Positions 1 to 64,000 of a stretch of DNA of 64,000 bases are shown one piece after another. A program made the translations under genes and the position numbers. Within the stretch, counting starts at the first letter, position 1. The number at the start of each line of letters is the position of its first letter. Under the pieces are notes generated by a model. That model worked only from the letters and a program-made list of their open reading frames with translations, ran no database searches and was not told where the DNA came from. The stretch comes from Hydrogenivirga caldilitoris (GTDB taxonomy: Bacteria; Aquificota; Aquificia; Aquificales; Aquificaceae): NCBI RefSeq assembly GCF_003664005.1, contig NZ_RCCJ01000001.1, positions 434,001-498,000 on the forward strand. The letters run 5' to 3'.

Positions 1-425
1 ACCAAAAGCTCATCGGAGATTTTTCTCTCAACCTCCTCCTCTGTAAGGGAACGTGAGGCTCTCATGATGAGCTCTTCCACCGGGTAACGGACCGGTACAT
101 CGCTATCGTACTTTATAAACCCGGGCGTAAAGGAAAATATACCTTCTTTCTGCTCAAGCCTCGGTAAAAAGAAGCGCTCTATAGTTTTGTGGATATCTTC
201 CTTCTTTATACGTAGTCTGCTGATGAGCTGCTCAAAGTTCCTGTCCGTATATACCCTGAAAACCTTGTCAACTGGTCTTGCGAAGATGACCTCCCCGTCT
301 TTAACGTAGTATGCGACTATCATATCCTTCCATTCAACCAAAAGAACACCGCTCTTTTTATCCTTGGCAAGGACCTGAAGTATATCTGCAAAGCTGAAAG
401 TGGTTAAATCTCCTGTAAGCGCCAT
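1..425 (-). CDS. PATAN/DUF4388 domain protein (3' end beyond the window)
   Basis: The reading frame starts at the ATG at 425 and runs open off the window edge, so only about 141 N-terminal residues are visible. The first 50 residues have the PATAN (DUF4388) pattern: a helix ending ADILQVLAKDKKSG, then a strand pair ending YYVKDGEVIFA. In this family the domain is a protein-interaction module of gliding, twitching and response-regulator systems. The gene starts 3 nt after the roadblock gene stops, so the two are co-transcribed and probably act together. The missing C-terminal part prevents any call on further domains. The domain call is recognition from the sequence; the signalling role is inference. 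Confidence 0.75.
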   Translation of the reverse strand, partial: MALTGDLTTFSFADILQVLAKDKKSGVLLVEWKDMIVAYYVKDGEVIFARPVDKVFRVYTDRNFEQLISRLRIKKEDIHKTIERFFLPRLEQKEGIFSFTPGFIKYDSDVPVRYPVEELIMRASRSLTEEEVERKISDELL

Positions 426-428
426 CTA

Positions 429-785
429 TTAACCTATAGCCTCCTTAAGTTGAGTCTGAGCTTTCTTTATATCCATAAGCAGGAGACCCAGCTTGGCAGC
501 GTTGCTTGCAAGGACGGTAAGAACCGCGTCCTGTCCGATTCCGGTAAGCACGATGTAGCCCTCTTCCCCTTTTATGGTAATCTGCTCAAGGGTTCCCTTT
601 TGAAGTTCCTCAGTGACCTTTTCTCCCAGGGAGAGGATAGCTGCGCTCATAGCTGCAACTCTGTCCTCCTCTATGCCCGGCTTGAGTACCGCGGATATGG
701 GGAGACCATCGGCACTGACGAGAACGGCACCTTCCAAACCAGAACTTTTGATAAGTTCCTGCAAGACCTTCTCGTACTTGTCCAT
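429..785 (-). CDS. Roadblock/LC7 domain protein (MglB-like)
   Basis: This is a 118-residue single-domain protein of the roadblock/LC7 family. The pattern is typical: an N-terminal helix, GAVLVSADGLPIS, a central helix with AAMSAAILSLGEKV, and a strand pair around ILTG-type residues (EEGYIVLTGIGQDAVLTVL). Roadblock proteins dimerise and act as regulators or GTPase-activating partners of small Ras-like GTPases such as MglA. No GTPase lies next to it, but one with a second roadblock protein is encoded at 37585-38636. It lies between a coiled-coil membrane protein and a PATAN protein with 15 and 3 nt gaps. Family confidence is high; its partner is inferred. Confidence 0.85.
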   Translation of the reverse strand: MDKYEKVLQELIKSSGLEGAVLVSADGLPISAVLKPGIEEDRVAAMSAAILSLGEKVTEELQKGTLEQITIKGEEGYIVLTGIGQDAVLTVLASNAAKLGLLLMDIKKAQTQLKEAIG

Positions 786-800
786 ATCTAATAACCCTCC

Positions 801-1511
801 TTATTCTTCTTTTATAAGTTCAAGTCTCTTCATTACTCCTCTCTCCAGCTTCATAACCCTTTCTATCCCCTCCTTTACTCTCTGAACATCTATTTTATCG
901 TCTTTTTCTTCCAGAAGTGCAGAAATTCTTTCAAGCTCTTCCCCGCACTCTCTAAGGTCCCTTTTTATCTCCATGAAAAGCTCTGCGTAATCCTCAAATA
1001 CGTTCTGGACAGCCTGCCCTATAGCTCCAACCGGGTCAAGTCCTGCAGGAAACTCCGTCTTCAGGTAGCCTTCTCTGACCCTGTCCAGGGATTCCAAAAG
1101 CTTTGAGGTGTTTTCCGATATGCTCTCTATCTGGTCTTCCAGTGCGTTAATCTGTTTTTGATATTTGTCTTCAAAGTTCTTCACAAGCTCCTTTATGCTT
1201 TCAACAACGGTAACCATCTCCTCGTGGATAGGTATCGGGACTACGGTCTTCTCCTTATGCCTTTCTTCAAGGATATCTATCACATACATCAGCCTTCCGA
1301 ACAACTCCTCAAGTTTTCCCTTAGTCCAGAGAAGGTTGAAGACTACCCATGCGGAGGATATGGCAAAGCCCACACCGAGGGCGTAGTATGGATTTACCTG
1401 CCCGAGAAAAAATAGGGCGAAGGATATAAGTATCCCCAGGAATATGGAAGAAAGAACGAAAAATTTTAGAAGCTCGTTTCCTAAAGAGGAAATTCTCGGT
1501 GTTTCAACCAT
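801..1511 (-). CDS. Membrane-anchored coiled-coil protein, MCP-like without a recognised output domain
   Basis: The protein has about 236 residues. Two hydrophobic segments near residues 17-55 (FFVLSSIFLGILISFALFF and YALGVGFAISSAWVVF) form a hairpin. The remainder is charged and helical with strong coiled-coil character (IESISENTSKLLESLDRVREG), resembling the cytoplasmic stalk of chemoreceptors, but no chemoreceptor hairpin tip is recognisable. The start is uncertain: a TTG at 1526 adds five residues but sits 2 nt from the AGGAGG motif, so I prefer the ATG at 1511. It precedes the roadblock and PATAN genes and follows ilvN, so it may be the membrane end of that module. I do not recognise a named family. 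Confidence 0.55.
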   Translation of the reverse strand: MVETPRISSLGNELLKFFVLSSIFLGILISFALFFLGQVNPYYALGVGFAISSAWVVFNLLWTKGKLEELFGRLMYVIDILEERHKEKTVVPIPIHEEMVTVVESIKELVKNFEDKYQKQINALEDQIESISENTSKLLESLDRVREGYLKTEFPAGLDPVGAIGQAVQNVFEDYAELFMEIKRDLRECGEELERISALLEEKDDKIDVQRVKEGIERVMKLERGVMKRLELIKEE

Positions 1512-1570
1512 GGGCTCACCCTTCAAACCCTCCTAACAAAGGTTATCGCTACAAGACGTGGATTTTTCAA

Positions 1571-2152
1571 TTATTCCAGATTCCCTTCTTCTATGAAGAG
1601 TTCCCTCCTCATAGCCACCTTACCTGTCCTTGCCATTTCCTTTATACCAAAAGGTTTCAGGAGTTCCAGCATGGCGTTTATCTTTTCCTCATCACCGGTG
1701 ACCTCTATGGTGTAGGTCTCAGGAGAGACGTCAACTATCTTTCCTCTGAATATCTCAACTATTCTCAAAACTTCGTCTCTCGCCCTTGAAGTGGGTGTGT
1801 GGACCTTTACCAGGACGAGCTCCCTTTCTACATGGGGGACATCCGTTATGTCTCTTACCTTTAAGGTATCTATTAGTTTCCTGAGCTGTTTCACAACCTG
1901 GTCTATAACTATGTCATCACCAACAACCTCTATGGTCATCCTTGATATTCCTGGTTCGTGGGTTTCTCCAACGGAAAGGCTCTCTATGTTGTATCCCTTT
2001 CCTGCTATAAGGGTCGCTATCCTTGCCAGTACGCCTATTTCGTTCCTTACCTTAACGTTTATTATGTGCTTTCTGACCTGACCCTTCCTCGTCTGCCTTA
2101 ACCTTGGTGATTTAGCAACCGTTATCTCCGCACCACCAACCGTGTCAGCCAT
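1571..2152 (-). CDS. ilvN: Acetolactate synthase, regulatory (small) subunit
   Basis: This is the ACT-domain regulatory subunit that binds valine and stimulates IlvB in branched-chain amino-acid synthesis. The N-terminal ACT domain is clear from about residue 30 ([21 protein letters not shown], shown here as two parts: [10 protein letters not shown] and [11 protein letters not shown]), followed by [10 protein letters not shown] and the conserved C-terminal half with RELVLVKV and [10 protein letters not shown]. At 193 residues it is about 25 longer than compact family members, owing to a charged N-terminal extension. A GAGGAGG motif lies 7 nt before the ATG. It follows ilvB by 16 nt in one operon, and three signalling genes follow it in the same direction. 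Confidence 0.93.
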
Positions 2153-2168
2153 TTAAATCCTCCTCTCT

Positions 2169-3920
2169 TTATCCAACTAAGTACATGGTTTCCGCTTCAG
2201 CTCCTCTTCCGTCTTCAAGAATCATGTCCTTGTAAGACTTTCCAGGAGGAACCATAGGCAGGACGTTTTCCTCTCTGTCTACGACGAAGTCCATTATTAC
2301 AGGTCTGTCCTCCACCTTCATAGCTTCTTCAAGGATTTCCCTGACTTCCTTAGGTTTCTCCGCTCTAAAGCCAACCGCTCCCATGGCTTCAGCAAGCTTT
2401 ACAAAATCTGGTTGCAAGCTCAAGTCAACCTCTGAGTACCTTTTGCTGTAGAAGAGCTCTTGCCACTGGCGCACCATCCCCAGATAGGCGTTGTTTACTA
2501 TGGCGACCTTAACAGGTACTCTGTACTGTACAGCAGTGATTATCTCCTGCATAGTCATCACAAAGGACCCATCACCGTCTATAACGAAAACCTCCTTCTC
2601 AGGTCTTCCTATCTTGGCGCCTATACCTGCTGGAAGGCCAAAACCCATGGTTCCCAAGCCTCCGGAATTCAGGAACTGTCTTGGGTAAGAGTACTTGTAG
2701 AACATGGCTGCCCACATCTGGTGCTGTCCAACTCCGGGCACAATTATGGCGTCGCCGTTGGTTACCTCGTAAATCTGCTCAATAACATACTGAGGTTTAA
2801 TCACCTTCTTGGAATTTTTATAGGTAAGGGGATGGAGTTTCTTCCACTTCTCTATCTGTTCCAGCCATTTTTCCCTTTCCTCCGGGTGGGTGACCTTAGC
2901 ACCTTTCCTCTTAAGCTCGTTTATCAGTTTTCTGAGGACTATCTTTACATCCCCGACTATGGGAACATCAACGATTATGTTCTTAGATATGGAAGCTGGG
3001 TCTATGTCTATATGAATTATCTTTGCATCGGGAGCGAACTCATCAATTTTACCTGTGACCCTGTCATCAAACCTTGCCCCCACAGCTATTAGCAGGTCGG
3101 AGTTATAAACTGCCATGTTGGCATAGTAGGTGCCATGCATGCCTAGCATTCTCAGAGCGAGAGGGTGGTTTTCTGGGAAGGCACCCTTACCCTGTGTGGT
3201 AGTTGCCACAGGTATCTTCATAAGTTCAGCCAGCTCTATGAGCTCTTCCTGTGCTTCTGCATTCACAGCCCCACCACCCACATATAGGACGGGTCTCTTG
3301 GCTTCCATTATGAGCTTTACAGCTTTCTTTATCTGCTGGATATTGCCCTCGGTATGGGGTTTGTACCCAGGAAGAGCCTTTTTAACCTCTTCAAGAGAGG
3401 GTATCTTTACATCTGAAAGTTGCTGGGTGATGTCCTTTGGTATATCAACGAGAACCGGTCCCGGTCTTCCTGTACTTGCAATATAAAAGGCTTTCCTTAT
3501 GATGAGGGGAAGCTCATCTATGTTTCTCACTAAGAAGTTGTGTTTTGTAATGGGTCTGGTTATTCCGACTATGTCAACCTCCTGAAAGGCATCGTTTCCT
3601 ATCATGTGGGTGGGCACCTGACCGGTTATAACCACCATAGGGACGGAATCCATATATGCGTCCGCTATCGGAGTGACTATATTTGTAGCCCCTGGACCAG
3701 AGGTTGTCATAGCAACGCCCACCTTACCGGTAGCCTTGGCGTAACCCTCAGCCATATGGCCTGCACCCTGTTCATGACGGGCAAGTATATGCTTTATGCC
3801 TCCGTCTCGGTAAAGGGCATCGTAAACCTCCATTATTGCCCCACCGGGGAGTCCGAATATCACATCAACCCCTTCTTCCTTAAGGGTTTCTATCACTATG
3901 TCTGCGCCCTTTCTTGACAT
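2169..3920 (-). CDS. ilvB: Acetolactate synthase, catalytic (large) subunit
   Basis: This thiamine-diphosphate enzyme condenses two pyruvates to acetolactate, or pyruvate with 2-oxobutyrate, as the first common step of valine, leucine and isoleucine synthesis. The 583 residues show the N-terminal PYR domain ([27 protein letters not shown]), the central FAD-binding domain, and the C-terminal ThDP domain with [11 protein letters not shown] and [14 protein letters not shown] longer open frame reaches 3989, but an AGGAGG motif lies 8 nt before the ATG at 3920, and family members begin close to [15 protein letters not shown]. The AT-rich upstream region to 4145 holds no convincing promoter for this strand. 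ilvN follows after 16 nt. Confidence 0.96.
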
Positions 3921-4110
3921 TAGACTATCTCCTCCTGATTTAAATAAATCGTAATATATAAAATTTGTATAAACACGTAAGAAGGTCAAGGGAAAAAACA
4001 GACCTGTAAGCGTTTAAAATTTGCCCACTCAATAGGAATGCGCGTAAGACTTTACTCTGAGCTATATTTCACGTCTTTGGGAATTACGCACAGATACACT
4101 GAGGGTGTGG

Positions 4111-4139
4111 TATAATTTGCAGGATAAATCACAGGAGGT
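4111..4139 (+). promoter_or_regulatory. -10 box and ribosome binding site of atpA
   Basis: A perfect TATAAT lies at 4111-4116, preceded by TGTGG, and the ribosome binding site AGGAGG lies at 4133-4138, 7 nt before the atpA ATG. No good -35 hexamer sits 16-18 bp upstream of the -10, so promoter strength cannot be judged. Confidence 0.5.
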
Positions 4140-4145
4140 TCCGAG

Positions 4146-5657
4146 ATGGGAATGCTCAGTTACGAAGAAGCCCTTGACCTTTTACGTCAACAGATAAAGG
4201 AGTTTGAAGCTGAAGCCAAGATGGAAGAAGTTGGCGTGGTTTACTATGTCGGTGACGGCGTGGCAAGGGCTTATGGTCTGGAAAATGTTATGGCTATGGA
4301 GGTCGTGGAGTTTGAGGGGGGACAGAAGGGATTAGCCTTTAACCTTGAGGAAGATAACGTTGGTCTGATAATACTGGGTAGCGAATCGGGTATAAGAGAA
4401 GGCTCCATAGTAAGGAGGTCAAACCAGATACTCTCAGTCCCTGTTGGGGAAAGCCTCGTTGGTAGAGTTATAAACGCTCTTGGAGAACCCCTTGACGGGA
4501 AGGGACCTATAGAGTATGAATACATGTCTCCTGTTGAAAAGATAGCCCCCGGTGTTGTTGCAAGGAAACCTGTCCACGAACCCCTCCAGACAGGCATAAA
4601 GTCTATAGACTCTATGATTCCTATAGGAAGAGGTCAAAGGGAGCTTATAATTGGTGACAGGGCAACCGGAAAGACTACCATATGTATAGACACCATCCTC
4701 AATCAGAAGAATACTGACGTTTACTGCATATACGTAGCCATAGGTCAGAAAAGGTCAACTACCGCAAGGATTATAGAGCTCCTTGAAAAAGAAGGGGCTA
4801 TGGAGTACACCACCGTTGTCGTTGCTTCAGCGACTGACCCTGCTTCCCTTCAGTACCTTGCTCCCTTCGTGGGGTGTACCATAGGTGAGTACTTTAGAGA
4901 CAACGGAAAACACGCTCTCGTTGTTTACGATGACCTTTCCAAGCATGCAGAAGCTTATAGACAGCTCTCCCTGTTGATGAGAAGACCACCGGGTAGGGAA
5001 GCTTACCCTGGAGATGTTTTCTACCTTCACTCAAGGCTTCTTGAAAGGGCTGCAAAGCTTAACGACAACCTCGGTGGAGGCTCACTTACAGCCCTGCCCA
5101 TAATTGAAACCAAAGCTGGAGACGTTGCCGCCTACATACCAACCAACGTTATATCCATAACGGACGGGCAGATATACCTTGAACCGGACCTCTTCAACAA
5201 AGGTGTAAGACCGGCTATAAACGTTGGTCTATCGGTTTCAAGGGTTGGGGGAGCTGCCCAGATAAAGGCTATGAAACAGGTCGCAGGAACTCTCAGGCTA
5301 GACCTGGCTCAGTTCAGGGAGCTTGAGGCATTCGTTCAGTTTGCCTCGGAGCTTGATAAGGCAACCCAACAAACTATAAACAGGGGTATGAGACTCGTTG
5401 AGCTCCTAAAACAGGAACCTTACAATCCTTTACCCGTTGAGAAACAGATAGTCGCTATATTTGCTGGTACGAACGGCTATCTGGACGACCTTCCCGTTGA
5501 GTCTGTGAGAAAGTTTGAAAAGGAGCTCTACGTATTCCTTGACAACGAAAGACCTGAAATACTCCAGGAAATCAGGGAGAAGAAAGCCCTTGATGACGAA
5601 CTCAAGGGCAAGATAAAAGAGGCTCTTGACGCCTTTAAGGCAAAGTTCGTTCCATAA
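4146..5657 (+). CDS. atpA: F1Fo ATP synthase subunit alpha
   Basis: The 503-residue protein is the non-catalytic nucleotide-binding subunit of F1 ATP synthase on the inner face of the cytoplasmic membrane. The Walker A motif GDRATGKT is at residues 170-177, preceded by [11 protein letters not shown] and followed by [14 protein letters not shown]. The Walker B region [17 protein letters not shown] and the signature SRLLERAAK are present. Its length matches the family. Unusually, no other ATP synthase gene flanks it: ilvB lies upstream on the other strand and a DUF72 gene follows after 4 nt. Scattered ATP synthase genes are a known trait of Aquifex relatives. Confidence 0.97.
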
Positions 5658-5661
5658 TTGC

Positions 5662-6486
5662 GTGAAAGGTGTATATATAGGGTGTAGTGGTTTTTCCTAC
5701 AAGGACTGGAGGGGGACTTTTTACCCCTCCGGTATATCTCAATCAGACCTTATAAGGTATTACGAGAAGTTCTTTGAAGTTCTTGAGATAAACTATACCT
5801 TTTACTCAATGCCCCACACTTATACCCTGGAAAGTTTCCTTAAGAAGACAAGGAGACTCAGGTTTTCTATAAAGGTGAACAGCGTCTTTACCCATGTTAG
5901 AAGCTATACAGACAACGAGCTTAGGAAATTTAAGGAAGGTATAAAGCCTATAGCAGAAAGCCAACGCTTTATAGCCTTGCTCTTCCAGTTCCCTCAAAAC
6001 TTTACATACTCTCCAGAAAGCATGGTGTACCTTAAGAGACTCTCAGAGGATTTTGTGGGCTACGATAGAGCGATTGAATTGCGAAGCAGAAGTTTTAATA
6101 GGGCTGAAGTTTTTGAAGAGCTTGAGAGTCTTGGTTTTAATCTTGTAAATGTTGACGCTCCAAAGATAAAAGGTTTGCTTGTTGGACCGTGGAAGTCCGT
6201 CGGAAACTTCAACTACGTCCGCCTCCATGGTAGAAACAAAGACAAGTGGTTTAAAGGGGAAGAATCCTATGAGAGATACGATTACCTCTACTCTGAGGAA
6301 GAGTTGCTAGAGCTGAAGGATAAGATAGAAAAGCTTCGTCAAGGAAAGGATACTTACATTTTCTTCAACAACCATTACAGGGGAAAAGGCGCGCTGAACG
6401 CTTTGCAGCTCAAAGGCTTATTCTCTGAGGCTGTTGAAATCCCCAAGGGGCTTGTGGCTGCTTTCTCAAAGAGACTGTGGGAGTAG
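5662..6486 (+). CDS. DUF72 family protein (YecE-like TIM-barrel)
   Basis: The 274-residue protein belongs to the DUF72/YecE family, whose biochemical role is not established. Family hallmarks are YIGCSGFSYKDWRGTFYP at the N-terminus, the central IALLFQFP, NVDAPKIKG, and the C-terminal YIFFNNHYRGKGALNALQL. I chose the GTG at 5662, 4 nt after atpA stops, because the family begins directly with the YIGCSG strand. An ATG at 5626 would add 12 residues overlapping atpA without family support. Close spacing suggests read-through from atpA. Confidence 0.85.
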   Translation: MKGVYIGCSGFSYKDWRGTFYPSGISQSDLIRYYEKFFEVLEINYTFYSMPHTYTLESFLKKTRRLRFSIKVNSVFTHVRSYTDNELRKFKEGIKPIAESQRFIALLFQFPQNFTYSPESMVYLKRLSEDFVGYDRAIELRSRSFNRAEVFEELESLGFNLVNVDAPKIKGLLVGPWKSVGNFNYVRLHGRNKDKWFKGEESYERYDYLYSEEELLELKDKIEKLRQGKDTYIFFNNHYRGKGALNALQLKGLFSEAVEIPKGLVAAFSKRLWE

Positions 6487-6535
6487 AAATTTATAAGATA
6501 TTTCGTATATTATTATTTGCTCGGAGGTGGTCAGG

Positions 6536-6946
6536 TTGAAAAGACAGATGCTTAAGTCAAAGATTCACCGGTTAACAGTTACAGGGGCAGACCTTCATTA
6601 CGAGGGGAGTCTCTCCCTTGACCTTGAGCTTATGGAAGCTGCCGACCTCTTACCCTTTGAGAAGATAGATGTATACAACATAAATACAGGTGCAAGATTC
6701 ACAACATACGTTATACCAGCCCCAAGGTACTCTGGTACCGTGAGGTTAAACGGTGCAGCTGCAAGACTCGGTGCAAAAGGTGACCTGATAATAATAGCTT
6801 CCTATGCTGAGTATAACGAAAATGAACTTGAGTATTACAGCCCCAGGCTCGTTTACGTTGATTCAGAAAACAGGATCGTATCCCTTAAAAGGTCTATGGA
6901 GGAAGAAGATGTTCAATGTACCGGAGGTAACCCCAGAAGAGGCTAA
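6536..6946 (+). CDS. panD: Aspartate 1-decarboxylase (pyruvoyl enzyme)
   Basis: PanD decarboxylates aspartate to beta-alanine for pantothenate and CoA synthesis. The proenzyme cleaves itself before a serine that becomes the pyruvoyl cofactor. From a TTG at 6536 the cleavage pair is Gly24-Ser25 in [10 protein letters not shown], the same numbering as the E. coli enzyme. The ribosome binding site GGAGGT at 6523-6528 sits 7 nt before this TTG, whereas the longer frame from a GTG at 6527 would start inside that site. Other marks are [12 protein letters not shown] and [14 protein letters not shown]. The last 38 nt overlap the start of the rhodanese gene. Confidence 0.93.
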
Positions 6947-7235
6947 GAAGCTTCTTGAAGAAGAAGGAGATAAGGTAGTCCTTTTGGATGTGAGAACTCC
7001 ACCGGAGCACTTTCAACTCAGGATACCCAACTCGCTATTTGTGCCCCTGGACGATCTGAGGTATAAATATTCAGACCTTCCAAAGGATAAAAAGTACATA
7101 GTGTACTGCAGGAGTGGAGAAAGAAGCGCCTTTGCCACGTACTTCCTTAGACATATGGGTTATGAAGCTTACAATCTTGCAGGTGGGATAATATCCTGGC
7201 CCTACGAGAGAGAATCCGGAGAAGTCAAATCCTGA
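6909..7235 (+). CDS. Rhodanese-domain sulfurtransferase
   Basis: This is a single-domain rhodanese of 108 residues. The family carries sulfane sulfur as a cysteine persulfide between donors and acceptors. The active-site loop is CRSGER, following [15 protein letters not shown] and the closing NLAGGIISW strand are typical. The ATG at 6909 is chosen because GGAGG at 6898-6902 lies 6 nt upstream and the residues before it fit no rhodanese. It overlaps panD by 38 nt in another frame, and its end overlaps the convergent EAL-HDOD gene by 11 nt. Given the sHdr locus nearby, a role in sulfur transfer is plausible but unproven. Confidence 0.9.
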
Positions 7236-8457
7236 GTATCTCTTCAGCCTGGGATTGAGCCTGGAACAGGAGGTTTTTAACCTCGTAGGGTTCCATCCTC
7301 AGTTTTGGAGCGAACTTTTCTACAATACTGTCCAGTCTTTCACCTCCTATCTCAAGGGCCTCTTCAAGTATGCTTGCCTCCTGGAGTACAAGACTTAAAG
7401 GTTTGTTCGCGCCTGTGTAGGCATCTATTATTTCCTGGTCTATGTTTACCTCTCTCAGGAACTCTATCTTATTCACCCCAAGTATCTTGTCTATAAGGGA
7501 GAAAAGACCTACAAGATACGCCTCATTGGCGAGCTCTGGTTTCATCCTCTTCATTATCTCCTCAGCGAGTATAGCCCTTATTAGGGACTTCTTCCATAGG
7601 TAGGGATTTTCAACGGAGACGTAATCGTTGGTCGCTATGAGTAGGGTAAATTTCTTCAGATTATCCATGCCCAGGTAGGCACAAGCCTGTACAAGGTCTT
7701 TTATCTCCTTTCTCCTAGCAAAGTAAGCAGAGTTCACAAACCTTAGAAGTTTTGCCGACATACCTACGTCGCTCGCTATTATGCCTGCAAACTCCCTTAT
7801 GCTCTGAACCGTATTCAGGGAAGCTATCATACGCATAAGGGTACTCTTCAGGAAGGGAGCTATCTCAAACTCTTTTACCAGAGATACGGAACCGAGATAG
7901 TTTCCTTCAAATAGGTCACCGTAACCTAAAACTTTGTTGTACTCCTTCTCAGACTCTATTCTGGATATGAGTATCTTCTTCTGCATCCTCTTCACGGCGT
8001 TTACCCTGCCTTCATCAACCGTTTGGGCTGAAAACTCAACTATATGGGACATGCGCAGTATATCCGCGTATTTTCCCGAATAGAGCTTCTCTGTTAGGGC
8101 TATAAGTCCCCCCTTCTCCTTGAGCTCTTCTATCCTCTTTATAGCGTTAGCGTAAAGAGATTGACCTATCTCTATCTGCGGAGGCATGAGCTGGAAAACA
8201 ACCATCTCCGTTGGCAGGAGGTCAAGAACTTTGTTCAGAAGCGAATCTAAGGTTACGTTTATAAAGACTTTTTTATTATCGGATACTCTTTTCAGACCAA
8301 GCTCGGCTACCAGCTCAGCGATTATGAAGGTCGCCTTGTTAAAAGGTATATCCGAAGGGTACTTTTCAAGGTCGTCACTCCTTCTCAGATAAACTTCATA
8401 ACCGTATATGCTCCTCTCCGCGTTAAATACCGGCTGTCGGGCTATTACGAAGCTCAT
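7225..8457 (-). CDS. EAL-HDOD domain signalling protein (YuxH-type)
   Basis: The 410-residue protein starts with [20 protein letters not shown], typical of YuxH-type proteins that fuse an EAL-like domain to a C-terminal HDOD domain. The EAL half (about residues 1-190) keeps YEVYLR, but I cannot see the full metal and catalytic set of active c-di-GMP phosphodiesterases, so it may bind rather than cleave. The HDOD half runs from about residue 200 ([34 protein letters not shown]). Such proteins act in c-di-GMP signalling and motility. Its first 35 nt overlap the end of glyA. A PilZ protein at 30795 is another c-di-GMP candidate in this window. Confidence 0.85.
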
Positions 8458-9709
8458 CTATCTTCTCCCTGAGCTCTGGGTAGAGGGGAAACTGCTCGCA
8501 TAGCCCCTTTACCTCTTCTTTCACTCTCTCTATAACTTTATCGTCTCCTATATTTTTTACAACAGTGGATATCATTTTCGCTATCTTCTTCATTTCTTCC
8601 TCTTTCATACCTCGGGTTGTGAGTGCAGAGGTTCCTATCCTTATGCCACTCGTTACAGTCGGCTTCTGGGGATCAAAGGGTACAGCATTCTTGTTAACCG
8701 TGATATTGGCACGTCCAAGAGCTTCTTCAACCTCCTTTCCGGTAAGGTTCATGTTCCTAAGGTCAACAAGAACTATATGGCTATCTGTCCCTCCGGTAAC
8801 TATTTTAAACCCTTCTTTTGCGAGTTCTTCAGCCATAACCTTTGCATTGAGTATAACCTGCTTAGCGTAAGCCTTAAACTCTTCTGTCATGGCTTCTTTA
8901 AAGGCAACAGCTTTGGCTGCTATTACGTGCATGAGTGGACCACCCTGGATTCCTGGAAATACCGATTTGTCTATCGCCTTTGCAAACTCCTCTCTGCACA
9001 GAACGAAACCGCTTCTTGGACCTCTAAGGGTTTTATGGGTAGTTGAAGTCACGAAATGGGATTCCGGAACAGGGTTTGGATACTCACCCGCAGCCACGAG
9101 CCCTGCATAGTGGGCCATGTCAACCATAAGCAGTGCTCCAACTTCGTCAGCTATCTCCCTGAGCTTTGCCCAGTCTATCACTCTTGGGTAAGCCGAAGCT
9201 CCTCCCACTATAAGCTTAGGTTTATGCTCTTTTGCGAGTTTATAAGCTTGGTCGTAATCTATCAGCTCCGTTTCTGGATTAACCCCGTACTGGACAACGT
9301 TGTAAAGTTTTCCAGAAAAGTTGACCTTCGCTCCATGGGTGAGGTGTCCGCCGTGGGCAAGGTTCATGCCCATTATGGTATCACCCGGCTCCAGAACTGC
9401 CATGTAAACAGCCATATTAGCTTGAGAGCCGGAGTGGGGTTGCACGTTAGCATGCTCTGCACCGAAGAGCTTCTTCGCCCTTTCTATAGCGAGTGTCTCC
9501 GCTATATCTACAAACTCACACCCTCCATAGTATCTCTTCCCTGGTAGACCTTCAGCATACTTGTTTGTAAGGACACTACCCGTAGCCTCCATTACGGCAA
9601 GGGATGTAAAGTTTTCGGAGGCTATAAGCTCAAGGTGGTAAAACTGTCTTTCATACTCTTTAACGACAACCTCAAATATCTCAGGGTCTGTCTTGAGCAG
9701 GTTTTCCAT
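8423..9709 (-). CDS. glyA: Serine hydroxymethyltransferase
   Basis: This PLP enzyme interconverts serine and glycine while charging tetrahydrofolate with a one-carbon unit in the cytoplasm. The PLP lysine is Lys226 in [14 protein letters not shown]. Other conserved stretches are [32 protein letters not shown] and [12 protein letters not shown]. At 428 residues it is of normal length, and the start [14 protein letters not shown] fits the family. It overlaps the EAL-HDOD gene at its 3' end and lies 12 nt after the 481-residue orphan, so all three may be one transcript. Confidence 0.96.
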
Positions 9710-9721
9710 GAGAGAATTATA

Positions 9722-11167
9722 TCACCTCTCAGGGCAGAGATTTTCCCTAAGCTTTAGAGCCGCTTCAACCAGCTTTTCTCTTTTTATGTCCGTCCCCACT
9801 GTCTCTTCCCAAAGTTCTTCACTTTCCGTTTCAATTCCACTATCAAAGTAAGATTCCATCATTGATACGAAGTTCTCAAAGGTACTCTCAACCATAAGCT
9901 CGGCATCTTTAAGGGTGGGGTACACCTCGGCAAAGTTTTCAAGATTGACCTCCTCTGAGAATTCCAGAAACAGTTGAAGTCCCAAACAGATGCACTCTTT
10001 GATATCAACAGCCTTTATATCCCTGATTTCTCGGGATGGGGAGTTCTCCATTTCGTCCGCCAAAAGGGGTATAAGAACGGATATGTAAGCGAATACGTTG
10101 CTCAAGTTTATAGGCATGTCCTGAGTCTTACCAAGCTTTAATATCTCTCTCAGAGAGAATACGGATTTTTGGAGTAAGACGACGGAGAGTTCCCTGTAGT
10201 CCTGATTGCCCGTATCCTCCCATTTTGTATAAAAGCTCATGCCTAAATCCCCGAATATCAGAGGTGAGAACTCCTCGGTATAAGGTACGTACTTATCAAA
10301 GCTGTACAGGAGGCTTTTCAAAAGTTCTATGTTATCGGTTCTCAAGCTCGTTATTACTTCGTATATGGTAAATGCTCTTTCTTCCTCGGAAAGCTCTTCC
10401 TCCATATACTGCTCAAGCAGGCTCTTAAGTTCTTTGTAAGTATTTAGGTCCTCTACAAGCCTTGCGTAAGTGTATATAGCCTTTTCCATGAGAATTTTCT
10501 TTAAGTTTTGGTTATCAGCTCTGTCGTATTTATCCATGAAGAGATCAAACAGTCTCTGGGATTCCTCTTCATCAATGAACCTGAAGAGAACATGACCCAG
10601 GAAGACCTCTAAGGCTCCCGGGTCGTATTCTGAGCAGTCTGAGAGTATATCTTCAAGGGTTTCTATATCTACTTCCACTTTGTCCTCAAGGAGTAAGTTA
10701 TTTAGCTTCTCAAGGTCATCGCTCCTTAAGAGTTCTTTAATCTCCTCTCCGGAGACGGGAGACTGCCCATATCCTTTAAGGTTTACAGATATGAGCTCTT
10801 TCCCGAAGCCTTGCTCACGCAAAAGTTTTTCAGATATCACTACTATATCCGCCTCCGGTTTAATAAGGTCCTCTGGAGTAGGGTTATTGGGGTCCAGACA
10901 AACGAACTCTCCGGTGGAGTTTATGTTCTCCACGGCGGTTAAGAAGTCAGGTGATTCCAGTAAGGCTCTCTCCAGCTTATCTCTTTCCGTACTGGTTCCT
11001 CCGTAATCTACGAGGATTGCCTTGTCTTCGCTCTCACCTTCAATATATAGGAGTAAGTATTCAACCTTCAACCTTTTCGTATTGAATATGTAGGATATAT
11101 CCTTAAGTTTGTTGTTTTCTAAGACTTCCTTTACAGATTCTCTTCCCTTAAGAACTTCCAGTTTCAT
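9722..11167 (-). CDS. Hypothetical acidic helical protein, 481 residues
   Basis: I do not recognise this protein. It has no signal peptide or membrane segment and is strikingly acidic. The first 120 residues alternate strands and helices (LLLYIEGESEDKAILVDYGG, ADIVVISEKLL), and the remainder is nearly all helical with many Glu-rich turns, like a TPR or HEAT-type solenoid without a clear repeat. Just upstream on this strand lie TACTAT-like sequences about 13 nt before the ATG and no Shine-Dalgarno motif, so a very short leader is possible. It lies between the radical SAM gene of the sulfur block and glyA, 17 and 12 nt away. Confidence 0.6.
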   Translation of the reverse strand: MKLEVLKGRESVKEVLENNKLKDISYIFNTKRLKVEYLLLYIEGESEDKAILVDYGGTSTERDKLERALLESPDFLTAVENINSTGEFVCLDPNNPTPEDLIKPEADIVVISEKLLREQGFGKELISVNLKGYGQSPVSGEEIKELLRSDDLEKLNNLLLEDKVEVDIETLEDILSDCSEYDPGALEVFLGHVLFRFIDEEESQRLFDLFMDKYDRADNQNLKKILMEKAIYTYARLVEDLNTYKELKSLLEQYMEEELSEEERAFTIYEVITSLRTDNIELLKSLLYSFDKYVPYTEEFSPLIFGDLGMSFYTKWEDTGNQDYRELSVVLLQKSVFSLREILKLGKTQDMPINLSNVFAYISVLIPLLADEMENSPSREIRDIKAVDIKECICLGLQLFLEFSEEVNLENFAEVYPTLKDAELMVESTFENFVSMMESYFDSGIETESEELWEETVGTDIKREKLVEAALKLRENLCPER

Positions 11168-11184
11168 ACAGATAAAAGATAGTA

Positions 11185-12183
11185 CTATATATTACCAGCT
11201 TCAAACATAAATACAGTTGAGCAACAACTCGGTGACAGAACTGGCTCAAGACCTATTGATTTGGAGTAGGTCACGACCCCTTCGGCAGGGAAGGCTATAC
11301 CGTTCACACCTGCTAATATGGAGTATACGTCAAGCTTAACTCTTTCAGCTCCCGCTGGTCTTGCACATCCTACCATTATCGGAGATTCAGGCATGTTCTT
11401 TCTGGCATATAGAATCACGTCAACGCTTTCTTCAACTGACGGTGGAGGAAGAAGCTGAAACCTCGCTTTTCCATAATAAGGCATAACTACAACTAAAACG
11501 AGAGCTTCGGGTTTATACTTGGCGATAACATCAAGGGCTTTATACTCACCCTTTATCTTACCGTAATGGAGACCTATTATGACGTGGGGGACGATCTTCA
11601 ACTGAGCTTCTCTGAGGAGCCTTAGAGACTCATCGTAATCTCTTACGCTTTTGTGGGGCATCTTGTAAACCTGGGAGATGGTTTCATCGTCACCTATTAT
11701 GTCCAGGAGAACAGCGTCAACCTCTGCATCCTTTAAACCTTGCACGTAACTCTCATTAACGAGACCAACATGGCAGGTGACAAGCATACCTAACTCTTTT
11801 TTGACAGCTTTCATAGTGTCAAAGAAAGGTTCCAGCTCCACAACGCCGTCCCTGTTGGAACCTCCAGACACGAGTATACCTTCAACTCCCTGTTCCTTCA
11901 ATTGAGAACACACTTTCCAGAGTTCTTCAGGTGAGGTCGCCGGTATCATGTGCCAAAGTATTTTGCTGGCACAGTGGTCACACATAAGCTCGCAGTTTCT
12001 ACCGGTTATAGATATATCTACGAACCGCGGTGGAGTTTTTATAGAAAAGTCATCAACCTCGTAATGTTTAAATCCAGGGCTGTGAAAGTAGACCTTCTTA
12101 CCAAAGTTTTTTAGCCTTATATCAAGCCCTTCCCTTAACCTCTCAGCAAGCCTTTCGTCAACTTCAAAGTCAAGTTCTAACAT
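11185..12183 (-). CDS. Radical SAM protein of the sHdr locus, candidate LipS-type lipoyl synthase subunit
   Basis: A radical SAM enzyme of 332 residues with the CxxxCxxC iron-sulfur motif at Cys64, Cys68 and Cys71 (GRNCELMCDHC). The SAM-binding glycine motif follows as LVSGGSNRDG. The C-terminus has a paired cysteine in SPSCCSTVF, which could bind a second cluster. sHdr loci are known to carry LipS1 and LipS2, two radical SAM proteins that insert sulfur into octanoyl-LbpA. Its position directly after lbpA makes a LipS role the best guess, but I cannot tell LipS1 from LipS2, and no second copy or lipoate ligase is in the window. It ends 17 nt before the next gene. Confidence 0.65.
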   Translation of the reverse strand: MLELDFEVDERLAERLREGLDIRLKNFGKKVYFHSPGFKHYEVDDFSIKTPPRFVDISITGRNCELMCDHCASKILWHMIPATSPEELWKVCSQLKEQGVEGILVSGGSNRDGVVELEPFFDTMKAVKKELGMLVTCHVGLVNESYVQGLKDAEVDAVLLDIIGDDETISQVYKMPHKSVRDYDESLRLLREAQLKIVPHVIIGLHYGKIKGEYKALDVIAKYKPEALVLVVVMPYYGKARFQLLPPPSVEESVDVILYARKNMPESPIMVGCARPAGAERVKLDVYSILAGVNGIAFPAEGVVTYSKSIGLEPVLSPSCCSTVFMFEAGNI

Positions 12184-12198
12184 AGTATTTAAGGAGTC

Positions 12199-12213
12199 CG
12201 GGGCAGAGCCCCG
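12199..12213 (-). repeat. GC-rich intercistronic hairpin between lbpA and the radical SAM gene
   Basis: CGGGGC, a 3-nt loop and GCCCCG form a perfect 6-bp stem in the 36-nt gap. No U-run follows in the direction of transcription, so it is unlikely to be a simple intrinsic terminator. It is one of four such hairpins in this operon. Confidence 0.6.
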
Positions 12214-12219
12214 ACACTG

Positions 12220-12666
12220 TTAACCGCACTTAACGCCTTTCTCTTCGGCGACCTTTCTGAGCGCCTCAACAGCCTCAGGACCTTTCATCAGTTGGTTGAC
12301 CTCATCAGCGTTTGTGGGCTTGAGTTTTACAACCCAACCCTGTCCATAGGGGTCATCGTTCACAAGAGCGGGGTTTCCTTTTAGACTTTCGTTGATTTCA
12401 ACTATCTCTCCGGTAAAGGGTGCAGGGACAGGTCCGACCCACTTTCCACTTTCAATGGTGGCAACGCTCTTTCCCTTCTTGACCTCTTTACCCACCTTCT
12501 TAGGAGTGTAGGCAACAAGTCTCCCAGCCATTGCAGCGGCTATTGAGGTTAGCCCAACAGTGTAAGTTCCATCTCCGTTGTCTTTAACCCATGTAAAGGC
12601 GTTTGCCTCTGGGTCAACATGATAGAGCAGGTCCTCTGGAACCTGACATCCGTTTACCTCTGCCAT
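12220..12666 (-). CDS. lbpA: Lipoate-binding protein of the sHdr system (GcvH-like)
   Basis: The 148-residue protein has the fold of glycine-cleavage H protein, with the lipoyl attachment lysine at Lys75 in the hairpin ATIESGKWVGPVPAP. In sHdr-type oxidisers LbpA is a dedicated variant that carries sulfur intermediates on its lipoyl arm rather than serving glycine cleavage. Placement in the hdr/dsrE/tusA operon and the absence of other glycine-cleavage genes support LbpA over GcvH. Cysteines at residues 7 and 147 flank the domain. AGGTGTGAA precedes the start, and dsrE lies 54 nt upstream. Confidence 0.9.
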   Translation of the reverse strand: MAEVNGCQVPEDLLYHVDPEANAFTWVKDNGDGTYTVGLTSIAAAMAGRLVAYTPKKVGKEVKKGKSVATIESGKWVGPVPAPFTGEIVEINESLKGNPALVNDDPYGQGWVVKLKPTNADEVNQLMKGPEAVEALRKVAEEKGVKCG

Positions 12667-12720
12667 TTCACACCTCCCATTTATTGAAATTTAAGGAATA
12701 TTCTATACTATCTGGACTCC

Positions 12721-13125
12721 TCAGAATACTATTAGCTTATCAGCTTCCATAGCTCTAAGAGCAAATTCACTTGCCGGAACTACACCATCCAGCTCGGGTA
12801 TCAGTTCCTCCTCGGTGAGTCCCAGAGAATCAACAGCCTGCTTGCACGAATAAAACTTTACCCCCGCAAGCTTAGCGTCTCTCATGAAGTCATAGACAGT
12901 TTTGGGTTTTTGTCCATTCTGCTGGAAGCAGTTACCCTCCGCAGACGGGCATATCTTCTCTGCTATCCCCCTACGGATCAGATGGGTTCCATCCATGTTA
13001 AAGAACACTTCCACCTCAGCATCGTTAGCTGCCATGAGGGCTGCAATGTAAAAGGGCGAGGCACACCGCCAGGGTGTCCTCGGACCGCTCGTCATGAGTA
13101 TAACTATCTTCTTCTCCTCTTCCAT
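12721..13125 (-). CDS. DsrE-family sulfur carrier protein
   Basis: This is a 134-residue DsrE/DsrF-type protein: IVILMTSGPRTPWRCASPF at the N-terminus, a central helix, and the conserved position KFYSCKQA, where Cys94 is the expected persulfide carrier. Additional cysteines at 21, 59 and 66 are unusual for a minimal DsrE. It lies between hdrB2 and lbpA with 14 and 54 nt gaps, so it probably delivers or accepts sulfur at the sHdr-LbpA complex. Three DsrE-family proteins are encoded in this block, and this one differs from the two located beside tusA. Confidence 0.8.
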   Translation of the reverse strand: MEEEKKIVILMTSGPRTPWRCASPFYIAALMAANDAEVEVFFNMDGTHLIRRGIAEKICPSAEGNCFQQNGQKPKTVYDFMRDAKLAGVKFYSCKQAVDSLGLTEEELIPELDGVVPASEFALRAMEADKLIVF

Positions 13126-13139
13126 GTCCCAAACCTTTA

Positions 13140-14126
13140 TCAGGCGAGTCCAAGCCTCTTGAGAACGGGAATGGGGTCGGAGAGGTTGTCCTTGAGCTTC
13201 ACGTCGCCAGAGCTGTAACCGAAGGCGAGACCCAGAAGCTGCGTAAAGTAAGCAGCGGGAACGTCAACATCGGGAACACCCTTCATCATGAGCCTGTGCC
13301 TGTACATTTCAAGAGATGCGTGACACAGCGGACACTCTGTGGCTATTATGTCTGCACCGTTCCTCTTTGCCATCTGGAGGATCATCATTACAAACTTCTC
13401 GGAGACCTGCTCATCAGAGAGGGAGTGGGGTCCTCCACAACACTGGGTATGCATGGGTTCAAACTCAACATTGGTAGCCCCTGCAGCTTCCAAGAGGGCT
13501 TCCATGTAGTATGGATGCTCGTCATCATCGGCGGTTTCTCTCATTCTGGGTCTATCTTGCTCTTCAGAGCCAATGTGAGAGTAGGTCCTTGCATAGAAGT
13601 GAGGTCTTGTATATAGGCAACCGTAGTAGTTGGCTACCTTTAAACCTTTGAGAGGTTTCTTCGTTCTTTCCTTAACCTTTTGAGGTCCAGCCTCGTGGTA
13701 AAACCATTCAAGTATATGATATGTGTGGGGTATTTCAGCCAGAGGGTCAACTCCTCCTTCTTTTAAAAGGGCATTTATTCTCTCAAAGACGTTCTTGTCT
13801 GTTTCAAGGAAGTACTCCGCTCTCTGAAGTGAGAAGGAGCATCCGTTGCAGGGGGCTACGATAGTGCTGTGCCCCTGTCTCTTCGCAAGAGACATGTTCC
13901 TCGCATTGAGGAGCATAGTTCCCCAGAAGGTGACATTCTTTGTTTCCATAGCACCGCAACAGTTGTAGTCCTCAAGATAATCAAGCTCAAGACCCAACTC
14001 CTTAGCAACTATCCTGGTAGAAACATCGTACGCTCTTGCAGCACCTTCCAGAGAACATCCAGGGTAGTAAGCTACCCTCTTTCCTATACCACCCATAGGT
14101 GGTTTTCTTTCCTGTGCTACTGCCAT
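13140..14126 (-). CDS. hdrB2: sHdr complex subunit HdrB2 (two CCG iron-sulfur domains)
   Basis: A 328-residue HdrB-like subunit. Both CCG motifs are complete: Cys24, Cys56-Cys57, Cys93 and Cys96 (YYPGC, NCCG, APCNGC), then Cys170, Cys229-Cys230, Cys265 and Cys268 (CCGGPHS, ECPLC). In HdrB these ligate non-cubane clusters at the disulfide-active site. The ATG at 14126 is preferred because AGGAGG lies about 8 nt upstream, while the GTG at 14135 overlaps that motif. The order C1-B1-A-hyp-C2-B2 identifies it as HdrB2. It follows hdrC2 by 21 nt. The complex is thought to oxidise sulfane sulfur in the cytoplasm and pass electrons to an unknown acceptor. Confidence 0.9.
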   Translation of the reverse strand: MAVAQERKPPMGGIGKRVAYYPGCSLEGAARAYDVSTRIVAKELGLELDYLEDYNCCGAMETKNVTFWGTMLLNARNMSLAKRQGHSTIVAPCNGCSFSLQRAEYFLETDKNVFERINALLKEGGVDPLAEIPHTYHILEWFYHEAGPQKVKERTKKPLKGLKVANYYGCLYTRPHFYARTYSHIGSEEQDRPRMRETADDDEHPYYMEALLEAAGATNVEFEPMHTQCCGGPHSLSDEQVSEKFVMMILQMAKRNGADIIATECPLCHASLEMYRHRLMMKGVPDVDVPAAYFTQLLGLAFGYSSGDVKLKDNLSDPIPVLKRLGLA

Positions 14127-14147
14127 CTCAATCACCTCCTCAACAGA

Positions 14148-14909
14148 TTAGTGGGTAAATACTCCCTCTTCCTCCATAACTTTCCTGAGAACCTGCTTGA
14201 ACCTGTTCCAATTTTTGGTCCTCGGGTGGAAAAGCATGTGCTTTGCGTTGAGGACGAGGAAGCCAATGTTCATACTCTTCAGTGGTTTTGCTGCGAGCTG
14301 CTTTAGCCAATCTGGCACTCCGCCCACAAAGGGTATAGGTTTCTTGAGAATTGGGTCCTTAACAACTTGGTAACCCTGTTTCTCCACCCATCCGAAGAGG
14401 AGCTCTCCATCCTCTATCCTGCCGTACTCATAGACGCTCTCTAAGAAGAACTTATCAAACTTCTTGGAAGGATATTCTTCTATTATTCCCCTCTTAGCCA
14501 TAACCCTGAGTATCGCTTTCAGAACCTCTTCAACGAGAACACCCTTTGGACACCTGTGGGTACACTTGTGGCAGGACACACACCTCCACATGACATCTGC
14601 CCGCTTCTGGAGTTCATCAATCAACCCGAGCCTTGCCAGGTATATGAAGTGTCTGGGGTTGTACCTTTCATCCCAGTAGTTATGGACGGGACAGGAAGCT
14701 GTACAGTAAGAGCACTGGTAGCATTGGGTTATAGTCTTACCTTCAGGCTGCTGGAGGACTTCATCTAAGAACTCAAGGTCATAGTCGTTTATAACCCTGG
14801 GAAGTATTATTAAGTTCCAGTCTCCTGATACATCAACTCCATCAATAACTAACCTCTCTTTCCTGAGTACCCTTTCCGGGTCAACCAGGCTTCTCTCATG
14901 GATAGCCAT
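14148..14909 (-). CDS. hdrC2: sHdr complex subunit HdrC2 (two [4Fe-4S] clusters)
   Basis: The 253-residue protein has two ferredoxin-like motifs: Cys63, 66, 69 and 73 (CYQCSYCTASCP) and Cys110, 113, 116 and 120 (CVSCHKCTHRCP). These are the electron-transfer clusters of HdrC-type subunits. The C-terminal half (FFLESVYEYGRI, PDWLKQLAAKPLK) matches HdrC proteins rather than simple ferredoxins. It is soluble by sequence, with no membrane segment. It follows the hyp gene by 12 nt and precedes hdrB2 by 21 nt, and probably forms the electron conduit between HdrA and HdrB2. Confidence 0.9.
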   Translation of the reverse strand: MAIHERSLVDPERVLRKERLVIDGVDVSGDWNLIILPRVINDYDLEFLDEVLQQPEGKTITQCYQCSYCTASCPVHNYWDERYNPRHFIYLARLGLIDELQKRADVMWRCVSCHKCTHRCPKGVLVEEVLKAILRVMAKRGIIEEYPSKKFDKFFLESVYEYGRIEDGELLFGWVEKQGYQVVKDPILKKPIPFVGGVPDWLKQLAAKPLKSMNIGFLVLNAKHMLFHPRTKNWNRFKQVLRKVMEEEGVFTH

Positions 14910-14921
14910 CTCTCACACCTC

Positions 14922-15722
14922 CTAAGTAAATTCAACGGGGACATTAACCCCTAGGAGCCTCTTTGCCATGACTCCAGCAGGTGGGAAGAACCCCTTTGCG
15001 CTGTGCATCGTGGACAGGGTCATGTAATCTACATAGGTTGCGTATATCATTGCAAGGAATATGTCAACGAAGAGGTAGCCCTTAACCTTTATTCCAAACT
15101 CTTGGAGCTTTTCCGCTATTTGCTCGTAAACCTGTTTGAACTGCTCGTAGGTTTCTCCGTACATCCTCCTTCCACGTCCTCCTGTCGGGGGTTCCTCCTT
15201 AAGGAAAACGATAGCTCCCGTTTCACTCTCCGGGTCCCAGATCCAGCTGGTCCAGAGAATGTATTTCTCCGGAAAGGTAAAATGGAGGAGCTCTGCGGCT
15301 ATGTCCCTGGCTGACTTTCTGTCAATTCCTCTCAGTTGCTTTGCAAATTCATCAACCTTCTCTTCCCATGTTCTTTCCGTATCCTTCTTCTTCCTGAGTA
15401 ATCCACCCTTCTCATCGCCGTACAGGAGGTCACTTATAGCCTTTTTGAGTTTGTCTATGCCGGTTTCCTCAATAATCTGCTTCTTTTTCCTTCTTGCCGC
15501 GAATATCTTGTCAAAGATAGCCTCAAGCTCCTCTGCCTTTAAGGAAGGCAGCCTGTCTTTGGCAAGGGTTTTCTGGAAGAATTCGGATTTCTCCACCAAT
15601 TCCTGATAGAATTCCTGGGCAAAGTCTTCCCCTTCACCAAGGATTTTAATCAGATAGTCCCTTATAAGGGCATCGTCAAGCGTGACAGCCTTAAAGCCGC
15701 CTTCCTTTCTTTCTTCACTCAT
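14922..15722 (-). CDS. Conserved hypothetical protein of the sHdr operon (hyp)
   Basis: The 266-residue protein fills the position between hdrA and hdrC2 that a conserved gene of unknown function holds in sHdr operons. Its first half is highly charged and helical (FFQKTLAKDRLPSLKAEELE, IFAARRKKKQIIEE); the second half has an HFTFPEKYILWTSWIWDPE stretch and a more hydrophobic C-terminus (FVDIFLAMIYATYVDY). No cysteine or cofactor motif is evident, suggesting a structural or assembly role. It starts 2 nt after hdrA ends. The placement is firm; the function is unknown. Confidence 0.85.
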   Translation of the reverse strand: MSEERKEGGFKAVTLDDALIRDYLIKILGEGEDFAQEFYQELVEKSEFFQKTLAKDRLPSLKAEELEAIFDKIFAARRKKKQIIEETGIDKLKKAISDLLYGDEKGGLLRKKKDTERTWEEKVDEFAKQLRGIDRKSARDIAAELLHFTFPEKYILWTSWIWDPESETGAIVFLKEEPPTGGRGRRMYGETYEQFKQVYEQIAEKLQEFGIKVKGYLFVDIFLAMIYATYVDYMTLSTMHSAKGFFPPAGVMAKRLLGVNVPVEFT

Positions 15723-15724
15723 AA

Positions 15725-16783
15725 CTACGCTGACACCTTAGCTCCTATAAATGTTGCTGCTTCAGCTCCAGCAGCTTCACCCTCTGATAGGGAGGATTCA
15801 ATGTCTATGGGTCCTTTGCAGGCACCCGCTATAAACACGCCTGGCTTGTTAGATATTATGTTGGAGCCAGCATCTTCTGCTGGAACAAGAAACTGGCTGT
15901 CTGGGTCCTGGGCGAGACCGAGTATCTTTGCAACCTTTTTGGTGCCTTCGGAAGGCTCCATTCCAAGAACTAAAACTACAAGGTCCATCGGAACCTCAGC
16001 AGGTCTCTGGACTATGGTGTCCTCATGCTTGACCCTCAACCTTCCATCTTGGGGGTTATAGGTTATCTCAGCTATCCTACCCCTTACGTACCTGACTCCG
16101 TGTTTCTCCTGAGGAGCCCAATAGAAGGGGTACTCCCATGTTCCGTAAGTCCTCACATCCATGTAGTAGCAGAACACATCAACTTCAGGGTAGTGTTCCC
16201 TTATCTCGGTTCCCTGAAGACCTGAAAGGGCACATCCGTATCTACAGCAGTGAACATTTGTAACACCAAGCTGTCTATCCCTGGAACCGACACAGAACAC
16301 AAAGGCAACCCTCTTGGGAAGCTGTCCATTAGATGGTCTGTAGAGCTTTCCTTCCCTTGAGAACATTTGCTCAAGCTCAAGGTTGGTTATTACGTCAGGA
16401 TAGATACCGTAGCCCAGCTCGCCCTTCCTTTTGGCATCAAAGTGCTGGAAACCTGTAGCTACAACTATTGCAGCTACCTCATGCTCCTCACCGTTGGATA
16501 ACTTCACTTTAAAGTTTGGAGCTTCACCTTCACAGGCTTCAAGCTCAACACCGAGTTTCACATCAATGTTGGGGTTATTCTGGACCTCTTCTATGAAAGG
16601 TCCTATGACCTGCTGGGGAGTCATCTTTCTGGGTATTAGGGTGTGATAGTCCTCAATTACAGGCCTTCCACCGAGCTTTTGCTCCTTTTCTACGAGTATA
16701 GTGGGTATTCCGAGCTTACCCAGTGTCCTCGCTGCTGCAAGTCCTGCTGGACCTCCTCCGACCACCAGAACACTCTTAGCCAT
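15725..16783 (-). CDS. hdrA: sHdr complex subunit HdrA (flavoprotein)
   Basis: A 352-residue HdrA-like flavoprotein. The FAD-binding motif GGGPAGLAA follows the first strand at residues 9-17, and the closing GVFIAGACKGPIDIESSLSE is typical. Cysteines at 164, 179, 180 and 184 (FVFCVGSRDR, HCCRYGC) probably hold its iron-sulfur cluster. It is much shorter than methanogen HdrA, as expected of the sulfur-oxidising type. The ATG at 16783 follows AGGAGG by 6 nt; a TTG at 16789 would lie beside that motif. The GC hairpin at 16818-16834 is upstream. Confidence 0.92.
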   Translation of the reverse strand: MAKSVLVVGGGPAGLAAARTLGKLGIPTILVEKEQKLGGRPVIEDYHTLIPRKMTPQQVIGPFIEEVQNNPNIDVKLGVELEACEGEAPNFKVKLSNGEEHEVAAIVVATGFQHFDAKRKGELGYGIYPDVITNLELEQMFSREGKLYRPSNGQLPKRVAFVFCVGSRDRQLGVTNVHCCRYGCALSGLQGTEIREHYPEVDVFCYYMDVRTYGTWEYPFYWAPQEKHGVRYVRGRIAEITYNPQDGRLRVKHEDTIVQRPAEVPMDLVVLVLGMEPSEGTKKVAKILGLAQDPDSQFLVPAEDAGSNIISNKPGVFIAGACKGPIDIESSLSEGEAAGAEAATFIGAKVSA

Positions 16784-16817
16784 CTCCAACCTCCTTAATA
16801 AGAGTTATTAGAGTAAA

Positions 16818-16834
16818 GGGGAGCAAAGCTCCCC
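16818..16834 (-). repeat. GC-rich intercistronic hairpin between hdrB1 and hdrA
   Basis: GGGGAGC, a 3-nt loop and GCTCCCC form a perfect 7-bp stem just after hdrB1 ends. No U-run follows on the minus strand. It matches the pattern of the other intercistronic hairpins of the operon. Confidence 0.65.
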
Positions 16835-16848
16835 AGAACCTGCTAGCT

Positions 16849-18186
16849 TTAAGACTTGAAAAGGGGCATGTCTGCAGAAGCGGACTTCTTCCTCTTAAAT
16901 CCATCAGAAGTTCTGCTGTAAGGCTCGTAAAGGTCATACTCCTTGAAGAATTCCAGGAGCTCATCGTACTTTCCTTCTTTCTCAAGCTCTGCTATGTGCT
17001 TAACAGTGTCTTCCCACTCTTTTCTGAGCTCTTTCCAGTTGGTTATACCCATCTTCTCAAGCAGGGGTTCGTAGTTGGAGCAGTTCCAGTAGAGCTGAAC
17101 TATCTTGAAGGGGTGTGCTCCACATGCCAGAGCAGCGAACATCACATCGGACATGACAGCCACAGGGTGATACATCCCGTGAGCTTTTCCTATCCACTGG
17201 TTCTTTTCAAAGGTGGTTGTGCATCCGGTATCATGGGTAACCATGAGGTCAGCCTTGACCTCTTCGGCTATGACCTTAAGCTTTCTCTGGATAGCGAAAG
17301 ACCTCGTGAATTCCCTCTCGGTGAGTATGTGCCTGAAACCAAAACCGCAGCAGTCGTACCAGGTTGAGTAGTCAACAACCTGAGCTCCGAGAGCCTTCAC
17401 TACCGCCGTAGAAGCTGCAGGTCTCTGTCCATTGTAAACTTCCGCATCGTATGGGTAATCATCTGCCATCATCTTCCAAGTGTGACAGGCATTGTGTATA
17501 GCTACCCTAACATTGGAAACGTCTATACCTTTGGCTTTCCCCTCCTTCTCGTAGAGTTCAGCTATCTTGTGCCTTACAGCGTGAACCCACTCGGAGTAGT
17601 GAACTACCTCTTGGGGTATAACGATTCTTCCGTCCTCGGTAAGCCTTCCAAGCTTCTTCAGGATCGGCTTAACGGCGTCCCTGAGTTCCTTGTTGAATAT
17701 GAGCTGCTCTCTTGTCTCCTTATAAGAACCGAATGAGGTTCCGCAGTGTATAAGGGGGTAATAGCCCGTCTTCCAAGCCTGGTGCATGTTCCTGAGCCAA
17801 ACTGCTGCCAGGGCAACGGGGTTTGATGTTCCAGAACCGTGGTAGTTCCATGCTGTACAGGATGTCTGGTGCGGCTCGTTCAGATAGTCATACCCGAACT
17901 TGTTCATGAACCAGAATATGGATGCAGGATATCCAGGTATGTTTCCGCACTGACCGCAAGATTTGTGGTGCCATAGCTTGGCTGTAGGAACGGTCTTTAT
18001 CCTTCCGGTTCTTGTGAATACCTCAACAGGCTTATTCTCCTCAGTAATCTTGTATACCAGGATCTCTCCCTTCTCTTCAAGTTCGTGCATCTCCTCAAAG
18101 AGATGGTCATAGTGAGAATGCTTGTTCAGTATTGGAAACGGCTCAGGGTCTGCATATCTCAAATATGGGCTTTTTCCGTGTCCCAT
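16849..18186 (-). CDS. hdrB1: sHdr complex subunit HdrB1
   Basis: This 445-residue HdrB-like subunit is longer than HdrB2. Cysteines are arranged as Cys77 and Cys80 (KSCGQC), Cys110, Cys148, Cys234 (HNACHTW), Cys279-Cys280 (YDCCGFGF) and Cys322 (HDTGCTTTF). The second half resembles a CCG domain but lacks the second cysteine of the final CxxC, and the first half is further degenerate, so cluster content should differ from HdrB2. The position after hdrC1 gives the name. The tail has a Phe-Lys-rich end without a known motif. The hairpin at 18214-18227 lies upstream of it. Confidence 0.88.
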   Translation of the reverse strand: MGHGKSPYLRYADPEPFPILNKHSHYDHLFEEMHELEEKGEILVYKITEENKPVEVFTRTGRIKTVPTAKLWHHKSCGQCGNIPGYPASIFWFMNKFGYDYLNEPHQTSCTAWNYHGSGTSNPVALAAVWLRNMHQAWKTGYYPLIHCGTSFGSYKETREQLIFNKELRDAVKPILKKLGRLTEDGRIVIPQEVVHYSEWVHAVRHKIAELYEKEGKAKGIDVSNVRVAIHNACHTWKMMADDYPYDAEVYNGQRPAASTAVVKALGAQVVDYSTWYDCCGFGFRHILTEREFTRSFAIQRKLKVIAEEVKADLMVTHDTGCTTTFEKNQWIGKAHGMYHPVAVMSDVMFAALACGAHPFKIVQLYWNCSNYEPLLEKMGITNWKELRKEWEDTVKHIAELEKEGKYDELLEFFKEYDLYEPYSRTSDGFKRKKSASADMPLFKS

Positions 18187-18213
18187 AATTACACCTCCTC
18201 AAAATTTTTACTC

Positions 18214-18227
18214 GGGGTTTTAGCCCC
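18214..18227 (-). repeat. GC hairpin between hdrC1 and hdrB1
   Basis: Read on the minus strand, GGGG, a 6-nt CTAAAA loop and CCCC form a short stem in the 55-nt gap, followed by GAGTAAAAATTTT. The stem is only 4 bp, so it is the weakest of the four hairpins. Confidence 0.4.
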
Positions 18228-18241
18228 TTTAGTTAACTTAA

Positions 18242-18973
18242 TCACTCTTCCTCCTCTTCCAGAAGCTCTTCCCATCTCTCTTCGTTCTCCTCAACGATGT
18301 CCATTATGACGTTGTATAGGTTGGGGTCAAGCTTCTCAAGCATTTCAAATATTCCTGTTTCTCTCCATATGGTGTACATCTCTATAGCCGTTTCAAGGGA
18401 GACTTCCCAAGCTGTTTTAACGGACTTTCCAACGTCAAAGGGTATAGCCATCCTCTTAGCCCTGACGTTCTCCATATTGTCCTGCATCTTCGGACCCCAG
18501 TCAGGGAAGAAGTCTGGTTGTAGCATGTCAGCTGAAAGCTGGTTTCCTGTCGTCATAACCTTGAGGAGAACCCTTCCGTAGGGCTTGAGAAGGTCTTTGG
18601 TTGCCTCAAAAGCGTTTCTGACTGCAACCTCTCTCATTATTATCACTAGCCCGCCCGGATTGTTTACGAAAGGACACCTTATCCAGCAGGTGAAGCACTG
18701 GGAGCAAGCCCATATGTATTCATGCATCATATCGTATATAACCTCTACGTCCTCTTCAAGGAACCTCTGAACGATCTCCCTTGGAGAGTAATCAAAGAAT
18801 CTATTTGATGGGCAGGAAGCTGTACACACTCCACAGTTCAAGCATCCGAAGAGAAACTCCTTGAACCTGAAGTCGGACTTTACCTCCTCATATACCCTGA
18901 CCTTCTCTTCCCACGGAACTTCCTTGGTCTTTTCCGATATGGGAATGTTGTATCCATAAGGATGTCCTTCCAT
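18242..18973 (-). CDS. hdrC1: sHdr complex subunit HdrC1 (two [4Fe-4S] clusters)
   Basis: The 243-residue protein carries two four-cysteine cluster motifs: Cys44, 47, 50 and 54 (CLNCGVCTASCP) and Cys90, 93, 96 and 100 (CSQCFTCWIRCP). It should relay electrons between HdrB1 and HdrA. A very acidic tail (EENEERWEELLEEEEE) ends the protein. AGGAGG stands about 7 nt before the ATG. It is the first gene of the hdr part of the block and is separated from the upstream dsrE by 158 nt containing a hairpin and a palindrome, so a promoter of its own is likely. Confidence 0.92.
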   Translation of the reverse strand: MEGHPYGYNIPISEKTKEVPWEEKVRVYEEVKSDFRFKEFLFGCLNCGVCTASCPSNRFFDYSPREIVQRFLEEDVEVIYDMMHEYIWACSQCFTCWIRCPFVNNPGGLVIIMREVAVRNAFEATKDLLKPYGRVLLKVMTTGNQLSADMLQPDFFPDWGPKMQDNMENVRAKRMAIPFDVGKSVKTAWEVSLETAIEMYTIWRETGIFEMLEKLDPNLYNVIMDIVEENEERWEELLEEEEE

Positions 18974-19061
18974 CTCAACACCTCCTCAAAATGGTATGCA
19001 CGTTGGTACCATGCTCAGATACTAAGTTAGTTCCTTTCGCACAGGAAAACAAAAAAATTTC

Positions 19062-19100
19062 GTTATAGGGATATAAAAATATGCTTATAATCATATTTTT
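19062..19100 (-). promoter_or_regulatory. Palindromic element and possible promoter upstream of hdrC1
   Basis: AAAAATATG at 19075-19083 and CATATTTTT at 19092-19100 form a perfect 9-bp inverted repeat around 8 nt. On the minus strand, TTATAA (19085-19090) and TATAAC (19062-19067) are 17 bp apart and could be -35 and -10, placing the palindrome over the -35. The right half, extended to TTATAATCATATTTTT, matches 14 of 16 bases in the tusA leader. This could be a regulator site, but both promoter boxes are weak. Confidence 0.4.
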
Positions 19101-19105
19101 GATGG

Positions 19106-19125
19106 GGAGGGGGAAGAACCCCTCC
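19106..19125 (-). repeat. GC-rich hairpin after the second dsrE gene
   Basis: GGAGGGG and CCCCTCC pair over a 6-nt loop, 6 nt after the dsrE stop. No U-run follows directly in the minus direction, so full termination is doubtful. Partial termination or RNA stabilisation is possible between the tusA-dsrE part and the hdr part of the block. Confidence 0.6.
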
Positions 19126-19131
19126 TTTGTC

Positions 19132-19557
19132 TTACAGGGATATGACAGCATATTCGCCGCTCATAAGCTTGTCTAGGAACGCTGCCCCACCTATTATTCC
19201 GTCACAGAGTTCCTCGTTGACGTCTTCCTTCTTGTAAACGTCCGTCAGGTCAAGGGAGGGAACACAAAGGTATATCTTCACACCGGCTTCCTTTGCCATA
19301 ACTATGAAATCATAAACGGTCTGCTCAACACCTGGTCTTACCTTGACCTTTTTAGCGTTGTCCTTCATGAGGAGAAAACCAGCCTCCGAGGTGATGACCA
19401 TTTCAACCTCATAGTCCATAGTGGTAGCAGCGGTTGCGAGGAAAAAGGGTGCTCCAGCCTGAGGGTTTATAAGCTCCCCTGTAGTGGGCTCAGCCCTTTC
19501 AAAGAAGGGGACCGTAAGGATGTAGAAGAGAAGTTTTTCGTACTCTTGTGCCGCCAT
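19132..19557 (-). CDS. DsrE-like sulfur carrier protein
   Basis: The 141-residue protein has DsrE-family alternation of strands and helices, with Cys98 in VKIYLCVPSLDL at the usual persulfide position. The N-terminus (LLFYILTVPFFE) is more hydrophobic than typical DsrE but does not look like a membrane helix. It follows the DsrE2-like gene by 26 nt, with CTTTCCTCC (ribosome binding site AGGAAAG/GGAGG on the minus strand) before its start. With tusA and the gene above it, it forms a sulfur-transfer group that probably feeds the sHdr complex. Subfamily assignment is uncertain. Confidence 0.75.
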   Translation of the reverse strand: MAAQEYEKLLFYILTVPFFERAEPTTGELINPQAGAPFFLATAATTMDYEVEMVITSEAGFLLMKDNAKKVKVRPGVEQTVYDFIVMAKEAGVKIYLCVPSLDLTDVYKKEDVNEELCDGIIGGAAFLDKLMSGEYAVISL

Positions 19558-19583
19558 TCCTTTCCTCCTAAAAATTTTTTAAG

Positions 19584-20132
19584 TTAGGTAAAGATAATCA
19601 TTGGCTTGTCTGCTTCAAGGACGTAGTTAATAAAGGTGGCAGCTCCACCCGGAGGTTCTAAGCCGTCTATAAGGTCCTCATACTTGTAGCCAAACAGTTC
19701 CATAGTCATCTGGCAGGGTATGAGCTTTACATCAGCTTCTTTGCAGAGTTCAACGAGCTCTTCAACTGAGGCCACACCGTGGTCTTTCATGGTCTTCTTC
19801 ATCATAGCTGTCATAAAGTCAGTCATTCCAGGTATGATACCCATTATCTGGGGAGGACCAGGGAATACAGCCTCCATTAAGCCTGCAAGCTGACCTGCTA
19901 TGGGCGTCTTCTTTACCGAAGGGGGGAACGCCATTGGCATTCCAGGATTTCCAACGGGGGAAATCTTTAACTGCTTTTGCTTCTCCTTGTGTATTATGTT
20001 CAGCCCATAGAAGGTGAAGAATATAGCAGTTTCAACACCTAGGGAAGCTGCCGTTGATGCAAGTATAAGTGGAGGGTAAGCCCAATCCAACGTTCCTTTT
20101 GTAGCTATTATTGCAAGCCTTTCAGATGCCAT
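19584..20132 (-). CDS. DsrE2-like protein (DsrE/DsrF/DrsH family)
   Basis: A 182-residue protein of the DsrE2 type often linked to tusA. It opens with LAIIATKGTLDWAYPPLILA, has a long mid-section rich in Pro and Met (GNPGMPMAFPPSVKK), and ends with VKLIPCQMTMELFGY, where Cys140 is the expected persulfide cysteine. Cys130 is ten residues before it. TusA-DsrE2 pairs are thought to hand sulfane sulfur along a relay. It starts 12 nt after tusA ends. Confidence 0.82.
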   Translation of the reverse strand: MASERLAIIATKGTLDWAYPPLILASTAASLGVETAIFFTFYGLNIIHKEKQKQLKISPVGNPGMPMAFPPSVKKTPIAGQLAGLMEAVFPGPPQIMGIIPGMTDFMTAMMKKTMKDHGVASVEELVELCKEADVKLIPCQMTMELFGYKYEDLIDGLEPPGGAATFINYVLEADKPMIIFT

Positions 20133-20144
20133 GGCTACCCTCCT

Positions 20145-20381
20145 TTACTTTTTCTTAATGTAGAAGATGTACTTACCTCCTTCTTCTACAGTTTCTACAA
20201 GCTCATGCCCGGTTCTGTTACAGAAAGCGGGTATGTCAGCTTTAGAACCTGGGTCTGTTGATATAACCTCAAGAATTTGACCGCTCTGAAGCTCCTCAAT
20301 CGCCTTCTTGGTCTTAAGAACTGGGAGAGGACAGTTAAGTCCTGAGGTATCCAATGTCTTATCTGCAGTAACACTAGCCAT
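20145..20381 (-). CDS. tusA: TusA-family sulfur carrier protein
   Basis: The 78-residue protein shows the TusA signature LDTSGLNCPLPVLKTKKA, with the persulfide Cys17 in the CPxP motif, followed by LEVISTDPGSKADI and the terminal GKYIFYIKKK strand. TusA carries sulfane sulfur in the cytoplasm, here as the first gene of the sulfur block. AGGAGG precedes the ATG at 20381 by 8 nt; the GTG at 20390 is disfavoured. A possible promoter and palindrome lie upstream at 20403-20456. Confidence 0.93.
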   Translation of the reverse strand: MASVTADKTLDTSGLNCPLPVLKTKKAIEELQSGQILEVISTDPGSKADIPAFCNRTGHELVETVEEGGKYIFYIKKK

Positions 20382-20402
20382 ACTACACACCTCCTATACA
20401 AA

Positions 20403-20456
20403 GTTTACACTAAACTCCTTACATTAGATTATCACCATATTTTTATAATGTGACTA
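20403..20456 (-). promoter_or_regulatory. Promoter region and palindrome upstream of tusA
   Basis: On the minus strand, TAGTCA (20451-20456) and GATAAT (20428-20433) are 17 bp apart. GTTTA-CAC-TAAAC (20403-20415) is a perfect short palindrome just downstream, and AGTTTACA recurs at 20493-20500 on the regulator's side. The stretch at 20429-20444 matches 14 of 16 bases of the hdrC1 element. This fits a divergently controlled promoter, but no element was tested. Confidence 0.4.
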
Positions 20457-20533
20457 TTACTTTTTATTAATAATAGGATAATGCCGATTTATAGTTTACA
20501 GGAACAAGCCTAAGTTATAAGTTTATTTAAAAG

Positions 20534-21097
20534 ATGGGAAGGAAAGAGGAAATTGTAAGACTTGTGGAAGAAGGATACAAGACAGCTAAGGAACTTGCGA
20601 GGCACTTTAACGTATCCCTCATGACTATATACAGAGACCTCAAAGAACTTGAAGAAGAGGGTGTAATAATTAGAAGGCATGGAAATATTGAGCTTAAAAG
20701 GGAGGAAAGCCTCCGTGAAAGTGTGTGTGCTGTCTGTGGGAAGGAGGTTGACCTTAGGCTGGCCTTCATATATATCCTACAGGGGGGCAGAAAGGTTCAT
20801 ACGTGCTGTGCCCACTGCGGACTTATAGCCTATAAGACTTTACCAACGGATAAAGTGGAGATGGCCATCACCAGAGACTTTATAACCTGCAACCCTATAA
20901 ACGCCTTTACGGGTACCTTTGTGGTCGGCAGCATGGCAAATTCATGTTGTACTCCATCAGCTTTCGTTTTTGCCGATAAAGAATATGCACAGAGGTTTGC
21001 CAAGGGTTTTGGAGGTTACGTGTCTGACTTTGTGGATGCGGTGGTGAAAATGGAAGAACTTATGAAGGCAGGGCAGAGGGTAAACCTTTCCCTGTAA
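20534..21097 (+). CDS. HTH regulator with C-terminal cysteine-rich NosL/TRASH-like domain
   Basis: The 187-residue protein opens with a DeoR-type helix-turn-helix (residues 5-50: YKTAKELARHFNVSLMTIYR, EEEGVIIRRHG). The rest is rich in cysteine: C65xxC68 (CAVCGKEV), Cys91, 92 and 95 (HTCCAHC), Cys119, and Cys138-139 (SMANSCC). The C-terminal block (FVVGSMANS through AFVFADKEYAQRFAKGFGG) resembles the end of NosL copper proteins, and the middle resembles a TRASH metal-binding unit. It is transcribed away from tusA across 152 nt, so control of the sulfur block is likely. The ligand may be copper, another metal or sulfane sulfur. No ribosome site precedes the ATG strongly. Confidence 0.65.
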   Translation: MGRKEEIVRLVEEGYKTAKELARHFNVSLMTIYRDLKELEEEGVIIRRHGNIELKREESLRESVCAVCGKEVDLRLAFIYILQGGRKVHTCCAHCGLIAYKTLPTDKVEMAITRDFITCNPINAFTGTFVVGSMANSCCTPSAFVFADKEYAQRFAKGFGGYVSDFVDAVVKMEELMKAGQRVNLSL

Positions 21098-21107
21098 GGA
21101 GGGAGAA

Positions 21108-21836
21108 ATGGCTTTAGATTACCAGCCCCTCTTTGTGTTGTCCGGTGGCATGCTCCTTCAGGAAAGGAAGCTAGCAGTTATAACCAATAACCTTGCAAAC
21201 ATGGACACACCTTCCTTTAAGAAGGATCTACTTGAAGTCTCAAGCTGGTATACAGACATGGGTAGCCAGGTTCTGCACAATTCTCCGGAAAACCCTGCCA
21301 ACAACTTCATTTACCCGATGATGAGTGGTGTCTTCACGGACATGTCCCAGGGTCCCCTGAGGGAGACCGGGAATACCCTTGACCTTGCCATAGACGGGGA
21401 GGGTTTCTTTGCTGTCAGAACTCCAGATGGAATCAGGTACACAAGGAAAGGCAACTTCAGGTTGGATAGGGAAGGTTTCCTGGTCACCGAGGAAGGCTAC
21501 AGAGTTCTTGACAGAGGCAACAACGATATACAGATAAGGGGGAGCAGAATTGAGGTTGATAGGGAAGGCAACATATACACGGACGGCGTGCTCAGTTCAA
21601 CCTTAGGGGTGTGGTCTCTACAAGACTCTCAGAAACTTGGAGAAGATCTCTTTGTTGGTACACCGCAACCAGCTCGCGAATTTCATATAAAGCAAGGTTT
21701 TATTGAGCTGTCAAACGTAAACGCTATACTTGAGATGGTGAGACTTATAGAAACATCAAGGGCGCACGAAACCTATGCAAGGCTCATACAGGCTGTTGAT
21801 GAGGTGCAGGGAAGGGTGAATAACATAGTTCGTTAG
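21108..21836 (+). CDS. flgF: Flagellar basal-body rod protein FlgF
   Basis: A 242-residue FlgF/FlgG-type protein of the flagellar proximal rod. The conserved N-terminus (AVITNNLANMDTPSFKKD), central DLAIDGEGFFAVRTPDG and TRKGNFRLDREGFLV, and the C-terminal helix with FIELSNVNAILEMVRLIE are all present. Its length and the single basal-body repeat favour FlgF over FlgG. It starts 11 nt after the regulator with GGAGGGAGAA before the ATG, and its end overlaps the convergent exonuclease by 4 nt. No other flagellar gene lies in the window. Confidence 0.88.
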   Translation: MALDYQPLFVLSGGMLLQERKLAVITNNLANMDTPSFKKDLLEVSSWYTDMGSQVLHNSPENPANNFIYPMMSGVFTDMSQGPLRETGNTLDLAIDGEGFFAVRTPDGIRYTRKGNFRLDREGFLVTEEGYRVLDRGNNDIQIRGSRIEVDREGNIYTDGVLSSTLGVWSLQDSQKLGEDLFVGTPQPAREFHIKQGFIELSNVNAILEMVRLIETSRAHETYARLIQAVDEVQGRVNNIVR

Positions 21837-22702
21837 AAAAGGGAACCCTGCGCTCTCTTTTTAAGAACCGTATCTAAGTCCTTAAGTATACTCTTCATTT
21901 CTAGCTCTTCCAGCCTTCTTTTGAGTTTATCCATGACAGGCTCTTTTAGCTTCAGGTCCTCTTCTTTAACTTCAATGTCCGCATCCATGAGGGGCTTTAC
22001 GAGATAGTAGGATAGCTCAAGCTCTTGTCTGTTTGCTTCTGGGAATGCTTTCACAAACTCCTCCCAGTTTTCCAGTATGCCTTTTATCCCTCCAAACTTT
22101 TCTATGAGTTTTACTGCAGTCTTCGGACCAACTCCTTTAACACCTTGAATATTATCTATCTTGTCTCCCACAAGGGCTAGGTAGTCGGCAACTTTATCGG
22201 GAGAAACTCCGAACTTTTCCTTAACCTTTTCCGCTGTGAAGATCTCCCAGTTCATAGGGTTAATAACTATGATATTGGAGCTGACTAACTGGAGCATATC
22301 TTTGTCCGGAGTATATACCTTTACCTTGAAGCCCTTCTCAGAAAATTTCTTTGCCAGTATAGCTATTAAGTCGTCAGCCTCGTAACCTTCAACTTCTAAT
22401 GTGGGTATGCCCATGAGCTTTAACAACTCCTTTATTACCGGAATCTGGAGTCTCAAAGGGTCTGGCATTGAGGGTCTTCCTGCCTTATACTCTTTGTATA
22501 CCCTATCCCTCTTTGTAGGTGCAGGATGGTCAAAGACAACAACCAGATACTCAGGTCTTTCGGATTTCATTATAGAGAGAAGAGCCCTCAAGAAGCCGTA
22601 TATAGCCCCGGTAGGGAAACCCTCCTTCGTAGCTAAAGGTGGTAACGCATAGAAACCCCTATATATAAAGGATGATGCATCAATGAGATAAAGGCTTTTC
22701 AT
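21833..22702 (-). CDS. Stand-alone 5'-3' exonuclease (DNA polymerase I N-domain type)
   Basis: This 289-residue protein matches the 5'-3' exonuclease of DNA polymerase I without polymerase parts. Marks are LYLIDASSFIYRGFYALP, FDHPAPTKRDRVYKEYKAGR, EADDLIAILA, and the helix-hairpin-helix region VGDKIDNIQGVKGVGPKTAV. It removes RNA primers and flap structures in replication and repair. Thermophilic Aquifex relatives keep this activity on a separate polypeptide. The ATG has no visible Shine-Dalgarno motif and lies 24 nt from the divergent permease ATG, suggesting a leaderless transcript. Confidence 0.9.
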   Translation of the reverse strand: MKSLYLIDASSFIYRGFYALPPLATKEGFPTGAIYGFLRALLSIMKSERPEYLVVVFDHPAPTKRDRVYKEYKAGRPSMPDPLRLQIPVIKELLKLMGIPTLEVEGYEADDLIAILAKKFSEKGFKVKVYTPDKDMLQLVSSNIIVINPMNWEIFTAEKVKEKFGVSPDKVADYLALVGDKIDNIQGVKGVGPKTAVKLIEKFGGIKGILENWEEFVKAFPEANRQELELSYYLVKPLMDADIEVKEEDLKLKEPVMDKLKRRLEELEMKSILKDLDTVLKKRAQGSLF

Positions 22703-22726
22703 GGTAATTTATAATTTTTATACAAA
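22703..22726. promoter_or_regulatory. Divergent intergenic region with a TATAAT box
   Basis: Only 24 nt separate two divergent start codons. A perfect TATAAT at 22710-22715 is 11 nt before the plus-strand ATG, so the transcript would have almost no leader. Read on the other strand the AT run gives TATAAA-type boxes about as close to the exonuclease ATG. No -35 hexamer or ribosome site is evident on either strand. Confidence 0.4.
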
Positions 22727-24613
22727 ATGTTGAAGAAAATCCTCCTTTCCTTGATATCTCTTTCAATAGGAGTCACCTTCTTACTGGACGAGACCCTTGT
22801 GAGGGAGATTTTTGAGATTGAGAAGGACAAGGTACTCACCCTTGAAGTTCTGGTGCTGGCGATGTACCTGTTCGTATCGGAGCTTGTTAGGGTTGATGTA
22901 GTTGGAATCCTTATGATGGTTCTCCTGCCTTTGTTGGGACTTATCCCCCCTGAAAAGTCAATAAGCGGTCTAAGCAGTAATGCGGTGGTTTCCATAATAG
23001 CGGTGATAATCATAGGAACCGGGCTGGATAAAACAGGTGTGATGAACATAATTGCGAACTACATAATACGTCTCGCAGGTAAATCAAAAACCAGGATAAT
23101 CACGCTGATCTCTGGGACGGTTGCTTTAATATCAAGCTTCATGCAGAACATAGGGGCTGCAGCTCTATTTCTGCCAGCGGTTGTGAGGATTTCAAGAAGG
23201 CTCAGGGTACCTGTATCCCACCTCCTTATGCCGATGGGCTTCTCTGCCATTCTTGGAGGGACTATCACCCTTGTAGGCTCAAGCCCCCTGATACTTCTGA
23301 ACGACCTTTTGTCTCTTTACGAGCTACCTCCTTTCCACCTCTTTTCTGTTACACCGATAGGTTTGTCCCTCGCCTTTGTAGGTATCCTGTACTTTGTTGT
23401 CTTTGGAAGGTTTATCCTTCCAAAAACAGAGAAGGGAGAGGATGAGGGGAAATTTTTACCGCCCGACCTTGCCCAAACCTACGATAGAGTATGTGGACTT
23501 TATGAGCTCCACGTGCCTGTGAACTTTCAAAGGAGAACGGTGGAAGAGATAGATGCCAGGAGAAAGTATCAGGTTACGATCGTTGCAGTTTATCACAGAA
23601 AGACAAGGAGTAAAACCTTTGCTCCCCACAGGGAAGAGACTATAGAGCCTTCCGATGACATGGTTGTAATCGGCTGCCCTGATACAGTAGACAGGTTTGC
23701 TAAAGAACTTGGACTTATTCTTAAGGGAGAGCTTGAGGAGTTTGCTGATGACCTTTCCAATGTGAATGCGGGTTTGGTAGAGGGTATAGTTACTCCCAGG
23801 TCAGAGCTAGTAGGTAGGACCCTTAAAGAAGTCCATTTCCGCAGGAGATATGAGGTTAATCCTGTTGCCCTCGTGAGAAGAGGGGAAGTTATATACGCTG
23901 GGTTCTCCGATATGGAGCTTATGCCTGGGGATGCTCTGCTCCTCTTTGGAAAGTGGGACAAGCTTTTAGAGCTTAAAAATAGGAATATATTTGCCTTTTC
24001 CACCGAGATAAAGGGTGAGGTGATGAGACCCGAGAAGGCAAAGCTTGCCCTATTCTGGTTTGCACTGGCTATTGTCATGATACTTGTCTTCCACATTAAG
24101 CTTTCTATAGCTCTTCTTACTGGAGCACTTGGAATGGTTCTCACACGGGTTATGAGTATTGATGAAGCTTATCAATCCGTTGACTGGATGACTGTTTTCC
24201 TTCTGGCTGGTCTTCTTCCTCTGGGTATGGCTTTCCAGGAAACCGGTACAGCGGAGTTTCTGGCTAACAGGATAGTCTCAAGTATTGAAGAGCTAACCCC
24301 ATTTACCCTGTACCTTCTGGTTGCTCTGCTTACATCCTTTTTCACCCTTGTAGTCTCTAACGTTGGAGCTACGGTTCTCCTTGTCCCCCTTTCTGTAGAT
24401 ATGGCTCTTGATGTTGGGGCTGACCCAAGGGTTGCTGCCCTTGTTGTGGGTGTTTCAGCTTCAAACACCTTTATAATTCCTACACACCAGGTGAACGCCC
24501 TAATAATGAGACCGGGAGGATACAGGACTATAGACTATGTCAAGGCTGGTGGGGGTATGACAATTCTATTCATACTAACCCTTATGGCAGGTATATACCT
24601 GTTTTACAGGTAA
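22727..24613 (+). CDS. SLC13/DASS-type permease with two central TrkA-C domains
   Basis: The 628-residue membrane protein has hydrophobic helices at both ends: residues 1-235 (VGILMMVLLPLLGLI, NAVVSIIAVIIIGTGLDKTG, MQNIGAAALFLPAV) and about 440-628 (WMTVFLLAGLLPLGMAF, VSNVGATVLLVPLSVDMALD). The middle (about 255-430) holds two cytoplasmic TrkA-C (RCK_C) units, each marked by a GxT/R-LxE pattern (RTVEEIDARRKYQVTIVAVY, RTLKEVHFRRRYEVNPVALV). This layout is known in putative sulfate or anion transporters of bacteria and algae. The substrate cannot be read from the sequence. Its start is 24 nt from the divergent exonuclease. Confidence 0.85.
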   Translation: MLKKILLSLISLSIGVTFLLDETLVREIFEIEKDKVLTLEVLVLAMYLFVSELVRVDVVGILMMVLLPLLGLIPPEKSISGLSSNAVVSIIAVIIIGTGLDKTGVMNIIANYIIRLAGKSKTRIITLISGTVALISSFMQNIGAAALFLPAVVRISRRLRVPVSHLLMPMGFSAILGGTITLVGSSPLILLNDLLSLYELPPFHLFSVTPIGLSLAFVGILYFVVFGRFILPKTEKGEDEGKFLPPDLAQTYDRVCGLYELHVPVNFQRRTVEEIDARRKYQVTIVAVYHRKTRSKTFAPHREETIEPSDDMVVIGCPDTVDRFAKELGLILKGELEEFADDLSNVNAGLVEGIVTPRSELVGRTLKEVHFRRRYEVNPVALVRRGEVIYAGFSDMELMPGDALLLFGKWDKLLELKNRNIFAFSTEIKGEVMRPEKAKLALFWFALAIVMILVFHIKLSIALLTGALGMVLTRVMSIDEAYQSVDWMTVFLLAGLLPLGMAFQETGTAEFLANRIVSSIEELTPFTLYLLVALLTSFFTLVVSNVGATVLLVPLSVDMALDVGADPRVAALVVGVSASNTFIIPTHQVNALIMRPGGYRTIDYVKAGGGMTILFILTLMAGIYLFYR

Positions 24614-24615
24614 CC

Positions 24616-25737
24616 CTACCTCTCCGGGCTCACGGTTAAGACTTCTTCTCCAAGAGTCCTGACCTTTTCAAGGAGTTCTTCAAGTCCCCACCTCTTTTCG
24701 GCGGAGACAACAACGGACCTACCTTCAACAAAGGCTCCGTGGGGAAGGTGTCTGGCTTCCTCCTCACTGTCCACAACTCTGTCTGCCTTGTTCAGGACAT
24801 ATATTACAGGTTTGTCATCTGCTGCAAGTTCCCTGAGTATTTCCCTCACCGTGTGAATGTAATCAAGCCACCTGTCATCGGATATGTCAACCACGTGGAG
24901 AATAATATCAGCCTCTGTAACCTCCTCAAGGGTCGCCTTAAAAGACTCTATAAGCTCTGGAGGTAGTTTCTTTATAAAGCCAACCGTATCTGTAAAGAGT
25001 ACCTTCATCTCAGGGGATATAATTCGGGCTGAGGTTTTTGTGTCCAGCGTTGCAAAGAGCATATCGGCTGTAAAGGTTTCTCTGCCAGTCAAGGCTTTAA
25101 GCAGGGTGGATTTCCCGGCGTTTGTATATCCGACAATAGCAACCTTCAGTATGTTTTCCCCTGTATCGCTTCTCTCCCTCCTCTTCCTCTGATGTCTCCT
25201 CATCTTCTTTACCTCTTCAAGCTCCTCCTTTATCTGGTAAATCCTCTTCTTTATTAACCTTCTCCTTATTTCTGCTTCCTGCTCACCAGGACCTCTGGTT
25301 CCAACACCACCTCCAAGCCTTGACATCGCTCTACCCTTTCCGTAGAGCCTGGGTAACTCGTGTGTCAATCTGGCAAGCTCAACCTGAAGCTTGGCTTCCT
25401 TACTTTTGGCTCTCCTTGAAAATATCTCTATAACTAAATCTGTTCTATCAAGGACGGGCTTACCTATTATCTCCTCAAGACTCTTAACCTGTGATGGGGT
25501 CAGGAAATCGTCAAAGATCACTGCGTCAGCCTTTGTACCTTGCGATATCTCCTTCAGCTCTTGAGCCTTTCCAGCACCTATAAAGTACTTTGTATCAGGT
25601 TTGCTTCTCTTTTGGAGAACGTAACCGAGGCTAACCCCGCCCAGGGCTTTAACGAGTCCCTTCAGCTCCCTCAGAGATTCCTTAGCCTCCTCTTTATGTA
25701 TGTCCTTGTTCCATATACCTACGAGGATAGCCCTCAT
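24616..25737 (-). CDS. hflX: Ribosome-associated GTPase HflX
   Basis: The 373-residue HflX GTPase splits stalled ribosomes. The N-terminal HflX domain carries DAVIFDDFLTPSQVK, DRTDLVIEIFSRRA and AKLQVELARLTHELPRL, followed by RLGGGVGTRGPGE. The G domain shows GYTNAGKSTL (G1), DTVGFIKKLPPEL (G3) and LNKAD (G4). Its start overlaps hfq by 4 nt, the widespread hfq-hflX arrangement. Its end lies 3 nt from the end of the convergent permease. Confidence 0.95.
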   Translation of the reverse strand: MRAILVGIWNKDIHKEEAKESLRELKGLVKALGGVSLGYVLQKRSKPDTKYFIGAGKAQELKEISQGTKADAVIFDDFLTPSQVKSLEEIIGKPVLDRTDLVIEIFSRRAKSKEAKLQVELARLTHELPRLYGKGRAMSRLGGGVGTRGPGEQEAEIRRRLIKKRIYQIKEELEEVKKMRRHQRKRRERSDTGENILKVAIVGYTNAGKSTLLKALTGRETFTADMLFATLDTKTSARIISPEMKVLFTDTVGFIKKLPPELIESFKATLEEVTEADIILHVVDISDDRWLDYIHTVREILRELAADDKPVIYVLNKADRVVDSEEEARHLPHGAFVEGRSVVVSAEKRWGLEELLEKVRTLGEEVLTVSPER

Positions 25738-25946
25738 TTACCCTCCACGATGGTGCTGACGGCGTGTTTGTATATGAGGTTGGGTTGTCCCTCAACATCA
25801 AGGAGTATAGTGTACTTATCGTGATTGAGCACCTTTCCTGTAATCCTGTTGCCGCGGGTAAGGTAAACGGTTACAGTAGCCCCTTTAGCTTTGAAGCTGT
25901 CCAAAAGCTCGTCCTGTATACTGGTCTCCTTCTCCATAGGGTACAT
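25734..25946 (-). CDS. hfq: RNA-binding protein Hfq
   Basis: This 70-residue Sm-like protein is a hexameric RNA chaperone that pairs small RNAs with mRNAs. The Sm1 region (VTVYLTRGNRITGKVLNHDK, YTILLDVEGQ) and the Sm2 motif (LIYKHAVSTI) are clear, with YKHAVSTI at the expected place. It lacks a long C-terminal tail. AGGAGG lies 7 nt before the ATG at 25946. The gene is first in a two-gene operon and overlaps hflX by 4 nt. It implies sRNA regulation in this organism, although I identify no sRNA in the window. Confidence 0.95.
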   Translation of the reverse strand: MYPMEKETSIQDELLDSFKAKGATVTVYLTRGNRITGKVLNHDKYTILLDVEGQPNLIYKHAVSTIVEGK

Positions 25947-26035
25947 TCCTTTACCTCCTTTCCTCTAAGATTTAAATATATACAAAATATCGCTCTTTTG
26001 TTGCATGAGAAAACCAGCCACTTTAAATTATTTCT

Positions 26036-26947
26036 ATGCTCAAGGATACTTGGCAGGAGATCGGGAGGCTGGAGAGTATCTTCCTTGAGATAATAGAAGA
26101 CCCCACGAAGAAGGAAGTCCTCCTTTACCCTATATGTTACTGTCAGCTTGTCAGGAAGGAGAACAGCTTTGATATAGAGCTGCCAAAGTTAATTTCCTGC
26201 GCCAATAAGACCTTCCATACCTTTAAGGGGAAGTGGCAGGATATACTCCTTGAGCTTGACCTGTTTCAGTTCATAACACCCAGAGGTGACGTCTTTTACG
26301 GAAAGGATATCTTGAAGTTCTCTTCTCCAGAGGGGTTAACCGTCAGCTTTCTTCCGGAGTACAGAGAGGTTTTCTACGAGGTTTACTCAAAGTTCCTTAG
26401 ATACTGGACGGTACTGAGCAAGATTTCAAGTTATTCAAAGAGAAACACTCCTGCGGAAGCCGTTTATCTTGCCTCCATAATATTTAATGAGGAACTTTAC
26501 AGCGAATCTGCCTACTATGCAAGTACACAAGCTTTCAGATTTCCTCAAGAGAAGCCTTTCTTTAACGCCCTTAAGGAGCTTTCAGAATTCTACCTCAGAC
26601 TTAACGAAAAGAAGGAACCCAGTGTGGAACTGTTGCAGTCAGCCTTGGGCAGGATAAGTACCCTTAAAAGCCCCTATTACGGAGTGAACACAGATAAGTT
26701 GAAGCAGGATATAGAGGCTTTGATAAAGGATATATCAAAAGGCAGGAAGTACTTCATCCTGAAGATAAGTTTTACCCTTGTCTCAGGTCATGGAAAGGGT
26801 TTCTTCAGGAGGTTAATATCTAAACTTGTAAACAAGCTCAAAGAGATTGGAGGAAGAAGATGGACTTTAATGAGCTCAGAAACGGTTTACTCCTCTTTCA
26901 CAGGAACCTGCTTGAGAAGGCAGAGAGAACCACTGACCCACGCTTGA
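26036..26947 (+). CDS. Hypothetical protein, 303 residues
   Basis: I do not recognise this protein. It has no signal peptide or membrane helix. The first half is mixed strand-helix (ILLELDLFQFITPRGDVFYG, GLTVSFLPEYREVFYEVYSK); the second is helical, with EAVYLASIIFNEELYSESAYY and ISTLKSPYYG, reminiscent of a TPR-like solenoid. The C-terminal 29 residues lie over the start of the next gene in another frame, so true function there is shaped by both. No strong Shine-Dalgarno motif precedes the ATG. It may form an operon with the two genes after it. Confidence 0.55.
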   Translation: MLKDTWQEIGRLESIFLEIIEDPTKKEVLLYPICYCQLVRKENSFDIELPKLISCANKTFHTFKGKWQDILLELDLFQFITPRGDVFYGKDILKFSSPEGLTVSFLPEYREVFYEVYSKFLRYWTVLSKISSYSKRNTPAEAVYLASIIFNEELYSESAYYASTQAFRFPQEKPFFNALKELSEFYLRLNEKKEPSVELLQSALGRISTLKSPYYGVNTDKLKQDIEALIKDISKGRKYFILKISFTLVSGHGKGFFRRLISKLVNKLKEIGGRRWTLMSSETVYSSFTGTCLRRQREPLTHA

Positions 26948-27066
26948 AAGACGCCTATATGGAAGCAGCGAGGCATCTTAAGGATGTTGCTTCCTCCCTG
27001 TACAAGTTTGACCAGACCATGAAGGTTATTAAAGAGCTTGAAAAACAGGGAACACAGCATAACTGA
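26860..27066 (+). CDS. Small helical hypothetical protein, 68 residues
   Basis: The protein is short and wholly helical (DFNELRNGLLLFHRNLLEKA, LKDAYMEAARHLKDVASSLY, KVIKELEKQG). GGAGGAAGA stands 5 nt before the ATG, supporting translation although the gene starts 88 nt inside the preceding one. The next gene starts 2 nt after its stop, which suggests coupling. No family is recognised. It may be a partner of the HD hydrolase or of the 303-residue protein. Confidence 0.6.
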   Translation: MDFNELRNGLLLFHRNLLEKAERTTDPRLKDAYMEAARHLKDVASSLYKFDQTMKVIKELEKQGTQHN

Positions 27067-27068
27067 AG

Positions 27069-28211
27069 GTGTTTAAGGAGTTTTCTGACCCCCTTTACGG
27101 TTTTATCAGGGTAGATGTAAGAGAACTTGCCCTTATAGACACCCTTCTGTTTCAGAGACTCAGACATATCAAACAGCTGGGTTTAGCTTATATGGTGTTT
27201 CCCTCAGCTCAACATACGAGGTTTGAGCATGCGTTAGGTGTACTCCATATCTGCTCCCTCCTGAGCGATAGACTCCTCAGGAGTAAAGACAGGCGTGAGA
27301 GGGAGCTTGTAAGGCTTGCCGGACTCCTCCACGACTTAGGTCATCCACCCTTTTCCCACACAACAGAGGTCTTGATTCCAGAGAAGAAGACCCATGAAGA
27401 TTTAACACAGAGGCTTATCCTTGAGACAGAGATATATGACCTGCTCAGGAGGGTTTTCTCTTTTACCCATGAAGACGTGGAGAGGCTTCTGAGGATAACC
27501 TTGGGTAGACCTGAAAACAAGGAGGAAGAGTTTTTAACAGAACTCATAACCGGACAGTTCGGAGCGGACAGGGTTGACTATCTGCGTAGGGACGCTATCT
27601 TCTGCGGAGTTTCATACGGTTTGTTTGACCATAACAGACTGCTTAACACTGTAGAGGTGGTTCATGAGGGAGATTCAAAGGTGCTTGCGGTACATATAAG
27701 TGGGTTGAGGGCGCTGGAGAGCTTTATTATCGGTAGGTACTTTATGTATCTACAGGTTTATTTCCACAAGGTTGTAAGGATACTCAATATACACCTGATA
27801 GAACTTATAAGGGAGTTAATACCCGGTAAGGACTTTGAGGATATAAATTCCTTTGTGAGACTTACAGACAGCGTGGTTATATCCCGTGCCTTTTCAGAGG
27901 CAGATAAGAAGGAGCTTGTAGACAGGGTTTTCGGCAGGAAACATTTCAAGGAAGTCTATTCAACAAGGGACCGAAACGATTTTAACAGAGTAAAAGAGGA
28001 GCTTTTGAACCGTTACCCAGCTGAGCTTATAAGGTTTGACCATGTATATAAAAAGCCTTACGATGATGAGATAATGGTATTCGGTGGTATGAAACTCTTA
28101 CCCATAAATGAGGCTTCACAGCTGGTGGCAGGACTTAACCCCATAGAGATATACAGGGTTTACGTTGCCCCAGAGATAAGGGATGAGGCATGCTCTCTGC
28201 TAAAAAGGTAA
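27069..28211 (+). CDS. HD-domain phosphohydrolase (SAMHD1/dGTPase-like)
   Basis: The 380-residue protein belongs to the HD phosphohydrolase group of deoxynucleotide triphosphohydrolases. It opens with the family pattern YGFIRVDVRELALIDTLLFQRLRHI (in parts: YGFIRVDVRE, FQRLRHIKQLG) and HTRFEHALGVLH; the metal HD pair sits in LAGLLHDLGHPPFSH, and the second metal site is in FGADRVDYLRRDA. The GTG at 27069 is 2 nt after the preceding gene. It could act on dNTPs or another nucleotide, but the substrate is not evident. Its end overlaps the next gene by 22 nt. Confidence 0.85.
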   Translation: MFKEFSDPLYGFIRVDVRELALIDTLLFQRLRHIKQLGLAYMVFPSAQHTRFEHALGVLHICSLLSDRLLRSKDRRERELVRLAGLLHDLGHPPFSHTTEVLIPEKKTHEDLTQRLILETEIYDLLRRVFSFTHEDVERLLRITLGRPENKEEEFLTELITGQFGADRVDYLRRDAIFCGVSYGLFDHNRLLNTVEVVHEGDSKVLAVHISGLRALESFIIGRYFMYLQVYFHKVVRILNIHLIELIRELIPGKDFEDINSFVRLTDSVVISRAFSEADKKELVDRVFGRKHFKEVYSTRDRNDFNRVKEELLNRYPAELIRFDHVYKKPYDDEIMVFGGMKLLPINEASQLVAGLNPIEIYRVYVAPEIRDEACSLLKR

Positions 28212-30079
28212 GTCTGGGACTAACATACCTGGTTGCGATAGGATGCTTTTTGGGACTCTATGGAATAGCCAATCAAATTTACTTCTTTTTATTGCTGTTC
28301 TTCTTTCTGTTAGGTTTGTTTAACGAGTGGAAGTTCAACGTCTATATGCCCCGTTGGATGCTTAACACCGGTGGGATTCTCGTTTCGCTCCTTTTCCTTT
28401 CAGAGCTCAGTCTTGAAAATGTTGTGAATCCCTTTGCCAACATGATCCTGCTTCTCTTAGCGATAAAGTCTCTTGAAGACAAAAAACCCAGAGATATATA
28501 TCAGATGCTCTTGCTCAGTCTGTTTGGTGTTGCACTCTCTACCACTTTCCGCCTGGACTTGAGCTTCCTCTTCTTCTTCCTTTATGAGCTCTTTATAGGA
28601 AGTGTGGCTTTTATGCTCACTAACGTTTATGCCAACGTGGGGGACAAACCCTTGCAGAGGGAATTTCTATTCCGATATCTGAAGTTTTCCATAGCTTTCC
28701 CTATTGTTGTTGCCTTTGCCACAGTTCCTTTTTTCCTCATACTTCCAAGAGCCCAAACACCGCTCTTTGACCTCTTCGCTAAACAGGAGAAAGGGCTCGT
28801 CAGTGGTATATCCAACGAAGTGGAGCTTGGGAAAGTAGGCGAAATTCAGCAGGACAATACGGTCGTCTTCAGGGTTTATGGTGAAGTTCCAGAGGATGCC
28901 TACTGGAGAGTCTCCGTCTTTGATACCCTTATGAATACTAAGTGGGTTAACACCCTGTCGGAGAAGGAGAGGGTTGCAAACTTACCCGCCTCAGGAAAAA
29001 TATACAGATACACAGTAATACTTGAGCCCACCTACGATACCTTCTTACCTCTCCTGGATTACCCCTTAAAGATTCTGAGACTTGAGGGGATGAAGGCAGA
29101 TTACACGCGCAACAAAGGAGGATACTATGAAAGCACCAAACCTATAAACAGACCTGTAAGGTACAGAGCTGTATCTACAGAGGACTACCCAAGAGACCCT
29201 GTAAGCCAAGTCTACCTGGATGTCCCTCCCGACGTGCCTGAATCTGTGAGAAAGCTGGCAAAGGAGCTCTCTAAAGGAAAAAGCAAACCAAAAGAAAAAG
29301 TTGAGTCTGTTAGAAGTTTTTTTCGGAAGGGTTTCTCCTACTCCTTAAAACTTGACAAGCCTGAAGGAGACCCTGTTGAATATTTCCTGTTTAAGGCTAA
29401 AAGGGGAAACTGTGAATATTTTGCCTCCTCAACAGCTTTACTTTTGAGACTCATGGGTATGCCTGCAAGGGTGGTTGGTGGTTTTAAAGGTTTTATAAAG
29501 AACGAGTATGGCGATTACTATATAGTTACGAACTCTATGGCTCATGTTTGGGTAGAAGCTAACTTTGATGGAAGATGGACAAGGGTAGATACAACCCCAT
29601 CTTATCTATCGCCGGCTGTCAGAAACATATCAAAGCTTCACCTTTTGCGGGATGCGATAATCTCTTTTTGGTATGAGAACGTGGTTGATTTTTCGGCTCA
29701 GAAGCAGGTATCCCTGCTCAGGAACCTTTTGAGGGAGGCAAAGACTCTATCCCTATCAAAGGTAAAGAGCGCCCTCTTGCCGGTACTTTACCTGATTACG
29801 GCTCTGTTATTGTCCTACGTACTGTTTATGTTCTATGTCAATAGAGTAAGGAAAACACCGGAGAATCTTTACAGGTTACTGGTGGCGAGACTCAGCAGGC
29901 TGGAGGGTGAAAACCTGAAAGGACTTCTTCCGGAGGAGTTACTGAAGAGGGTAGAAGGAAAAATGTACGGCAAAGAGGCTTCTTTCATAGTACACCTTTA
30001 CCAGAGACACAGATTCTCACCTTACAGGGTAACCAAGAGAGAGCTTGAACATGCGTACAGGGTATTGAGAAAGATTTAA
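28190..30079 (+). CDS. Membrane transglutaminase-like protein (TgpA/DUF3488 type)
   Basis: The 629-residue protein has a multi-helix N-terminal membrane part (residues 8-190: LTYLVAIGCFLGLYGIANQI, LFFFLLGLF and others), a periplasmic transglutaminase-like core, and one more helix near 525-550. The catalytic triad is visible: Cys408 in GNCEYFASS, His452 in AHVWVEA and Asp467 in RVDTTPS. In related proteins this core works in the periplasm as a transglutaminase or cysteine peptidase. A 22-nt overlap couples it to the HD gene. Its substrate is unknown. Confidence 0.85.
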   Translation: MLSAKKVSLGLTYLVAIGCFLGLYGIANQIYFFLLLFFFLLGLFNEWKFNVYMPRWMLNTGGILVSLLFLSELSLENVVNPFANMILLLLAIKSLEDKKPRDIYQMLLLSLFGVALSTTFRLDLSFLFFFLYELFIGSVAFMLTNVYANVGDKPLQREFLFRYLKFSIAFPIVVAFATVPFFLILPRAQTPLFDLFAKQEKGLVSGISNEVELGKVGEIQQDNTVVFRVYGEVPEDAYWRVSVFDTLMNTKWVNTLSEKERVANLPASGKIYRYTVILEPTYDTFLPLLDYPLKILRLEGMKADYTRNKGGYYESTKPINRPVRYRAVSTEDYPRDPVSQVYLDVPPDVPESVRKLAKELSKGKSKPKEKVESVRSFFRKGFSYSLKLDKPEGDPVEYFLFKAKRGNCEYFASSTALLLRLMGMPARVVGGFKGFIKNEYGDYYIVTNSMAHVWVEANFDGRWTRVDTTPSYLSPAVRNISKLHLLRDAIISFWYENVVDFSAQKQVSLLRNLLREAKTLSLSKVKSALLPVLYLITALLLSYVLFMFYVNRVRKTPENLYRLLVARLSRLEGENLKGLLPEELLKRVEGKMYGKEASFIVHLYQRHRFSPYRVTKRELEHAYRVLRKI

Positions 30080-30082
30080 TAC

Positions 30083-30109
30083 TTGCTTATATTCTAATTA
30101 TGTTAAAAT
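30083..30109 (+). promoter_or_regulatory. Possible promoter of the ArsR-thioredoxin pair
   Basis: TTGCTT (30083-30088) and TAAAAT (30104-30109) are 15 bp apart in an AT-rich gap, with GCGAGAGG just before the ArsR ATG as ribosome site. The spacing is short, so this is a weak call. A regulator of its own operon would be expected to bind here. Confidence 0.3.
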
Positions 30110-30127
30110 TTACGAGAGGGCGAGAGG

Positions 30128-30421
30128 ATGAATACAACTCTGACCAATGAGGAAAAGTTGGAAGAGCTGGCAGAATTTTTTAAAGCTCTTTCCCACCCCG
30201 TGAGGTTGAAGATCATATCCATTCTGATGGAAGGTAAGCAGTGTGTTAAGAACCTGGGAGAAGTACTCAACATGTCTCAACCCAGTGTTTCTCAGCACCT
30301 ATCCATACTTAGAAGCAGGGGAATAGTGGGGTGGAAAAGAGAAGGGTCAATAATCTGCTATTACATCAAAGATGACAGAATTCTTAAACTCTATGACATA
30401 TTGATAAAGGAGGAGCTGTAA
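30128..30421 (+). CDS. ArsR-family transcriptional regulator
   Basis: A 97-residue winged-helix repressor of the ArsR/SmtB family. [20 protein letters not shown], the recognition helix [19 protein letters not shown] and the wing [12 protein letters not shown] are typical. Cys39 ([10 protein letters not shown]) sits where metal-binding ArsR proteins and sulfane-sulfur sensors of the SqrR/BigR group carry a key cysteine; Cys77 is not at the usual position of the second. The gene overlaps thioredoxin by one base (stop TAA, start ATG), so a thiol- or redox-linked signal is plausible. Confidence 0.88.
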
Positions 30422-30747
30422 TGGCGGGAAGCGTACTCACTCTGAGCGAAAGCAACTGGAATCAGGAAGTCGTTAACTCGGATAAACCTGTGCTTGTTGA
30501 CTTCTGGGCGCCCTGGTGTGGACCATGTAGGATAATAGCTCCGATAATTGAAGAGCTTGCTGAGGAGTTTGAGGGTAAGCTTAAGGTTGGCAAACTCAAT
30601 ACCGATGAAAACCCGAACATAGCTATGCAATACGGTATAAGGGCTATACCTACGGTGATCCTTTTCAAAGGTGGGGAAGTTGTTGATACAAGGATAGGAG
30701 TCCAGCCCAAAGAGGCACTGAAGCAGATGGTAATGGCACATATATGA
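30421..30747 (+). CDS. trxA: Thioredoxin
   Basis: The 108-residue protein is a classical thioredoxin that reduces protein disulfides. The active site is WCGPC, with Cys33 and Cys36 in [16 protein letters not shown]; the cis-proline loop is [16 protein letters not shown]. It is translated in overlap with the ArsR regulator (TAATG), suggesting joint expression. It could also reduce DsrE/TusA or sHdr partners in sulfur flow, but that is inference. Confidence 0.96.
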
Positions 30748-30794
30748 GCTGAAGCTTAAAATTTTTATCTTGGGGAGGATATTAATATATAGCT

Positions 30795-31853
30795 ATGGAG
30801 GCTCAGTCTGCGTGGGATACCCTAATTGAGGCTTCCCGCTATATGTTTCAAGGACCTTCTATCAAAGAGATAATTCTATTCTTTATAGTGCTTGGCATCA
30901 CTCTTACGGTTATAGCTATACCCTATATATGGGGTAAGATATCCCATGCGAGGGAAGTTGAGAACGCTTTCTTTCTAAGGGGAAGGTCTCTGGGCTTAAC
31001 CGAGGAGGAGATAAAGCTTCTGTGGAGCTACGCCAGGAGGTTTCCTTACGACCCCCAGATGCTCTATGAGAACAAACCACTCTTTGAGCGGGTTGTATCC
31101 CGTATAATCCGTGAAGACATAGCAGGTGTAAGACTGATACCTTCAATTAGGGCAAAACTGAGGTTTGATACGATACCCTGGTTCATACCTTTGACAAGTA
31201 CAAGGGACATAGACCTGTATCAAACCGGTAAACTCATCGTGGACGGGGTTTACATTGATGCCGCCGTGTGGGATAAAACCGAGACAGAGCTTCACGTTGT
31301 TATCCTTGAGGCACTCCCAAGACCTATAAGGATAGGGGAGAGCGTGAAGTTTCACTTTATAAGGGAGAATGAGGGAAGGTACAGCTTTGACACCGTTGTA
31401 AAGGACAAGTATACTGAGGGAGACAGGCTTGTCCTCGTGCTTGAACATACCGATAACATCCACAGGGTTCAGCTGAGGGAAAGTCTCAGGTGGAAGGTAA
31501 CTATCCCTGTGGAGTTTGCCATCGTAGACGATATAACCGAGGAAGCCATGAAGGAAGCTTCCTTCATATCTGGGAGGATAGAGGATATAAGCACGAAGGG
31601 AGTAAGAATATGCACTGACGCTCTCATAAGAACCTCGGAAGGGAAGTACATGATTATGAACTTCTCCATAGCAGAACATTACTTTGAAAATATGCTGGGA
31701 CAGATAGTGAACGTGAGGATTACCCAAACACAGGTATGTATGGGGGTGAAGTTTCTCAAAGTGTCCCGCCAGGAGGAAAAGGTGATTGACAAGTTTATCC
31801 TTGAAGAGCAGAGGAAACTTATCAAGACCTTTAAAATTGGGGAGAGTGAGTAA
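30795..31853 (+). CDS. Membrane-anchored PilZ-domain protein
   Basis: The 352-residue protein has one membrane helix at about 24-46 (IILFFIVLGITLTVIAIPYI). Its C-terminal part carries a PilZ domain: the c-di-GMP motif RxxxR at Arg228-Arg232 (RESLR), and DxSxxG at Asp264-Gly269 (EDISTKG). A YcgR-N-like barrel may lie between. PilZ proteins bind c-di-GMP and affect motility or surface structures. The spacing of GGGGAGG from the ATG is too long (about 17 nt), and TATTAA lies at 30780-30785, so the transcript may be leaderless. It precedes der by 24 nt. Confidence 0.8.
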   Translation: MEAQSAWDTLIEASRYMFQGPSIKEIILFFIVLGITLTVIAIPYIWGKISHAREVENAFFLRGRSLGLTEEEIKLLWSYARRFPYDPQMLYENKPLFERVVSRIIREDIAGVRLIPSIRAKLRFDTIPWFIPLTSTRDIDLYQTGKLIVDGVYIDAAVWDKTETELHVVILEALPRPIRIGESVKFHFIRENEGRYSFDTVVKDKYTEGDRLVLVLEHTDNIHRVQLRESLRWKVTIPVEFAIVDDITEEAMKEASFISGRIEDISTKGVRICTDALIRTSEGKYMIMNFSIAEHYFENMLGQIVNVRITQTQVCMGVKFLKVSRQEEKVIDKFILEEQRKLIKTFKIGESE

Positions 31854-31877
31854 TAGGTGTTAACATATTAAACCTCC

Positions 31878-33173
31878 ATGAGCAATCGGGTTGTAATTAT
31901 AGGAAGACCTAACGTCGGGAAATCCTCTCTGTTCAACAGAATAATAGGACGTAGAAAGGCGATAGTTGAGAACATACCAGGTGTTACCAGGGACACGATA
32001 GAGGCGAAAGCTGAATGGTCAGGTAAGGAGTTTATTCTTGTTGATACAGGCGGACTTGTGCCCGACTCCCATGACGATATACTCCTCAAGGTAAGGGAAA
32101 CAATAGAGAGGGAGGTAAGCAGGGCTGATGTGATACTCTTTGTTGTCAGCGTTAAAGATGGTGTAACACCTTTAGATACGGAGATAGCGAAGTTACTGTA
32201 TCCATACAAGGATAAGGTTATCCTGGTTGTTAACAAGGTTGATACCAATAAAGATGAAAAGGCGAGTGTAGAGTTTTACCAGCTCGGTTACGAGCTTCTG
32301 TTTCCCGTATCGTCAGTTCATGGTAGGGGCGTCGGTGAGCTTCTTGATGAGGCGGTTAAAAGGCTTAAAGAGGAAAAAGTTGAGCTCGTGTATGAAGGTA
32401 TAAGATTGACCTTTGCGGGCAAACCGAACGTTGGTAAATCCTCCCTTCTGAACGCACTCCTCAAGGAAGAAAGGGTCATAGTTTCCCCTGTGGCGGGAAC
32501 CACACGTGACACGGTAGAGGTACCCTTTGAGTGGAATGGGATGAAGTTTGTCCTCATTGATACTGCAGGTATAAGAAGACCCTCTAAGGTTGATTACGGT
32601 GTTGAGTTTTTCTCTGTCGGGCGTTCTTTGAAAGCTATTGAACACTCGGATATTGTCTGTCTGATAATAGATGCAAGTGAAGGTGTTACACGACAGGAGA
32701 AGAGACTGGGTGGGCTTATAGAGAGAAAGTACAAGGGATGCGTGATAGTGGCGAATAAGATGGATCTGTGTCCTTTATCCGAAGGGGAACTCCAGGACCT
32801 CGTGAGGAAGGAACTCTTCTTTTTGGACTATGCACCCGTGGTTTTTACCGTCGCCACGGAGGGAAAGGGAGTAGAGGACATACTTGAAAAGGCTTCGCTC
32901 GTGTATAGGGACTACACCAAGCAGCACAGAACCTCATTCGTAAACAGGGTGGTTCAAGGTACACTCAAAGAGAAACCGCTTCACCATAGAGGCAAAAGCG
33001 TCAAAGTTTACTATGCCTTTCAGGAGGGGGTAAAGCCTCCCACCGTAGTGATAATCACAAACTATCCCGAAGCTTGGAAGGAGAGCTACCGGAAATTCTT
33101 TGTTAAAAGACTCAGAGAAAAGCTCGGTATAGAGTTTTCCCCTGTAAAACTGGTAATTAAGGGTAGGGACTAA
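31878..33173 (+). CDS. der: Ribosome biogenesis GTPase Der (EngA)
   Basis: Der has two tandem G domains needed for 50S ribosome assembly. Here both P-loops are clear: GRPNVGKSSLFN near the start and GKPNVGKSSLLN from about residue 182, with DTGGLVP and DTAGIRRPSKVD switch motifs, NKVDTN and NKMDLC as G4. The C-terminal KH-like domain is VYYAFQEGVKPPTVVIITN. At 431 residues it has normal length. It meets the DsbC-like gene end to end with no gap. Confidence 0.97.
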   Translation: MSNRVVIIGRPNVGKSSLFNRIIGRRKAIVENIPGVTRDTIEAKAEWSGKEFILVDTGGLVPDSHDDILLKVRETIEREVSRADVILFVVSVKDGVTPLDTEIAKLLYPYKDKVILVVNKVDTNKDEKASVEFYQLGYELLFPVSSVHGRGVGELLDEAVKRLKEEKVELVYEGIRLTFAGKPNVGKSSLLNALLKEERVIVSPVAGTTRDTVEVPFEWNGMKFVLIDTAGIRRPSKVDYGVEFFSVGRSLKAIEHSDIVCLIIDASEGVTRQEKRLGGLIERKYKGCVIVANKMDLCPLSEGELQDLVRKELFFLDYAPVVFTVATEGKGVEDILEKASLVYRDYTKQHRTSFVNRVVQGTLKEKPLHHRGKSVKVYYAFQEGVKPPTVVIITNYPEAWKESYRKFFVKRLREKLGIEFSPVKLVIKGRD

Positions 33174-33914
33174 TCACTTTACGAGGTCATCAAGCTCCTC
33201 AGCCGACCTGGGGAGTCCAACGATATACTTGCCGTTCATACCTATAACGGTTGGTGTTCCAGATATACCGAGCTCCTGCATAAGGTTCATGTTCTCTTCA
33301 ATGGCTTTTTCACCTTCCTTGCATTGATTCTTAGTGCTTACATTCCTGTGAATATCGTCATAGCCCTTCTTGTCACAAACCATAGCTACAGCCTTTGGCT
33401 TTGCGTCCGGGTGTATCGGCAGTGGATAAAGTATGACCTTAACCTCTACGTTATTCTTTTTAGCCCAGTCTTTTAATATAGGGGAGAACCTCTTACAGAA
33501 GGGACAATCAGGGTCTGTTATATAGTAAACGAACTTATCTCCCTTACCGTAAGTCATATTTACACTTTTTTCCAGCTTTTCAAGTACTTCCTTAGATACC
33601 GTCATGTACTGGCTGGCCGTTTTCTGGGTTAAGTTCTCCTTGGTATCAACGTTGAACACATTCCCAACTATGTAGTTCTTGCCCTCGGAGTTAGTGTATA
33701 TGACTATAGGTTTAAGGCCAACCTTAAGGACAACTTCACAAAGACCGCTGAAACCTTCCGCCGGCTTAAGACTGACCACGCTGAATTCTCTGTTTACAAG
33801 CTTGCCCAGGTTTTCCTTTACAGCCTTTTCATCGGGACAGACCTTCGCCTGGGGTGCTTTGCAGGAGTAAAGCATGACGGAACCTATCATAGTTGCAAGG
33901 ATTGCCTTTTTCAT
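33174..33914 (-). CDS. DsbC/DsbG-like periplasmic thiol isomerase, probable lipoprotein
   Basis: The 246-residue protein begins with a signal ending in the lipobox LYSC, so Cys18 should be lipidated. A thioredoxin-fold domain carries CPFC at Cys137 and Cys140 (TDPDCPFCKRF), and GISGTPTVIGMNGKYIVGLP is the cis-proline region of DsbC/DsbG relatives. An N-terminal dimerisation-like domain precedes it. It probably handles disulfides in the periplasm. GGAGGTAA precedes the ATG. The upstream gap to leuA holds a TATTAT box without a good -35. Confidence 0.88.
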   Translation of the reverse strand: MKKAILATMIGSVMLYSCKAPQAKVCPDEKAVKENLGKLVNREFSVVSLKPAEGFSGLCEVVLKVGLKPIVIYTNSEGKNYIVGNVFNVDTKENLTQKTASQYMTVSKEVLEKLEKSVNMTYGKGDKFVYYITDPDCPFCKRFSPILKDWAKKNNVEVKVILYPLPIHPDAKPKAVAMVCDKKGYDDIHRNVSTKNQCKEGEKAIEENMNLMQELGISGTPTVIGMNGKYIVGLPRSAEELDDLVK

Positions 33915-33967
33915 AAATTACCTCCGTTTATATCTTCCAACTAATAATACACCAAAATCCCAAAAGT

Positions 33968-35533
33968 TCAGATAGTTCCCTCTTCTCTTATTTGGGACTT
34001 CTGAAGTATATACTCCTTCCTCATTATAGCTCTGTTCAAAGCATCAACAAAGGCATTCACACTCGCTTTAATTATGTCCGTATCAACCCCTCTACCTGAA
34101 GCTCTCACCCCATCAAGCTCAAGGACAACTCTTGCCTCCGCCTGGGCATCAGTGTTAGGTGTGAGAGCCTTTATTGAGTAATCAAGGAGGTTGGCATCTA
34201 TACCGAGTGCCTTTTGAATAGCCTTTATGGTAGCATCAACAGGTCCGTTTCCTGTAGAGGTTCCGGTCTTTTCTTCTCCTTTAAAGTAAAGCTTTACCGT
34301 TGCAGTCGGCATGATATTGTCACCACTTTGAACCTGGAAATGCTGGACCTTTATGGGCTCTTCTTCACTCAGCTTCATAAACTCCTGGTATATGAGAGCT
34401 TCAATGTCCTCATCGTAAACCTCTTTCTTCTTGTCAGCGAGGGCTTTGAGCCTTTCATAGATCCTATTCAGGTCATCTTCAGAATACTGTATCCCGTACT
34501 CTTCAAGTTTCTGCTTTAAGGCGTGTCTCCCTGAGTGCTTTCCAAGCACTATCCTTCTGCTTACCGGAAAGCCAACGTCTTCCGGATTCATTATTTCGTA
34601 AGTCAGTCTGTGGCTCAAGACACCATGCTGGTGTATTCCAGACTCATGGGCAAAGGCGTTATCCCCGACGATAGCCTTGTTCGGTGGAACGAAGGAGCCC
34701 GTTATCCTGCACAGGAGCCTTGAAGTTTTATAAAGCTCTTTTGTATCCACACCCGTGAAAAGCTCACCGAAATAGTCCCTCCTCACTCTGAGAGCCATAA
34801 CTATTTCTTCAAGGGCTGCGTTTCCAGCTCTTTCCCCTATACCGTTGATGGTGCATTCAACCTGCCTCGCCCCATGTTTCACAGCCGTCAGGGAGTTGGC
34901 GACAGCAAGTCCAAGGTCATCGTGACAGTGGACACTGATTATAACCTTATCTATGTTTGGAACGTTATTGATTATATCCTCAATAAGTTTCCCGAATTCC
35001 TCTGGGACAGCGTAACCCACGGTATCAGGTATGTTTATAACGGTGGCTCCCGCCTTTATCGCTTCCTCTATAGCCTTGTACAGAAAATCTCTCTGACTCC
35101 TGGTTGCATCCTCGCAGGAAAACTCCACGTCGTCGGTAAAGTTCCTCGCGTAGGAAACCGCACGCCTTATCCTTTCAAGTACTTCGTAAGGTTCCATCCT
35201 GAGTTTGTACTTCATATGTATCTCTGATGTAGCTATGAAGGTGTGTATCCTCTTTCTCTCTGCAGGCTCTATAGCCTTGGCAGCAACCTCTATATCCTCC
35301 TCACGTGCCCTAGCGAGTGAGCATATTACCGGACCCTTTACCTCTTTAGCTATCCTGTTTATAGCTTCAAAGTCCCCCTGGGAAGCTATGGCAAAACCGG
35401 CCTCTATTATATCAACCCCCAGACGGGCAAGCTGCATAGCCATCTGGAGTTTCTCTTCCGTCGTCATGGAAAATCCGGGTGCCTGTTCTCCGTCTCTCAA
35501 AGTGGTGTCAAATATGTAAACTCTATCGTCCAT
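33968..35533 (-). CDS. leuA: 2-Isopropylmalate synthase
   Basis: LeuA condenses acetyl-CoA with 2-oxoisovalerate, the first committed step of leucine synthesis. The 521-residue protein shows FDTTLRDGEQAPGFSM, the metal-binding SVHCHDDLGLAVAN and INGIGERAGNA, and GKHSGRHALKQKL, followed by a C-terminal regulatory domain (NGPVDATIKAIQKALG) that mediates leucine feedback. A good promoter with an overlapping Fur-like box lies upstream at 35550-35580. It has no operon partner here. Confidence 0.96.
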   Translation of the reverse strand: MDDRVYIFDTTLRDGEQAPGFSMTTEEKLQMAMQLARLGVDIIEAGFAIASQGDFEAINRIAKEVKGPVICSLARAREEDIEVAAKAIEPAERKRIHTFIATSEIHMKYKLRMEPYEVLERIRRAVSYARNFTDDVEFSCEDATRSQRDFLYKAIEEAIKAGATVINIPDTVGYAVPEEFGKLIEDIINNVPNIDKVIISVHCHDDLGLAVANSLTAVKHGARQVECTINGIGERAGNAALEEIVMALRVRRDYFGELFTGVDTKELYKTSRLLCRITGSFVPPNKAIVGDNAFAHESGIHQHGVLSHRLTYEIMNPEDVGFPVSRRIVLGKHSGRHALKQKLEEYGIQYSEDDLNRIYERLKALADKKKEVYDEDIEALIYQEFMKLSEEEPIKVQHFQVQSGDNIMPTATVKLYFKGEEKTGTSTGNGPVDATIKAIQKALGIDANLLDYSIKALTPNTDAQAEARVVLELDGVRASGRGVDTDIIKASVNAFVDALNRAIMRKEYILQKSQIREEGTI

Positions 35534-35549
35534 CCTTTACCTCCGCAAT

Positions 35550-35580
35550 TGATAATAATTCTCATTTGGGGTTTTGTCAA
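35550..35580 (-). promoter_or_regulatory. leuA promoter with overlapping Fur-like box
   Basis: On the minus strand a perfect TTGACA (35575-35580) and TATTAT (35552-35557) are 17 bp apart, and GGAGG follows before the leuA ATG. TGAGAATTATTATCA at 35550-35564 matches the 7-1-7 Fur consensus TGATAATnATTATCA at 13 of 14 fixed positions and covers the -10 box. The -35 overlaps the end of the upstream gene. Fur control of leuA is an inference; a Fur gene is partly in this window. Confidence 0.6.
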
Positions 35581-36470
35581 CCTATCATATCCATGACCTT
35601 CTTAAGGCTGACACGCATTCTCTCTATAGCCTTAGCAAGTTTACCTATCTCGTTCTCCGACTGGTAAGGGATCGGCTGTTCAATCTCCCCCTTGCTTATC
35701 TTCTCAGCCCTGTCTCTGAGGGCATCTATGGGCTTAAACACTCTGAAGTTAAGTATCAGCAGTATTATCCCCGACATGAGTATGAACACACCGCCCACAA
35801 GACCACCGTTTACGATACCATCAATTCTTGCCTGTTCCATAACCTTATCAAAGGGAACGTAGACGAGGACGGCACCATTTACCTGACCGACAGGCCAGTT
35901 AGGGTCTTCCTTGGGATTGTACAGATTTCTCACAGCAACAGGCATGTCCTCAACCTTGCCGTGGCACCGCAAACAGCCCTTTTTGGGTATGACAGAGAAG
36001 GCTTTTATAAAGTATTCCTTCCCACGATGGAGGGTTATCCCCTCAAACTCTTTCAGGTTCTTAGATTTCAGGTAGGCTATGATCCAGAGCTCGGTTTCGT
36101 TGGGTTTATCTTTCGGATTCAAAGGTTTTACGGCAACCTGTCTGAGCTGCATATCCGGAATCTCCTGGTTTACCCGTGTGAAGATGGAAGCTGTGAAAAA
36201 GGAGGAGGACTGAGCTTCAAGAATGAAGTCCTGGCTTGTACACCCGGCAGCAAGGAGTTCATCAACTTTAGGTCTCAAGGTTGAACGTACATAATCCCTT
36301 GAGGCTTTTACAAAGGCCATAGTGGTCTCTATTCTACTTCTTGCAGAGTCAATGGCTTTATTGATGGTTGACCTGTATATAAAGAAACCCACTCCCGTAC
36401 CTATGAGTATTCCCGTTATAACGATAACGAATGAAATCTCAGCCCTTATGCTTCTGAAAAACACCTTCAT
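35577..36470 (-). CDS. DUF3365 haem-type sensor with HAMP domain and no output domain
   Basis: This 297-residue membrane protein has helices near 12-31 and 219-241. The periplasmic part between them is DUF3365-like, with a single CxxCH haem c motif at Cys166, Cys169 and His170 (GCLRCHGKVED). A HAMP region (242-293: RVFKPIDALRDRAEKISKGE) is followed by the end SLKKVMDMIG. No kinase, cyclase or methyl-accepting domain is present, so output must pass through partners. Its start overlaps the PATAN gene by 4 nt. Redox or gas sensing is likely but unproven. Confidence 0.8.
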   Translation of the reverse strand: MKVFFRSIRAEISFVIVITGILIGTGVGFFIYRSTINKAIDSARSRIETTMAFVKASRDYVRSTLRPKVDELLAAGCTSQDFILEAQSSSFFTASIFTRVNQEIPDMQLRQVAVKPLNPKDKPNETELWIIAYLKSKNLKEFEGITLHRGKEYFIKAFSVIPKKGCLRCHGKVEDMPVAVRNLYNPKEDPNWPVGQVNGAVLVYVPFDKVMEQARIDGIVNGGLVGGVFILMSGIILLILNFRVFKPIDALRDRAEKISKGEIEQPIPYQSENEIGKLAKAIERMRVSLKKVMDMIG

Positions 36471-37600
36471 TCCCGGCTCCTCCTAACCCGCTTTAAAAAT
36501 GCGCTCCTATGATCATCATAGGGGATCTCTTCCGCCAACCTCTCTATGAACTCGTCAAGTTTACTGGCAGGGACACTCTCTTCGTCCCAGCCGAACTCAT
36601 CAAAGAGCTTTTTCCATACTATCTTCGCGACGGGACCCATCTCATCCAGGAGTGCTTCCTTTATCTCATTAAGTTTCTGCGGAGGGACTCTGTCTATTAC
36701 TTCCTCTGAGGCTTTGAGACTGAACCTGACAGGGCTCGGATTTGTATCCACGTATAGAGGGTAGAGGGTGAACCTTCCGGGAAAGTCCACATCCTCTTCG
36801 CTCACCTCATCTATGCTAAATAAACCCTGGAGCAGTCCCTTTACCTCTTTACCCCTGTAAAAGAACTGGTAATATCTCCTTGCTCTTCCTCCGTCAAGGT
36901 AAAGCAGCGCACTCATCCTCCTACCTTTTATATCGTCCCTTACCGCGTCCATTTCGGCTTTTTCCGTTATATCACCTTCTTTAATAACCTCCAGGCGCAC
37001 CATGGAAAGGAGCAGGGGTACAAAGTCTGGCTCCAGCAGGAACGTGCTTACAAAACCACCCCTTGAGTTTATCCTTATGTATTGAACGGCTTTCTCACCG
37101 CTCCTTTCCGGAGCGAAGATTCCAGCAGGGTCTCCATTGTAAAAGATAACCATACCTACAGGCTCTCGCTTTGTATGGAAAAGCATGTAGCCGTTAAAGT
37201 GGCTCTTCTTTGCGAGTGTCTTGAACTGGTCAATATCTATGTGAGATAAGGAGGATGTAGGGTGGAATTCATCTCCGTAACCTGCCAGACAGAGGGGTCC
37301 ATCCCTTTCAGGGTTAAAGTCGTTCCTCAAGCCGTGTACGATACTTACAGGGTCTGTTTCTATTATCTCTAACATACCTGTTTGGGGAAACCCGTAAGTG
37401 GTATAGTTGGTTTCCTCTATTCCCCTTTTGCTAACTATAAAGATTCTGTTAATTTCCCCATCGTAAAAGGGAATGTAATCCTCAGCGTCCCAGCTGGTTA
37501 TCTTCACGTATCCTGTAAACTTTCTGCGTCTTAAATCCTCTATAAGGGCTTCTGTATTAACAAGTTCCAGGTTTATCTTTTCTTTTACTTCTTGGCGCAT
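36467..37600 (-). CDS. PATAN-like double-domain protein A
   Basis: The 377-residue soluble protein has two PATAN-like units: RRKFTGYVKITSWDAEDYIP with GEINRIF, and KKSHFNGYMLFHTKREP with YNGDPAGIF. Its C-terminal 80 residues (ALLDEMGPVAKIVWKKLFDEF, split here as ALLDEMGPVAK and IVWKKLFDEF) match the end of the paralogue at 39813-41000. PATAN proteins usually link two-component or GTPase signals to motility machines. It overlaps mglA by 16 nt and the DUF3365 sensor by 4 nt, so the three are translated together. Confidence 0.7.
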   Translation of the reverse strand: MRQEVKEKINLELVNTEALIEDLRRRKFTGYVKITSWDAEDYIPFYDGEINRIFIVSKRGIEETNYTTYGFPQTGMLEIIETDPVSIVHGLRNDFNPERDGPLCLAGYGDEFHPTSSLSHIDIDQFKTLAKKSHFNGYMLFHTKREPVGMVIFYNGDPAGIFAPERSGEKAVQYIRINSRGGFVSTFLLEPDFVPLLLSMVRLEVIKEGDITEKAEMDAVRDDIKGRRMSALLYLDGGRARRYYQFFYRGKEVKGLLQGLFSIDEVSEEDVDFPGRFTLYPLYVDTNPSPVRFSLKASEEVIDRVPPQKLNEIKEALLDEMGPVAKIVWKKLFDEFGWDEESVPASKLDEFIERLAEEIPYDDHRSAFLKRVRRSRE

Positions 37601-38148
37601 GCTTTCTCTAATAAGATTTTTCTGACAATTGCCTGGAAGGTTTCCAAAACCCCCTTACCTTCCGTAGCTACAGCCTCTATATGCTCAGTCCCCCAAGGAT
37701 TACATACGGGCTCAAGCTCATCTACGGGGAGTGCATCAGGCACGTCCCTTTTGTTGTACTGAACCACAACGGGCAGAGAATATAGATCAAAGCCCTGCTC
37801 CTTAAGAACGGCGGCTGTCTCTCTGAGAACGAGAAAGTTTATATTCTCCCTCTCTTTGGAACTGTCTACGACGAAAACCAGTCCGTCCACGCCTTTCATT
37901 ATCACCTTTCTAAGAGGATGAAGTCTGAACTGCCCCGGTGTGGTAAGAACCTTGATGTCAATATTTTGACCCTCAAGATTTATGGAGCTTAGGAACATTT
38001 CAACGAAGAGTGTCCTGTTCTCGTCGGTCTCCATAGATATGTAATCACCCTTAGTTATGCCTTTGCTTTTAAGAAGGTCATACAGAACCTTAACGTTGGT
38101 ACTCTTGCCAGCCAGAGATGCCCCGAAGTAAACCACCTTTAACTTCAT
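37585..38148 (-). CDS. mglA: MglA-like Ras-type small GTPase
   Basis: A 187-residue GTPase of the bacterial MglA family. The P-loop is GASLAGKST at residues 9-17, the switch region has TTPGQFRLHP (Thr70-Pro-Gly-Gln73), VVDSS follows, and the guanine motif NKRD is at 132-135. MglA sets cell polarity and steers type IV pili or gliding; Gln73 aligns with the usual switch II glutamine position. It overlaps the roadblock gene by 4 nt and the PATAN protein by 16 nt. Confidence 0.9.
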   Translation of the reverse strand: MKLKVVYFGASLAGKSTNVKVLYDLLKSKGITKGDYISMETDENRTLFVEMFLSSINLEGQNIDIKVLTTPGQFRLHPLRKVIMKGVDGLVFVVDSSKERENINFLVLRETAAVLKEQGFDLYSLPVVVQYNKRDVPDALPVDELEPVCNPWGTEHIEAVATEGKGVLETFQAIVRKILLEKACAKK

Positions 38149-38636
38149 TTCGCCCCCAGTATCTTGTTGAGTTTGTCTTCAATTGCTTCAGGGGAGAGCT
38201 TCAGCAGCTTTGAAGGCTTCGGTTTTACCGAAGAGAATATCCTATTTAGCTCGTCTGCAAGCTCTTTTAAGAAGAGCCTGACGGTTCCCAAGGCAACGCT
38301 CTTTGGGCAAAGTACACCTACAAGAAACCTTTCACCTACAGCTTTAACCACAACATTCTGTTTCTTGCTCTCGTACTGAATGGCGTCAAGGAGGTCTTCC
38401 TTGGATACCATCTTTGCCATTTCAAAGGCGGCGCCGAATATACCGCTTATTATGCTTGCGAGAAATTCAGCCTGGGTTTCATCAAGGTTCTTTCCGTAAA
38501 AGGAGATGATACGTCCAGCGTCGTCCGAGAGGAGTACGAGGTCAGCTTCTGTCCTTGCCACAAAGTTTTTTAGGGCATTGATAAGCTTCCTCTCAACCTC
38601 CTCGTCTATCTCGTACTGGACTATGTCAAGTTCCAT
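38145..38636 (-). CDS. Roadblock/LC7 protein, likely MglB-type GTPase-activating partner
   Basis: The 163-residue protein contains a roadblock/LC7 domain: ADLVLLSDDAGRIISFYGKN, FLASIISGIFGAAFEMAKM, KQNVVVKAVGERFLVGVL, then a C-terminal helical tail (KLSPEAIEDKLNKILG). MglB roadblock proteins stimulate GTP hydrolysis by MglA. The adjacent mglA overlaps by 4 nt (ATGA), which fits a complex. The ATG at 38636 is preferred because AGGAGG is 5 nt upstream; the first Met of the open frame at 38666 has no such motif. Confidence 0.87.
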   Translation of the reverse strand: MELDIVQYEIDEEVERKLINALKNFVARTEADLVLLSDDAGRIISFYGKNLDETQAEFLASIISGIFGAAFEMAKMVSKEDLLDAIQYESKKQNVVVKAVGERFLVGVLCPKSVALGTVRLFLKELADELNRIFSSVKPKPSKLLKLSPEAIEDKLNKILGAK

Positions 38637-38684
38637 CCTATCCTCCTGGAATAAATGATAAACCAAAACCTTTCACCTTCAACC

Positions 38685-39800
38685 TCACTTAAGAAGGTCC
38701 ATAACCTTCTTTATACTGAGCCTCATTCTATCAAAGGCTTCGGCAAGTCTTCCGATTTCGTCCCTTGACTCTATTGGTATCTTCTGGTCAACGTCTCCCA
38801 TACTTATCCTCTCGGTATGCTCTATGAGAGTATTTATCGGGTCTTCAACGTATTTCTTGAATATCATGTAGCTTATAAAGAAACTGAATATGAGTCCGAC
38901 GAAGACGAACATAAGTATGTAAACACCTATCTGTTTGTAGGAGTCTATCACTGGTGTCAGGTCGTAGCCCATAAGCAGGAGTCCTACGTTTCTTCTTGAA
39001 AAGTCAAATATAGGCTTTGCCATAACCGCGTAGTTCTGAACCACAATAACCGTCTCCGGTTTGTCCTTTGCCTTGAGCATAAGCTCCCTAAGTATAGGGT
39101 TTGTCTCGTAATAAAGGAGGTAGGAACCGATCTTTTCTGCCTTTACAGCCCACTCGGCATGAGCTGCTGCCTTTTTGTCTATTAGGACTACAGTATCCAT
39201 ACCTACGAGTCCCTTGAGGTCATCAAGTATAGGGTTGAAGGGTGTTATGAGTTCCACAGCTCCCAGATACTCGTTCCCTTCCATTACAGGGTATGCACCT
39301 GTAACTATCGCCCTTCTCAATCCTATCTCTATCCCCTTCTGAGGAGCCCTCCTTTCGGCGACAGTGACTATTATCCTCCTGAACTTGGAAACGTCTATTC
39401 CAAATCTCTCCGGATTCCAGCTTCTGAAGAAGGAGATGGCGACAGGAGCCAGGAAGTGAAGTCTAAGGTCGTATATGCCCGTTAAGGTTTCAAGGTCTGT
39501 TCTCACCTTTACATACTTGTAAAGGAGGTCCCTGTTTTTGCTTTTAAAGGCTTTCTTCACGTCCGGGTCTTGGCTCACAAGGTAGGCAACCGAAAGACCT
39601 GCGTTCTCCCTCGTTTTAATTTGTTCAAGGAACAGTTTGTATCCGTTGTTTAAGGTCTCCTCAGCCTGCTTCCTTAACTGCTCTTGCAGGAGATAGTAAC
39701 TAACAGCAGCAACAGATGCTATGAGGACAACCAGTATTATTACGTTCGGGACAACGAACTTCTCTATAAGCGAAGCGTTCTTAAAGTATCTGCCTACCAT
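38685..39800 (-). CDS. Cache-type membrane sensor with HAMP domain and no output domain
   Basis: The 371-residue protein has an N-terminal helix (NVIILVVLIASVAAVSYYLL), an extracytoplasmic Cache-like sensor (PEVKK-type pattern and IGLRRAIVTGAYPVMEGNEY), a second helix near 295-318 (IGVYILMFVFVGLIFSFFIS), and a HAMP region ending RMRLSIKKVMDLLK. No kinase or methyl-accepting domain follows, exactly like the DUF3365 sensor at 35577, whose end is similar (RMRVSLKKVMDMIG). It lies between PATAN protein B and the roadblock gene, 12 and 48 nt away. Confidence 0.8.
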   Translation of the reverse strand: MVGRYFKNASLIEKFVVPNVIILVVLIASVAAVSYYLLQEQLRKQAEETLNNGYKLFLEQIKTRENAGLSVAYLVSQDPDVKKAFKSKNRDLLYKYVKVRTDLETLTGIYDLRLHFLAPVAISFFRSWNPERFGIDVSKFRRIIVTVAERRAPQKGIEIGLRRAIVTGAYPVMEGNEYLGAVELITPFNPILDDLKGLVGMDTVVLIDKKAAAHAEWAVKAEKIGSYLLYYETNPILRELMLKAKDKPETVIVVQNYAVMAKPIFDFSRRNVGLLLMGYDLTPVIDSYKQIGVYILMFVFVGLIFSFFISYMIFKKYVEDPINTLIEHTERISMGDVDQKIPIESRDEIGRLAEAFDRMRLSIKKVMDLLK

Positions 39801-39812
39801 TTACAACCTCCT

Positions 39813-41000
39813 CTAAATTATATCTGGCAGTATGCTTTCAACGCGCCTTAAAAATTCCCTGGCTGCCTCATCCTCTGGTATTTCCCTCTTAAGCTTATCA
39901 ACGACTATCTTTATATGGTTTATAGTCATTGAGCTCTCTTTAAAACCAAACTCGTTCAGCGTCTTTTCCCATATTAACTTCCCAAGAGGTCCTATCTCCT
40001 TTATAAAAGCTGATTTAACCTCCATGACCTTATCCAGAGGCACCTCACTGTCCGAGGTGACGACTTCCTCCTCAACACCCTCTATAACCACCTCAATAGG
40101 CTGAGGTTTTTCAATAAGAGATATATCATATACCCATATGGACCTGTCTGGCAGGTTTTCAACCTTGGTAGCTAACCTCCCCCTTTCAACTTCGTCGTTA
40201 ACAAAGAGACCCTTCTCTTTAACAAGCCTGTCTATATGTTGACCCCTGAAGAACATATCGTATCGGTGTATACCTTCACCCTCTATAACTATAACTGCAT
40301 TCCTCTTTTCCTCTGCGACAAACTTTTCCGCCTCTTCGTAAGTCCTGAAGTTTCTTTCTGTTTTCCTTACGTTGTCAGAGTGCATGGAATAAGCGAAACT
40401 TAACAACTCCGGTTCAAGGGTGTACATGGACATGAAGCTCTTTGCTGGAATGAGGTTTGCGTTTATGTAAGTTACCGCTCTGTCTCCGAAGGACCCGTCA
40501 CCTCCAAACACTGCCACCGGAAAACCCCCTTGGAATATCACGATGCCAAATAGCGTCTCCTCTGTGTAGAGGGCAACGTACCCATCTAAATGACTCCTCT
40601 GAGCGAGGAGAAACTCCTTGTTTATGTCAAGGAAGCTTATTGACACAGGCTCCTGTATGAGGAGACCGTAAGGAAAGAAAACCAAAGACCCATCTTGTTG
40701 TATGTTGTGTCTGTACTCAATTATGCCTACAAGGTCGTCTATGGTCGTTTCTACGAGGGATGCGGTGCCCTCCTTACTTTCTATAGCGAAGTTCTCAGCC
40801 TTGGAGAGGCTCCTGCTTCCATCCGCACCGAAGGTAACTACTTTGTAGGGTGCTCCCTTATTAAAGAGCAGATAATCGTCCTTGCTCCAGTATACTACCC
40901 TGAGGAACCCGGTTATCTCCTTTTTACGGACTTCTTCATAGACCTTGTTTATATTCATCACGTTTATGTCAAGGTCTTTGAATAGAACTCTCTTTACCAT
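39813..41000 (-). CDS. PATAN-like double-domain protein B
   Basis: The 395-residue protein is a paralogue of PATAN protein A. Unit one has KKEITGFLRVVYWSKDDYLL, unit two has RSHLDGYVALYTEETLFGIV followed by GGFPVAVFGG, and the C-terminus has AFIKEIGPLGKLIWEKTLNEF in the same place as in A. The GGGGAG motif directly touches the ATG at 41000, so the exact start is uncertain. It is the first gene of the MglA operon and is followed by a HAMP sensor, just as protein A is. No membrane segment is present. Confidence 0.7.
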   Translation of the reverse strand: MVKRVLFKDLDINVMNINKVYEEVRKKEITGFLRVVYWSKDDYLLFNKGAPYKVVTFGADGSRSLSKAENFAIESKEGTASLVETTIDDLVGIIEYRHNIQQDGSLVFFPYGLLIQEPVSISFLDINKEFLLAQRSHLDGYVALYTEETLFGIVIFQGGFPVAVFGGDGSFGDRAVTYINANLIPAKSFMSMYTLEPELLSFAYSMHSDNVRKTERNFRTYEEAEKFVAEEKRNAVIVIEGEGIHRYDMFFRGQHIDRLVKEKGLFVNDEVERGRLATKVENLPDRSIWVYDISLIEKPQPIEVVIEGVEEEVVTSDSEVPLDKVMEVKSAFIKEIGPLGKLIWEKTLNEFGFKESSMTINHIKIVVDKLKREIPEDEAAREFLRRVESILPDII

Positions 41001-41040
41001 CTCCCCGTTATTCCCCTCTTAGGGTATTTCGGTCATGAAC

Positions 41041-41046
41041 ATTATA
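41041..41046 (-). promoter_or_regulatory. -10 box upstream of the MglA operon
   Basis: TATAAT on the minus strand lies at 41041-41046, overlapping the stop codon region of nth, about 40 nt before the first gene of the operon. No clear -35 box is 16-18 bp upstream. Confidence 0.35.
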
Positions 41047-41728
41047 ACTTTACCTTGCAGGAATCACACAGCTCACATATGGGACACTCCTCACACTTCG
41101 GGTTCTTTGCTATGCACACGTTTTTTCCATGGTTAAGTAGAAGGAAAGAAAATTCAGTCCACTTTTCCTGAGGAACTATATGCCTTAACTCTTCCTCCAC
41201 CTTGTCTGGGTCCTTCTCCTGGGTAAAACCTATCCTCTGGGAGACCCTCAGAACATGCCTGTCCACTATTATCGCCGGAAGACCAAAGGCACCTCCCACA
41301 ACCATGTTGGCAGTTTTTCTACCTACTCCTGGCAGTCTTGTTAACTCCTCAACGGTCCTTGGTATATCGCCACCAAACTCTTTAACGAGAGCTTCACAAC
41401 ACTTTTTCAAGAGCTGTGCCTTCCTTCGGTAGAAGTTTATTGAGCTTATGTCTCTTTCAAGCTCATCCAGGGGTACATTGACTATATCCTGCGGGCTCTT
41501 GTATTTATTAAACAGCCTTTCCCTCAGCTGGTTAACCTTCTTATCTGACTCCTGGGCAGCCAGTATCGCCTCCACCAAGAGCTCAAAGGCATTGTTGTAC
41601 TCAAGTTCAAGCCTTGCATCTGGGTAGAGCTTCTCAAGCCTCTTTACAACCTCTTCTGCTCTTTCCCTCAGCTTTCCAGCTCTTTCAGGAGCTTCTCTAC
41701 GTGACCCTTTGCCTTTACGTTGTACCAT
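41042..41728 (-). CDS. nth: Endonuclease III
   Basis: This base-excision DNA glycosylase and AP lyase removes oxidised pyrimidines. The 228 residues hold the HhH motif LPGVGRKTANMVVGGAFGLP (in parts LPGVGRKTANM), the catalytic aspartate in IVDRHVLRVSQR, and the C-terminal [4Fe-4S] motif C-x6-C-x2-C-x5-C (CIAKNPKCEECPICELC). The ATG at 41728 overlaps bcp by 61 nt, and I see no better start with a ribosome site, so the overlap seems real. A Lys-Arg-rich N-terminal extension precedes the domain. Confidence 0.95.
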   Translation of the reverse strand: MVQRKGKGSRREAPERAGKLRERAEEVVKRLEKLYPDARLELEYNNAFELLVEAILAAQESDKKVNQLRERLFNKYKSPQDIVNVPLDELERDISSINFYRRKAQLLKKCCEALVKEFGGDIPRTVEELTRLPGVGRKTANMVVGGAFGLPAIIVDRHVLRVSQRIGFTQEKDPDKVEEELRHIVPQEKWTEFSFLLLNHGKNVCIAKNPKCEECPICELCDSCKVKL

Positions 41729-42138
41729 GCCTTTGCAATCCTCCCTTCTTCATCTATCAGGAAGGTTGACCTGATTATACCTTTCGTAACCTTCCCGTAC
41801 ATCTTCTTCTCACCGTAAGCCCCGTAAGCTTCAGCCACCTTCTTGTCGGGATCACTTAATAGGGGGAAGTTCAGCCCGTGCTTCTCTTTAAATTTTTTGT
41901 GGGAACTGACACTGTCTGGGCTGACTCCGACAACAAGGTAACCCTTTGATACCAGCGGATTCAGGTTGTCCCTAAAATCGCATGCTTCAACCGTGCACCC
42001 AGGGGTATCGTCTTTTGGGTAGAAGTAGAGTATCAGCTTCCTACCCTTGAAATCCTTAAGACAAAACTCTCTCTCTTCTCCCTTTTCATCTATACCCTTA
42101 AGACAAAAATCTGGTGCCTTATCGCCCTCTTTAAGCAT
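41668..42138 (-). CDS. bcp: Bcp-type peroxiredoxin
   Basis: The 156-residue protein is a bacterioferritin-comigratory (PrxQ) peroxiredoxin. The peroxidatic Cys48 is in PKDDTPGCTVEACDF, with the resolving Cys53 five residues on. GVSPDSVSSHKKFKEKHGL and RSTFLIDEEGRI are family marks. It reduces peroxides with thioredoxin electrons. GGGAGGATAAGG precedes the ATG. Its 3' end overlaps nth by 61 nt. A promoter would lie in the 34-nt gap to the divergent DUF5752 gene. Confidence 0.95.
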   Translation of the reverse strand: MLKEGDKAPDFCLKGIDEKGEEREFCLKDFKGRKLILYFYPKDDTPGCTVEACDFRDNLNPLVSKGYLVVGVSPDSVSSHKKFKEKHGLNFPLLSDPDKKVAEAYGAYGEKKMYGKVTKGIIRSTFLIDEEGRIAKAWYNVKAKGHVEKLLKELES

Positions 42139-42172
42139 CCTTATCCTCCCGTTTCAGTTTAACATTTATTAT

Positions 42173-42784
42173 ATGGCTCCTTTTATATTTAAGTCAGAGC
42201 TGTGGACAGCCCAGTATACAGGTGTTAAGGTAAACACACTGGCCGCTTTTATGAGAGTTCTGCAAGAGATAGACGAGGACTCTATATACTATCACCTTTA
42301 CAGGAACCTCTTTGAGTACCACTTGCTCCCTACAGATTATGGAAACAGTTTTGCCTACTGGCTGGCTGAAAACGGTTTTCCAGTCTTGGCGGAGAAGTTT
42401 TCTGCTATAGACCTTATGGAGTGTGTATGTATAGAGGATATAAGGGAGGAGATGTTGAACATACTCCACAGCGAGCCAAACGGTTTTGAGAGGCTCTGTA
42501 AACCCTTTTATTTTATAAGGGCGGTCAGGAAGGTTGTAGATACCGGAGTAACAGCAAACAACTTGGAGGAGTTTAAGAAAGGGTTAAGTAGAGTTGGGGT
42601 GCATTCCCTCTTTTACCATCTTGTAACCTCAAGGCTTGTAAACCGTGAGCCTGTGAATGACTTTTCCAAGTGGTTGAGGTCTATAGGTGAAGAAAGCCTG
42701 GCTGTCAAAATAGACAAGATAGACCTTATGGCACACAGCCTCTATGAAGTCAGAGAAATGATCATTACCAATCTGGAGAGTTAA
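42173..42784 (+). CDS. DUF5752-type protein with internal duplication
   Basis: The 203-residue protein consists of two similar halves. FIFKSELWTAQYTGVKVNTL pairs with FYFIRAVRKVVDTGVTANNL, and NSFAYWLAENGFPVLAEKFSAIDLM (in parts FAYWLAENGFPVLAEK) pairs with DFSKWLRSIGEESLAVKIDKIDL. Such DUF5752-like proteins occur beside trehalose or sucrose glycosyltransferases; here treT starts 1 nt after its stop. A carrier or regulatory role for the transferase is inferred. The ATG at 42173 is chosen since the longer frame enters the bcp region. AT-rich DNA adjoins the ATG with no Shine-Dalgarno motif. Confidence 0.7.
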   Translation: MAPFIFKSELWTAQYTGVKVNTLAAFMRVLQEIDEDSIYYHLYRNLFEYHLLPTDYGNSFAYWLAENGFPVLAEKFSAIDLMECVCIEDIREEMLNILHSEPNGFERLCKPFYFIRAVRKVVDTGVTANNLEEFKKGLSRVGVHSLFYHLVTSRLVNREPVNDFSKWLRSIGEESLAVKIDKIDLMAHSLYEVREMIITNLES

Positions 42785-42785
42785 A

Positions 42786-43988
42786 ATGCTTGAAGAGTAC
42801 ACAAAATATATAGACGAAGGTACACTGAGTGAACTGAAGCAACTTGCACAAGAGCTTAAAGGTGTAAAAATCTTGCATGTGAACTCCACCAAGCTCGGCG
42901 GCGGTGTAGCAGAGATACTCCACCGTATGGTCCCTCTGATGAACGAGCTCGGGATTGAAACTCGCTGGGAGGTGATAAAAGGAGAGCTGGAGTTCTTCAA
43001 GGTTACAAAGAAGATACACAACCTACTTCATATGCCCGGTAAGGAGGCTCTTACCCATCAAGACGTTATAACTTACATGAGGCAAACTTACGAAAATGTG
43101 TCCTATATAGACACTGACCCTTACGACGTTGTTTTTATCCACGACCCCCAACCCTTAGGCTTGATAGTTAAGAAGAGAAAGGGACAGAGGTGGGTTTGGA
43201 GGTGTCACATAGACATATCAACGCCAGATGAAGGTGTATGGAAGTTCCTTGAGATGTTTGTGAATGGTTATGACGGGAGTATATTCCACATACCTGAGTT
43301 TGTCAGGGAAGGTGTACAGATTCCTGCCTTTGTCATACCTCCTTCCATAGACCCACTTCATGACAAGAATATTGAGTTGAGTGAAGAATTTATAAATTCG
43401 GTATTGGAGAGATTCGGGATAGACCCGGAAAAGCCCATAATTCTTCAAGTTTCAAGATTTGACCGTCTAAAGGACCCCTTGGGGGTAATGGAGGCGTATA
43501 AGCTTGTTAAGCGGAGGTACGATTGCCAACTCGTCCTTGCAGGCTCTTTCGCCGCGGACGACCCAGAAGGGGAAGAGGTCTATAAGGAAGTAATGGAAGC
43601 TAAAGGTGATGATAAGGATGTGTTTATCCTGAATCTTCCTCCCGACAGCCATAAGGAGATTAACGCCCTTCAGAGGGCAGCTACTGTTGTAGTACAGAAA
43701 TCAATAAGGGAAGGCTTTGGCCTTGTGGTTTCTGAAGCTATGTGGAAGTATAAACCGGTTGTGGGAAGTAACATAGGTGGAATTAAAAGACAGATAGTAA
43801 ATGGTGTAACGGGGTATCTTGTGAATAGTGTGGAAGGCACAGCCTTCAGAATTAAGCAACTCCTTGCCAACGTGAAAGATAGAGAGGAGATGGGTAAGAA
43901 TGCCCATGAGAGAGTAAGGCATAGCTTCCTAATAACAAGGCATATAAGTGACTATTTACTTGTAACCTGCAAACTTCTCAAGCCTTGA
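42786..43988 (+). CDS. treT: Trehalose synthase (TreT-type glycosyltransferase)
   Basis: The 400-residue family GT4 transferase makes trehalose from glucose and NDP-glucose. Marks are KILHVNSTKLGGGVAEILHR, WVWRCHIDISTPDEGVW, PPSIDPLHDKN, ILQVSRFDRLKDPLGVMEAY and REGFGLVVSEAMWKYKPVVG (conserved acceptor and nucleotide sites). It is nearly fused to the DUF5752 gene and its end overlaps convergent otsB by 33 nt. A reverse role, release of glucose from trehalose, is possible. Confidence 0.88.
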   Translation: MLEEYTKYIDEGTLSELKQLAQELKGVKILHVNSTKLGGGVAEILHRMVPLMNELGIETRWEVIKGELEFFKVTKKIHNLLHMPGKEALTHQDVITYMRQTYENVSYIDTDPYDVVFIHDPQPLGLIVKKRKGQRWVWRCHIDISTPDEGVWKFLEMFVNGYDGSIFHIPEFVREGVQIPAFVIPPSIDPLHDKNIELSEEFINSVLERFGIDPEKPIILQVSRFDRLKDPLGVMEAYKLVKRRYDCQLVLAGSFAADDPEGEEVYKEVMEAKGDDKDVFILNLPPDSHKEINALQRAATVVVQKSIREGFGLVVSEAMWKYKPVVGSNIGGIKRQIVNGVTGYLVNSVEGTAFRIKQLLANVKDREEMGKNAHERVRHSFLITRHISDYLLVTCKLLKP

Positions 43989-44663
43989 AAGAAAGACATA
44001 AACCTGGTCTACATTCTCCAGAGTAAACTCAGCTTCAGGGGGTTTATCCTTTCCAACGAAGACCGGCAACCCTCCAAGTTCTCTTACCTTTTTAAGGGCG
44101 TACAGGTCTGTTGTGTCGTCTCCAATATAGACTACCTTTTCTTTACCATTCCAACCCACGAGCCGGAGGAAGTTTTCAACCGCCTTGCCCTTGTCCACAT
44201 CTGAGTAAACAGCTTCAAGGACTTTCTTGCCTTCTATGACCTTTTTTGGGGGATGGCTATCAACAAACTCCTTAAAAATACCTTTAACCCTACTTTCATC
44301 ACCTTTAAAGTTCCTGAAGTGAAGGGCAAAGCAACCCTCCTTTTCTTCTATAAAAACACCGGGTATGTTTTTTATTCTTTCCCTTAAAGGGGTCAGGTCT
44401 GGCAACCCTAAATCCAAGAATTCCTTTAAAAGTTTTTCATCTCTGTAAATTTTTGCTCCATGGGATGTGATAACGTATATCGTATCAGGTACGTGGCCGA
44501 AAACCTTTTTGAAGCTTTCAATGCTCCTTCCAGTGACTATTACAACCCTGTGCTTTTTTGAGAGCTCTTCAAGAAATTTTTTCCTGTCAGCCTCTATCTT
44601 AGCCTCGTCAGGCTCTTTAACTATAGGTGTTAAGGTTCCATCGTAATCAAGAAATATAATCAT
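43956..44663 (-). CDS. otsB: Trehalose-6-phosphate phosphatase
   Basis: The 235-residue HAD phosphatase removes phosphate from trehalose 6-phosphate. The nucleophile motif IIFLDYDGTLTPIV is at the N-terminus, TGRS follows, and GDDTTDLYALKKV supplies the metal-binding aspartates. It is read toward treT with a 33-nt overlap and away from otsA. The family could also accept glucosylglycerol phosphate, so the exact product depends on OtsA. Confidence 0.92.
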   Translation of the reverse strand: MIIFLDYDGTLTPIVKEPDEAKIEADRKKFLEELSKKHRVVIVTGRSIESFKKVFGHVPDTIYVITSHGAKIYRDEKLLKEFLDLGLPDLTPLRERIKNIPGVFIEEKEGCFALHFRNFKGDESRVKGIFKEFVDSHPPKKVIEGKKVLEAVYSDVDKGKAVENFLRLVGWNGKEKVVYIGDDTTDLYALKKVRELGGLPVFVGKDKPPEAEFTLENVDQVYVFLSRLEKFAGYK

Positions 44664-44686
44664 CGTATCTTAATGTTTAGCTTTAC

Positions 44687-44715
44687 TTGACAGCTCAATT
44701 ATATACATATAACAT
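44687..44715 (+). promoter_or_regulatory. Promoter of otsA
   Basis: TTGACA (44687-44692) and TAACAT (44710-44715) are 17 bp apart, 19 nt before the otsA ATG at 44734. The leader would be about 12 nt with no clear Shine-Dalgarno motif. A TATAAT lies on the opposite strand at 44698-44703 and may serve otsB. Confidence 0.5.
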
Positions 44716-44733
44716 TACTTAAAACCTTAAGAA

Positions 44734-46107
44734 ATGAAATTAATTGTAGTATCAAACAGAGAACCTTACAGGGTAGAAACGGTTAGGGGAAGAACAAAAC
44801 TTGAGAAGACGGTCGGCGGGCTTGTTTCAGCCCTTGAACCAGTTCTAAGAAAAGAAGGTGGAGTATGGGTCTGCTGGGGAAGAAAGGGGCAGAAGACGCC
44901 TCTTGAAGTAAAGGTAACGAGCAACTTCCTTATAAAGCACGTACCTCTCACCAGTGCGGATGTTTCTGAGTATTACTACGGCTTTGCAAACGATACCTTA
45001 TGGCCACTATGCCATATGTTTATCAACAGAACGCATTTTAACAACAGATACTGGCTTGGCTACAGCAGGGTGAACAGGAAGTTTGCAAAAGCTGTTTCCG
45101 AGATTTACTCGCCCGGCTACAAAGTACTCGTTAACGATTACCAGCTTGCCCTTGTCCCTAAACTCCTGAAAGAGCAAGGTATCAAAGATACCATATACAT
45201 GTTCTGGCATATCCCTTTTCCTCCTTACTTCATACTTAGATTCCTGCCTCAGAGGAGAGAACTCTTAGAAGGTATGTTGGGAGCTGATGTAATTGGCTTT
45301 CATACCCAACATTACGTTCAGAATTTCCAGGAATGTGTAAGGGAGGTGCTTGGCGCTTTTTATGACGACAACGCTATCTACTGGAATGGGAGGAAGATAA
45401 AGGTTAAAGCTGTGCCTGTAGGTATTGATGTCAATAAATGGGAAAAGTTAACGGAGGAGCCGAAGGTGGTAAAGTATGCCCAGAACCTCCGTAGAAAGCT
45501 TGGTGTTGAGTATGTGGGTATAGGCGTTGATAGGCTTGATTATACAAAGGGGCTTGAGGAGAAGTTTAAAGGTATCGGGAGATTCTTTGAGAAGTATCCC
45601 TCCTTTAGAGGGAAGGTCTCCTTTATTCAAATAGCTGCTCCCACAAGAACCAGGTTGGAAGAGTATATGGATATAAAGAGGAAAACCGACGAGATAGTTG
45701 GTATGATTGAGGGGAGGTTTGGAGAACCCGGCTGGGTGCCTATATATTACTACTACAAAAACTACGGTGATGACAGACTCGCATCCTTTTACATGATTGC
45801 GGACTTTGCCCTGGTGACCCCAGTTATAGACGGACTGAACCTCGTTTCAAAGGAGTATGTGGTTTCAAGAAAGAGAGAGGATGGCGTGCTTATTCTGAGT
45901 GAGTTTGCAGGAGCCAGTGTACAGCTTAGAAACGGGGCTATCATAGTAAACCCCTTTGATGAGGAAGCTTTGGCTGAATCTATATATATAGCTCTGAAGA
46001 TGAAAAAGCGGGAGAAACGGGAGAGGATGAAAGCTCTCCGGGAGAAGGTGATAAAAGAGGATATACACTGGTGGCTAAAGAACTTCTTAGAGGATGTACC
46101 TGCTTAA
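44734..46107 (+). CDS. otsA: Trehalose-6-phosphate synthase (GT20)
   Basis: The 457-residue family GT20 transferase joins glucose from NDP-glucose to glucose 6-phosphate. The marks include [16 protein letters not shown]-type [60 protein letters not shown] (in parts) and [17 protein letters not shown]. It is shorter than some fungal forms, as usual in bacteria. A close relative could make glucosylglycerol phosphate, but the adjacent otsB supports trehalose. Its end overlaps hslU by 21 nt on the other strand. Confidence 0.9.
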
Positions 46108-47436
46108 CTCCTCATCTTTCACTATGCCTTCCAACTTAGCCCTTACAAACCTGCTGTCTATTATTATGTGCTGGCCGCTCATATCTGGAGCGTTGAAGGA
46201 TATATCCTCTAACAGTTTTTCCATAACTGTATGAAGTCTCCTCGCTCCTATGTTCTCGGTTCTGTTGTTTGTGTCCTCGGATATCCTCGCTATCTCTTCT
46301 ACCGCGTCTTCAGTAAATTCTATTTCAACTCCTTCAGTTCTCAGGAGCTCTATGTACTGTTTAGTTAAGGCGTTTTCCGGCTCGGTCAGTATTTTTACGA
46401 AGTCCTCCTTGGTAAGAGGTTTAAGTTCAACTCTTATGGGAAACCTACCCTGTAACTCGGGTATCAAGTCTGAAGGTTTTGCCATATGAAAGGCGCCAGC
46501 GCCTATGAAGAGTATGTGGTCTGTTTTTACTGGACCGTATTTGGTGTTGACGTTTGTTCCCTCCAGTATGGGAAGTAAATCCCTTTGAACACCCTCTCTG
46601 GACACACCCGGACCTGTGCCTGGTGTCTTCACAGCTATCTTATCTATCTCATCTATGAAGATTATGCCGAAGTTCTCAGCCCTGAATACAGCCTCCCTGG
46701 CTACTTCTTCCATGTCTATCAGTTTCTCGGCTTCTTCCTGTTCAAGGATGTGAAGGGCTTCCTTGACTCTTAGCTTCCTCCTCTTCTTGGAGGGCATCAG
46801 GTTAGAAAACATCTCCCTAAGCTGGTTCTCAAGCTCCTCAAATCCGGGAGGTCCTGCTATGCCTACCATAGGGATAGCTTTTTCCTGGACATCAATTTCT
46901 ATAACCTTTTCATCAAGCTCCCCTCTCCTGAGCCTTTCCCGTAACTCTTCCCTTTTGCCGGCGTCTTGAGACTCTCTTATACCAAAGCTTGTAAATTGCT
47001 GAGGCACGAGATAGTCAAGTATTCTTTCCTCTGCGAGCTTCCTCGCCCTTTCCTTAACCCTTTCAACTTTTTCTCTCTTTACCATCTGGTAAGAGACTTC
47101 CACCAGCTCTCTTACCATAGATTCCACATCCCTTCCAACGTAACCGACTTCCGTATATTTGGTGGCTTCAACTTTAACAAAAGGTGCCTTTATAAGTCCT
47201 GCGAGCCTTCTCGCTATCTCGGTTTTTCCAACTCCCGTGGGTCCTATCATGAGTATGTTCTTAGGAGCGACCTCGTCCCGTATGTACTCCGGTAACTTTT
47301 GCCTCCTCCACCTGTTTCTGAGAGCTATGGCAACAGCCTTCTTAGCTTCCTCCTGGCCTACGACGTATTTGTTTAACTCCTCAACTATCCTTTTAGGGGT
47401 TAGCTCTTCAAGGAGCTCAGAAAGCTGGCTCGTCAT
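46087..47436 (-). CDS. hslU: HslU ATPase of the HslUV protease
   Basis: HslU is the AAA+ unfoldase that feeds HslV peptidase. The 449 residues show [20 protein letters not shown], Walker [35 protein letters not shown], Walker B FIDEIDKI, and the terminal region [20 protein letters not shown]. hslV is not in the window. I take the ATG at 47436 instead of the TTG at 47442, since AGAGGA sits about 7 nt before it. The gene overlaps otsA by 21 nt and the upstream small orphan by 20 nt. Confidence 0.93.
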
Positions 47437-47881
47437 CTCCAAATCCTCTCTTGGTAAGCTCCTGGGGGGTGCTCTTAACTATATCCTCAAGGAAGCTGTC
47501 AATATCCTGGGGAAACTTCTCAAACTCGGGCTCAACGGGAAAGAATCTCTTCACCACATCAACTGGAGGATTTCCGTAACCTATAGCCGGGAGAATCTTC
47601 TTTGCCCCTCTTCTTGCTGCCTCCCTGTAGGCGATCTTGTAGCCCTCCTTAAAGGCGACCTCTATATCCTTAAACCTCTCTATCTCATCACCGAGCTCGT
47701 AGAGGACTATATCGTAGGTTGTCTTTTTGAACTTCTCCCAATCCTTTATTTCCACTATGTAGTTTTTCCCAGACCACTGTTTCAGTTCAACGGACTTCAA
47801 GTTCCCAAGCTTAAAAGATAGAATGTAGTAGTCTATCAGCTGCCTGTCTGCATAAACGTCAAGGAAGAAGAAGAATTCCAT
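47417..47881 (-). CDS. Hypothetical protein, 154 residues, upstream of hslU
   Basis: The protein is not recognised. It begins [20 protein letters not shown] and has alternating charged and hydrophobic segments ([40 protein letters not shown]) and no signal peptide. AGGAGG stands 4 nt before the ATG at 47881, which I prefer to the ATG at 47926 of the longer frame. Coupling to hslU by overlap suggests a linked function, possibly in protein quality control, but that is only context. Confidence 0.6.
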
Positions 47882-47919
47882 AACACCTCCTGTTAGGATT
47901 AATAATATAATCCAGAAAT

Positions 47920-47946
47920 TTGGCACCCGTGAATTTTTGCTATAAT
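47920..47946 (+). promoter_or_regulatory. Promoter of rpsA
   Basis: TTGGCA (47920-47925) and TATAAT (47941-47946) are 15 bp apart; TGC directly before the -10 gives an extended -10 form. The ribosome site TGGAGG lies before the ATG at 47969. Confidence 0.55.
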
Positions 47947-47968
47947 GTATTCTCCCGTGGAGGACCGA

Positions 47969-49582
47969 ATGAACGAATTTGAGAAGCTCCTAAACAAAGC
48001 CCTCCCGCAGGAAGAAGCCTTTAAGAGAGGAAAGATAGTAACCGGGAAGGTGATAAAGATTGACGAAAGGTACGTTTACGTTGATATAGGGTATAAGGTG
48101 GAGGGAGTCATACCTCGTGAAGAGGTAAGTGAAGAGCTTAAAGAAGGAGACGAGATACAGGCTGTCATAGTGAAGATATCTCCACGCCTTGACTACCCAC
48201 GGTTATCCTATAAGGTAATCTCTCAGCAAAAGGGTCTGGAAGAACTTCAGAAAGCATACGCCGAAGGGCGTGAGGTAATAGGGAACGTAGAGAGAAGGGT
48301 CAGGGGGGGCTTTATAGTTGATATAGAGGGTGTAAAGGCTTTCCTTCCCGCAAGCGAAACCGGCAAGAAGTTAAGTACTGGGAAGCCTGTCAGGCTCAAG
48401 GTTATTGAGATAACACTGCAGAAGGATAAACCCAAGGTTATAGTCTCCCATAAGGCGTACCTGGAAGAGGAAAGAAAGAGAAGGAAGCAGGAACTTATTA
48501 AGGGTTTGAACAAAGGTGATGTAGTTGAGGGTAAAGTTATAAAGATTGACCCAAACAAGGGTATAACCCTTTTGATAGAAGGTGCTCTGAGGGCTTTCCT
48601 TCCCAAGGAGGAGCTCTCCTGGGGTAGGGACAAGAACCCCTATAATTACGCTGAGGTGGATGAAACCATAAAGGTTAAGGTCAAAAAGAAGAGTAAAGAC
48701 AAGGACTTTCTTATAGTTTCTCTGAGGGAGCTTAAGGAAAACCCTTGGGACAAGTTTGTCAAAGAGCATAAGGTCGGTGACGTTGTAGAGGCTAAGGTCG
48801 CGCAGGTGGTTCCCAAGGGAGTTGTCCTTGACTTGGAGGAAGGTCTTGAGGGCTTTGTTCCTTCTGAAGAGGTCAGCTGGAACGGGAACACACCCCAGAA
48901 GGGAGACCTTGTGAAAGCAAAGGTGCTCAGGATAGAACCCAAGAGGAAGAGGATAATACTAAGCATAAGGCAGGCTCTCCCCAAGCCTTGGGAAGAATTC
49001 CTTGAGAAAAACCCAGTAGGTACAAAAGTAAAAGGTAAAGTGGAGAAGATAGAGGGGAGCAAGGCTATAGTTGACCTCGGAGAGGAGGAGGTCAAGGGGA
49101 TAATCCACAGAAGTGACCTTTCCTGGGCAAAGCCTAAAAGGGTTGAAGAAGTCCTTAAGGAGGGTGAAGAGAGAGAGTTTCTCATTTTAGGGACCGAAGG
49201 GAAATACGTTAAGCTTGGGATAAAACAACTCACACCCAACCCGTGGGATATAATTCAGGAAAAGTACAAAGTAGGTGACGAATTAACTTTAAAGGTTAAA
49301 GAGGTAATGCCCTTTGGAGCTTTCCTTGAGTTGCCTGAAGGTGTAGAAGGACTCCTCCCACTATCGGAAGTTCCCAGAGATGTGAAGCTGGAGGTAGGCA
49401 AGGAGTATGAAGTAAAGATAATTGACCTTGATCCCAAGGAGGGGAAGGTGACCTTCTCAATTAAAGCTCTTAGAGGCGAGGAGGAAAAACAGGAAGAACA
49501 ACCGGCTCAACAACAGGGAGAAGAGGTCTCAGCAGGAGGCTTCAAGCTCGGCGATATACTGAAGAAGAAGTGGAAGATGTGA
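47969..49582 (+). CDS. rpsA: 30S ribosomal protein S1
   Basis: The 537-residue protein is built from repeated S1 RNA-binding domains, about six, visible as recurring GKVIKIDERYVYVDIGYKVEG-like units (in parts), for example VGDVVEAKVAQVVPKGVVLD, VGTKVKGKVEKIEGSKAIVD and VGDELTLKVKEVMPFGAFLE. It binds mRNA on the ribosome. The ATG at 47969 is preferred over 47945 because GGAGG lies just upstream and the -10 box would otherwise overlap the gene. Lys-rich linkers are typical of thermophiles. It is first in a long co-oriented run ending at recG. Confidence 0.95.
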   Translation: MNEFEKLLNKALPQEEAFKRGKIVTGKVIKIDERYVYVDIGYKVEGVIPREEVSEELKEGDEIQAVIVKISPRLDYPRLSYKVISQQKGLEELQKAYAEGREVIGNVERRVRGGFIVDIEGVKAFLPASETGKKLSTGKPVRLKVIEITLQKDKPKVIVSHKAYLEEERKRRKQELIKGLNKGDVVEGKVIKIDPNKGITLLIEGALRAFLPKEELSWGRDKNPYNYAEVDETIKVKVKKKSKDKDFLIVSLRELKENPWDKFVKEHKVGDVVEAKVAQVVPKGVVLDLEEGLEGFVPSEEVSWNGNTPQKGDLVKAKVLRIEPKRKRIILSIRQALPKPWEEFLEKNPVGTKVKGKVEKIEGSKAIVDLGEEEVKGIIHRSDLSWAKPKRVEEVLKEGEEREFLILGTEGKYVKLGIKQLTPNPWDIIQEKYKVGDELTLKVKEVMPFGAFLELPEGVEGLLPLSEVPRDVKLEVGKEYEVKIIDLDPKEGKVTFSIKALRGEEEKQEEQPAQQQGEEVSAGGFKLGDILKKKWKM

Positions 49583-49597
49583 AATTCGGAGTCCGGT

Positions 49598-49900
49598 ATG
49601 ACTAAGAAGGACATAGCTAACCTCATCCATGAAAGGTGCGAGGGTGAGTTTGAAGTTACAAAGAAAGAGATGTATCAGATAGTCTCTGAGATATTTGAGA
49701 TAATAGAGGATACCCTTAAGAGGGGAGAAAAGGTTCAGGTTTCCGGTTTTGGGACCTTCATAGTGAAGAGGAGAAAGGGGAAGGTGGGCAGGAATCCAAG
49801 GACAGGCGAGGAGGTCCCGGTCCCGGACAGGAACGTAATTATCTTCAAACCCAGCAAGAAACTCCTGGAGTTAGTAGAGCTCAAGCTTAAGAAAGTATAA
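49598..49900 (+). CDS. HU/IHF-family DNA-binding protein
   Basis: The 100-residue protein bends DNA as a dimer. The signature GFGTFIVKRRKGKVGRNPRTG and PDRNVIIFKPSKKLLELV are of HU/IHF type, and the spacing agrees with both. It follows rpsA by 15 nt and precedes tRNA-Pro by 10 nt. Distinguishing HU from IHF subunits is not safe by eye; a longer C-terminus (LKLKKV) is unremarkable. Such a protein may help compact DNA in this thermophile. Confidence 0.92.
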   Translation: MTKKDIANLIHERCEGEFEVTKKEMYQIVSEIFEIIEDTLKRGEKVQVSGFGTFIVKRRKGKVGRNPRTGEEVPVPDRNVIIFKPSKKLLELVELKLKKV

Positions 49901-49910
49901 TTAATATTGA

Positions 49911-49983
49911 CGGGGTGTAGCGCAGGTGGCAGCGCGCTGGCATGGGGGGCCAGAGGTCCCGGGTTCAAGTCCCGGCACCCCGA
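49911..49983 (+). tRNA. tRNA-Pro (anticodon GGG)
   Basis: A 73-nt cloverleaf folds by eye: acceptor CGGGGTG with CACCCCG, D stem GCGC/GCGC, anticodon stem CTGGC/GCCAG around ATGGGGG (anticodon GGG), T arm CCGGG-TTCAAGT-CCCGG, discriminator A. CCA is not encoded. It lies between the HU/IHF gene and an HTH gene, so it is probably part of a mixed transcript that is processed. Confidence 0.95.
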
Positions 49984-50009
49984 TTTGGAAAATAAAAGGA
50001 GGTGGAGAC

Positions 50010-50648
50010 ATGGTAATTGAACTCAGACCTGTAGAAGTTGATGTAGAACCCCTGGTTACCAGAGTTTTCCTGAAGGCTATAGACATGCTGGGAGGACTTC
50101 AAAAACTGGCAGAGTACAGAACCCTCACATGGCTTCCTTCCCTTGCAAGGGCTGCCTTTGCCGTTGTGTTGAGGGAGGAGTATCTAAAGACAGAGGACGA
50201 GATAGCTGAACTGGTGGGTCTTACGAGACAAACCGTCAGGAATATCCTAAGGGCTGACCCAGAAATGGCTATCTATAAAGTTCAACATCTTGAGGAGCTT
50301 ACTCAGGAGGAAAAGAAAGAGCTAAGGGTTCACACGGCAGGCGGTATAGCTAAGCTTGCCTACAAGCTGGTCAAAGAGGGACATGAGGAGCCTAGGTTAT
50401 TCTTGGAATACTGTACCCAGGCAGCTTTAGCTCTTGATGTGCCCTGGGCTTACATGGTTCTGAAGAGGATAAAGGGGACGGATTTCCCCGTGCAGTCTGC
50501 AGATGATGTGAGGGAAAAACTGTCCGGTGTAGTCATAAGAGGGAGAAAGGCGGAGGAGGTTATACAAGAGCTGGAATACCCGATCAAAAACCCTGCAGAG
50601 CTTCTTCATAGGATAAAGGAGAACCTGAAGATGCACGGTATAGAATGA
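50010..50648 (+). CDS. HTH protein, probable regulator (near-KaiC type)
   Basis: The 212-residue protein contains a helix-turn-helix in residues 60-85 (TEDEIAELVGLTRQTVRNIL) and a helical C-terminal part (GGIAKLAYKLVKEG, LFLEYCTQAALALDVPWAYM). It resembles archaeal regulatory-domain proteins found near KaiC-type genes, though no KaiC is here. AGGAGGTGG precedes the ATG at 50010; the longer frame begins inside tRNA-Pro and is discarded. It starts 26 nt after that tRNA and precedes tamB by 4 nt. Confidence 0.65.
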   Translation: MVIELRPVEVDVEPLVTRVFLKAIDMLGGLQKLAEYRTLTWLPSLARAAFAVVLREEYLKTEDEIAELVGLTRQTVRNILRADPEMAIYKVQHLEELTQEEKKELRVHTAGGIAKLAYKLVKEGHEEPRLFLEYCTQAALALDVPWAYMVLKRIKGTDFPVQSADDVREKLSGVVIRGRKAEEVIQELEYPIKNPAELLHRIKENLKMHGIE

Positions 50649-50652
50649 GTTT

Positions 50653-53600
50653 ATGCGCTATGTTGCTTTCCTGCTTCTTCTCTTGCTCTCCCTTTACTTT
50701 TTCTTAATAAAGCCTTACCTTATAGCTAAACGCATATACTTTAAGTTTGAAGGGGTTGAGCTTAACCTTTCCCCTTTTTATCTAAAGGCAGGTTTAATTT
50801 ACTTTTACATTCCCTTTCAGGGTAGATACGTCTTCTTAAACCTGACAGACCTTTCTTTTGAACTGGATGAGCGTCCAAACCTCTCCCTTAAAGAGGGAAA
50901 CTTTACGGTTGTTGAGACAGGAACTTCTATAAACGTGGAGGAAAAGGAAAGGAAAGCTCCATACATTTTTGTCCCTGAGTTCTTAAAGACTACCCAAATC
51001 TACGTGGGAAAATTCCTGTTCAATTATCTGGGAAAGACAAACCTCTCCGTACTTGCAGAAAACTTCTCTTTGAAGGATAGGGTCATCTCGGGCAATCTAG
51101 ATGTTATATCGGGAAGTAGAGAGTTCAGCATAAAGATAAAACGCATGAGACTGCTGGAGGATACCATAAGCCTGGATTCTGTGGACGTAAACTCAGACCT
51201 CTTCTCCTTTTCCCTGAGAGGCACATTCCAGGAGGGAGAACCAGAAGCCCGCTTCAGTCTTGTGGGTGGTATCAGAGGGCTGGATTTTGGTAATGTTTAT
51301 GTTGCACCCGTGAAACTGAATGGCAGAGGGAGGGCAAACTATAAGGGAATAAACGTACTGCTTAGTGCTGAGACTGACAGTGTTCTGCTCAAGGGGAGAA
51401 AGACCTTCTCCAAAGTTAGAGCTTCTGGGCTTCTGAGTCTTACCTTTGGAAAGGAGCTATCTCTGAGGGGAAGGATAGAGAACCCCGTTGTTAAAGGGGA
51501 CTATAACCTTGAGCTTGCACCCCACAGGAGACTTAGCTTGAAGATTGAGAGATTCCCCATAGATTCTGAGCTCTTGGGTGTGAAACCCTTCCTCTTCTCC
51601 TGGGTAAGGGGCGATCTTAAGCTAGACATGGATGAGGGCAGTTTATCTCTTTATGCAACCACAGATGGTTTTGATGTGGAAAACTATGCCTTTAACAGAA
51701 CGGAGATGTTTCTGGACTACAGTTACAAGCTTAACAAAGGAAAGGTGGAGCTTGCTGTCAGAAACCCTGCTGAAACCTGTCTAAGCGGAAACTTAGAAGG
51801 TGGAAGTTTTAAAAGTGAGCTCCTTGCTAAGGATATTCTCCTGGTGATGTATGGAGCTTCAACTTTTCTCTCCTATCAGGGAAAACTCAACTATGAAGGA
51901 GATCTGATTCTGAGTGGGGAAGGGACTTTGAAGGATAGCTTCTATCAGAACCTTCCCCTTGGAGATGTGGACTACAAGCTCAGTTACGGTAAAGGGAGTG
52001 TTGACCTGGACTACTCTGGAAGGGGTTTTTCTGGAAGCCTCTTAGGTTCAACCGTGGGCGGTTTTATATCCATTACAGATTTCAAAGACTTCAGGGGCAG
52101 TTTTAGGGGTTACGGATTATCGGTCAGAGAGGGTAAGCTGGAAGTGGCACTTCAGGACAAAAACCTCGCTCTCGTCCTCAGCCTTGAGGATGCTAAATTT
52201 TCAAAGGACGATCTGAACGCCTCGGTTCAGGGCGAGTTGAAACTATTCAAATCAAAGGAACTTCAGGGTAAGTTTTGGCTTGTATCCAGAGATGTAAGTT
52301 TTGGGGATAAATCCTTTAAAGAGGAGATGTCTCTGACGGGAGAGTTAACTCAGAACCTTGTGAGTGGGTCTTATGAAGTGAAAGGTTATCTGAACGGTGT
52401 TTATTCTTTCAACCTACAAAATATGCACCTCAGGTCTACAGGAAACTTAGCATGGCAGTTTCTGAAAGCGGACTTCTCCCTTGAAGGCACACCTGAGGAG
52501 GGAACTCTGAACTCTAAGGTTGAGATAAGAACTGGAGACAAGCCAGTTGCAACTGAGCTTACAGCAAGTTACTCGGGTAGAACCCTTAAGCTCCGTTTAG
52601 ACCCTGCCAGCTACACCTACAAGGTCTCTAAGATTGAATTTGGCGGAGCAAAACTCAGAGTTGATGGAGATAAAGGGTCTGTTGAGTTGGGCGATACCAG
52701 TATTTCAATACTTGGACGCCCAGTGGTCGTTTTTAAACAGGACGAAAGCGTCCTTGACCTTGGCAGGGGACTTTTTAAGCTGACCCTTGTATCCTCAGGT
52801 GCACTCCAGGGTAAAGCTGAGGTGTTTTACAGCAAAGACAAAGGACTCCATGTTCTATCTTCCGGAAGCTTAGACCTGGACAGACTTTCCTTTTTCATAA
52901 CCACTCCAGTTGGTGGTAAGGCAAAGGGACTTTTGGATTATCAGTTCTCCTACAGGGGAGGCAATTTATCCTTCCTACTGAAGAATGAGGGGAAGCTGGT
53001 TTCTTACTCAAGGTATTTTGCCTTTCCAATGGATGCTGCGATTGAGCTCAAAGCTCTGGATAGAAGTCTTTCCGCTTTCATAACTGTGTGGAGGAACAGC
53101 TCTGGCTTTTCAGCTAACGTGGGTTCAAACAACCTAAAGGACTACTATATCTACCTTGTGTCCAGAGAACTCCCGGTTGCTTACAGGACCCCTTCTCTTT
53201 CAGCCAGGCTTGACGTCAGCTCGGAGGGTTGGGTAAGGGTCTCAAACCTGAAAGAGGTTTCCGTGACGCTTGATGCCCTGCTTTCCGGTGAACTTGAGAT
53301 ACTGAAAGCGGAACTGGAGAGGAAAGGAGAGAGACAGCCTTCTAAGACTGAAGTAGAGCTTGACGTGAGGTTTGATACCTTTAAACCCATAAGGGTGCAG
53401 CTGCCGGAGGGTTACCTTTTTGTAAAGGTGAAGGGGTGGGTTCAAGGTAAATCCAGTGACCCCAATTACGCGCTGAATATTGAATTTTTAACAGGGGAGC
53501 TAACCTACTTTGGAAGGCGTTTCTTTGTTAAAGGTGGGCACGCAAACCTTTTAAAGGAGCAAGAGGTTGAAGAGAAAAGAATAGATATATCTCTTGTAAA

Positions 53601-54060
53601 TCCTTCCGAGGACATGAGCATATTTATAAACCTGAAGGGTAGCTTGGATAACCCACAGATAGTTGTTTGGTCGGAACCTCCAAAGAGTTCCCAGGAAATT
53701 CTCACAAAGCTGGTCATAGGCAGTACGGCAGAGGGTTTGATACCTGTTGCAAAAACACTCTTCAAACAACTTGGATACTTGGGGAGTGCCAGAAGCGGTC
53801 TGGCAAGCTTGCTTGGAGTTGACATAACCCTGTCAACCCAGACAGGCTCTCAGGGTGAGATAGGTATAAATTTGAACGTAAGGAAGAAGATAGCTGAAGC
53901 CTTCTCAATTGAGTACCAGCAGAGTACTTTAAAGGACCCTCGTGCCACCTACTACGGAGGAAGCCTTACCTTCCCTGGAGGGACTTACTTCTACGGCCGT
54001 ATATTTGCAGATAACACATCAGAGATAAAATTAAGGTTTATAAGGAAGTTTGATTTCTGA
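50653..54060 (+). CDS. tamB: TamB-like translocation and assembly protein
   Basis: A 1135-residue envelope protein with one N-terminal membrane helix (YVAFLLLLLLSLYFFLIKPY) and a long run of beta-strand segments, ending in the DUF490/TamB C-domain (LTYFGRRFFVKGGHANL, NPQIVVWSEPPKSSQEILTK, VRKKIAEAFSIEYQQS). TamB bridges the periplasm and is thought to move lipids or assist outer-membrane protein assembly. This implies a double-membrane cell. No BamA partner (TamA) is in the window. recG follows 1 nt after its stop. Confidence 0.88.
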   Translation: MRYVAFLLLLLLSLYFFLIKPYLIAKRIYFKFEGVELNLSPFYLKAGLIYFYIPFQGRYVFLNLTDLSFELDERPNLSLKEGNFTVVETGTSINVEEKERKAPYIFVPEFLKTTQIYVGKFLFNYLGKTNLSVLAENFSLKDRVISGNLDVISGSREFSIKIKRMRLLEDTISLDSVDVNSDLFSFSLRGTFQEGEPEARFSLVGGIRGLDFGNVYVAPVKLNGRGRANYKGINVLLSAETDSVLLKGRKTFSKVRASGLLSLTFGKELSLRGRIENPVVKGDYNLELAPHRRLSLKIERFPIDSELLGVKPFLFSWVRGDLKLDMDEGSLSLYATTDGFDVENYAFNRTEMFLDYSYKLNKGKVELAVRNPAETCLSGNLEGGSFKSELLAKDILLVMYGASTFLSYQGKLNYEGDLILSGEGTLKDSFYQNLPLGDVDYKLSYGKGSVDLDYSGRGFSGSLLGSTVGGFISITDFKDFRGSFRGYGLSVREGKLEVALQDKNLALVLSLEDAKFSKDDLNASVQGELKLFKSKELQGKFWLVSRDVSFGDKSFKEEMSLTGELTQNLVSGSYEVKGYLNGVYSFNLQNMHLRSTGNLAWQFLKADFSLEGTPEEGTLNSKVEIRTGDKPVATELTASYSGRTLKLRLDPASYTYKVSKIEFGGAKLRVDGDKGSVELGDTSISILGRPVVVFKQDESVLDLGRGLFKLTLVSSGALQGKAEVFYSKDKGLHVLSSGSLDLDRLSFFITTPVGGKAKGLLDYQFSYRGGNLSFLLKNEGKLVSYSRYFAFPMDAAIELKALDRSLSAFITVWRNSSGFSANVGSNNLKDYYIYLVSRELPVAYRTPSLSARLDVSSEGWVRVSNLKEVSVTLDALLSGELEILKAELERKGERQPSKTEVELDVRFDTFKPIRVQLPEGYLFVKVKGWVQGKSSDPNYALNIEFLTGELTYFGRRFFVKGGHANLLKEQEVEEKRIDISLVNPSEDMSIFINLKGSLDNPQIVVWSEPPKSSQEILTKLVIGSTAEGLIPVAKTLFKQLGYLGSARSGLASLLGVDITLSTQTGSQGEIGINLNVRKKIAEAFSIEYQQSTLKDPRATYYGGSLTFPGGTYFYGRIFADNTSEIKLRFIRKFDF

Positions 54061-54061
54061 T

Positions 54062-56434
54062 ATGGCTGATAGGGTAAAACTACTGGAGTTCATAGAGGGG
54101 CTTCTTGAAAACGAAGCCTTGAAACTCAGAAGGGGTTTTGGAATAGGGCTTTACCTTTACAATCAGCTCAAAGATTCTGCACCGCCTTATGTTCTTGAAA
54201 ACTTGCAGGTCTTTGATAGGATGCCCTTTGAAAAGAGAAAAGCTTTCCTTATTGAACTCAAGAGGTTTATTGGTGAGGTAACAGAGCCTCCCAAGGATGT
54301 GAAACGCAGTGTGAAAAAGAGAGGTTTAAGGGATTTCCTTATACCGCTGGATAAACTTAAATTCTTGGACAACAAAGAGATAAAGGTTTTGAAGTCCCTA
54401 GGTATAGGTACACTCCTTGATGCTCTGTTCTTCTTTCCCCTCAGGTACGAAGACAGAAGACCCTTGTCCTCGTTGAAACTCGCCAAGGTTGGAGATAAGG
54501 TTGTCCTCAAGCTCAGGGTCAAAGATGTGCGCAAGGTGAACGATGGGAGATACACGGCCGAAGTTATCTGTACCGATGGAGTTGATGAGGTCAAACTGAA
54601 GTTCAGGTTTAAAAAAAACGACTTCATATTTGCCCTTTACAGGAGGGGGAGCGAGGTAGTTGTTCTGGGAAAATTGAAATCCTTCAACAGGGAGAAATAC
54701 ATAGTTCACCCAGAGCTTTTAAAGGAGGGGGAGTTTGGGGGAATATTCCCTGTTTACTACGTTAGAACAAAGGGTGAGGTTGTGAACGTATCCTCAAAAA
54801 CCCGTCAGAGCAGAATAAGGCTGGCTCTCAACAAGACGGTTCGGAAGACAGCAAAGTATTTCCCTGAGTATCTTCCTGAGAGCATAAGGAAAAAGTACAG
54901 CTTTCCTGATATAGATGAAACCCTCCTGATTCTCCATACCCCAGAAGGTGTAGATGTCAAGAGCCTAAACGCCTTCTCAGATCCCTTTCACAGGAGAGCG
55001 ATATACGATGACCTGTTTCTCTTTCAACTCGCTCTGCTTCTGAAGAAGAAGGAGACAGAGCTTGAAAACTCTCCCCAGATAAAGCTCTCTGTTGATAAGT
55101 TTGTAGCGAGATTCCAAGATAAGCTAAGTTTCAGGCTAACGAACGCCCAGCTCAGGGTCCTTAGAGAGATACTGGAGGACATGGGCAGGGAGCATCCTAT
55201 GAACAGACTCCTTCAGGGAGATGTGGGTAGTGGTAAGACGGTAGTGGCTATAGGGGCTACCCTTGCAGCTGTGGAGAAGGGTTATCAGGTTGCCGTTATG
55301 GTTCCCACAGAGATACTTGCCCACCAGCACTACAGGAAGTTCAAAGCCTTCTTTGATAAGGAAGGAATTGAGGTAGGTTTGCTGACCGGGAGCTTAACAC
55401 CCACCCAGAAGAGAAGCGTTTACAAACACATAAGGGAGGGGAACATAAAAGTCGTCGTTGGGACTCATGCTCTGATTCAGGAGAAGGTTGAATTCCATAA
55501 GCTCGGTCTTGTAGTAATAGACGAGCAGCACAGGTTTGGAGTCATGCAGAGAAAGCTCTTGCTTGAGAAGGGGAAGGGACTATACCCTCACTGTCTAGTT
55601 ATGAGCGCTACACCTATTCCGAGGACTTTAGCTCTCTCTGTTTACGGTGACCTTGACATATCGGTTATAGACGAACTGCCTCCGGGTAGAAGGGAAGTCA
55701 GGACGATGCTGCTTTATGACAGCGAGAAGGAAAAGCTTATGGAGGCTGTAAACAGGGAACTATCCCTTGGAAACAAGGTCTACATTATATATCCCCTCAT
55801 AGAGGAATCGGAGAAGGTAGAGCTGAAGGCGGCTACCGATGAGTATGAGCGCTGGAAGAAGCTTCTCCCGGAAAGGAAAGTTCTTCTCCTACATGGAAGG
55901 ATGAGCGATAGTGAGAAGCAGGAGATAATGGAGAGCTTTAAGAGGGATGGAGACGTTCTCGTATCAACCACAGTAATAGAAGTTGGTATAGATATTCCTG
56001 AAGCTACCCTTATGATAATTGAAGATGCTCACCGTTTCGGTCTATCCCAGCTACACCAGCTGAGAGGAAGGGTGGGAAGGTCAGACAGGCTTTCTTACTG
56101 CTACCTTGTTATTCCTGACAGCATAAGAAGGGTGGACGCAGAGGCTATAAAGAGACTGAAAGTTCTGGTGAGAACTAACGATGGCTTTGAGGTTGCGGAG
56201 ATGGACATGAAGCTTAGGGGTCCAGGGGAGCTTCTTGGTGTCTCCCAGTCAGGGTACTTTGGCTTCAATATAGCGAACCTTGCTCGCTCTCACGATAGAG
56301 CCGTCTTGCAGAATGCAAGGGATGATGCTCAGAAACTTCTTGAGGAGGACCCTAAGCTTGACAAACATATAAACTTAAAGGAGCTTATCCTTTACAGATA
56401 CGGGGATAAGCTTGACCTGAGCTATATAGCCTGA
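54062..56434 (+). CDS. recG: ATP-dependent DNA helicase RecG
   Basis: The 790-residue helicase remodels stalled forks and Holliday junctions. It has a long N-terminal extension, the wedge domain (FPLRYEDRRPLSSLKLAKVG), Walker A GDVGSGKTVVA, DEQHRFGVMQR, SATPIPRTLALSVYGDLD, VIEVGIDIPEATLMIIEDAH (in parts) and GRVGRSDRLSYCYLV. The ATG at 54062 directly follows tamB; a TTG at 54050 would overlap it. It ends with a terminator. Confidence 0.95.
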   Translation: MADRVKLLEFIEGLLENEALKLRRGFGIGLYLYNQLKDSAPPYVLENLQVFDRMPFEKRKAFLIELKRFIGEVTEPPKDVKRSVKKRGLRDFLIPLDKLKFLDNKEIKVLKSLGIGTLLDALFFFPLRYEDRRPLSSLKLAKVGDKVVLKLRVKDVRKVNDGRYTAEVICTDGVDEVKLKFRFKKNDFIFALYRRGSEVVVLGKLKSFNREKYIVHPELLKEGEFGGIFPVYYVRTKGEVVNVSSKTRQSRIRLALNKTVRKTAKYFPEYLPESIRKKYSFPDIDETLLILHTPEGVDVKSLNAFSDPFHRRAIYDDLFLFQLALLLKKKETELENSPQIKLSVDKFVARFQDKLSFRLTNAQLRVLREILEDMGREHPMNRLLQGDVGSGKTVVAIGATLAAVEKGYQVAVMVPTEILAHQHYRKFKAFFDKEGIEVGLLTGSLTPTQKRSVYKHIREGNIKVVVGTHALIQEKVEFHKLGLVVIDEQHRFGVMQRKLLLEKGKGLYPHCLVMSATPIPRTLALSVYGDLDISVIDELPPGRREVRTMLLYDSEKEKLMEAVNRELSLGNKVYIIYPLIEESEKVELKAATDEYERWKKLLPERKVLLLHGRMSDSEKQEIMESFKRDGDVLVSTTVIEVGIDIPEATLMIIEDAHRFGLSQLHQLRGRVGRSDRLSYCYLVIPDSIRRVDAEAIKRLKVLVRTNDGFEVAEMDMKLRGPGELLGVSQSGYFGFNIANLARSHDRAVLQNARDDAQKLLEEDPKLDKHINLKELILYRYGDKLDLSYIA

Positions 56435-56457
56435 GGCACTAACCTAGTGCCTGCTTT
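56435..56457 (+). terminator. Intrinsic terminator after recG
   Basis: GGCACTA and TAGTGCC pair over a 3-nt loop directly after the stop, followed by TGCTTTTT. It ends the rpsA-recG run and may also serve the convergent gene at 56465. Confidence 0.75.
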
Positions 56458-56464
56458 TTGAACC

Positions 56465-56944
56465 TCAGCCCGCTTTAAAGGGAGGGACGCTCACGTCTTC
56501 AAAGAGGGGGTTTACCTCCCTGTTTGCAATCCTTGCAAACTCTTCGTTTAAGTTCTCAAGGGAGCTTTTCACAAAGGATTCCTCCACGAAGAGGATATTC
56601 CCCGAAGGGTCTATAAGATAGAGTGTGGGTACAACCCTTACATCGTAAGCTATGGAAGCTTCATAGGCGGGTTCATCGCTAACCTGTGGAAAGCTGAGGC
56701 TGTAATCCCTGGCAAACCTCTGAGCATCGGGACAGCCGTCCTGGCACACCCCTACAAAGCTTATGACGTCACCGTAGCTTTTGAACATCCTCTCAACAAA
56801 GGGTAAAGTTAACTGACAGGTGGGACAACTGACCTTGTAGAAGCACAGAAGTCTGTAACCTTTAACTGAGCCCAGGTGAAAAACCCCTTCAGGACAAGAT
56901 TTAACTCTAAAATCTGGAGCCCTATCTCCAACCTTTAAAGGCAT
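56465..56944 (-). CDS. Thioredoxin-fold peroxiredoxin-like protein
   Basis: The 159-residue protein has VGDRAPDFRVKSCPEGVFHL at the start, a CxxC active site in YKVSCPTCQLTL, and YDVRVVPTLYLIDPSGNIL as the cis-proline region. It is close to TlpA/AhpC-type redox proteins and has no signal peptide, so it should be cytoplasmic. It follows thiE by 13 nt. Peroxidase versus disulfide reductase activity cannot be decided here. Confidence 0.78.
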   Translation of the reverse strand: MPLKVGDRAPDFRVKSCPEGVFHLGSVKGYRLLCFYKVSCPTCQLTLPFVERMFKSYGDVISFVGVCQDGCPDAQRFARDYSLSFPQVSDEPAYEASIAYDVRVVPTLYLIDPSGNILFVEESFVKSSLENLNEEFARIANREVNPLFEDVSVPPFKAG

Positions 56945-56957
56945 CTCTCCTCCTCCT

Positions 56958-57605
56958 TCAAACTTTACCTAAAAGCATAAGCTGTTTCATGGTTTCTTTG
57001 TATGCTCTCTTTATCTCTTCGGCAGCTTTTTTAACGTCTTCAAAACCAAGGATTCCAGCGGATATAGCCATGTTTCTGCACCCGGCTTTTACAACTTCAG
57101 AAACCCTGTAAGGCATTATTCCACCTATACAGACTATGGGTTTTTTTGACAGGCGGATAGCCTCTGTCAACGCTTCAACTCCCACAAGCTTGTAGCTTTC
57201 CTTCGTCGTGGTGGGGTATATGGACCCAAATCCGATGTAATCTACAGGTAACTCTTGAGCCCTTTTAACCTCTTCAAGACTGTTGGCTGTATAACCTATA
57301 TAGAGCCTGTCTCCAACCACCTTCCTAACAGCTTCCGGAGGTAAGTCTTCCTTTCCAACATGGACACCATCAGCGTCAACAGCCAAGGCAAGGTCCACTC
57401 TATCGTTTACTACGAGGTCTGCCCGGTATTTGCGTGTGAGTTCTCTAAGCTTGAGGAGTTCCTCGTACATCTCTCTGGTGCTCTTGTTTTTGAACCTGTA
57501 TTGAACAGCGGTAACACCGCCCTGAAGGGCTTTCTCTATAGTTTCTAAAAGGTCTCTACCTTTGAAGTACTTATCATCAGTTATCAGATATATAGTAAGG
57601 TTCAT
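56958..57605 (-). CDS. thiE: Thiamine-phosphate synthase
   Basis: The 215-residue TIM-barrel joins the thiazole and pyrimidine moieties of thiamine. The family pattern is GGVTAVQYRFKNKSTREMYE, DGVHVGKEDL, GFGSIYPTTTK and PIVCIGGI. The usual Ala/Ser-His-type segment reads IGYTANS here, so close relative TenI remains possible. No TPP riboswitch precedes it; tRNA-Ser lies 15 nt upstream. Confidence 0.85.
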   Translation of the reverse strand: MNLTIYLITDDKYFKGRDLLETIEKALQGGVTAVQYRFKNKSTREMYEELLKLRELTRKYRADLVVNDRVDLALAVDADGVHVGKEDLPPEAVRKVVGDRLYIGYTANSLEEVKRAQELPVDYIGFGSIYPTTTKESYKLVGVEALTEAIRLSKKPIVCIGGIMPYRVSEVVKAGCRNMAISAGILGFEDVKKAAEEIKRAYKETMKQLMLLGKV

Positions 57606-57620
57606 ATTGTCCTCCTTTTT

Positions 57621-57711
<91 letters not shown>

Positions 57712-57734
57712 TGAGCTTTAAAATTATATACTAC

Positions 57735-58808
57735 ATGAAAATATTTGACCGATACCTTCTTCTCAACTTCTTGAAAATACTTGCTGTTGTGAGTCTTGTG
57801 TCCGTGGGGCTCATAGTTATGTACAGTCTTACAGACTTCTTCCTTGGTTTCAAAGTGACGGATTTTAAAGCAGGTGCGGAATACGTGATTTACCTTATCC
57901 CTGTTGGTTTTTATATACTCTCATCACTTCTTGTGAATATATCCCTTATGATTCTCTTTAGAAGGCTATTCTCTAAGGGCATAGATTTAACAGTTCAGAG
58001 CTTTGGTATCTCTCCTCTGAGATTTTCAGCCTTTTTGGTCGTTTTCGTTTCTTCCCTATCTTTCTTGTTTATAACTTTAAATGAGAGTGTCCTTCCTGGT
58101 CTCTTTAAAAAGCTCTGGTACATAGAAAAAACCTATAAGAAGAATCAGGAGATAGGACGTATAGTGAGCAGGTTATGGTTTGTTAAGGAAACTGAGCTCA
58201 ACAAGTACTATACGTACATAGGAAGTCTGGATGTAACCAACGGGAAGTTTACAGGGCTATTTATGATGACCGTATCAAAGGAGGGAAGCGTTCAAGAGGT
58301 TGTTGAGGGTAACGTTGGTACCTGGAAAGGTAATAGGATTTACGTAGGTTCTGGTTCCTCTTACAACTTCCGTGAAGGCTACTTCGTCCGCGAGCTGAAG
58401 GACTTTTCACTTAAGACAGAGATAGACGTGTCAGACGTGAGGTTATTTGCTGAGGAGATAGAGCACGTGAGCTCCTCAGCCCTTCTGGGTCTGTATCTAA
58501 AGGGTAGCAGGCTTGGGTTTGACACCAAGAGATACCTATCTGAAGTTATTTACAGGGCAGGGTTATCGCTCTTGCCAACCCTTGTTCTGATTCCGCTCTT
58601 AAGAGACCTTTTCAGGTTCAGGAGTTTGAAGGCTGGAATGCTGTCTTTCTTCATTAACCTGGTGATAGGTTGGGTTGTTGTCGTAAGCCCTAAGCTTCTA
58701 TCGGAGAAGGCTAATCTTGACCCTCAGTACGCCCTGCTGGCTTATATCCTTTTACTCATATACCTCTTAAAAGGAGTAAACGATCTTCGCAAAGGTTTCA
58801 GGGTTTAA
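57735..58808 (+). CDS. LptF/LptG family permease
   Basis: The 357-residue membrane protein has N-terminal helices (YLLLNFLKILAVVSLVSVGL, YVIYLIPVGFYILSSLLVNI, FSAFLVVFVSSLSFLF), a periplasmic beta-jellyroll-like part, and C-terminal helices (LSFFINLVIGWVVVVSP). This is the LptF/G fold that moves lipopolysaccharide from the inner membrane with ATPase LptB. Whether it is F or G is unclear. Its ATG is close to AT-rich DNA without a Shine-Dalgarno motif; its end overlaps tpiA by 42 nt. Confidence 0.85.
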   Translation: MKIFDRYLLLNFLKILAVVSLVSVGLIVMYSLTDFFLGFKVTDFKAGAEYVIYLIPVGFYILSSLLVNISLMILFRRLFSKGIDLTVQSFGISPLRFSAFLVVFVSSLSFLFITLNESVLPGLFKKLWYIEKTYKKNQEIGRIVSRLWFVKETELNKYYTYIGSLDVTNGKFTGLFMMTVSKEGSVQEVVEGNVGTWKGNRIYVGSGSSYNFREGYFVRELKDFSLKTEIDVSDVRLFAEEIEHVSSSALLGLYLKGSRLGFDTKRYLSEVIYRAGLSLLPTLVLIPLLRDLFRFRSLKAGMLSFFINLVIGWVVVVSPKLLSEKANLDPQYALLAYILLLIYLLKGVNDLRKGFRV

Positions 58809-59507
58809 ACTTGCTCCACCAACCAGTAGTCCGTCTATTTCCGAGTGTTTCATATACTCACCTGCGTTCTCAGGTTTAACACTACCTCCGTATAAAACCC
58901 TTGTTTTACCCTTGTTCTTTGGGTTTATATCGTTAAGAAGCTGTTTTATGAAACCGTGCACACTCACGGCATCCTCTGGCATGGCTGGTATACCCGTTCC
59001 TATAGCCCAGACGGGCTCATAGGCTATGTCAACTCCGTCTGTGTGCTCTTCAAGTCCAGACAGGGCAAGTCTTACCTGCGTTTCTACCACTTTAAAGGTC
59101 ATTCCCGTCTCTCTGTCTTCAAGCTTCTCCCCAACGCAGAGTATGGGCCTGATACCTTCCTCCAGGCAGGCTATGAGCTTTTTGTTTATCAGCTCATCGT
59201 TCTCCCCAAATAAATATCTCCTTTCAGAATGTCCGATTATAACGTACTCACAGCCCACCTCTTTGAGCATAGGGAGGGAAACCTCTCCTGTGAAAGCACC
59301 CTGTTTCTCATAGTAACAGTTTTGAGCCCCCAGTTTGACCCCCGAACCTTCAAGCAATTTACCCGCAACGTAAAGGGAAGTAAAGGGGGGGCATAGGAGT
59401 ATCTCTCTGCTCTCAGGATGCTCAACAAACTTCAAGAATTCCCTTATGTACTCCTCGGTTTCTTTTACGGTCTTGTGCATCTTCCAATTTGCAGCTATTA
59501 ACCTCAT
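58767..59507 (-). CDS. tpiA: Triosephosphate isomerase
   Basis: The 246-residue enzyme interconverts dihydroxyacetone phosphate and glyceraldehyde 3-phosphate. LIAANWKMHKT, CEYVIIGHSERRYLFGE, the catalytic glutamate in IAYEPVWAIGTG, and VLYGGSVKPENAGEY are clear. The ATG at 59507 is chosen since the enzyme starts with this strand; the longer frame lacks support. TAAAAT is 7 nt before the ATG, so the mRNA may be leaderless. The gene overlaps the convergent permease by 42 nt. Confidence 0.95.
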   Translation of the reverse strand: MRLIAANWKMHKTVKETEEYIREFLKFVEHPESREILLCPPFTSLYVAGKLLEGSGVKLGAQNCYYEKQGAFTGEVSLPMLKEVGCEYVIIGHSERRYLFGENDELINKKLIACLEEGIRPILCVGEKLEDRETGMTFKVVETQVRLALSGLEEHTDGVDIAYEPVWAIGTGIPAMPEDAVSVHGFIKQLLNDINPKNKGKTRVLYGGSVKPENAGEYMKHSEIDGLLVGGASLNPETFAKIVYSF

Positions 59508-59546
59508 TGGGAGAATTTTACTAAATTTATTGGAAGGAGGTGAGCC

Positions 59547-59897
59547 ATGGAAACTGTTAGCCTTATTAGGACACCAAAACTCTATATAGCACCAGAGCTC
59601 CTGGATAGAGCCCGCAAGGAGGGCAGATACCTTGTCCTGTACCCGACCCTGAAATTTAGCTGCCTCATTGCAAAGCGCTTCAGGGCTGAGCTGAGCGAGG
59701 AGCAACCCGAAGAAGGTATAGAGGTTGATGTAGGCAACGCTCAGGTTTACATAGTTTTTTCCGTTGTGGGTTCAAGGTTCTGCGGGGGAGAGAAAGGATT
59801 TGAGGAAATGGACTTTCCTGTAAAGGAACCGGAACGCTTTCTTCCCAAGTGGATAAAGGTAAACCCCGATATGAGCGGTGAATTCGGTTACGTGTAA
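59547..59897 (+). CDS. Hypothetical protein, 116 residues
   Basis: The protein is small and not recognised. It has mixed helix and strand (ELLDRARKEGRYLVLYPTLK, IEVDVGNAQVYIVFSVVG) and no membrane or signal segment. GGAGGTGAGCC lies just before the ATG, supporting translation. It is divergent from tpiA and ends 1 nt before convergent mogA. Two cysteines (Cys39 and a later FCGG) are not in a known motif. Confidence 0.6.
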   Translation: METVSLIRTPKLYIAPELLDRARKEGRYLVLYPTLKFSCLIAKRFRAELSEEQPEEGIEVDVGNAQVYIVFSVVGSRFCGGEKGFEEMDFPVKEPERFLPKWIKVNPDMSGEFGYV

Positions 59898-60425
59898 TCA
59901 CCTGCTGGGTCTGAAAGCTTTAATTTTATCCTCATAGGTATCTATAAAAGCACCACCTATCAGGTCTATGCAGTAAGGTATGGCAGGGAACACAGCGTTC
60001 AGGCAAAGTCTTATAGACTGAGGCTTCCCCGGAAGGTTCACTATCAAACAGCTCCCCCTTATACCAGCTGTCTGCCTTGAAAGTATGGCTGTAGGTACCT
60101 GCTGAAGGGAAACCTGCCTCATCAACTCACCAAAACCAGGAAGCATCTTTTGGCAAACCGCTTCTGTAGCTTCTGGAGTTACGTCCCTGGGGGCAGGACC
60201 TGTTCCTCCCGTGGTAAGTATGAGACTACATTTAAAATCGTCCGCCAGTTCTATCAAGGTGGTTTCTATAATTTCCCTCTCATCGGGTATGACCCTGTAC
60301 TCTACTTGAAAGGGAGTTTTTATAACCTCCTTTAGGTAGTCTATTATCGCTTTGCCACTTATATCTTCATACTCTCCTTTGCTTGCCCTGTCAGATACGG
60401 TAACCACACCTATTACAGCTTCCAT
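59898..60425 (-). CDS. mogA: Molybdopterin adenylyltransferase (MogA/MoaB family)
   Basis: The 175-residue protein prepares molybdopterin for metal insertion. GVVTVSDRASKGEYEDISGK and LTTGGTGPAPRDVTPEATEA are the signatures. The ATG at 60425 is preferred to an upstream TTG at 60449, which would overlap the M16 gene. TGATAAAATAGAG lies just before it. It is the last gene of the run starting at ybgC. Whether it is MogA or MoaB is not certain by sequence. Confidence 0.88.
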   Translation of the reverse strand: MEAVIGVVTVSDRASKGEYEDISGKAIIDYLKEVIKTPFQVEYRVIPDEREIIETTLIELADDFKCSLILTTGGTGPAPRDVTPEATEAVCQKMLPGFGELMRQVSLQQVPTAILSRQTAGIRGSCLIVNLPGKPQSIRLCLNAVFPAIPYCIDLIGGAFIDTYEDKIKAFRPSR

Positions 60426-60438
60426 GAACTCTATTTTA

Positions 60439-61698
60439 TCAGGGCTCAACCACCACGCAGTGATATTTGTTTATGTATTTTTCTACAGACTTCTCTACGT
60501 CCTTTAGGGATACTTTCCTGATTCTTTCTGGATAACTCTTGTCCGTTTCCCAACCCAAGCCCATGACTTCGTAAAATCCCAGATACCATGCCTGCCTGAG
60601 TCTGGTCTGGTGGTCAAGGAGGAAATCTCCGACTATCTTGTTCTTTGCAAGCTCTATATCTTCCTCGGTAAGTTTGGGGTTTCTCACTACCCTTAAAAGG
60701 TCTTCAAGGGCGTTCTCCTTTTTCTCAGGAGAAGTCCCTATGTATGCGAACAGCCTGGGTGACGATAACTTCGTCGGGTAAAAGGCGTAAGTTGCGTAGG
60801 CGTATCCCTTCTTTTCCCTTAACTCCACAAAGAGTTTTGAGGTCATGCCATCCCCAAGGGCGCTGGTAAGAACCTTAAAGCTGTAATAGTCTGCCGTTCC
60901 CTTCTGAGGTGCATTCAATGCACAGAGAATAGTTGCCTGAGTCCCCTCCCTTTTAACCCTTACTACCTCCTCCTTAGTTATAGGGTTGTCCTTTTCCTCT
61001 ATGCTCATAACTCCGGGTTTCAGGTTATAAAAGGTCTCTTCAAGTAGTTTCAGAGCCTTACCTTTATGTATATCACCTACAAGGCTTACAACTATATTGC
61101 CTCCCTTTCTCAGTTCCTCCAGCCTTCTTAAGAGGTCCTCTCTGCTAACCGCTGAAACACTCTCCTCGGTTCCCAATGGGGTTGTTTCATAAGGTGTTCC
61201 TCTGTAAGTTAGTTTCCGCATATGTTCCATGGCAAACTCCATTCCCCTTTCCCTTTTAGAGCGTATAGCGACCAGGGTATTCTTCTTTTCCCTCTCTATA
61301 TCTTCCTCTTTTAATAGGGGGTTTTCTATTACGTCCCTGACAACCTTGAGAGCTTCTTCCAGTTTCTCTGCCCTTGTTGAGAAACCAAGCTCTGAGAAAT
61401 CATCGCCGGAGGAGGTGTATATATATCCACCCTGGCTTTCAAAGGGAAGGGACACGTCATAAGAGGAGGGATAGTTCTTAGAACCTTTGATAAGTAAGGT
61501 GAGTAGTAGGTGAGTTTCCCCCTTTAACTTTTCCCCGTACTGTCCACCCTTAAAGAATATAACAGCAGAAACTATACCCTTACCTTTGGTCTCCTTAACT
61601 ATGAGGGTTACACCATTAGGCAAAGTTTTTTCAACCACGTTAGAACCTCCAACCGCAAAACCCACAATGGCAAATAGGAGTATAAGTAACCTGGTCAC
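60439..61698 (-). CDS. M16 peptidase-like protein, probably inactive subunit
   Basis: The 419-residue protein has a signal peptide (LLILLFAIVGFAVGG) and the M16 fold, but the zinc motif HxxEH is replaced by HLLLT (His63-Thr67) in GETHLLLTLLIKG, so it should be inactive. REKKGYAYATYAFYP and YADYVE-like middle regions are family-typical. It probably pairs with the active subunit at 62011-63318, as in other two-chain M16 enzymes. The GTG start overlaps the stop of the upstream small gene by 4 nt (GTGA). Confidence 0.85.
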   Translation of the reverse strand: MTRLLILLFAIVGFAVGGSNVVEKTLPNGVTLIVKETKGKGIVSAVIFFKGGQYGEKLKGETHLLLTLLIKGSKNYPSSYDVSLPFESQGGYIYTSSGDDFSELGFSTRAEKLEEALKVVRDVIENPLLKEEDIEREKKNTLVAIRSKRERGMEFAMEHMRKLTYRGTPYETTPLGTEESVSAVSREDLLRRLEELRKGGNIVVSLVGDIHKGKALKLLEETFYNLKPGVMSIEEKDNPITKEEVVRVKREGTQATILCALNAPQKGTADYYSFKVLTSALGDGMTSKLFVELREKKGYAYATYAFYPTKLSSPRLFAYIGTSPEKKENALEDLLRVVRNPKLTEEDIELAKNKIVGDFLLDHQTRLRQAWYLGFYEVMGLGWETDKSYPERIRKVSLKDVEKSVEKYINKYHCVVVEP

Positions 61699-61859
61699 TT
61701 CTGTTCCTTTTCTACCTTAACCTTGTAACCCTCTTTGCCTGCGTAGTATCCTGCCGCGCCTCCAGCAACTACGCCCGCACCTAAAAGAGCAAGCTCAACA
61801 CAGGAGCTCAGAAAGAGGGCACAGGATAGAGCAAGTGAAATAATGGTTATCTTTCTCAT
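61695..61859 (-). CDS. Small glycine-zipper lipoprotein 1 (54 residues)
   Basis: This tiny gene encodes 54 residues: a signal peptide ending in the lipobox LSSC, a Gly/Ala-rich segment (GAGVVAGGAAGYYAGKEG) and a basic end (YKVKVEKEQK). It is a close paralogue of the next gene upstream. Its stop overlaps the GTG start of the inactive M16 gene by 4 nt. The glycine-zipper suggests membrane insertion or oligomerisation. Its function is unknown. Confidence 0.7.
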   Translation of the reverse strand: MRKITIISLALSCALFLSSCVELALLGAGVVAGGAAGYYAGKEGYKVKVEKEQK

Positions 61860-61870
61860 AGCTGTATATT

Positions 61871-62014
61871 TTAATCCCTTTCCTTTTCAACTTTGACCTT
61901 ATAGCCCTTTTCTCCAGCGTAATAGCCCGCAGCTCCTCCCGCAGCGGCACCCACCATCAGAGCACATCCATTCAGAAACAGGGAAGTCACAATTAGGAAG
62001 AGTAAGAGTTTCAT
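61871..62014 (-). CDS. Small glycine-zipper lipoprotein 2 (47 residues)
   Basis: This 47-residue gene starts at the ATG overlapping the stop of the active M16 gene (ATGA). It has a signal peptide with the lipobox LNGC, the segment VGAAAGGAAGYYAGEKG and the end YKVKVEKERD. It is nearly the same after the signal as lipoprotein 1, so the two arose by tandem duplication. No family is recognised. Confidence 0.72.
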   Translation of the reverse strand: MKLLLFLIVTSLFLNGCALMVGAAAGGAAGYYAGEKGYKVKVEKERD

Positions 62015-63318
62015 CTTGAGCCTCCCTTGGGGAGCATGAGAACTTCTACATAGTCTCCCTTGCTAAGGTATTTCTCGTAAACCTTCATCACGTCAACCTT
62101 CCTTACCCTACCTACATTTTTCTCAAAGAAACGATAGAAGTCAATATCTCTGATAACCGTATAAGAGTAGCCTATGTCATAAGCTTCACCCTCAACCTTC
62201 TCCTCCTCAAATATTCTGGAGCTTATAATTTTTTGCTTTGCACTTTCCACCTGCTTCTCTGTAAGGCTTTTATAAACTTCCTCAAGGAGTTTGAGCACTT
62301 TTTCCTTCACCTCTTCGTACTTATCCGGGTCAAAGGTAGCGCTTATGACGTACATATTGTCCCTCGGTCTCCCTAAGTCTCCTGCGAAGTAGGAATAGAC
62401 GAGACCTTTTTCCCTGAGCTCTCTGTACAATACAGACGTTCTTCCACTTCCCAGAATTTCATCAAGAACTACGAGTCCATAGTAATCAGTTTTTCCGATA
62501 GGAGGAACTCTCCAACCGATTATCCAGTAAGCTTTTTCAACCCTTGGGTCTTCAAGCTTCTCAAACCTTGCCCCAATCTGTTCGGGTTCGTTGGGTATCT
62601 GAACCTTTGGTACTGGTCTGCCCTCCTCTCTTCCAAAGGTTCTAGTAACCTCCCTCTCAACCTCCTCTGGATTTACGTTACCTACCACGATAACTGCCAT
62701 GTTCCGTGGCTGATAAAAATCCCTGTAAAACCTGAGGAGCATATCCCTGGTAAAGTTCCTTATCGTGTTTTCAAAACCTATAACAGGAAATCTATAGGGT
62801 GAAACTTTGTATGCTGTCTTCTCAAAAGTTTCCCAGAGAACAGTAGAAGGGTTGTCCTTACCCCTACGAAGTTCCTCTATAACTATCTCCTTCTCTTTCT
62901 CAATCATCTTTTCGTCTAATAAAGCCTTTAGGGTTATCTGGTAAAGAACCTCAAGGGCTTCCCTCCAGTAAGGTGCCGCTATCTCTATGTGGTAATAGGT
63001 GAAGTCCTTTGATGTTCCAGCGTTTATATTCCCTCCAAGGCTTTCAATTATCTTGTCCACCTCGCCGTACGGGTACTTTTCTGAACCGTTGAAAAGCATG
63101 TGTTCAAGGAAGTGAGCCATCCCCTTTTCATCGTATTTCTCGTATATGGAGCCTACCCTGAACCAGACGTGCAGGGCAACAGCGGAGGTATCATCCCTCG
63201 GCTTGACTATGAGTTTCCCTCCGTTGGGGAGGTCTCTTATATACAGCTCCTGAGCCAGTGCTAATCCCATGGTAACCACCTCCAGGGTTAAAAAGGCAAG
63301 CAGCAGTATAGCCCTCAT
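62011..63318 (-). CDS. M16 zinc peptidase, active subunit
   Basis: A 435-residue zinc peptidase with a signal peptide ending near LALAQ. The inverted zinc motif HFLEH is at His69-His73 (GMAHFLEHMLFNG), and Glu149 (EKEIVIEEL) supplies the third ligand at the usual distance. NAGTSKDFTYYHI and the C-terminal YVEVLMLPKGG are typical. It should act in the periplasm on peptides. It starts in a 4-nt overlap with ybgC and ends in a 4-nt overlap with lipoprotein 2. Confidence 0.93.
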   Translation of the reverse strand: MRAILLLAFLTLEVVTMGLALAQELYIRDLPNGGKLIVKPRDDTSAVALHVWFRVGSIYEKYDEKGMAHFLEHMLFNGSEKYPYGEVDKIIESLGGNINAGTSKDFTYYHIEIAAPYWREALEVLYQITLKALLDEKMIEKEKEIVIEELRRGKDNPSTVLWETFEKTAYKVSPYRFPVIGFENTIRNFTRDMLLRFYRDFYQPRNMAVIVVGNVNPEEVEREVTRTFGREEGRPVPKVQIPNEPEQIGARFEKLEDPRVEKAYWIIGWRVPPIGKTDYYGLVVLDEILGSGRTSVLYRELREKGLVYSYFAGDLGRPRDNMYVISATFDPDKYEEVKEKVLKLLEEVYKSLTEKQVESAKQKIISSRIFEEEKVEGEAYDIGYSYTVIRDIDFYRFFEKNVGRVRKVDVMKVYEKYLSKGDYVEVLMLPKGGSR

Positions 63319-63707
63319 GCCTTTATCTCGGTAAGTAATTTATCCTTTATTTCCTGCGGAACGGAAACTATTTTCCCTCCCTTTACCATGCAGTGTTTCG
63401 TTCTTCCCTCTGCCCTTAACTCTCCCCCAACAGACACCAAATATACGAAACTGAAGGTAAACCTATCAAGCTCCTCAAGAGACAGCTCTATCTCAACAAG
63501 CTCATCGTAAAGTAGAGGTTTCTTGAAATTACAGCAAGCTTCTAAAAGAACAACCTCGTATCCCTTCTCTCTTACTGTTTTATAAGGCAAACCCAGACTT
63601 CTGAGAAACTCTCCCCTTGCTTCCTCAAAGTAGCGGAAGTAGTTGGAGTGGTGCACTATACCCTGTGCGTCTGTATCGTAAAACTGGACGCGCCTTTTAT
63701 AGAGCAT
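63315..63707 (-). CDS. ybgC: YbgC-type acyl-CoA thioesterase
   Basis: The 130-residue hotdog-fold thioesterase has the catalytic Asp in QFYDTDAQGIVHHSNYFRYF, with FEEARGEFLRSLG following. The family hydrolyses short-chain or acyl-ACP-type thioesters, often near tol-pal genes, which are absent here. It begins 4 nt after fur and overlaps the M16 gene by 4 nt. Confidence 0.9.
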   Translation of the reverse strand: MLYKRRVQFYDTDAQGIVHHSNYFRYFEEARGEFLRSLGLPYKTVREKGYEVVLLEACCNFKKPLLYDELVEIELSLEELDRFTFSFVYLVSVGGELRAEGRTKHCMVKGGKIVSVPQEIKDKLLTEIKA

Positions 63708-63711
63708 GTAT

Positions 63712-64000
63712 CTATGTTACTCCACTTTTGCTACATTCAGAACATACACCGAATATTTCCAGTCTGTGATGCATGGGCTGGAAGTTGTAATCCTCACAAA
63801 CCTCGTCCTGGAGCTTTTCTATATCCTCGTTAACGAACTCTATTATCTTTCCGCACTCAACACATACCAGGTGGTCATGGTGAGCCTTTCCCGCAACGAA
63901 CTCGTATATGGTACGGTTGTTTAGCTTTATGACCTCTTTTATGACTCCAAACTCCTGAAGGAGCTTTATAGTTCTGTATATGGTAGAGCGGGATACGCTC
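63712..64000 (-). CDS. fur: Fur-family metal regulator (5' end beyond the window)
   Basis: Only the C-terminal about 95 residues are present. SVSRSTIYRTIKLLQEFGVI is the recognition helix region, HHDH the metal site, and CVEC and CSEC the structural zinc cysteines, with HRLEIFG between. This is Fur, PerR or Zur; subtype cannot be set from the part visible. It is the first visible gene of the run to mogA. It could read the Fur-like box at the leuA promoter. Confidence 0.85.
   Translation of the reverse strand, partial: SVSRSTIYRTIKLLQEFGVIKEVIKLNNRTIYEFVAGKAHHDHLVCVECGKIIEFVNEDIEKLQDEVCEDYNFQPMHHRLEIFGVCSECSKSGVT

Follow-up and report, generated by a model that had tools for sequence, protein, structure and literature searches.

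The Six-Gene Operon and Its Receptors

The stretch of DNA analyzed here (the window, 64,000 nt) comes from a complete Aquificaceae genome of 1.75 Mb, in which it spans positions 434001-498000. Between positions 35577 and 41000 it carries six co-directional ORFs on the minus strand that form a tight operon, named F, E, D, C, B, and A in the order of transcription (Table 1). F and E are separated by 12 nt, whereas D/C and B/A overlap by 4 nt each and C/B by 16 nt. The operon is flanked by nth/ahpC-like genes on one side and by leuA on the other; leuA has its own strong promoter-like site, as judged by consensus match only. A previous sequence-only reading of this DNA had described six genes here, namely two paralogous proteins with a common C-terminal block, two HAMP sensors without output domain, and an MglB-like roadblock protein and an MglA-like GTPase in between. 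Our analysis bore out this inventory: all six ORFs were found in place, closely packed on one strand, D and C matched MglB (6h5b) and MglA (3t12), respectively, F and B were related by hhalign and by alignment, and the receptors stop 0-2 (E) and 1-2 (A) residues past HAMP.

Table 1. Genes and features of the operon, with positions in the window.
Feature	Position	Strand	Basis
Gene F, 395 aa, three PATAN-like beta-alpha repeats + C-terminal STAC-like four-helix block	39813..41000	-	ORF, AlphaFold2, profiles
STAC-like block of F, residues 318-395	39816..40049	-	alignment A3; profile vs PDB
Gene E, 371 aa, TM - dCache_3 periplasmic sensor - TM - HAMP	38685..39800	-	Pfam dCache_3 1.4e-23, HAMP 1.2e-12
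HAMP + C-terminal tail (LAEAFDRMRLSIKKVMDLLK) of E	38688..38873	-	conservation across orthologues
Gene D, MglB-like roadblock, 163 aa from ATG	38145..38636	-	Robl_LC7 3.8e-8; MglB 6h5b 1.4e-10
Gene C, MglA GTPase, 187 aa	37585..38148	-	MglA 3t12 match 3.7e-37
Gene B, 377 aa, F paralogue, PATAN-like repeats + STAC-like C-terminus	36467..37600	-	F vs B profile 7.7e-71
STAC-like block of B, residues 299-377	36470..36706	-	AlphaFold2 model + Foldseek
Gene A, 297 aa, TM - Tll0287-like sensor (CxxCH) - TM - HAMP	35577..36470	-	Pfam Tll0287-like 4.2e-27, HAMP 7e-11
CLRCH (CxxCH) heme motif of A, residues 166-170	35961..35975	-	translation
HAMP of A	35601..35744 (genome 469601-469744)	-	Pfam

C falls among the Ras/Arf-like GTPases in Pfam and is homologous to MglA 3t12 over residues 3-181; its P-loop (GASLAGKS), the arginine of RTLF (R45), and the glutamine of TTPGQ (Q73) align with those of MglA. 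By its profile matches D is an MglB homologue with a roadblock domain and a putative GAP role on C. Its start is most likely the ATG at 38636, which is preceded by AGGAGG; a longer alternative ORF begins with TTG and reaches 38666.

From their domains, E is predicted to be a ligand-type dCache receptor, and A is probably a c-type-heme redox or gas sensor. A hidden output domain is impossible in either protein, because the next start codons lie only 48 nt after E and 43 nt after A. The last 20 residues of E show a mean pairwise identity of 94% among 13 orthologues vs. 72% for the part before HAMP, and in three of four receptor classes the last 20 residues are among the most conserved stretches. 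The sensor type has been swapped, with the HAMP tail left nearly unchanged.

PATAN-Like Repeats in F and B

In the AlphaFold2 model of F (pLDDT 89.9), three beta-alpha-beta-beta-beta units in a row lead into four terminal helices. The repeats are mutually related in profile comparison (repeat 1 vs. 2, 1e-6; 1 vs. 3, 1.5e-4), hhalign values of this kind being pairwise and rough. The two proteins had been called PATAN proteins, and this held in an indirect form. Pfam assigned no domain to F or B, its PATAN model (PF14332/DUF4388) giving no match at E<1, and hhalign detected no significant match between F/B and the local DUF4388 proteins. The connection runs through an intermediate, the family of a 474-aa protein encoded elsewhere in the genome (L031), which matches F/B at 5.5e-7 and DUF4388 in Pfam at 6e-8. 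Via this family, F and B can be described as tandem PATAN-like repeat proteins. A fold search with whole F against PDB and viral models returned mainly sliding clamps (TM <0.2, about 18-22 Å rmsd), which we rejected as spurious. A search of plasmids found no relatives of B.

The gene for the 474-aa tandem DUF4388 protein follows a second MglA gene, with a two-TM protein ahead (L031:5919-9082, G000:C1 about 860.9-864.1 kb); neither a roadblock nor a HAMP gene adjoins this second MglA gene. Separately, a canonical roadblock - DUF4388 (PATAN) - distant MglA-family GTPase cluster occupies window positions 36-776 and continues upstream to G000:C1:433174 (L032:5175-6786). Of the 61 relatives searched, 58 have a member of the DUF4388 family of this cluster.

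The C-Terminal Block Resembles the STAC Domain

F and B end in a block of about 78 residues. When the block profile was compared with all PDB sequences, Af1502 (5a1q) ranked first with E 0.004 over one 30-residue stretch, the next match being at 0.13. The AlphaFold2 model of the B block (pLDDT 86.1) has helices at residues 9-23, 26-38, 47-60, and 64-78. In a Foldseek search of this model against 350,542 chains, Af1502 (5a1q) took ranks 1 and 2 (prob 1.00, TM 0.64/0.72, 2.3 Å, E 0.08), and the next-best match had a prob of 0.16. The STAC domain of Af1502 type is a four-helix bundle made of two alpha-hairpins, and an LGPx(x)A motif links its helices 1 and 2 (PMC4834066). The corresponding junction of the block reads [IMV]GPx[GA], in which G is invariant and P is present in at least 90% (17 sequences); compared with the motif of Af1502, another residue stands in place of L, and G frequently takes the place of A. 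According to Korycinski et al. 2015 (PMC4834066), Af1502 is coupled to Af1503, a receptor that ends at HAMP. We refer to the block as STAC-like: its predicted fold and genomic coupling agree with STAC, and its motif and sequence homology are borderline. The pairing with HAMP (see below) was recognized before the Af1502 match, so that the two lines of evidence back each other.

Most STAC-Like Genes Adjoin Genes for HAMP-Ended Membrane Proteins

The block profile gave 103 matches in 82 of 136 genomes of the phylum. Neighborhoods were annotated with profiles for 101 block genes, 98 of them distinct (three loci were counted twice). Six loci (L147, L164, L170, L178, L190, L210) are interrupted, either by the end of the contig or by an insertion, and were left out, which leaves 92 distinct uninterrupted Aquificota loci. 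At 87 of these, the block gene directly adjoins a gene on the same strand whose product is a HAMP-ended membrane protein; no HAMP-ended neighbor was found at the other five intact loci (L091, L095, L115, L159, L204). The nearest gap at the paired loci is -19 to +40 nt, the partners extend 0-11 residues past HAMP and are of three receptor kinds, and whether they lie upstream or downstream varies with the lineage. These loci also served to build the HAMP and block profiles; the Pfam HAMP model agrees in the examples checked. At one of the cut loci (L210:2740-3330), a heme-type HAMP receptor gene is broken just past CxxCH and followed by transposase-like frames where the contig stops.

A gene for a Tll0287-HAMP or dCache-HAMP receptor follows the block gene in Aquificaceae and in f5, a family of the class that is more distantly related. 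In f3, which is another family of the order, a HAMP-only two-helix gene precedes the block gene, and roadblock, DUF4388, and MglA genes follow; this HAMP-only - STAC-like protein - roadblock - DUF4388 - MglA series forms a single operon at L085, L109-L113, and L116. The present genome has two further places in which paired HAMP-only genes precede a block gene. At L082:7718-9201 (G000:C1 about 47.7-49.2 kb), a gene for a 231-aa STAC-like protein comes directly after two HAMP-only genes for two-helix membrane proteins, and a dCache_3-GGDEF gene is found a few kb away. At L083:6611-8054 (G000:C1 about 1426.6-1428.1 kb), two HAMP-only genes accompany a gene for a 222-aa STAC-like protein, with a 4-nt convergent overlap with a PilB/GspE-type ATPase gene. 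No MglA gene is found near L082 or L083, and the block is thus not always locally tied to a GTPase. Roadblock-like N-termini were considered for the block proteins paired with HAMP-only genes and dropped: the likeness was by eye, and profile comparison was weak (best 0.009).

HAMP proteins away from block genes served as controls. The present genome has 12 HAMP matches, six of which are HAMP-ended, and all six are neighbors of the four block genes; the rest of those measured have long outputs, the weakest three matches being located in frames of 623-963 aa. The complete genomes of five relatives that lack the block encode 12 HAMP proteins, and all 11 that were measured retain 212-290 residues past HAMP. 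At L105 and L107, operons of roadblock, MglA, and PATAN-like genes lack both the block and a HAMP-ended neighbor. The mirror-tree correlation between block and HAMP distances was 0.74 overall and 0.26-0.74 within classes; it is not taken as proof, because shared descent accounts for it.

Receptor Modules Vary Around a Conserved GTPase

Conservation of the six-gene order in relatives, proposed earlier as a check, was found for part of the operon. The D-C-B-A core also occurs in seven other Aquificaceae genera (g3, g4, g6, g7, g8, g9, g11), with B conserved in all seven, and only C and B are kept in g2. The recurrence of the same order in many genera places it far beyond chance. The F-E pair, which brings another sensor type (dCache_3) than the B-A pair, was found only in the present genus, where F forms one clade (100/99). 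Many members of this genus have F-E-D-C without B-A, and the full six-gene set was found in only three genomes (the present one, G002, and G010). We dropped the six-gene unit as the conserved form, F being a single clade confined to this genus. No receptor pair is indispensable, since several relatives lack B-A or F-E. Judging from these comparisons, the GTPase is strongly conserved, and the receptor modules around it have been acquired, dropped, and exchanged: F-E is genus-confined, B-A is often absent, and C is 67-92% identical across Aquificaceae whereas F is only 34-82% identical.

A Possible Kinase-Free Route From HAMP to MglA

The sequence-only reading had proposed signaling from sensor HAMP to PATAN to GTPase without a kinase. 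We retain this as the best reading, given the conserved core order, the pairing of HAMP-ended and block genes, and the lack of a local kinase gene, with one change: the element that reads HAMP is most likely the C-terminal four-helix block and not the PATAN part. With somewhat better than even confidence, we propose that HAMP-ended receptors signal via the STAC-like domain to PATAN-like proteins that control MglA/MglB, and that no kinase takes part. Two membrane receptors, E and A, would feed one MglA/MglB switch with no histidine kinase. The exit helices of the dimeric HAMP would be docked and read by the STAC-like block of the paired soluble protein, E specifically by F and A by B. The signal would then run inward, the tandem PATAN-like part of F or B altering the nucleotide state or the location of MglA (C). 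This part would most likely act with or on D, by GAP/GEF control or by membrane recruitment. The output would probably be polar or type IV pilus control. Type IV pili are plausible as the output, given that both PATAN and MglA proteins work on pili in other bacteria and that the genome encodes five PilB/PilT-family ATPases; no feature linking the operon to pili was found in the analysis.

Three other explanations were weighed. The HAMP-ended receptors and STAC-like proteins might merely tether the MglA/MglB/PATAN complex to the membrane or pole, no signal passing from HAMP to the GTPase. Localization is the classical role of MglA partners, and many partners of block genes encode HAMP-only two-helix proteins that lack a sensor domain and are possible anchors (L082, L083, L085). 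On the other hand, E and A bear two different intact periplasmic sensors, and the exchange of sensor type above a nearly identical HAMP tail suggests signaling; we regard a pure tether as unlikely. Alternatively, the receptors could act via the PATAN-like part directly on the pilus motor PilB, with MglA/MglB as a parallel branch. In cyanobacteria, type IV pili are a target of PATAN proteins (PMC7690835), and PATAN response regulators have been proposed to act on PilB there; in the present genome, one of the five PilB/PilT-family ATPase genes is convergent with the block gene at L083. However, in the D-C-B-A loci B shares its operon with MglA and roadblock genes and not with pilus genes, and the PATAN membership of F/B is indirect, which makes the PilB route rather improbable. 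Finally, that a separate soluble histidine kinase or a chemoreceptor array reads the HAMP-ended receptors, the neighboring GTPase genes being independent, seems very improbable: the genome has 14 matches to the kinase ATPase domain (HATPase_c) elsewhere, but none lies within about 57 kb of the operon or within 12 kb of the two other HAMP-ended clusters, and the constant neighbor of HAMP-ended genes is a STAC-like gene.

Relation to Known Systems

The kinase-free route through a STAC-like domain has precedents for each of its halves. Like Af1503/Af1502 (PMC4834066), the operon combines a HAMP-ended receptor, an adjacent gene for a four-helix protein in which a GP motif joins helices 1 and 2, and translational coupling. 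The archaeal STAC is stand-alone and tied to transport genes, whereas the STAC-like domain forms the C-terminus of a PATAN-like protein here, and its operon includes MglA and roadblock genes. Actinobacterial conservons (AGPS, CvnA-D) also place a HAMP membrane sensor, an MglB-type roadblock protein, and an MglA-family GTPase in one operon, and their sensor is thought to act on the GTPase through regulators (PMC13343842, PMC4316618). Their sensor CvnA is a histidine kinase, and CvnC is a DUF protein; in the present operon there is no kinase domain, and PATAN-like/STAC-like proteins would be the link.

C and D are homologous to the MglA-MglB polarity module of Myxococcus xanthus and Thermus, and the catalytic Arg and Gln motifs align. 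In M. xanthus, MglA receives its input from Frz and the RomR response regulator; here, HAMP-ended receptors would take this place. The presence of PATAN genes near MglA/MglB was reportedly noted by Makarova in 2006. PATAN (DUF4388)-type genes have been found beside Group 1/5 mglA and mglB genes (PMC4316618), and the cluster at the window edge is a canonical example. F and B differ from such cases in having divergent tandem repeats below Pfam detection, joined to a receptor-paired STAC-like block. The sequence-only reading knew of no description of such signaling. The HAMP-receptor/STAC pairing and the MglA/PATAN neighborhoods are each known, and only their combination is new as far as we could find; the open-access literature yielded no paper mentioning the STAC domain and MglA together.

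Whether these operons exemplify a general kinase-free bacterial pathway from receptors to small GTPases is a more tentative matter, and we put it slightly short of an even chance. In such a pathway, a STAC-like domain joined to PATAN-like or other modules would read, in trans, the HAMP state of HAMP-ended receptors and would thereby switch the Ras-like GTPase MglA, with receptors of differing input swapped onto one switch.

To our knowledge, outside signals are known to reach MglA-type GTPases only through kinases and response regulators. Af1503, for its part, is a model structure for HAMP signaling and a receptor without effector. The operon joins the question of the output of Af1503 with that of the input to MglA, and would hint at a role for STAC domains. 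A HAMP-STAC-PATAN-MglA operon would also offer a soluble thermophilic system in which HAMP directly controls a Ras-like switch.

Follow-up and report, generated by a model that had tools for sequence, protein, structure and literature searches.

Across the promoter of leuA in Hydrogenivirga caldilitoris lies a palindrome that resembles a Fur box, which raises the question of which regulator reads it and whether the gene is tied by it to iron supply or to oxidative stress. We examined it in a window of 64,000 nucleotides (contig NZ_RCCJ01000001.1, positions 434,001 to 498,000; the window is the whole stretch of DNA that was analysed) and in related genomes. The features that the argument draws on are as follows, in window positions unless a contig is named.

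35550..35564, minus strand: predicted Fur/PerR-type operator, 7-1-7 palindrome TGAGAATTATTATCA, called from its consensus match and its retention in 29/30 leuA promoters
35575..35580, minus strand: -35 element TTGACA, overlapping the upstream gene's stop codon
35552..35557, minus strand: -10 element TATTAT, within the operator palindrome
35540..35544, minus strand: Shine-Dalgarno GGAGG, read from the sequence
33968..35533, minus strand: leuA, 2-isopropylmalate synthase, 521 aa (PF00682 and PF08502, LeuA_dimer, the leucine-feedback domain)
33174..33914, minus strand: DsbC-like thiol-disulfide isomerase (PF10411, PF13098)
35577..36470, minus strand: gene upstream of leuA, Tll0287-like sensor with HAMP
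63712..64000, minus strand: Fur-type paralogue A, incomplete here as the gene runs past the window end to 64167
G000:C1:1525669-1526109, outside the window: PerR-type paralogue B

Read along the minus strand, the elements follow one another as TTGACA, ten bases, TGAGAATTATTATCA, GGAGG and the ATG of leuA (35533), with the box ending 17 bases before the start codon. The sequence-only reading had described a near-consensus box covering a -10 element that has a perfect TTGACA at 17 bp, and both points held: the box (35564-35550) differs by one mismatch from the 7-1-7 Fur consensus TGATAATNATTATCA (13/14 positions), with G and C at positions 2 and 14, respectively, and it covers the spacer and the -10 element of a promoter (TTGACA, 17-base spacer, TATTAT) that is matched at 11/12 positions. 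Transcription of leuA presumably starts near 35545 with a leader of about 12 nt, which leaves no room for a leader attenuator or T-box, and these were rejected. A terminator between the upstream sensor-HAMP gene and leuA was looked for and none was found, so that read-through from the upstream gene is possible, and such transcription could bypass or blunt operator control. The DsbC-like gene starts 54 bases after leuA and is probably co-transcribed with it; a gene for a CPxC (DsbC-like) protein lies directly 3' of leuA in 10 of 38 leuA loci. The LeuA of this genome is full-length with its feedback domain, and is the sole match at E ≤ 1e-120. Directly upstream of leuA (window 35577-41000) there are two tandem units of sensor-HAMP proteins with look-alike partners, separated by what we take to be a small GTPase together with a short companion protein.

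Rarity within the window would by itself make a weak case for an operator, and 0.48 matches with at most one mismatch to the wider consensus TGMNAATNATTNKCA (M = A/C, K = G/T) are expected per shuffled window. In the whole genome (1,753,429 bases), three sites come within one mismatch of the Fur consensus (leuA, 964133 and 1395719), 111 come within three mismatches compared to 40 for a reversed-pattern control, and a scan with the longer form AATGANAATNATTNTCATT gave one mismatch for leuA and three for all other matches. The predicted operator rests instead on conservation. Among the 61 genomes of the order, 57 gave a leuA match and four did not; the 30 loci from the window's genus and family were read together and the others later. 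The box is present with at most one mismatch to TGMNAATNATTNKCA in 29 of these 30 promoters, and the check in relatives proposed from the sequence alone accordingly did not refute the box; the lone promoter lacking it belongs to G022, a 76%-complete genome without any Fur-family match. In the leuA promoter alignment, the fixed columns of the box stand near 2 bits with most flanking columns below 0.5 bit, and the left half-site, itself no promoter element, is as well conserved as the right one. TTGAC precedes the start of the box by 15-17 bases in 29/30 box-bearing leuA promoters. As the upstream sequences differ between genera, the box travels with leuA. These conserved promoters give strong support to the prediction that the leuA promoter carries a Fur-family operator.

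A comparison with other phyla in another collection (80 leuA loci, 2 of them with no leuA reading frame) revealed the box at 15/15 Aquificaceae-like loci, which overlap the main genome set and are not independent of it, and at 0/4 Hydrogenothermaceae loci and 0/59 loci of other phyla. Only 1 of 12 leuA upstream regions in the sister family f3 comes within one mismatch, the other 11 having two or more. Family f2 has TGCAAAT-like palindromes within one mismatch of TGMNAATNATTNKCA farther upstream of leuA in 5 of 6 genomes; the TGCAAAT-n-ATTTGCA-like palindrome at L194, L195 and L197-L199 is possibly a shifted version of the leuA control.

Evaluating which other genes carry the box revealed a set dominated by peroxide defence. 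The form TGANAATNATTNTCA occurs exactly in 47 of 61 genomes, mostly once (reversed control: three genomes), and sits at leuA where its position was checked; other exact copies precede the 2-Cys peroxiredoxin genes of G012, G030, G065 and G075 and a PerR-type gene of G024. The wider consensus TGMNAATNATTNKCA, which was derived via peroxidase promoters and is hence partly fitted to peroxidases, has four exact sites in the window's genome, with none for the reversed control and a zero-order expectation of 0.7. One of the four precedes leuA and another a di-haem cytochrome c peroxidase; a third stands before a secreted protein, in an operon that goes on to a second di-haem cytochrome c peroxidase; and the last lies in front of a small secreted protein. 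Across 16 genomes there are 40 exact sites compared to 3 for the reversed control, their contexts being leuA (12), cytochrome c peroxidase (6), operons with a second cytochrome c peroxidase (3), peroxiredoxin (3, one of a second type, in G033), the PerR-type gene (4; G024, G017, G026 and G033), an Fe-S protein with CCG domains (2), other intergenic or unclear positions (5) and the inside of genes (5). Peroxiredoxin promoters of the family add to this: of 17 that were readable, 10 have a site with at most one mismatch and 15 with at most two, and most share the TTGAC-box layout of leuA (one fragment, L238, had no upstream sequence and was left out). For the peroxiredoxin of the window's genome the site has two mismatches, the PerR-type promoter of the window's genus has a degenerate site only (TGAAAAGGATTATTG, 3 mismatches), and 0/7 peroxiredoxin promoters of f3 come within one mismatch. 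Among the peroxidase loci, 13/30 gave no scorable upstream region.

Several sites fall outside this set or at its margin. In-gene sites, such as those in ubiB of g3 genomes and in a transposase-like gene of G023, were counted as non-members, and the exact TGAGAATTATTCTCA sites of G079 and G021 were not counted as regulon, since they share a flank like that of a repeat element; the sequence is embedded there in some 50 bases of common flank (L124:1915 and 4372, L125:1934, L117:47), apparently a dispersed repeat and not a promoter, and it also has exact sites in G024. The small secreted protein of the window's genome (L005:1221-1472, on G000:C1) contains the repeat GEGAFWLP three times and matches no Pfam family, its exact box (964133-964147) lies about 29 bases before the start, and a 2Fe-2S ferredoxin gene lies upstream on the same strand. 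A one-mismatch box, TGATAATAATAATCA, stands directly before a gene of G023 (L285:1328) that we take to encode a citramalate-synthase-like protein, a second LeuA-superfamily enzyme. The CCG-domain Fe-S proteins of G017 and G031 (L488:2846-4138 and L489:2687-3964), which have exact boxes before them, are a possible peroxide target, and single sites precede an ftsH-like gene (G070:C105) and a molybdopterin/Fe-S oxidoreductase-like gene (G080).

The window's genome holds two full Fur-family genes, and a third weak match is a different HTH protein (window 20534-21097, 20.1 bits) adjoining a gene cluster (11185-21097) that presumably resembles heterodisulfide-reductase-like sulfur oxidation. The claim that a Fur gene is present in the window is borne out by paralogue A (63712-64167), with the qualification that this gene runs off the window end and that a second, PerR-type paralogue lies elsewhere. 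Paralogue A is Fur-like, having ferric uptake regulators as its best solved matches and the motifs CGKIIEF and HHDH, and is presumably closest to the Fur of Campylobacter and Helicobacter. Paralogue B has B. subtilis PerR (2fe3, E 3e-30) as its best solved match, and an alignment shows H37, D85, H91, H93 and D104 to be all five identical to 2fe3; we take these to be the regulatory metal-binding and peroxide-sensing residues of PerR. Two CxxC pairs for structural zinc (CMNC, CPEC) are also present. The NCBIfam PerR model gave 127.7 bits, the best of the ten models listed and below its cut-off of 180; these models look lineage-specific, so that such a score is compatible with PerR function.

A tree of 87 Fur-family proteins (8 of 95 loci were lost to a sequence filter before it was built, seven of the eight being read later) revealed a PerR-type clade of 27 (95/82) with one protein per genome, with long branches meeting at the root such that the deep joins are unsure. 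A leuA upstream region was readable in 24 of these 27 genomes, and all 24 have the leuA box, whereas two g10 genomes with the Fur-type clade and without the PerR-type clade have it in 0/2, a contrast that rests on one lineage and not on 26 independent cases (Fisher p 0.003, which ignores relatedness and is illustrative only). Genomes of f3 have another PerR-type protein together with the Fur-type clade and mostly lack the leuA box, which argues that the link between leuA and PerR is lineage-specific. Judged from these protein and promoter sequences, the PerR-type paralogue is more likely than the Fur-type paralogue to be the leuA regulator.

The earlier call of a Fur box can be read in its stricter sense, with Fur-Fe(II) repressing leuA in plentiful iron and freeing it in iron limitation. 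The fit to the Fur consensus at all but one position, the Fur-type paralogue at the window end and near-box sites upstream of the Fur-type gene in two genomes (G017 and G019) are in its favor, and the G at position 2 (as in Fur boxes, where the B. subtilis PerR box has T) counts against a PerR-type site. The genes that share the box speak otherwise, being peroxidases, peroxiredoxins and the PerR-type gene, and 7 of the 8 feoAB promoters that could be scored have at least 3 mismatches (21 loci were given, 13 not scorable), the single exception being a one-mismatch site between feoA and feoB in G015. The same operator thus precedes peroxide-defence genes and the regulator gene, as in a PerR regulon, and in seven of these eight scored promoters it does not mark the iron-uptake genes as an iron-Fur regulon would. 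Moreover, the Fur-type clade is kept in both g10 genomes without a leuA box, and also in f3, where 11 of 12 leuA upstream regions lack it. What stands of the earlier call is the Fur-family operator kept in the family; its iron-Fur sense is disfavoured, and we hold it to be unlikely. Somewhat less likely still is that both paralogues compete at the site, leuA integrating peroxide and iron status, which the 7-1-7 frame common to both kinds of box and the near-box sites before both fur-type and perR-type genes would suit, and which the tracking of the box with the PerR-type clade and not the Fur-type one, together with the missing link to most scored feoAB promoters, speaks against. A regulator of another fold, such as an amino-acid or redox regulator, might own the palindrome, its likeness to a Fur box being convergent; the regulator protein is assigned from sequence and one target is an uncharacterised small secreted protein, yet the palindrome has the Fur-family frame and the box stands before peroxidases and before the PerR-type gene itself in four genomes, which makes this very improbable. 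An AT-rich promoter resembling a box by chance, in which the -10 element supplies part of the right half-site and for which about one one-mismatch match in two windows would be expected, was rejected as scarcely credible, being contradicted by the alignment, in which both half-sites are kept and the flanks have diverged, and by the sites common to other promoters.

The explanation that we consider probable on these comparative grounds is that the leuA box is the operator of the PerR-type metal-dependent repressor, paralogue B, and is released by peroxide. Because the box is kept across the family and the same site precedes peroxide-destroying genes, oxidative stress, and not just a shortage of iron, is probably what turns leuA on. 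The repressor with Fe(II) or Mn(II) would occupy the -10 element and hold leuA low, the box over spacer and -10 being a position from which it could exclude RNA polymerase; H2O2 would then oxidise its histidine ligands, the repressor would leave the DNA, and leuA and any DsbC-like gene linked to it would be transcribed along with the peroxiredoxin and the cytochrome c peroxidases. LeuCD is an Fe-S enzyme inactivated by oxidants, and more substrate may therefore sustain flux or protect its cluster: leucine flux would be kept while the peroxide-sensitive [4Fe-4S] isomerase is damaged, with extra 2-isopropylmalate pushing flux and perhaps shielding the cluster. Alternatively, the reason may be that LeuA itself loses its metal or thiols, or that free CoA is released.

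Compared with known systems, paralogue B resembles B. subtilis PerR in the five residues named above, and the gene set resembles the PerR regulons of B. subtilis and delta-proteobacteria in its common targets (peroxiredoxin, cytochrome c peroxidase and the regulator gene) and in an operator over the -10 element. The B. subtilis PerR box TTATAATNATTATAA is not matched by the leuA box, which has the Fur-like form TGMNAATNATTNKCA, but TTATAATNATTATAA is not defining outside Firmicutes. A study of delta-proteobacterial PerR regulons describes predicted PerR sites that are highly variable, one of which, GTTAATGATAATCATTAAC, is close to a Fur box (PMC545781). The term leuA does not occur in that study (PMC545781), whereas leuA is the most constant member here. 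With iron-Fur regulation the likeness lies in the palindrome and its consensus matches, and the difference lies in the feoAB promoters and in a box that tracks the PerR-type paralogue within the family. A search of titles and abstracts found no report of PerR or Fur control of leuA, including in Aquificae. An independent parallel is in Leptospira interrogans, where, according to PMC12345160, superoxide induces leuA2 more than any other gene, with weaker induction by H2O2, leuA mutants are paraquat-sensitive, and this 2-isopropylmalate synthase gene is induced by oxidative stress together with ahpC, ccpA and perR genes. Leptospira LeuA2 is a second, feedback-free paralogue in that account (PMC12345160), whereas here a full-length LeuA with its feedback domain stands behind a conserved operator.

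We lean, with somewhat less assurance than for the operator's PerR-type regulator, towards leuA being the core and most conserved member of the PerR-type regulon in Aquificaceae, steadier than any peroxidase, and LeuA being a dedicated oxidative-stress protein, an independent parallel to Leptospira LeuA2. If so, a peroxide sensor would have a biosynthetic gene as a constant target in an aerobic lineage that branches deeply, and a second lineage would tie leuA to oxidative stress beside the unexplained superoxide induction of Leptospira leuA2. The locus would offer an operator and a regulator ready for testing, and would make it testable whether more LeuA protects the peroxide-sensitive Fe-S enzyme LeuCD.
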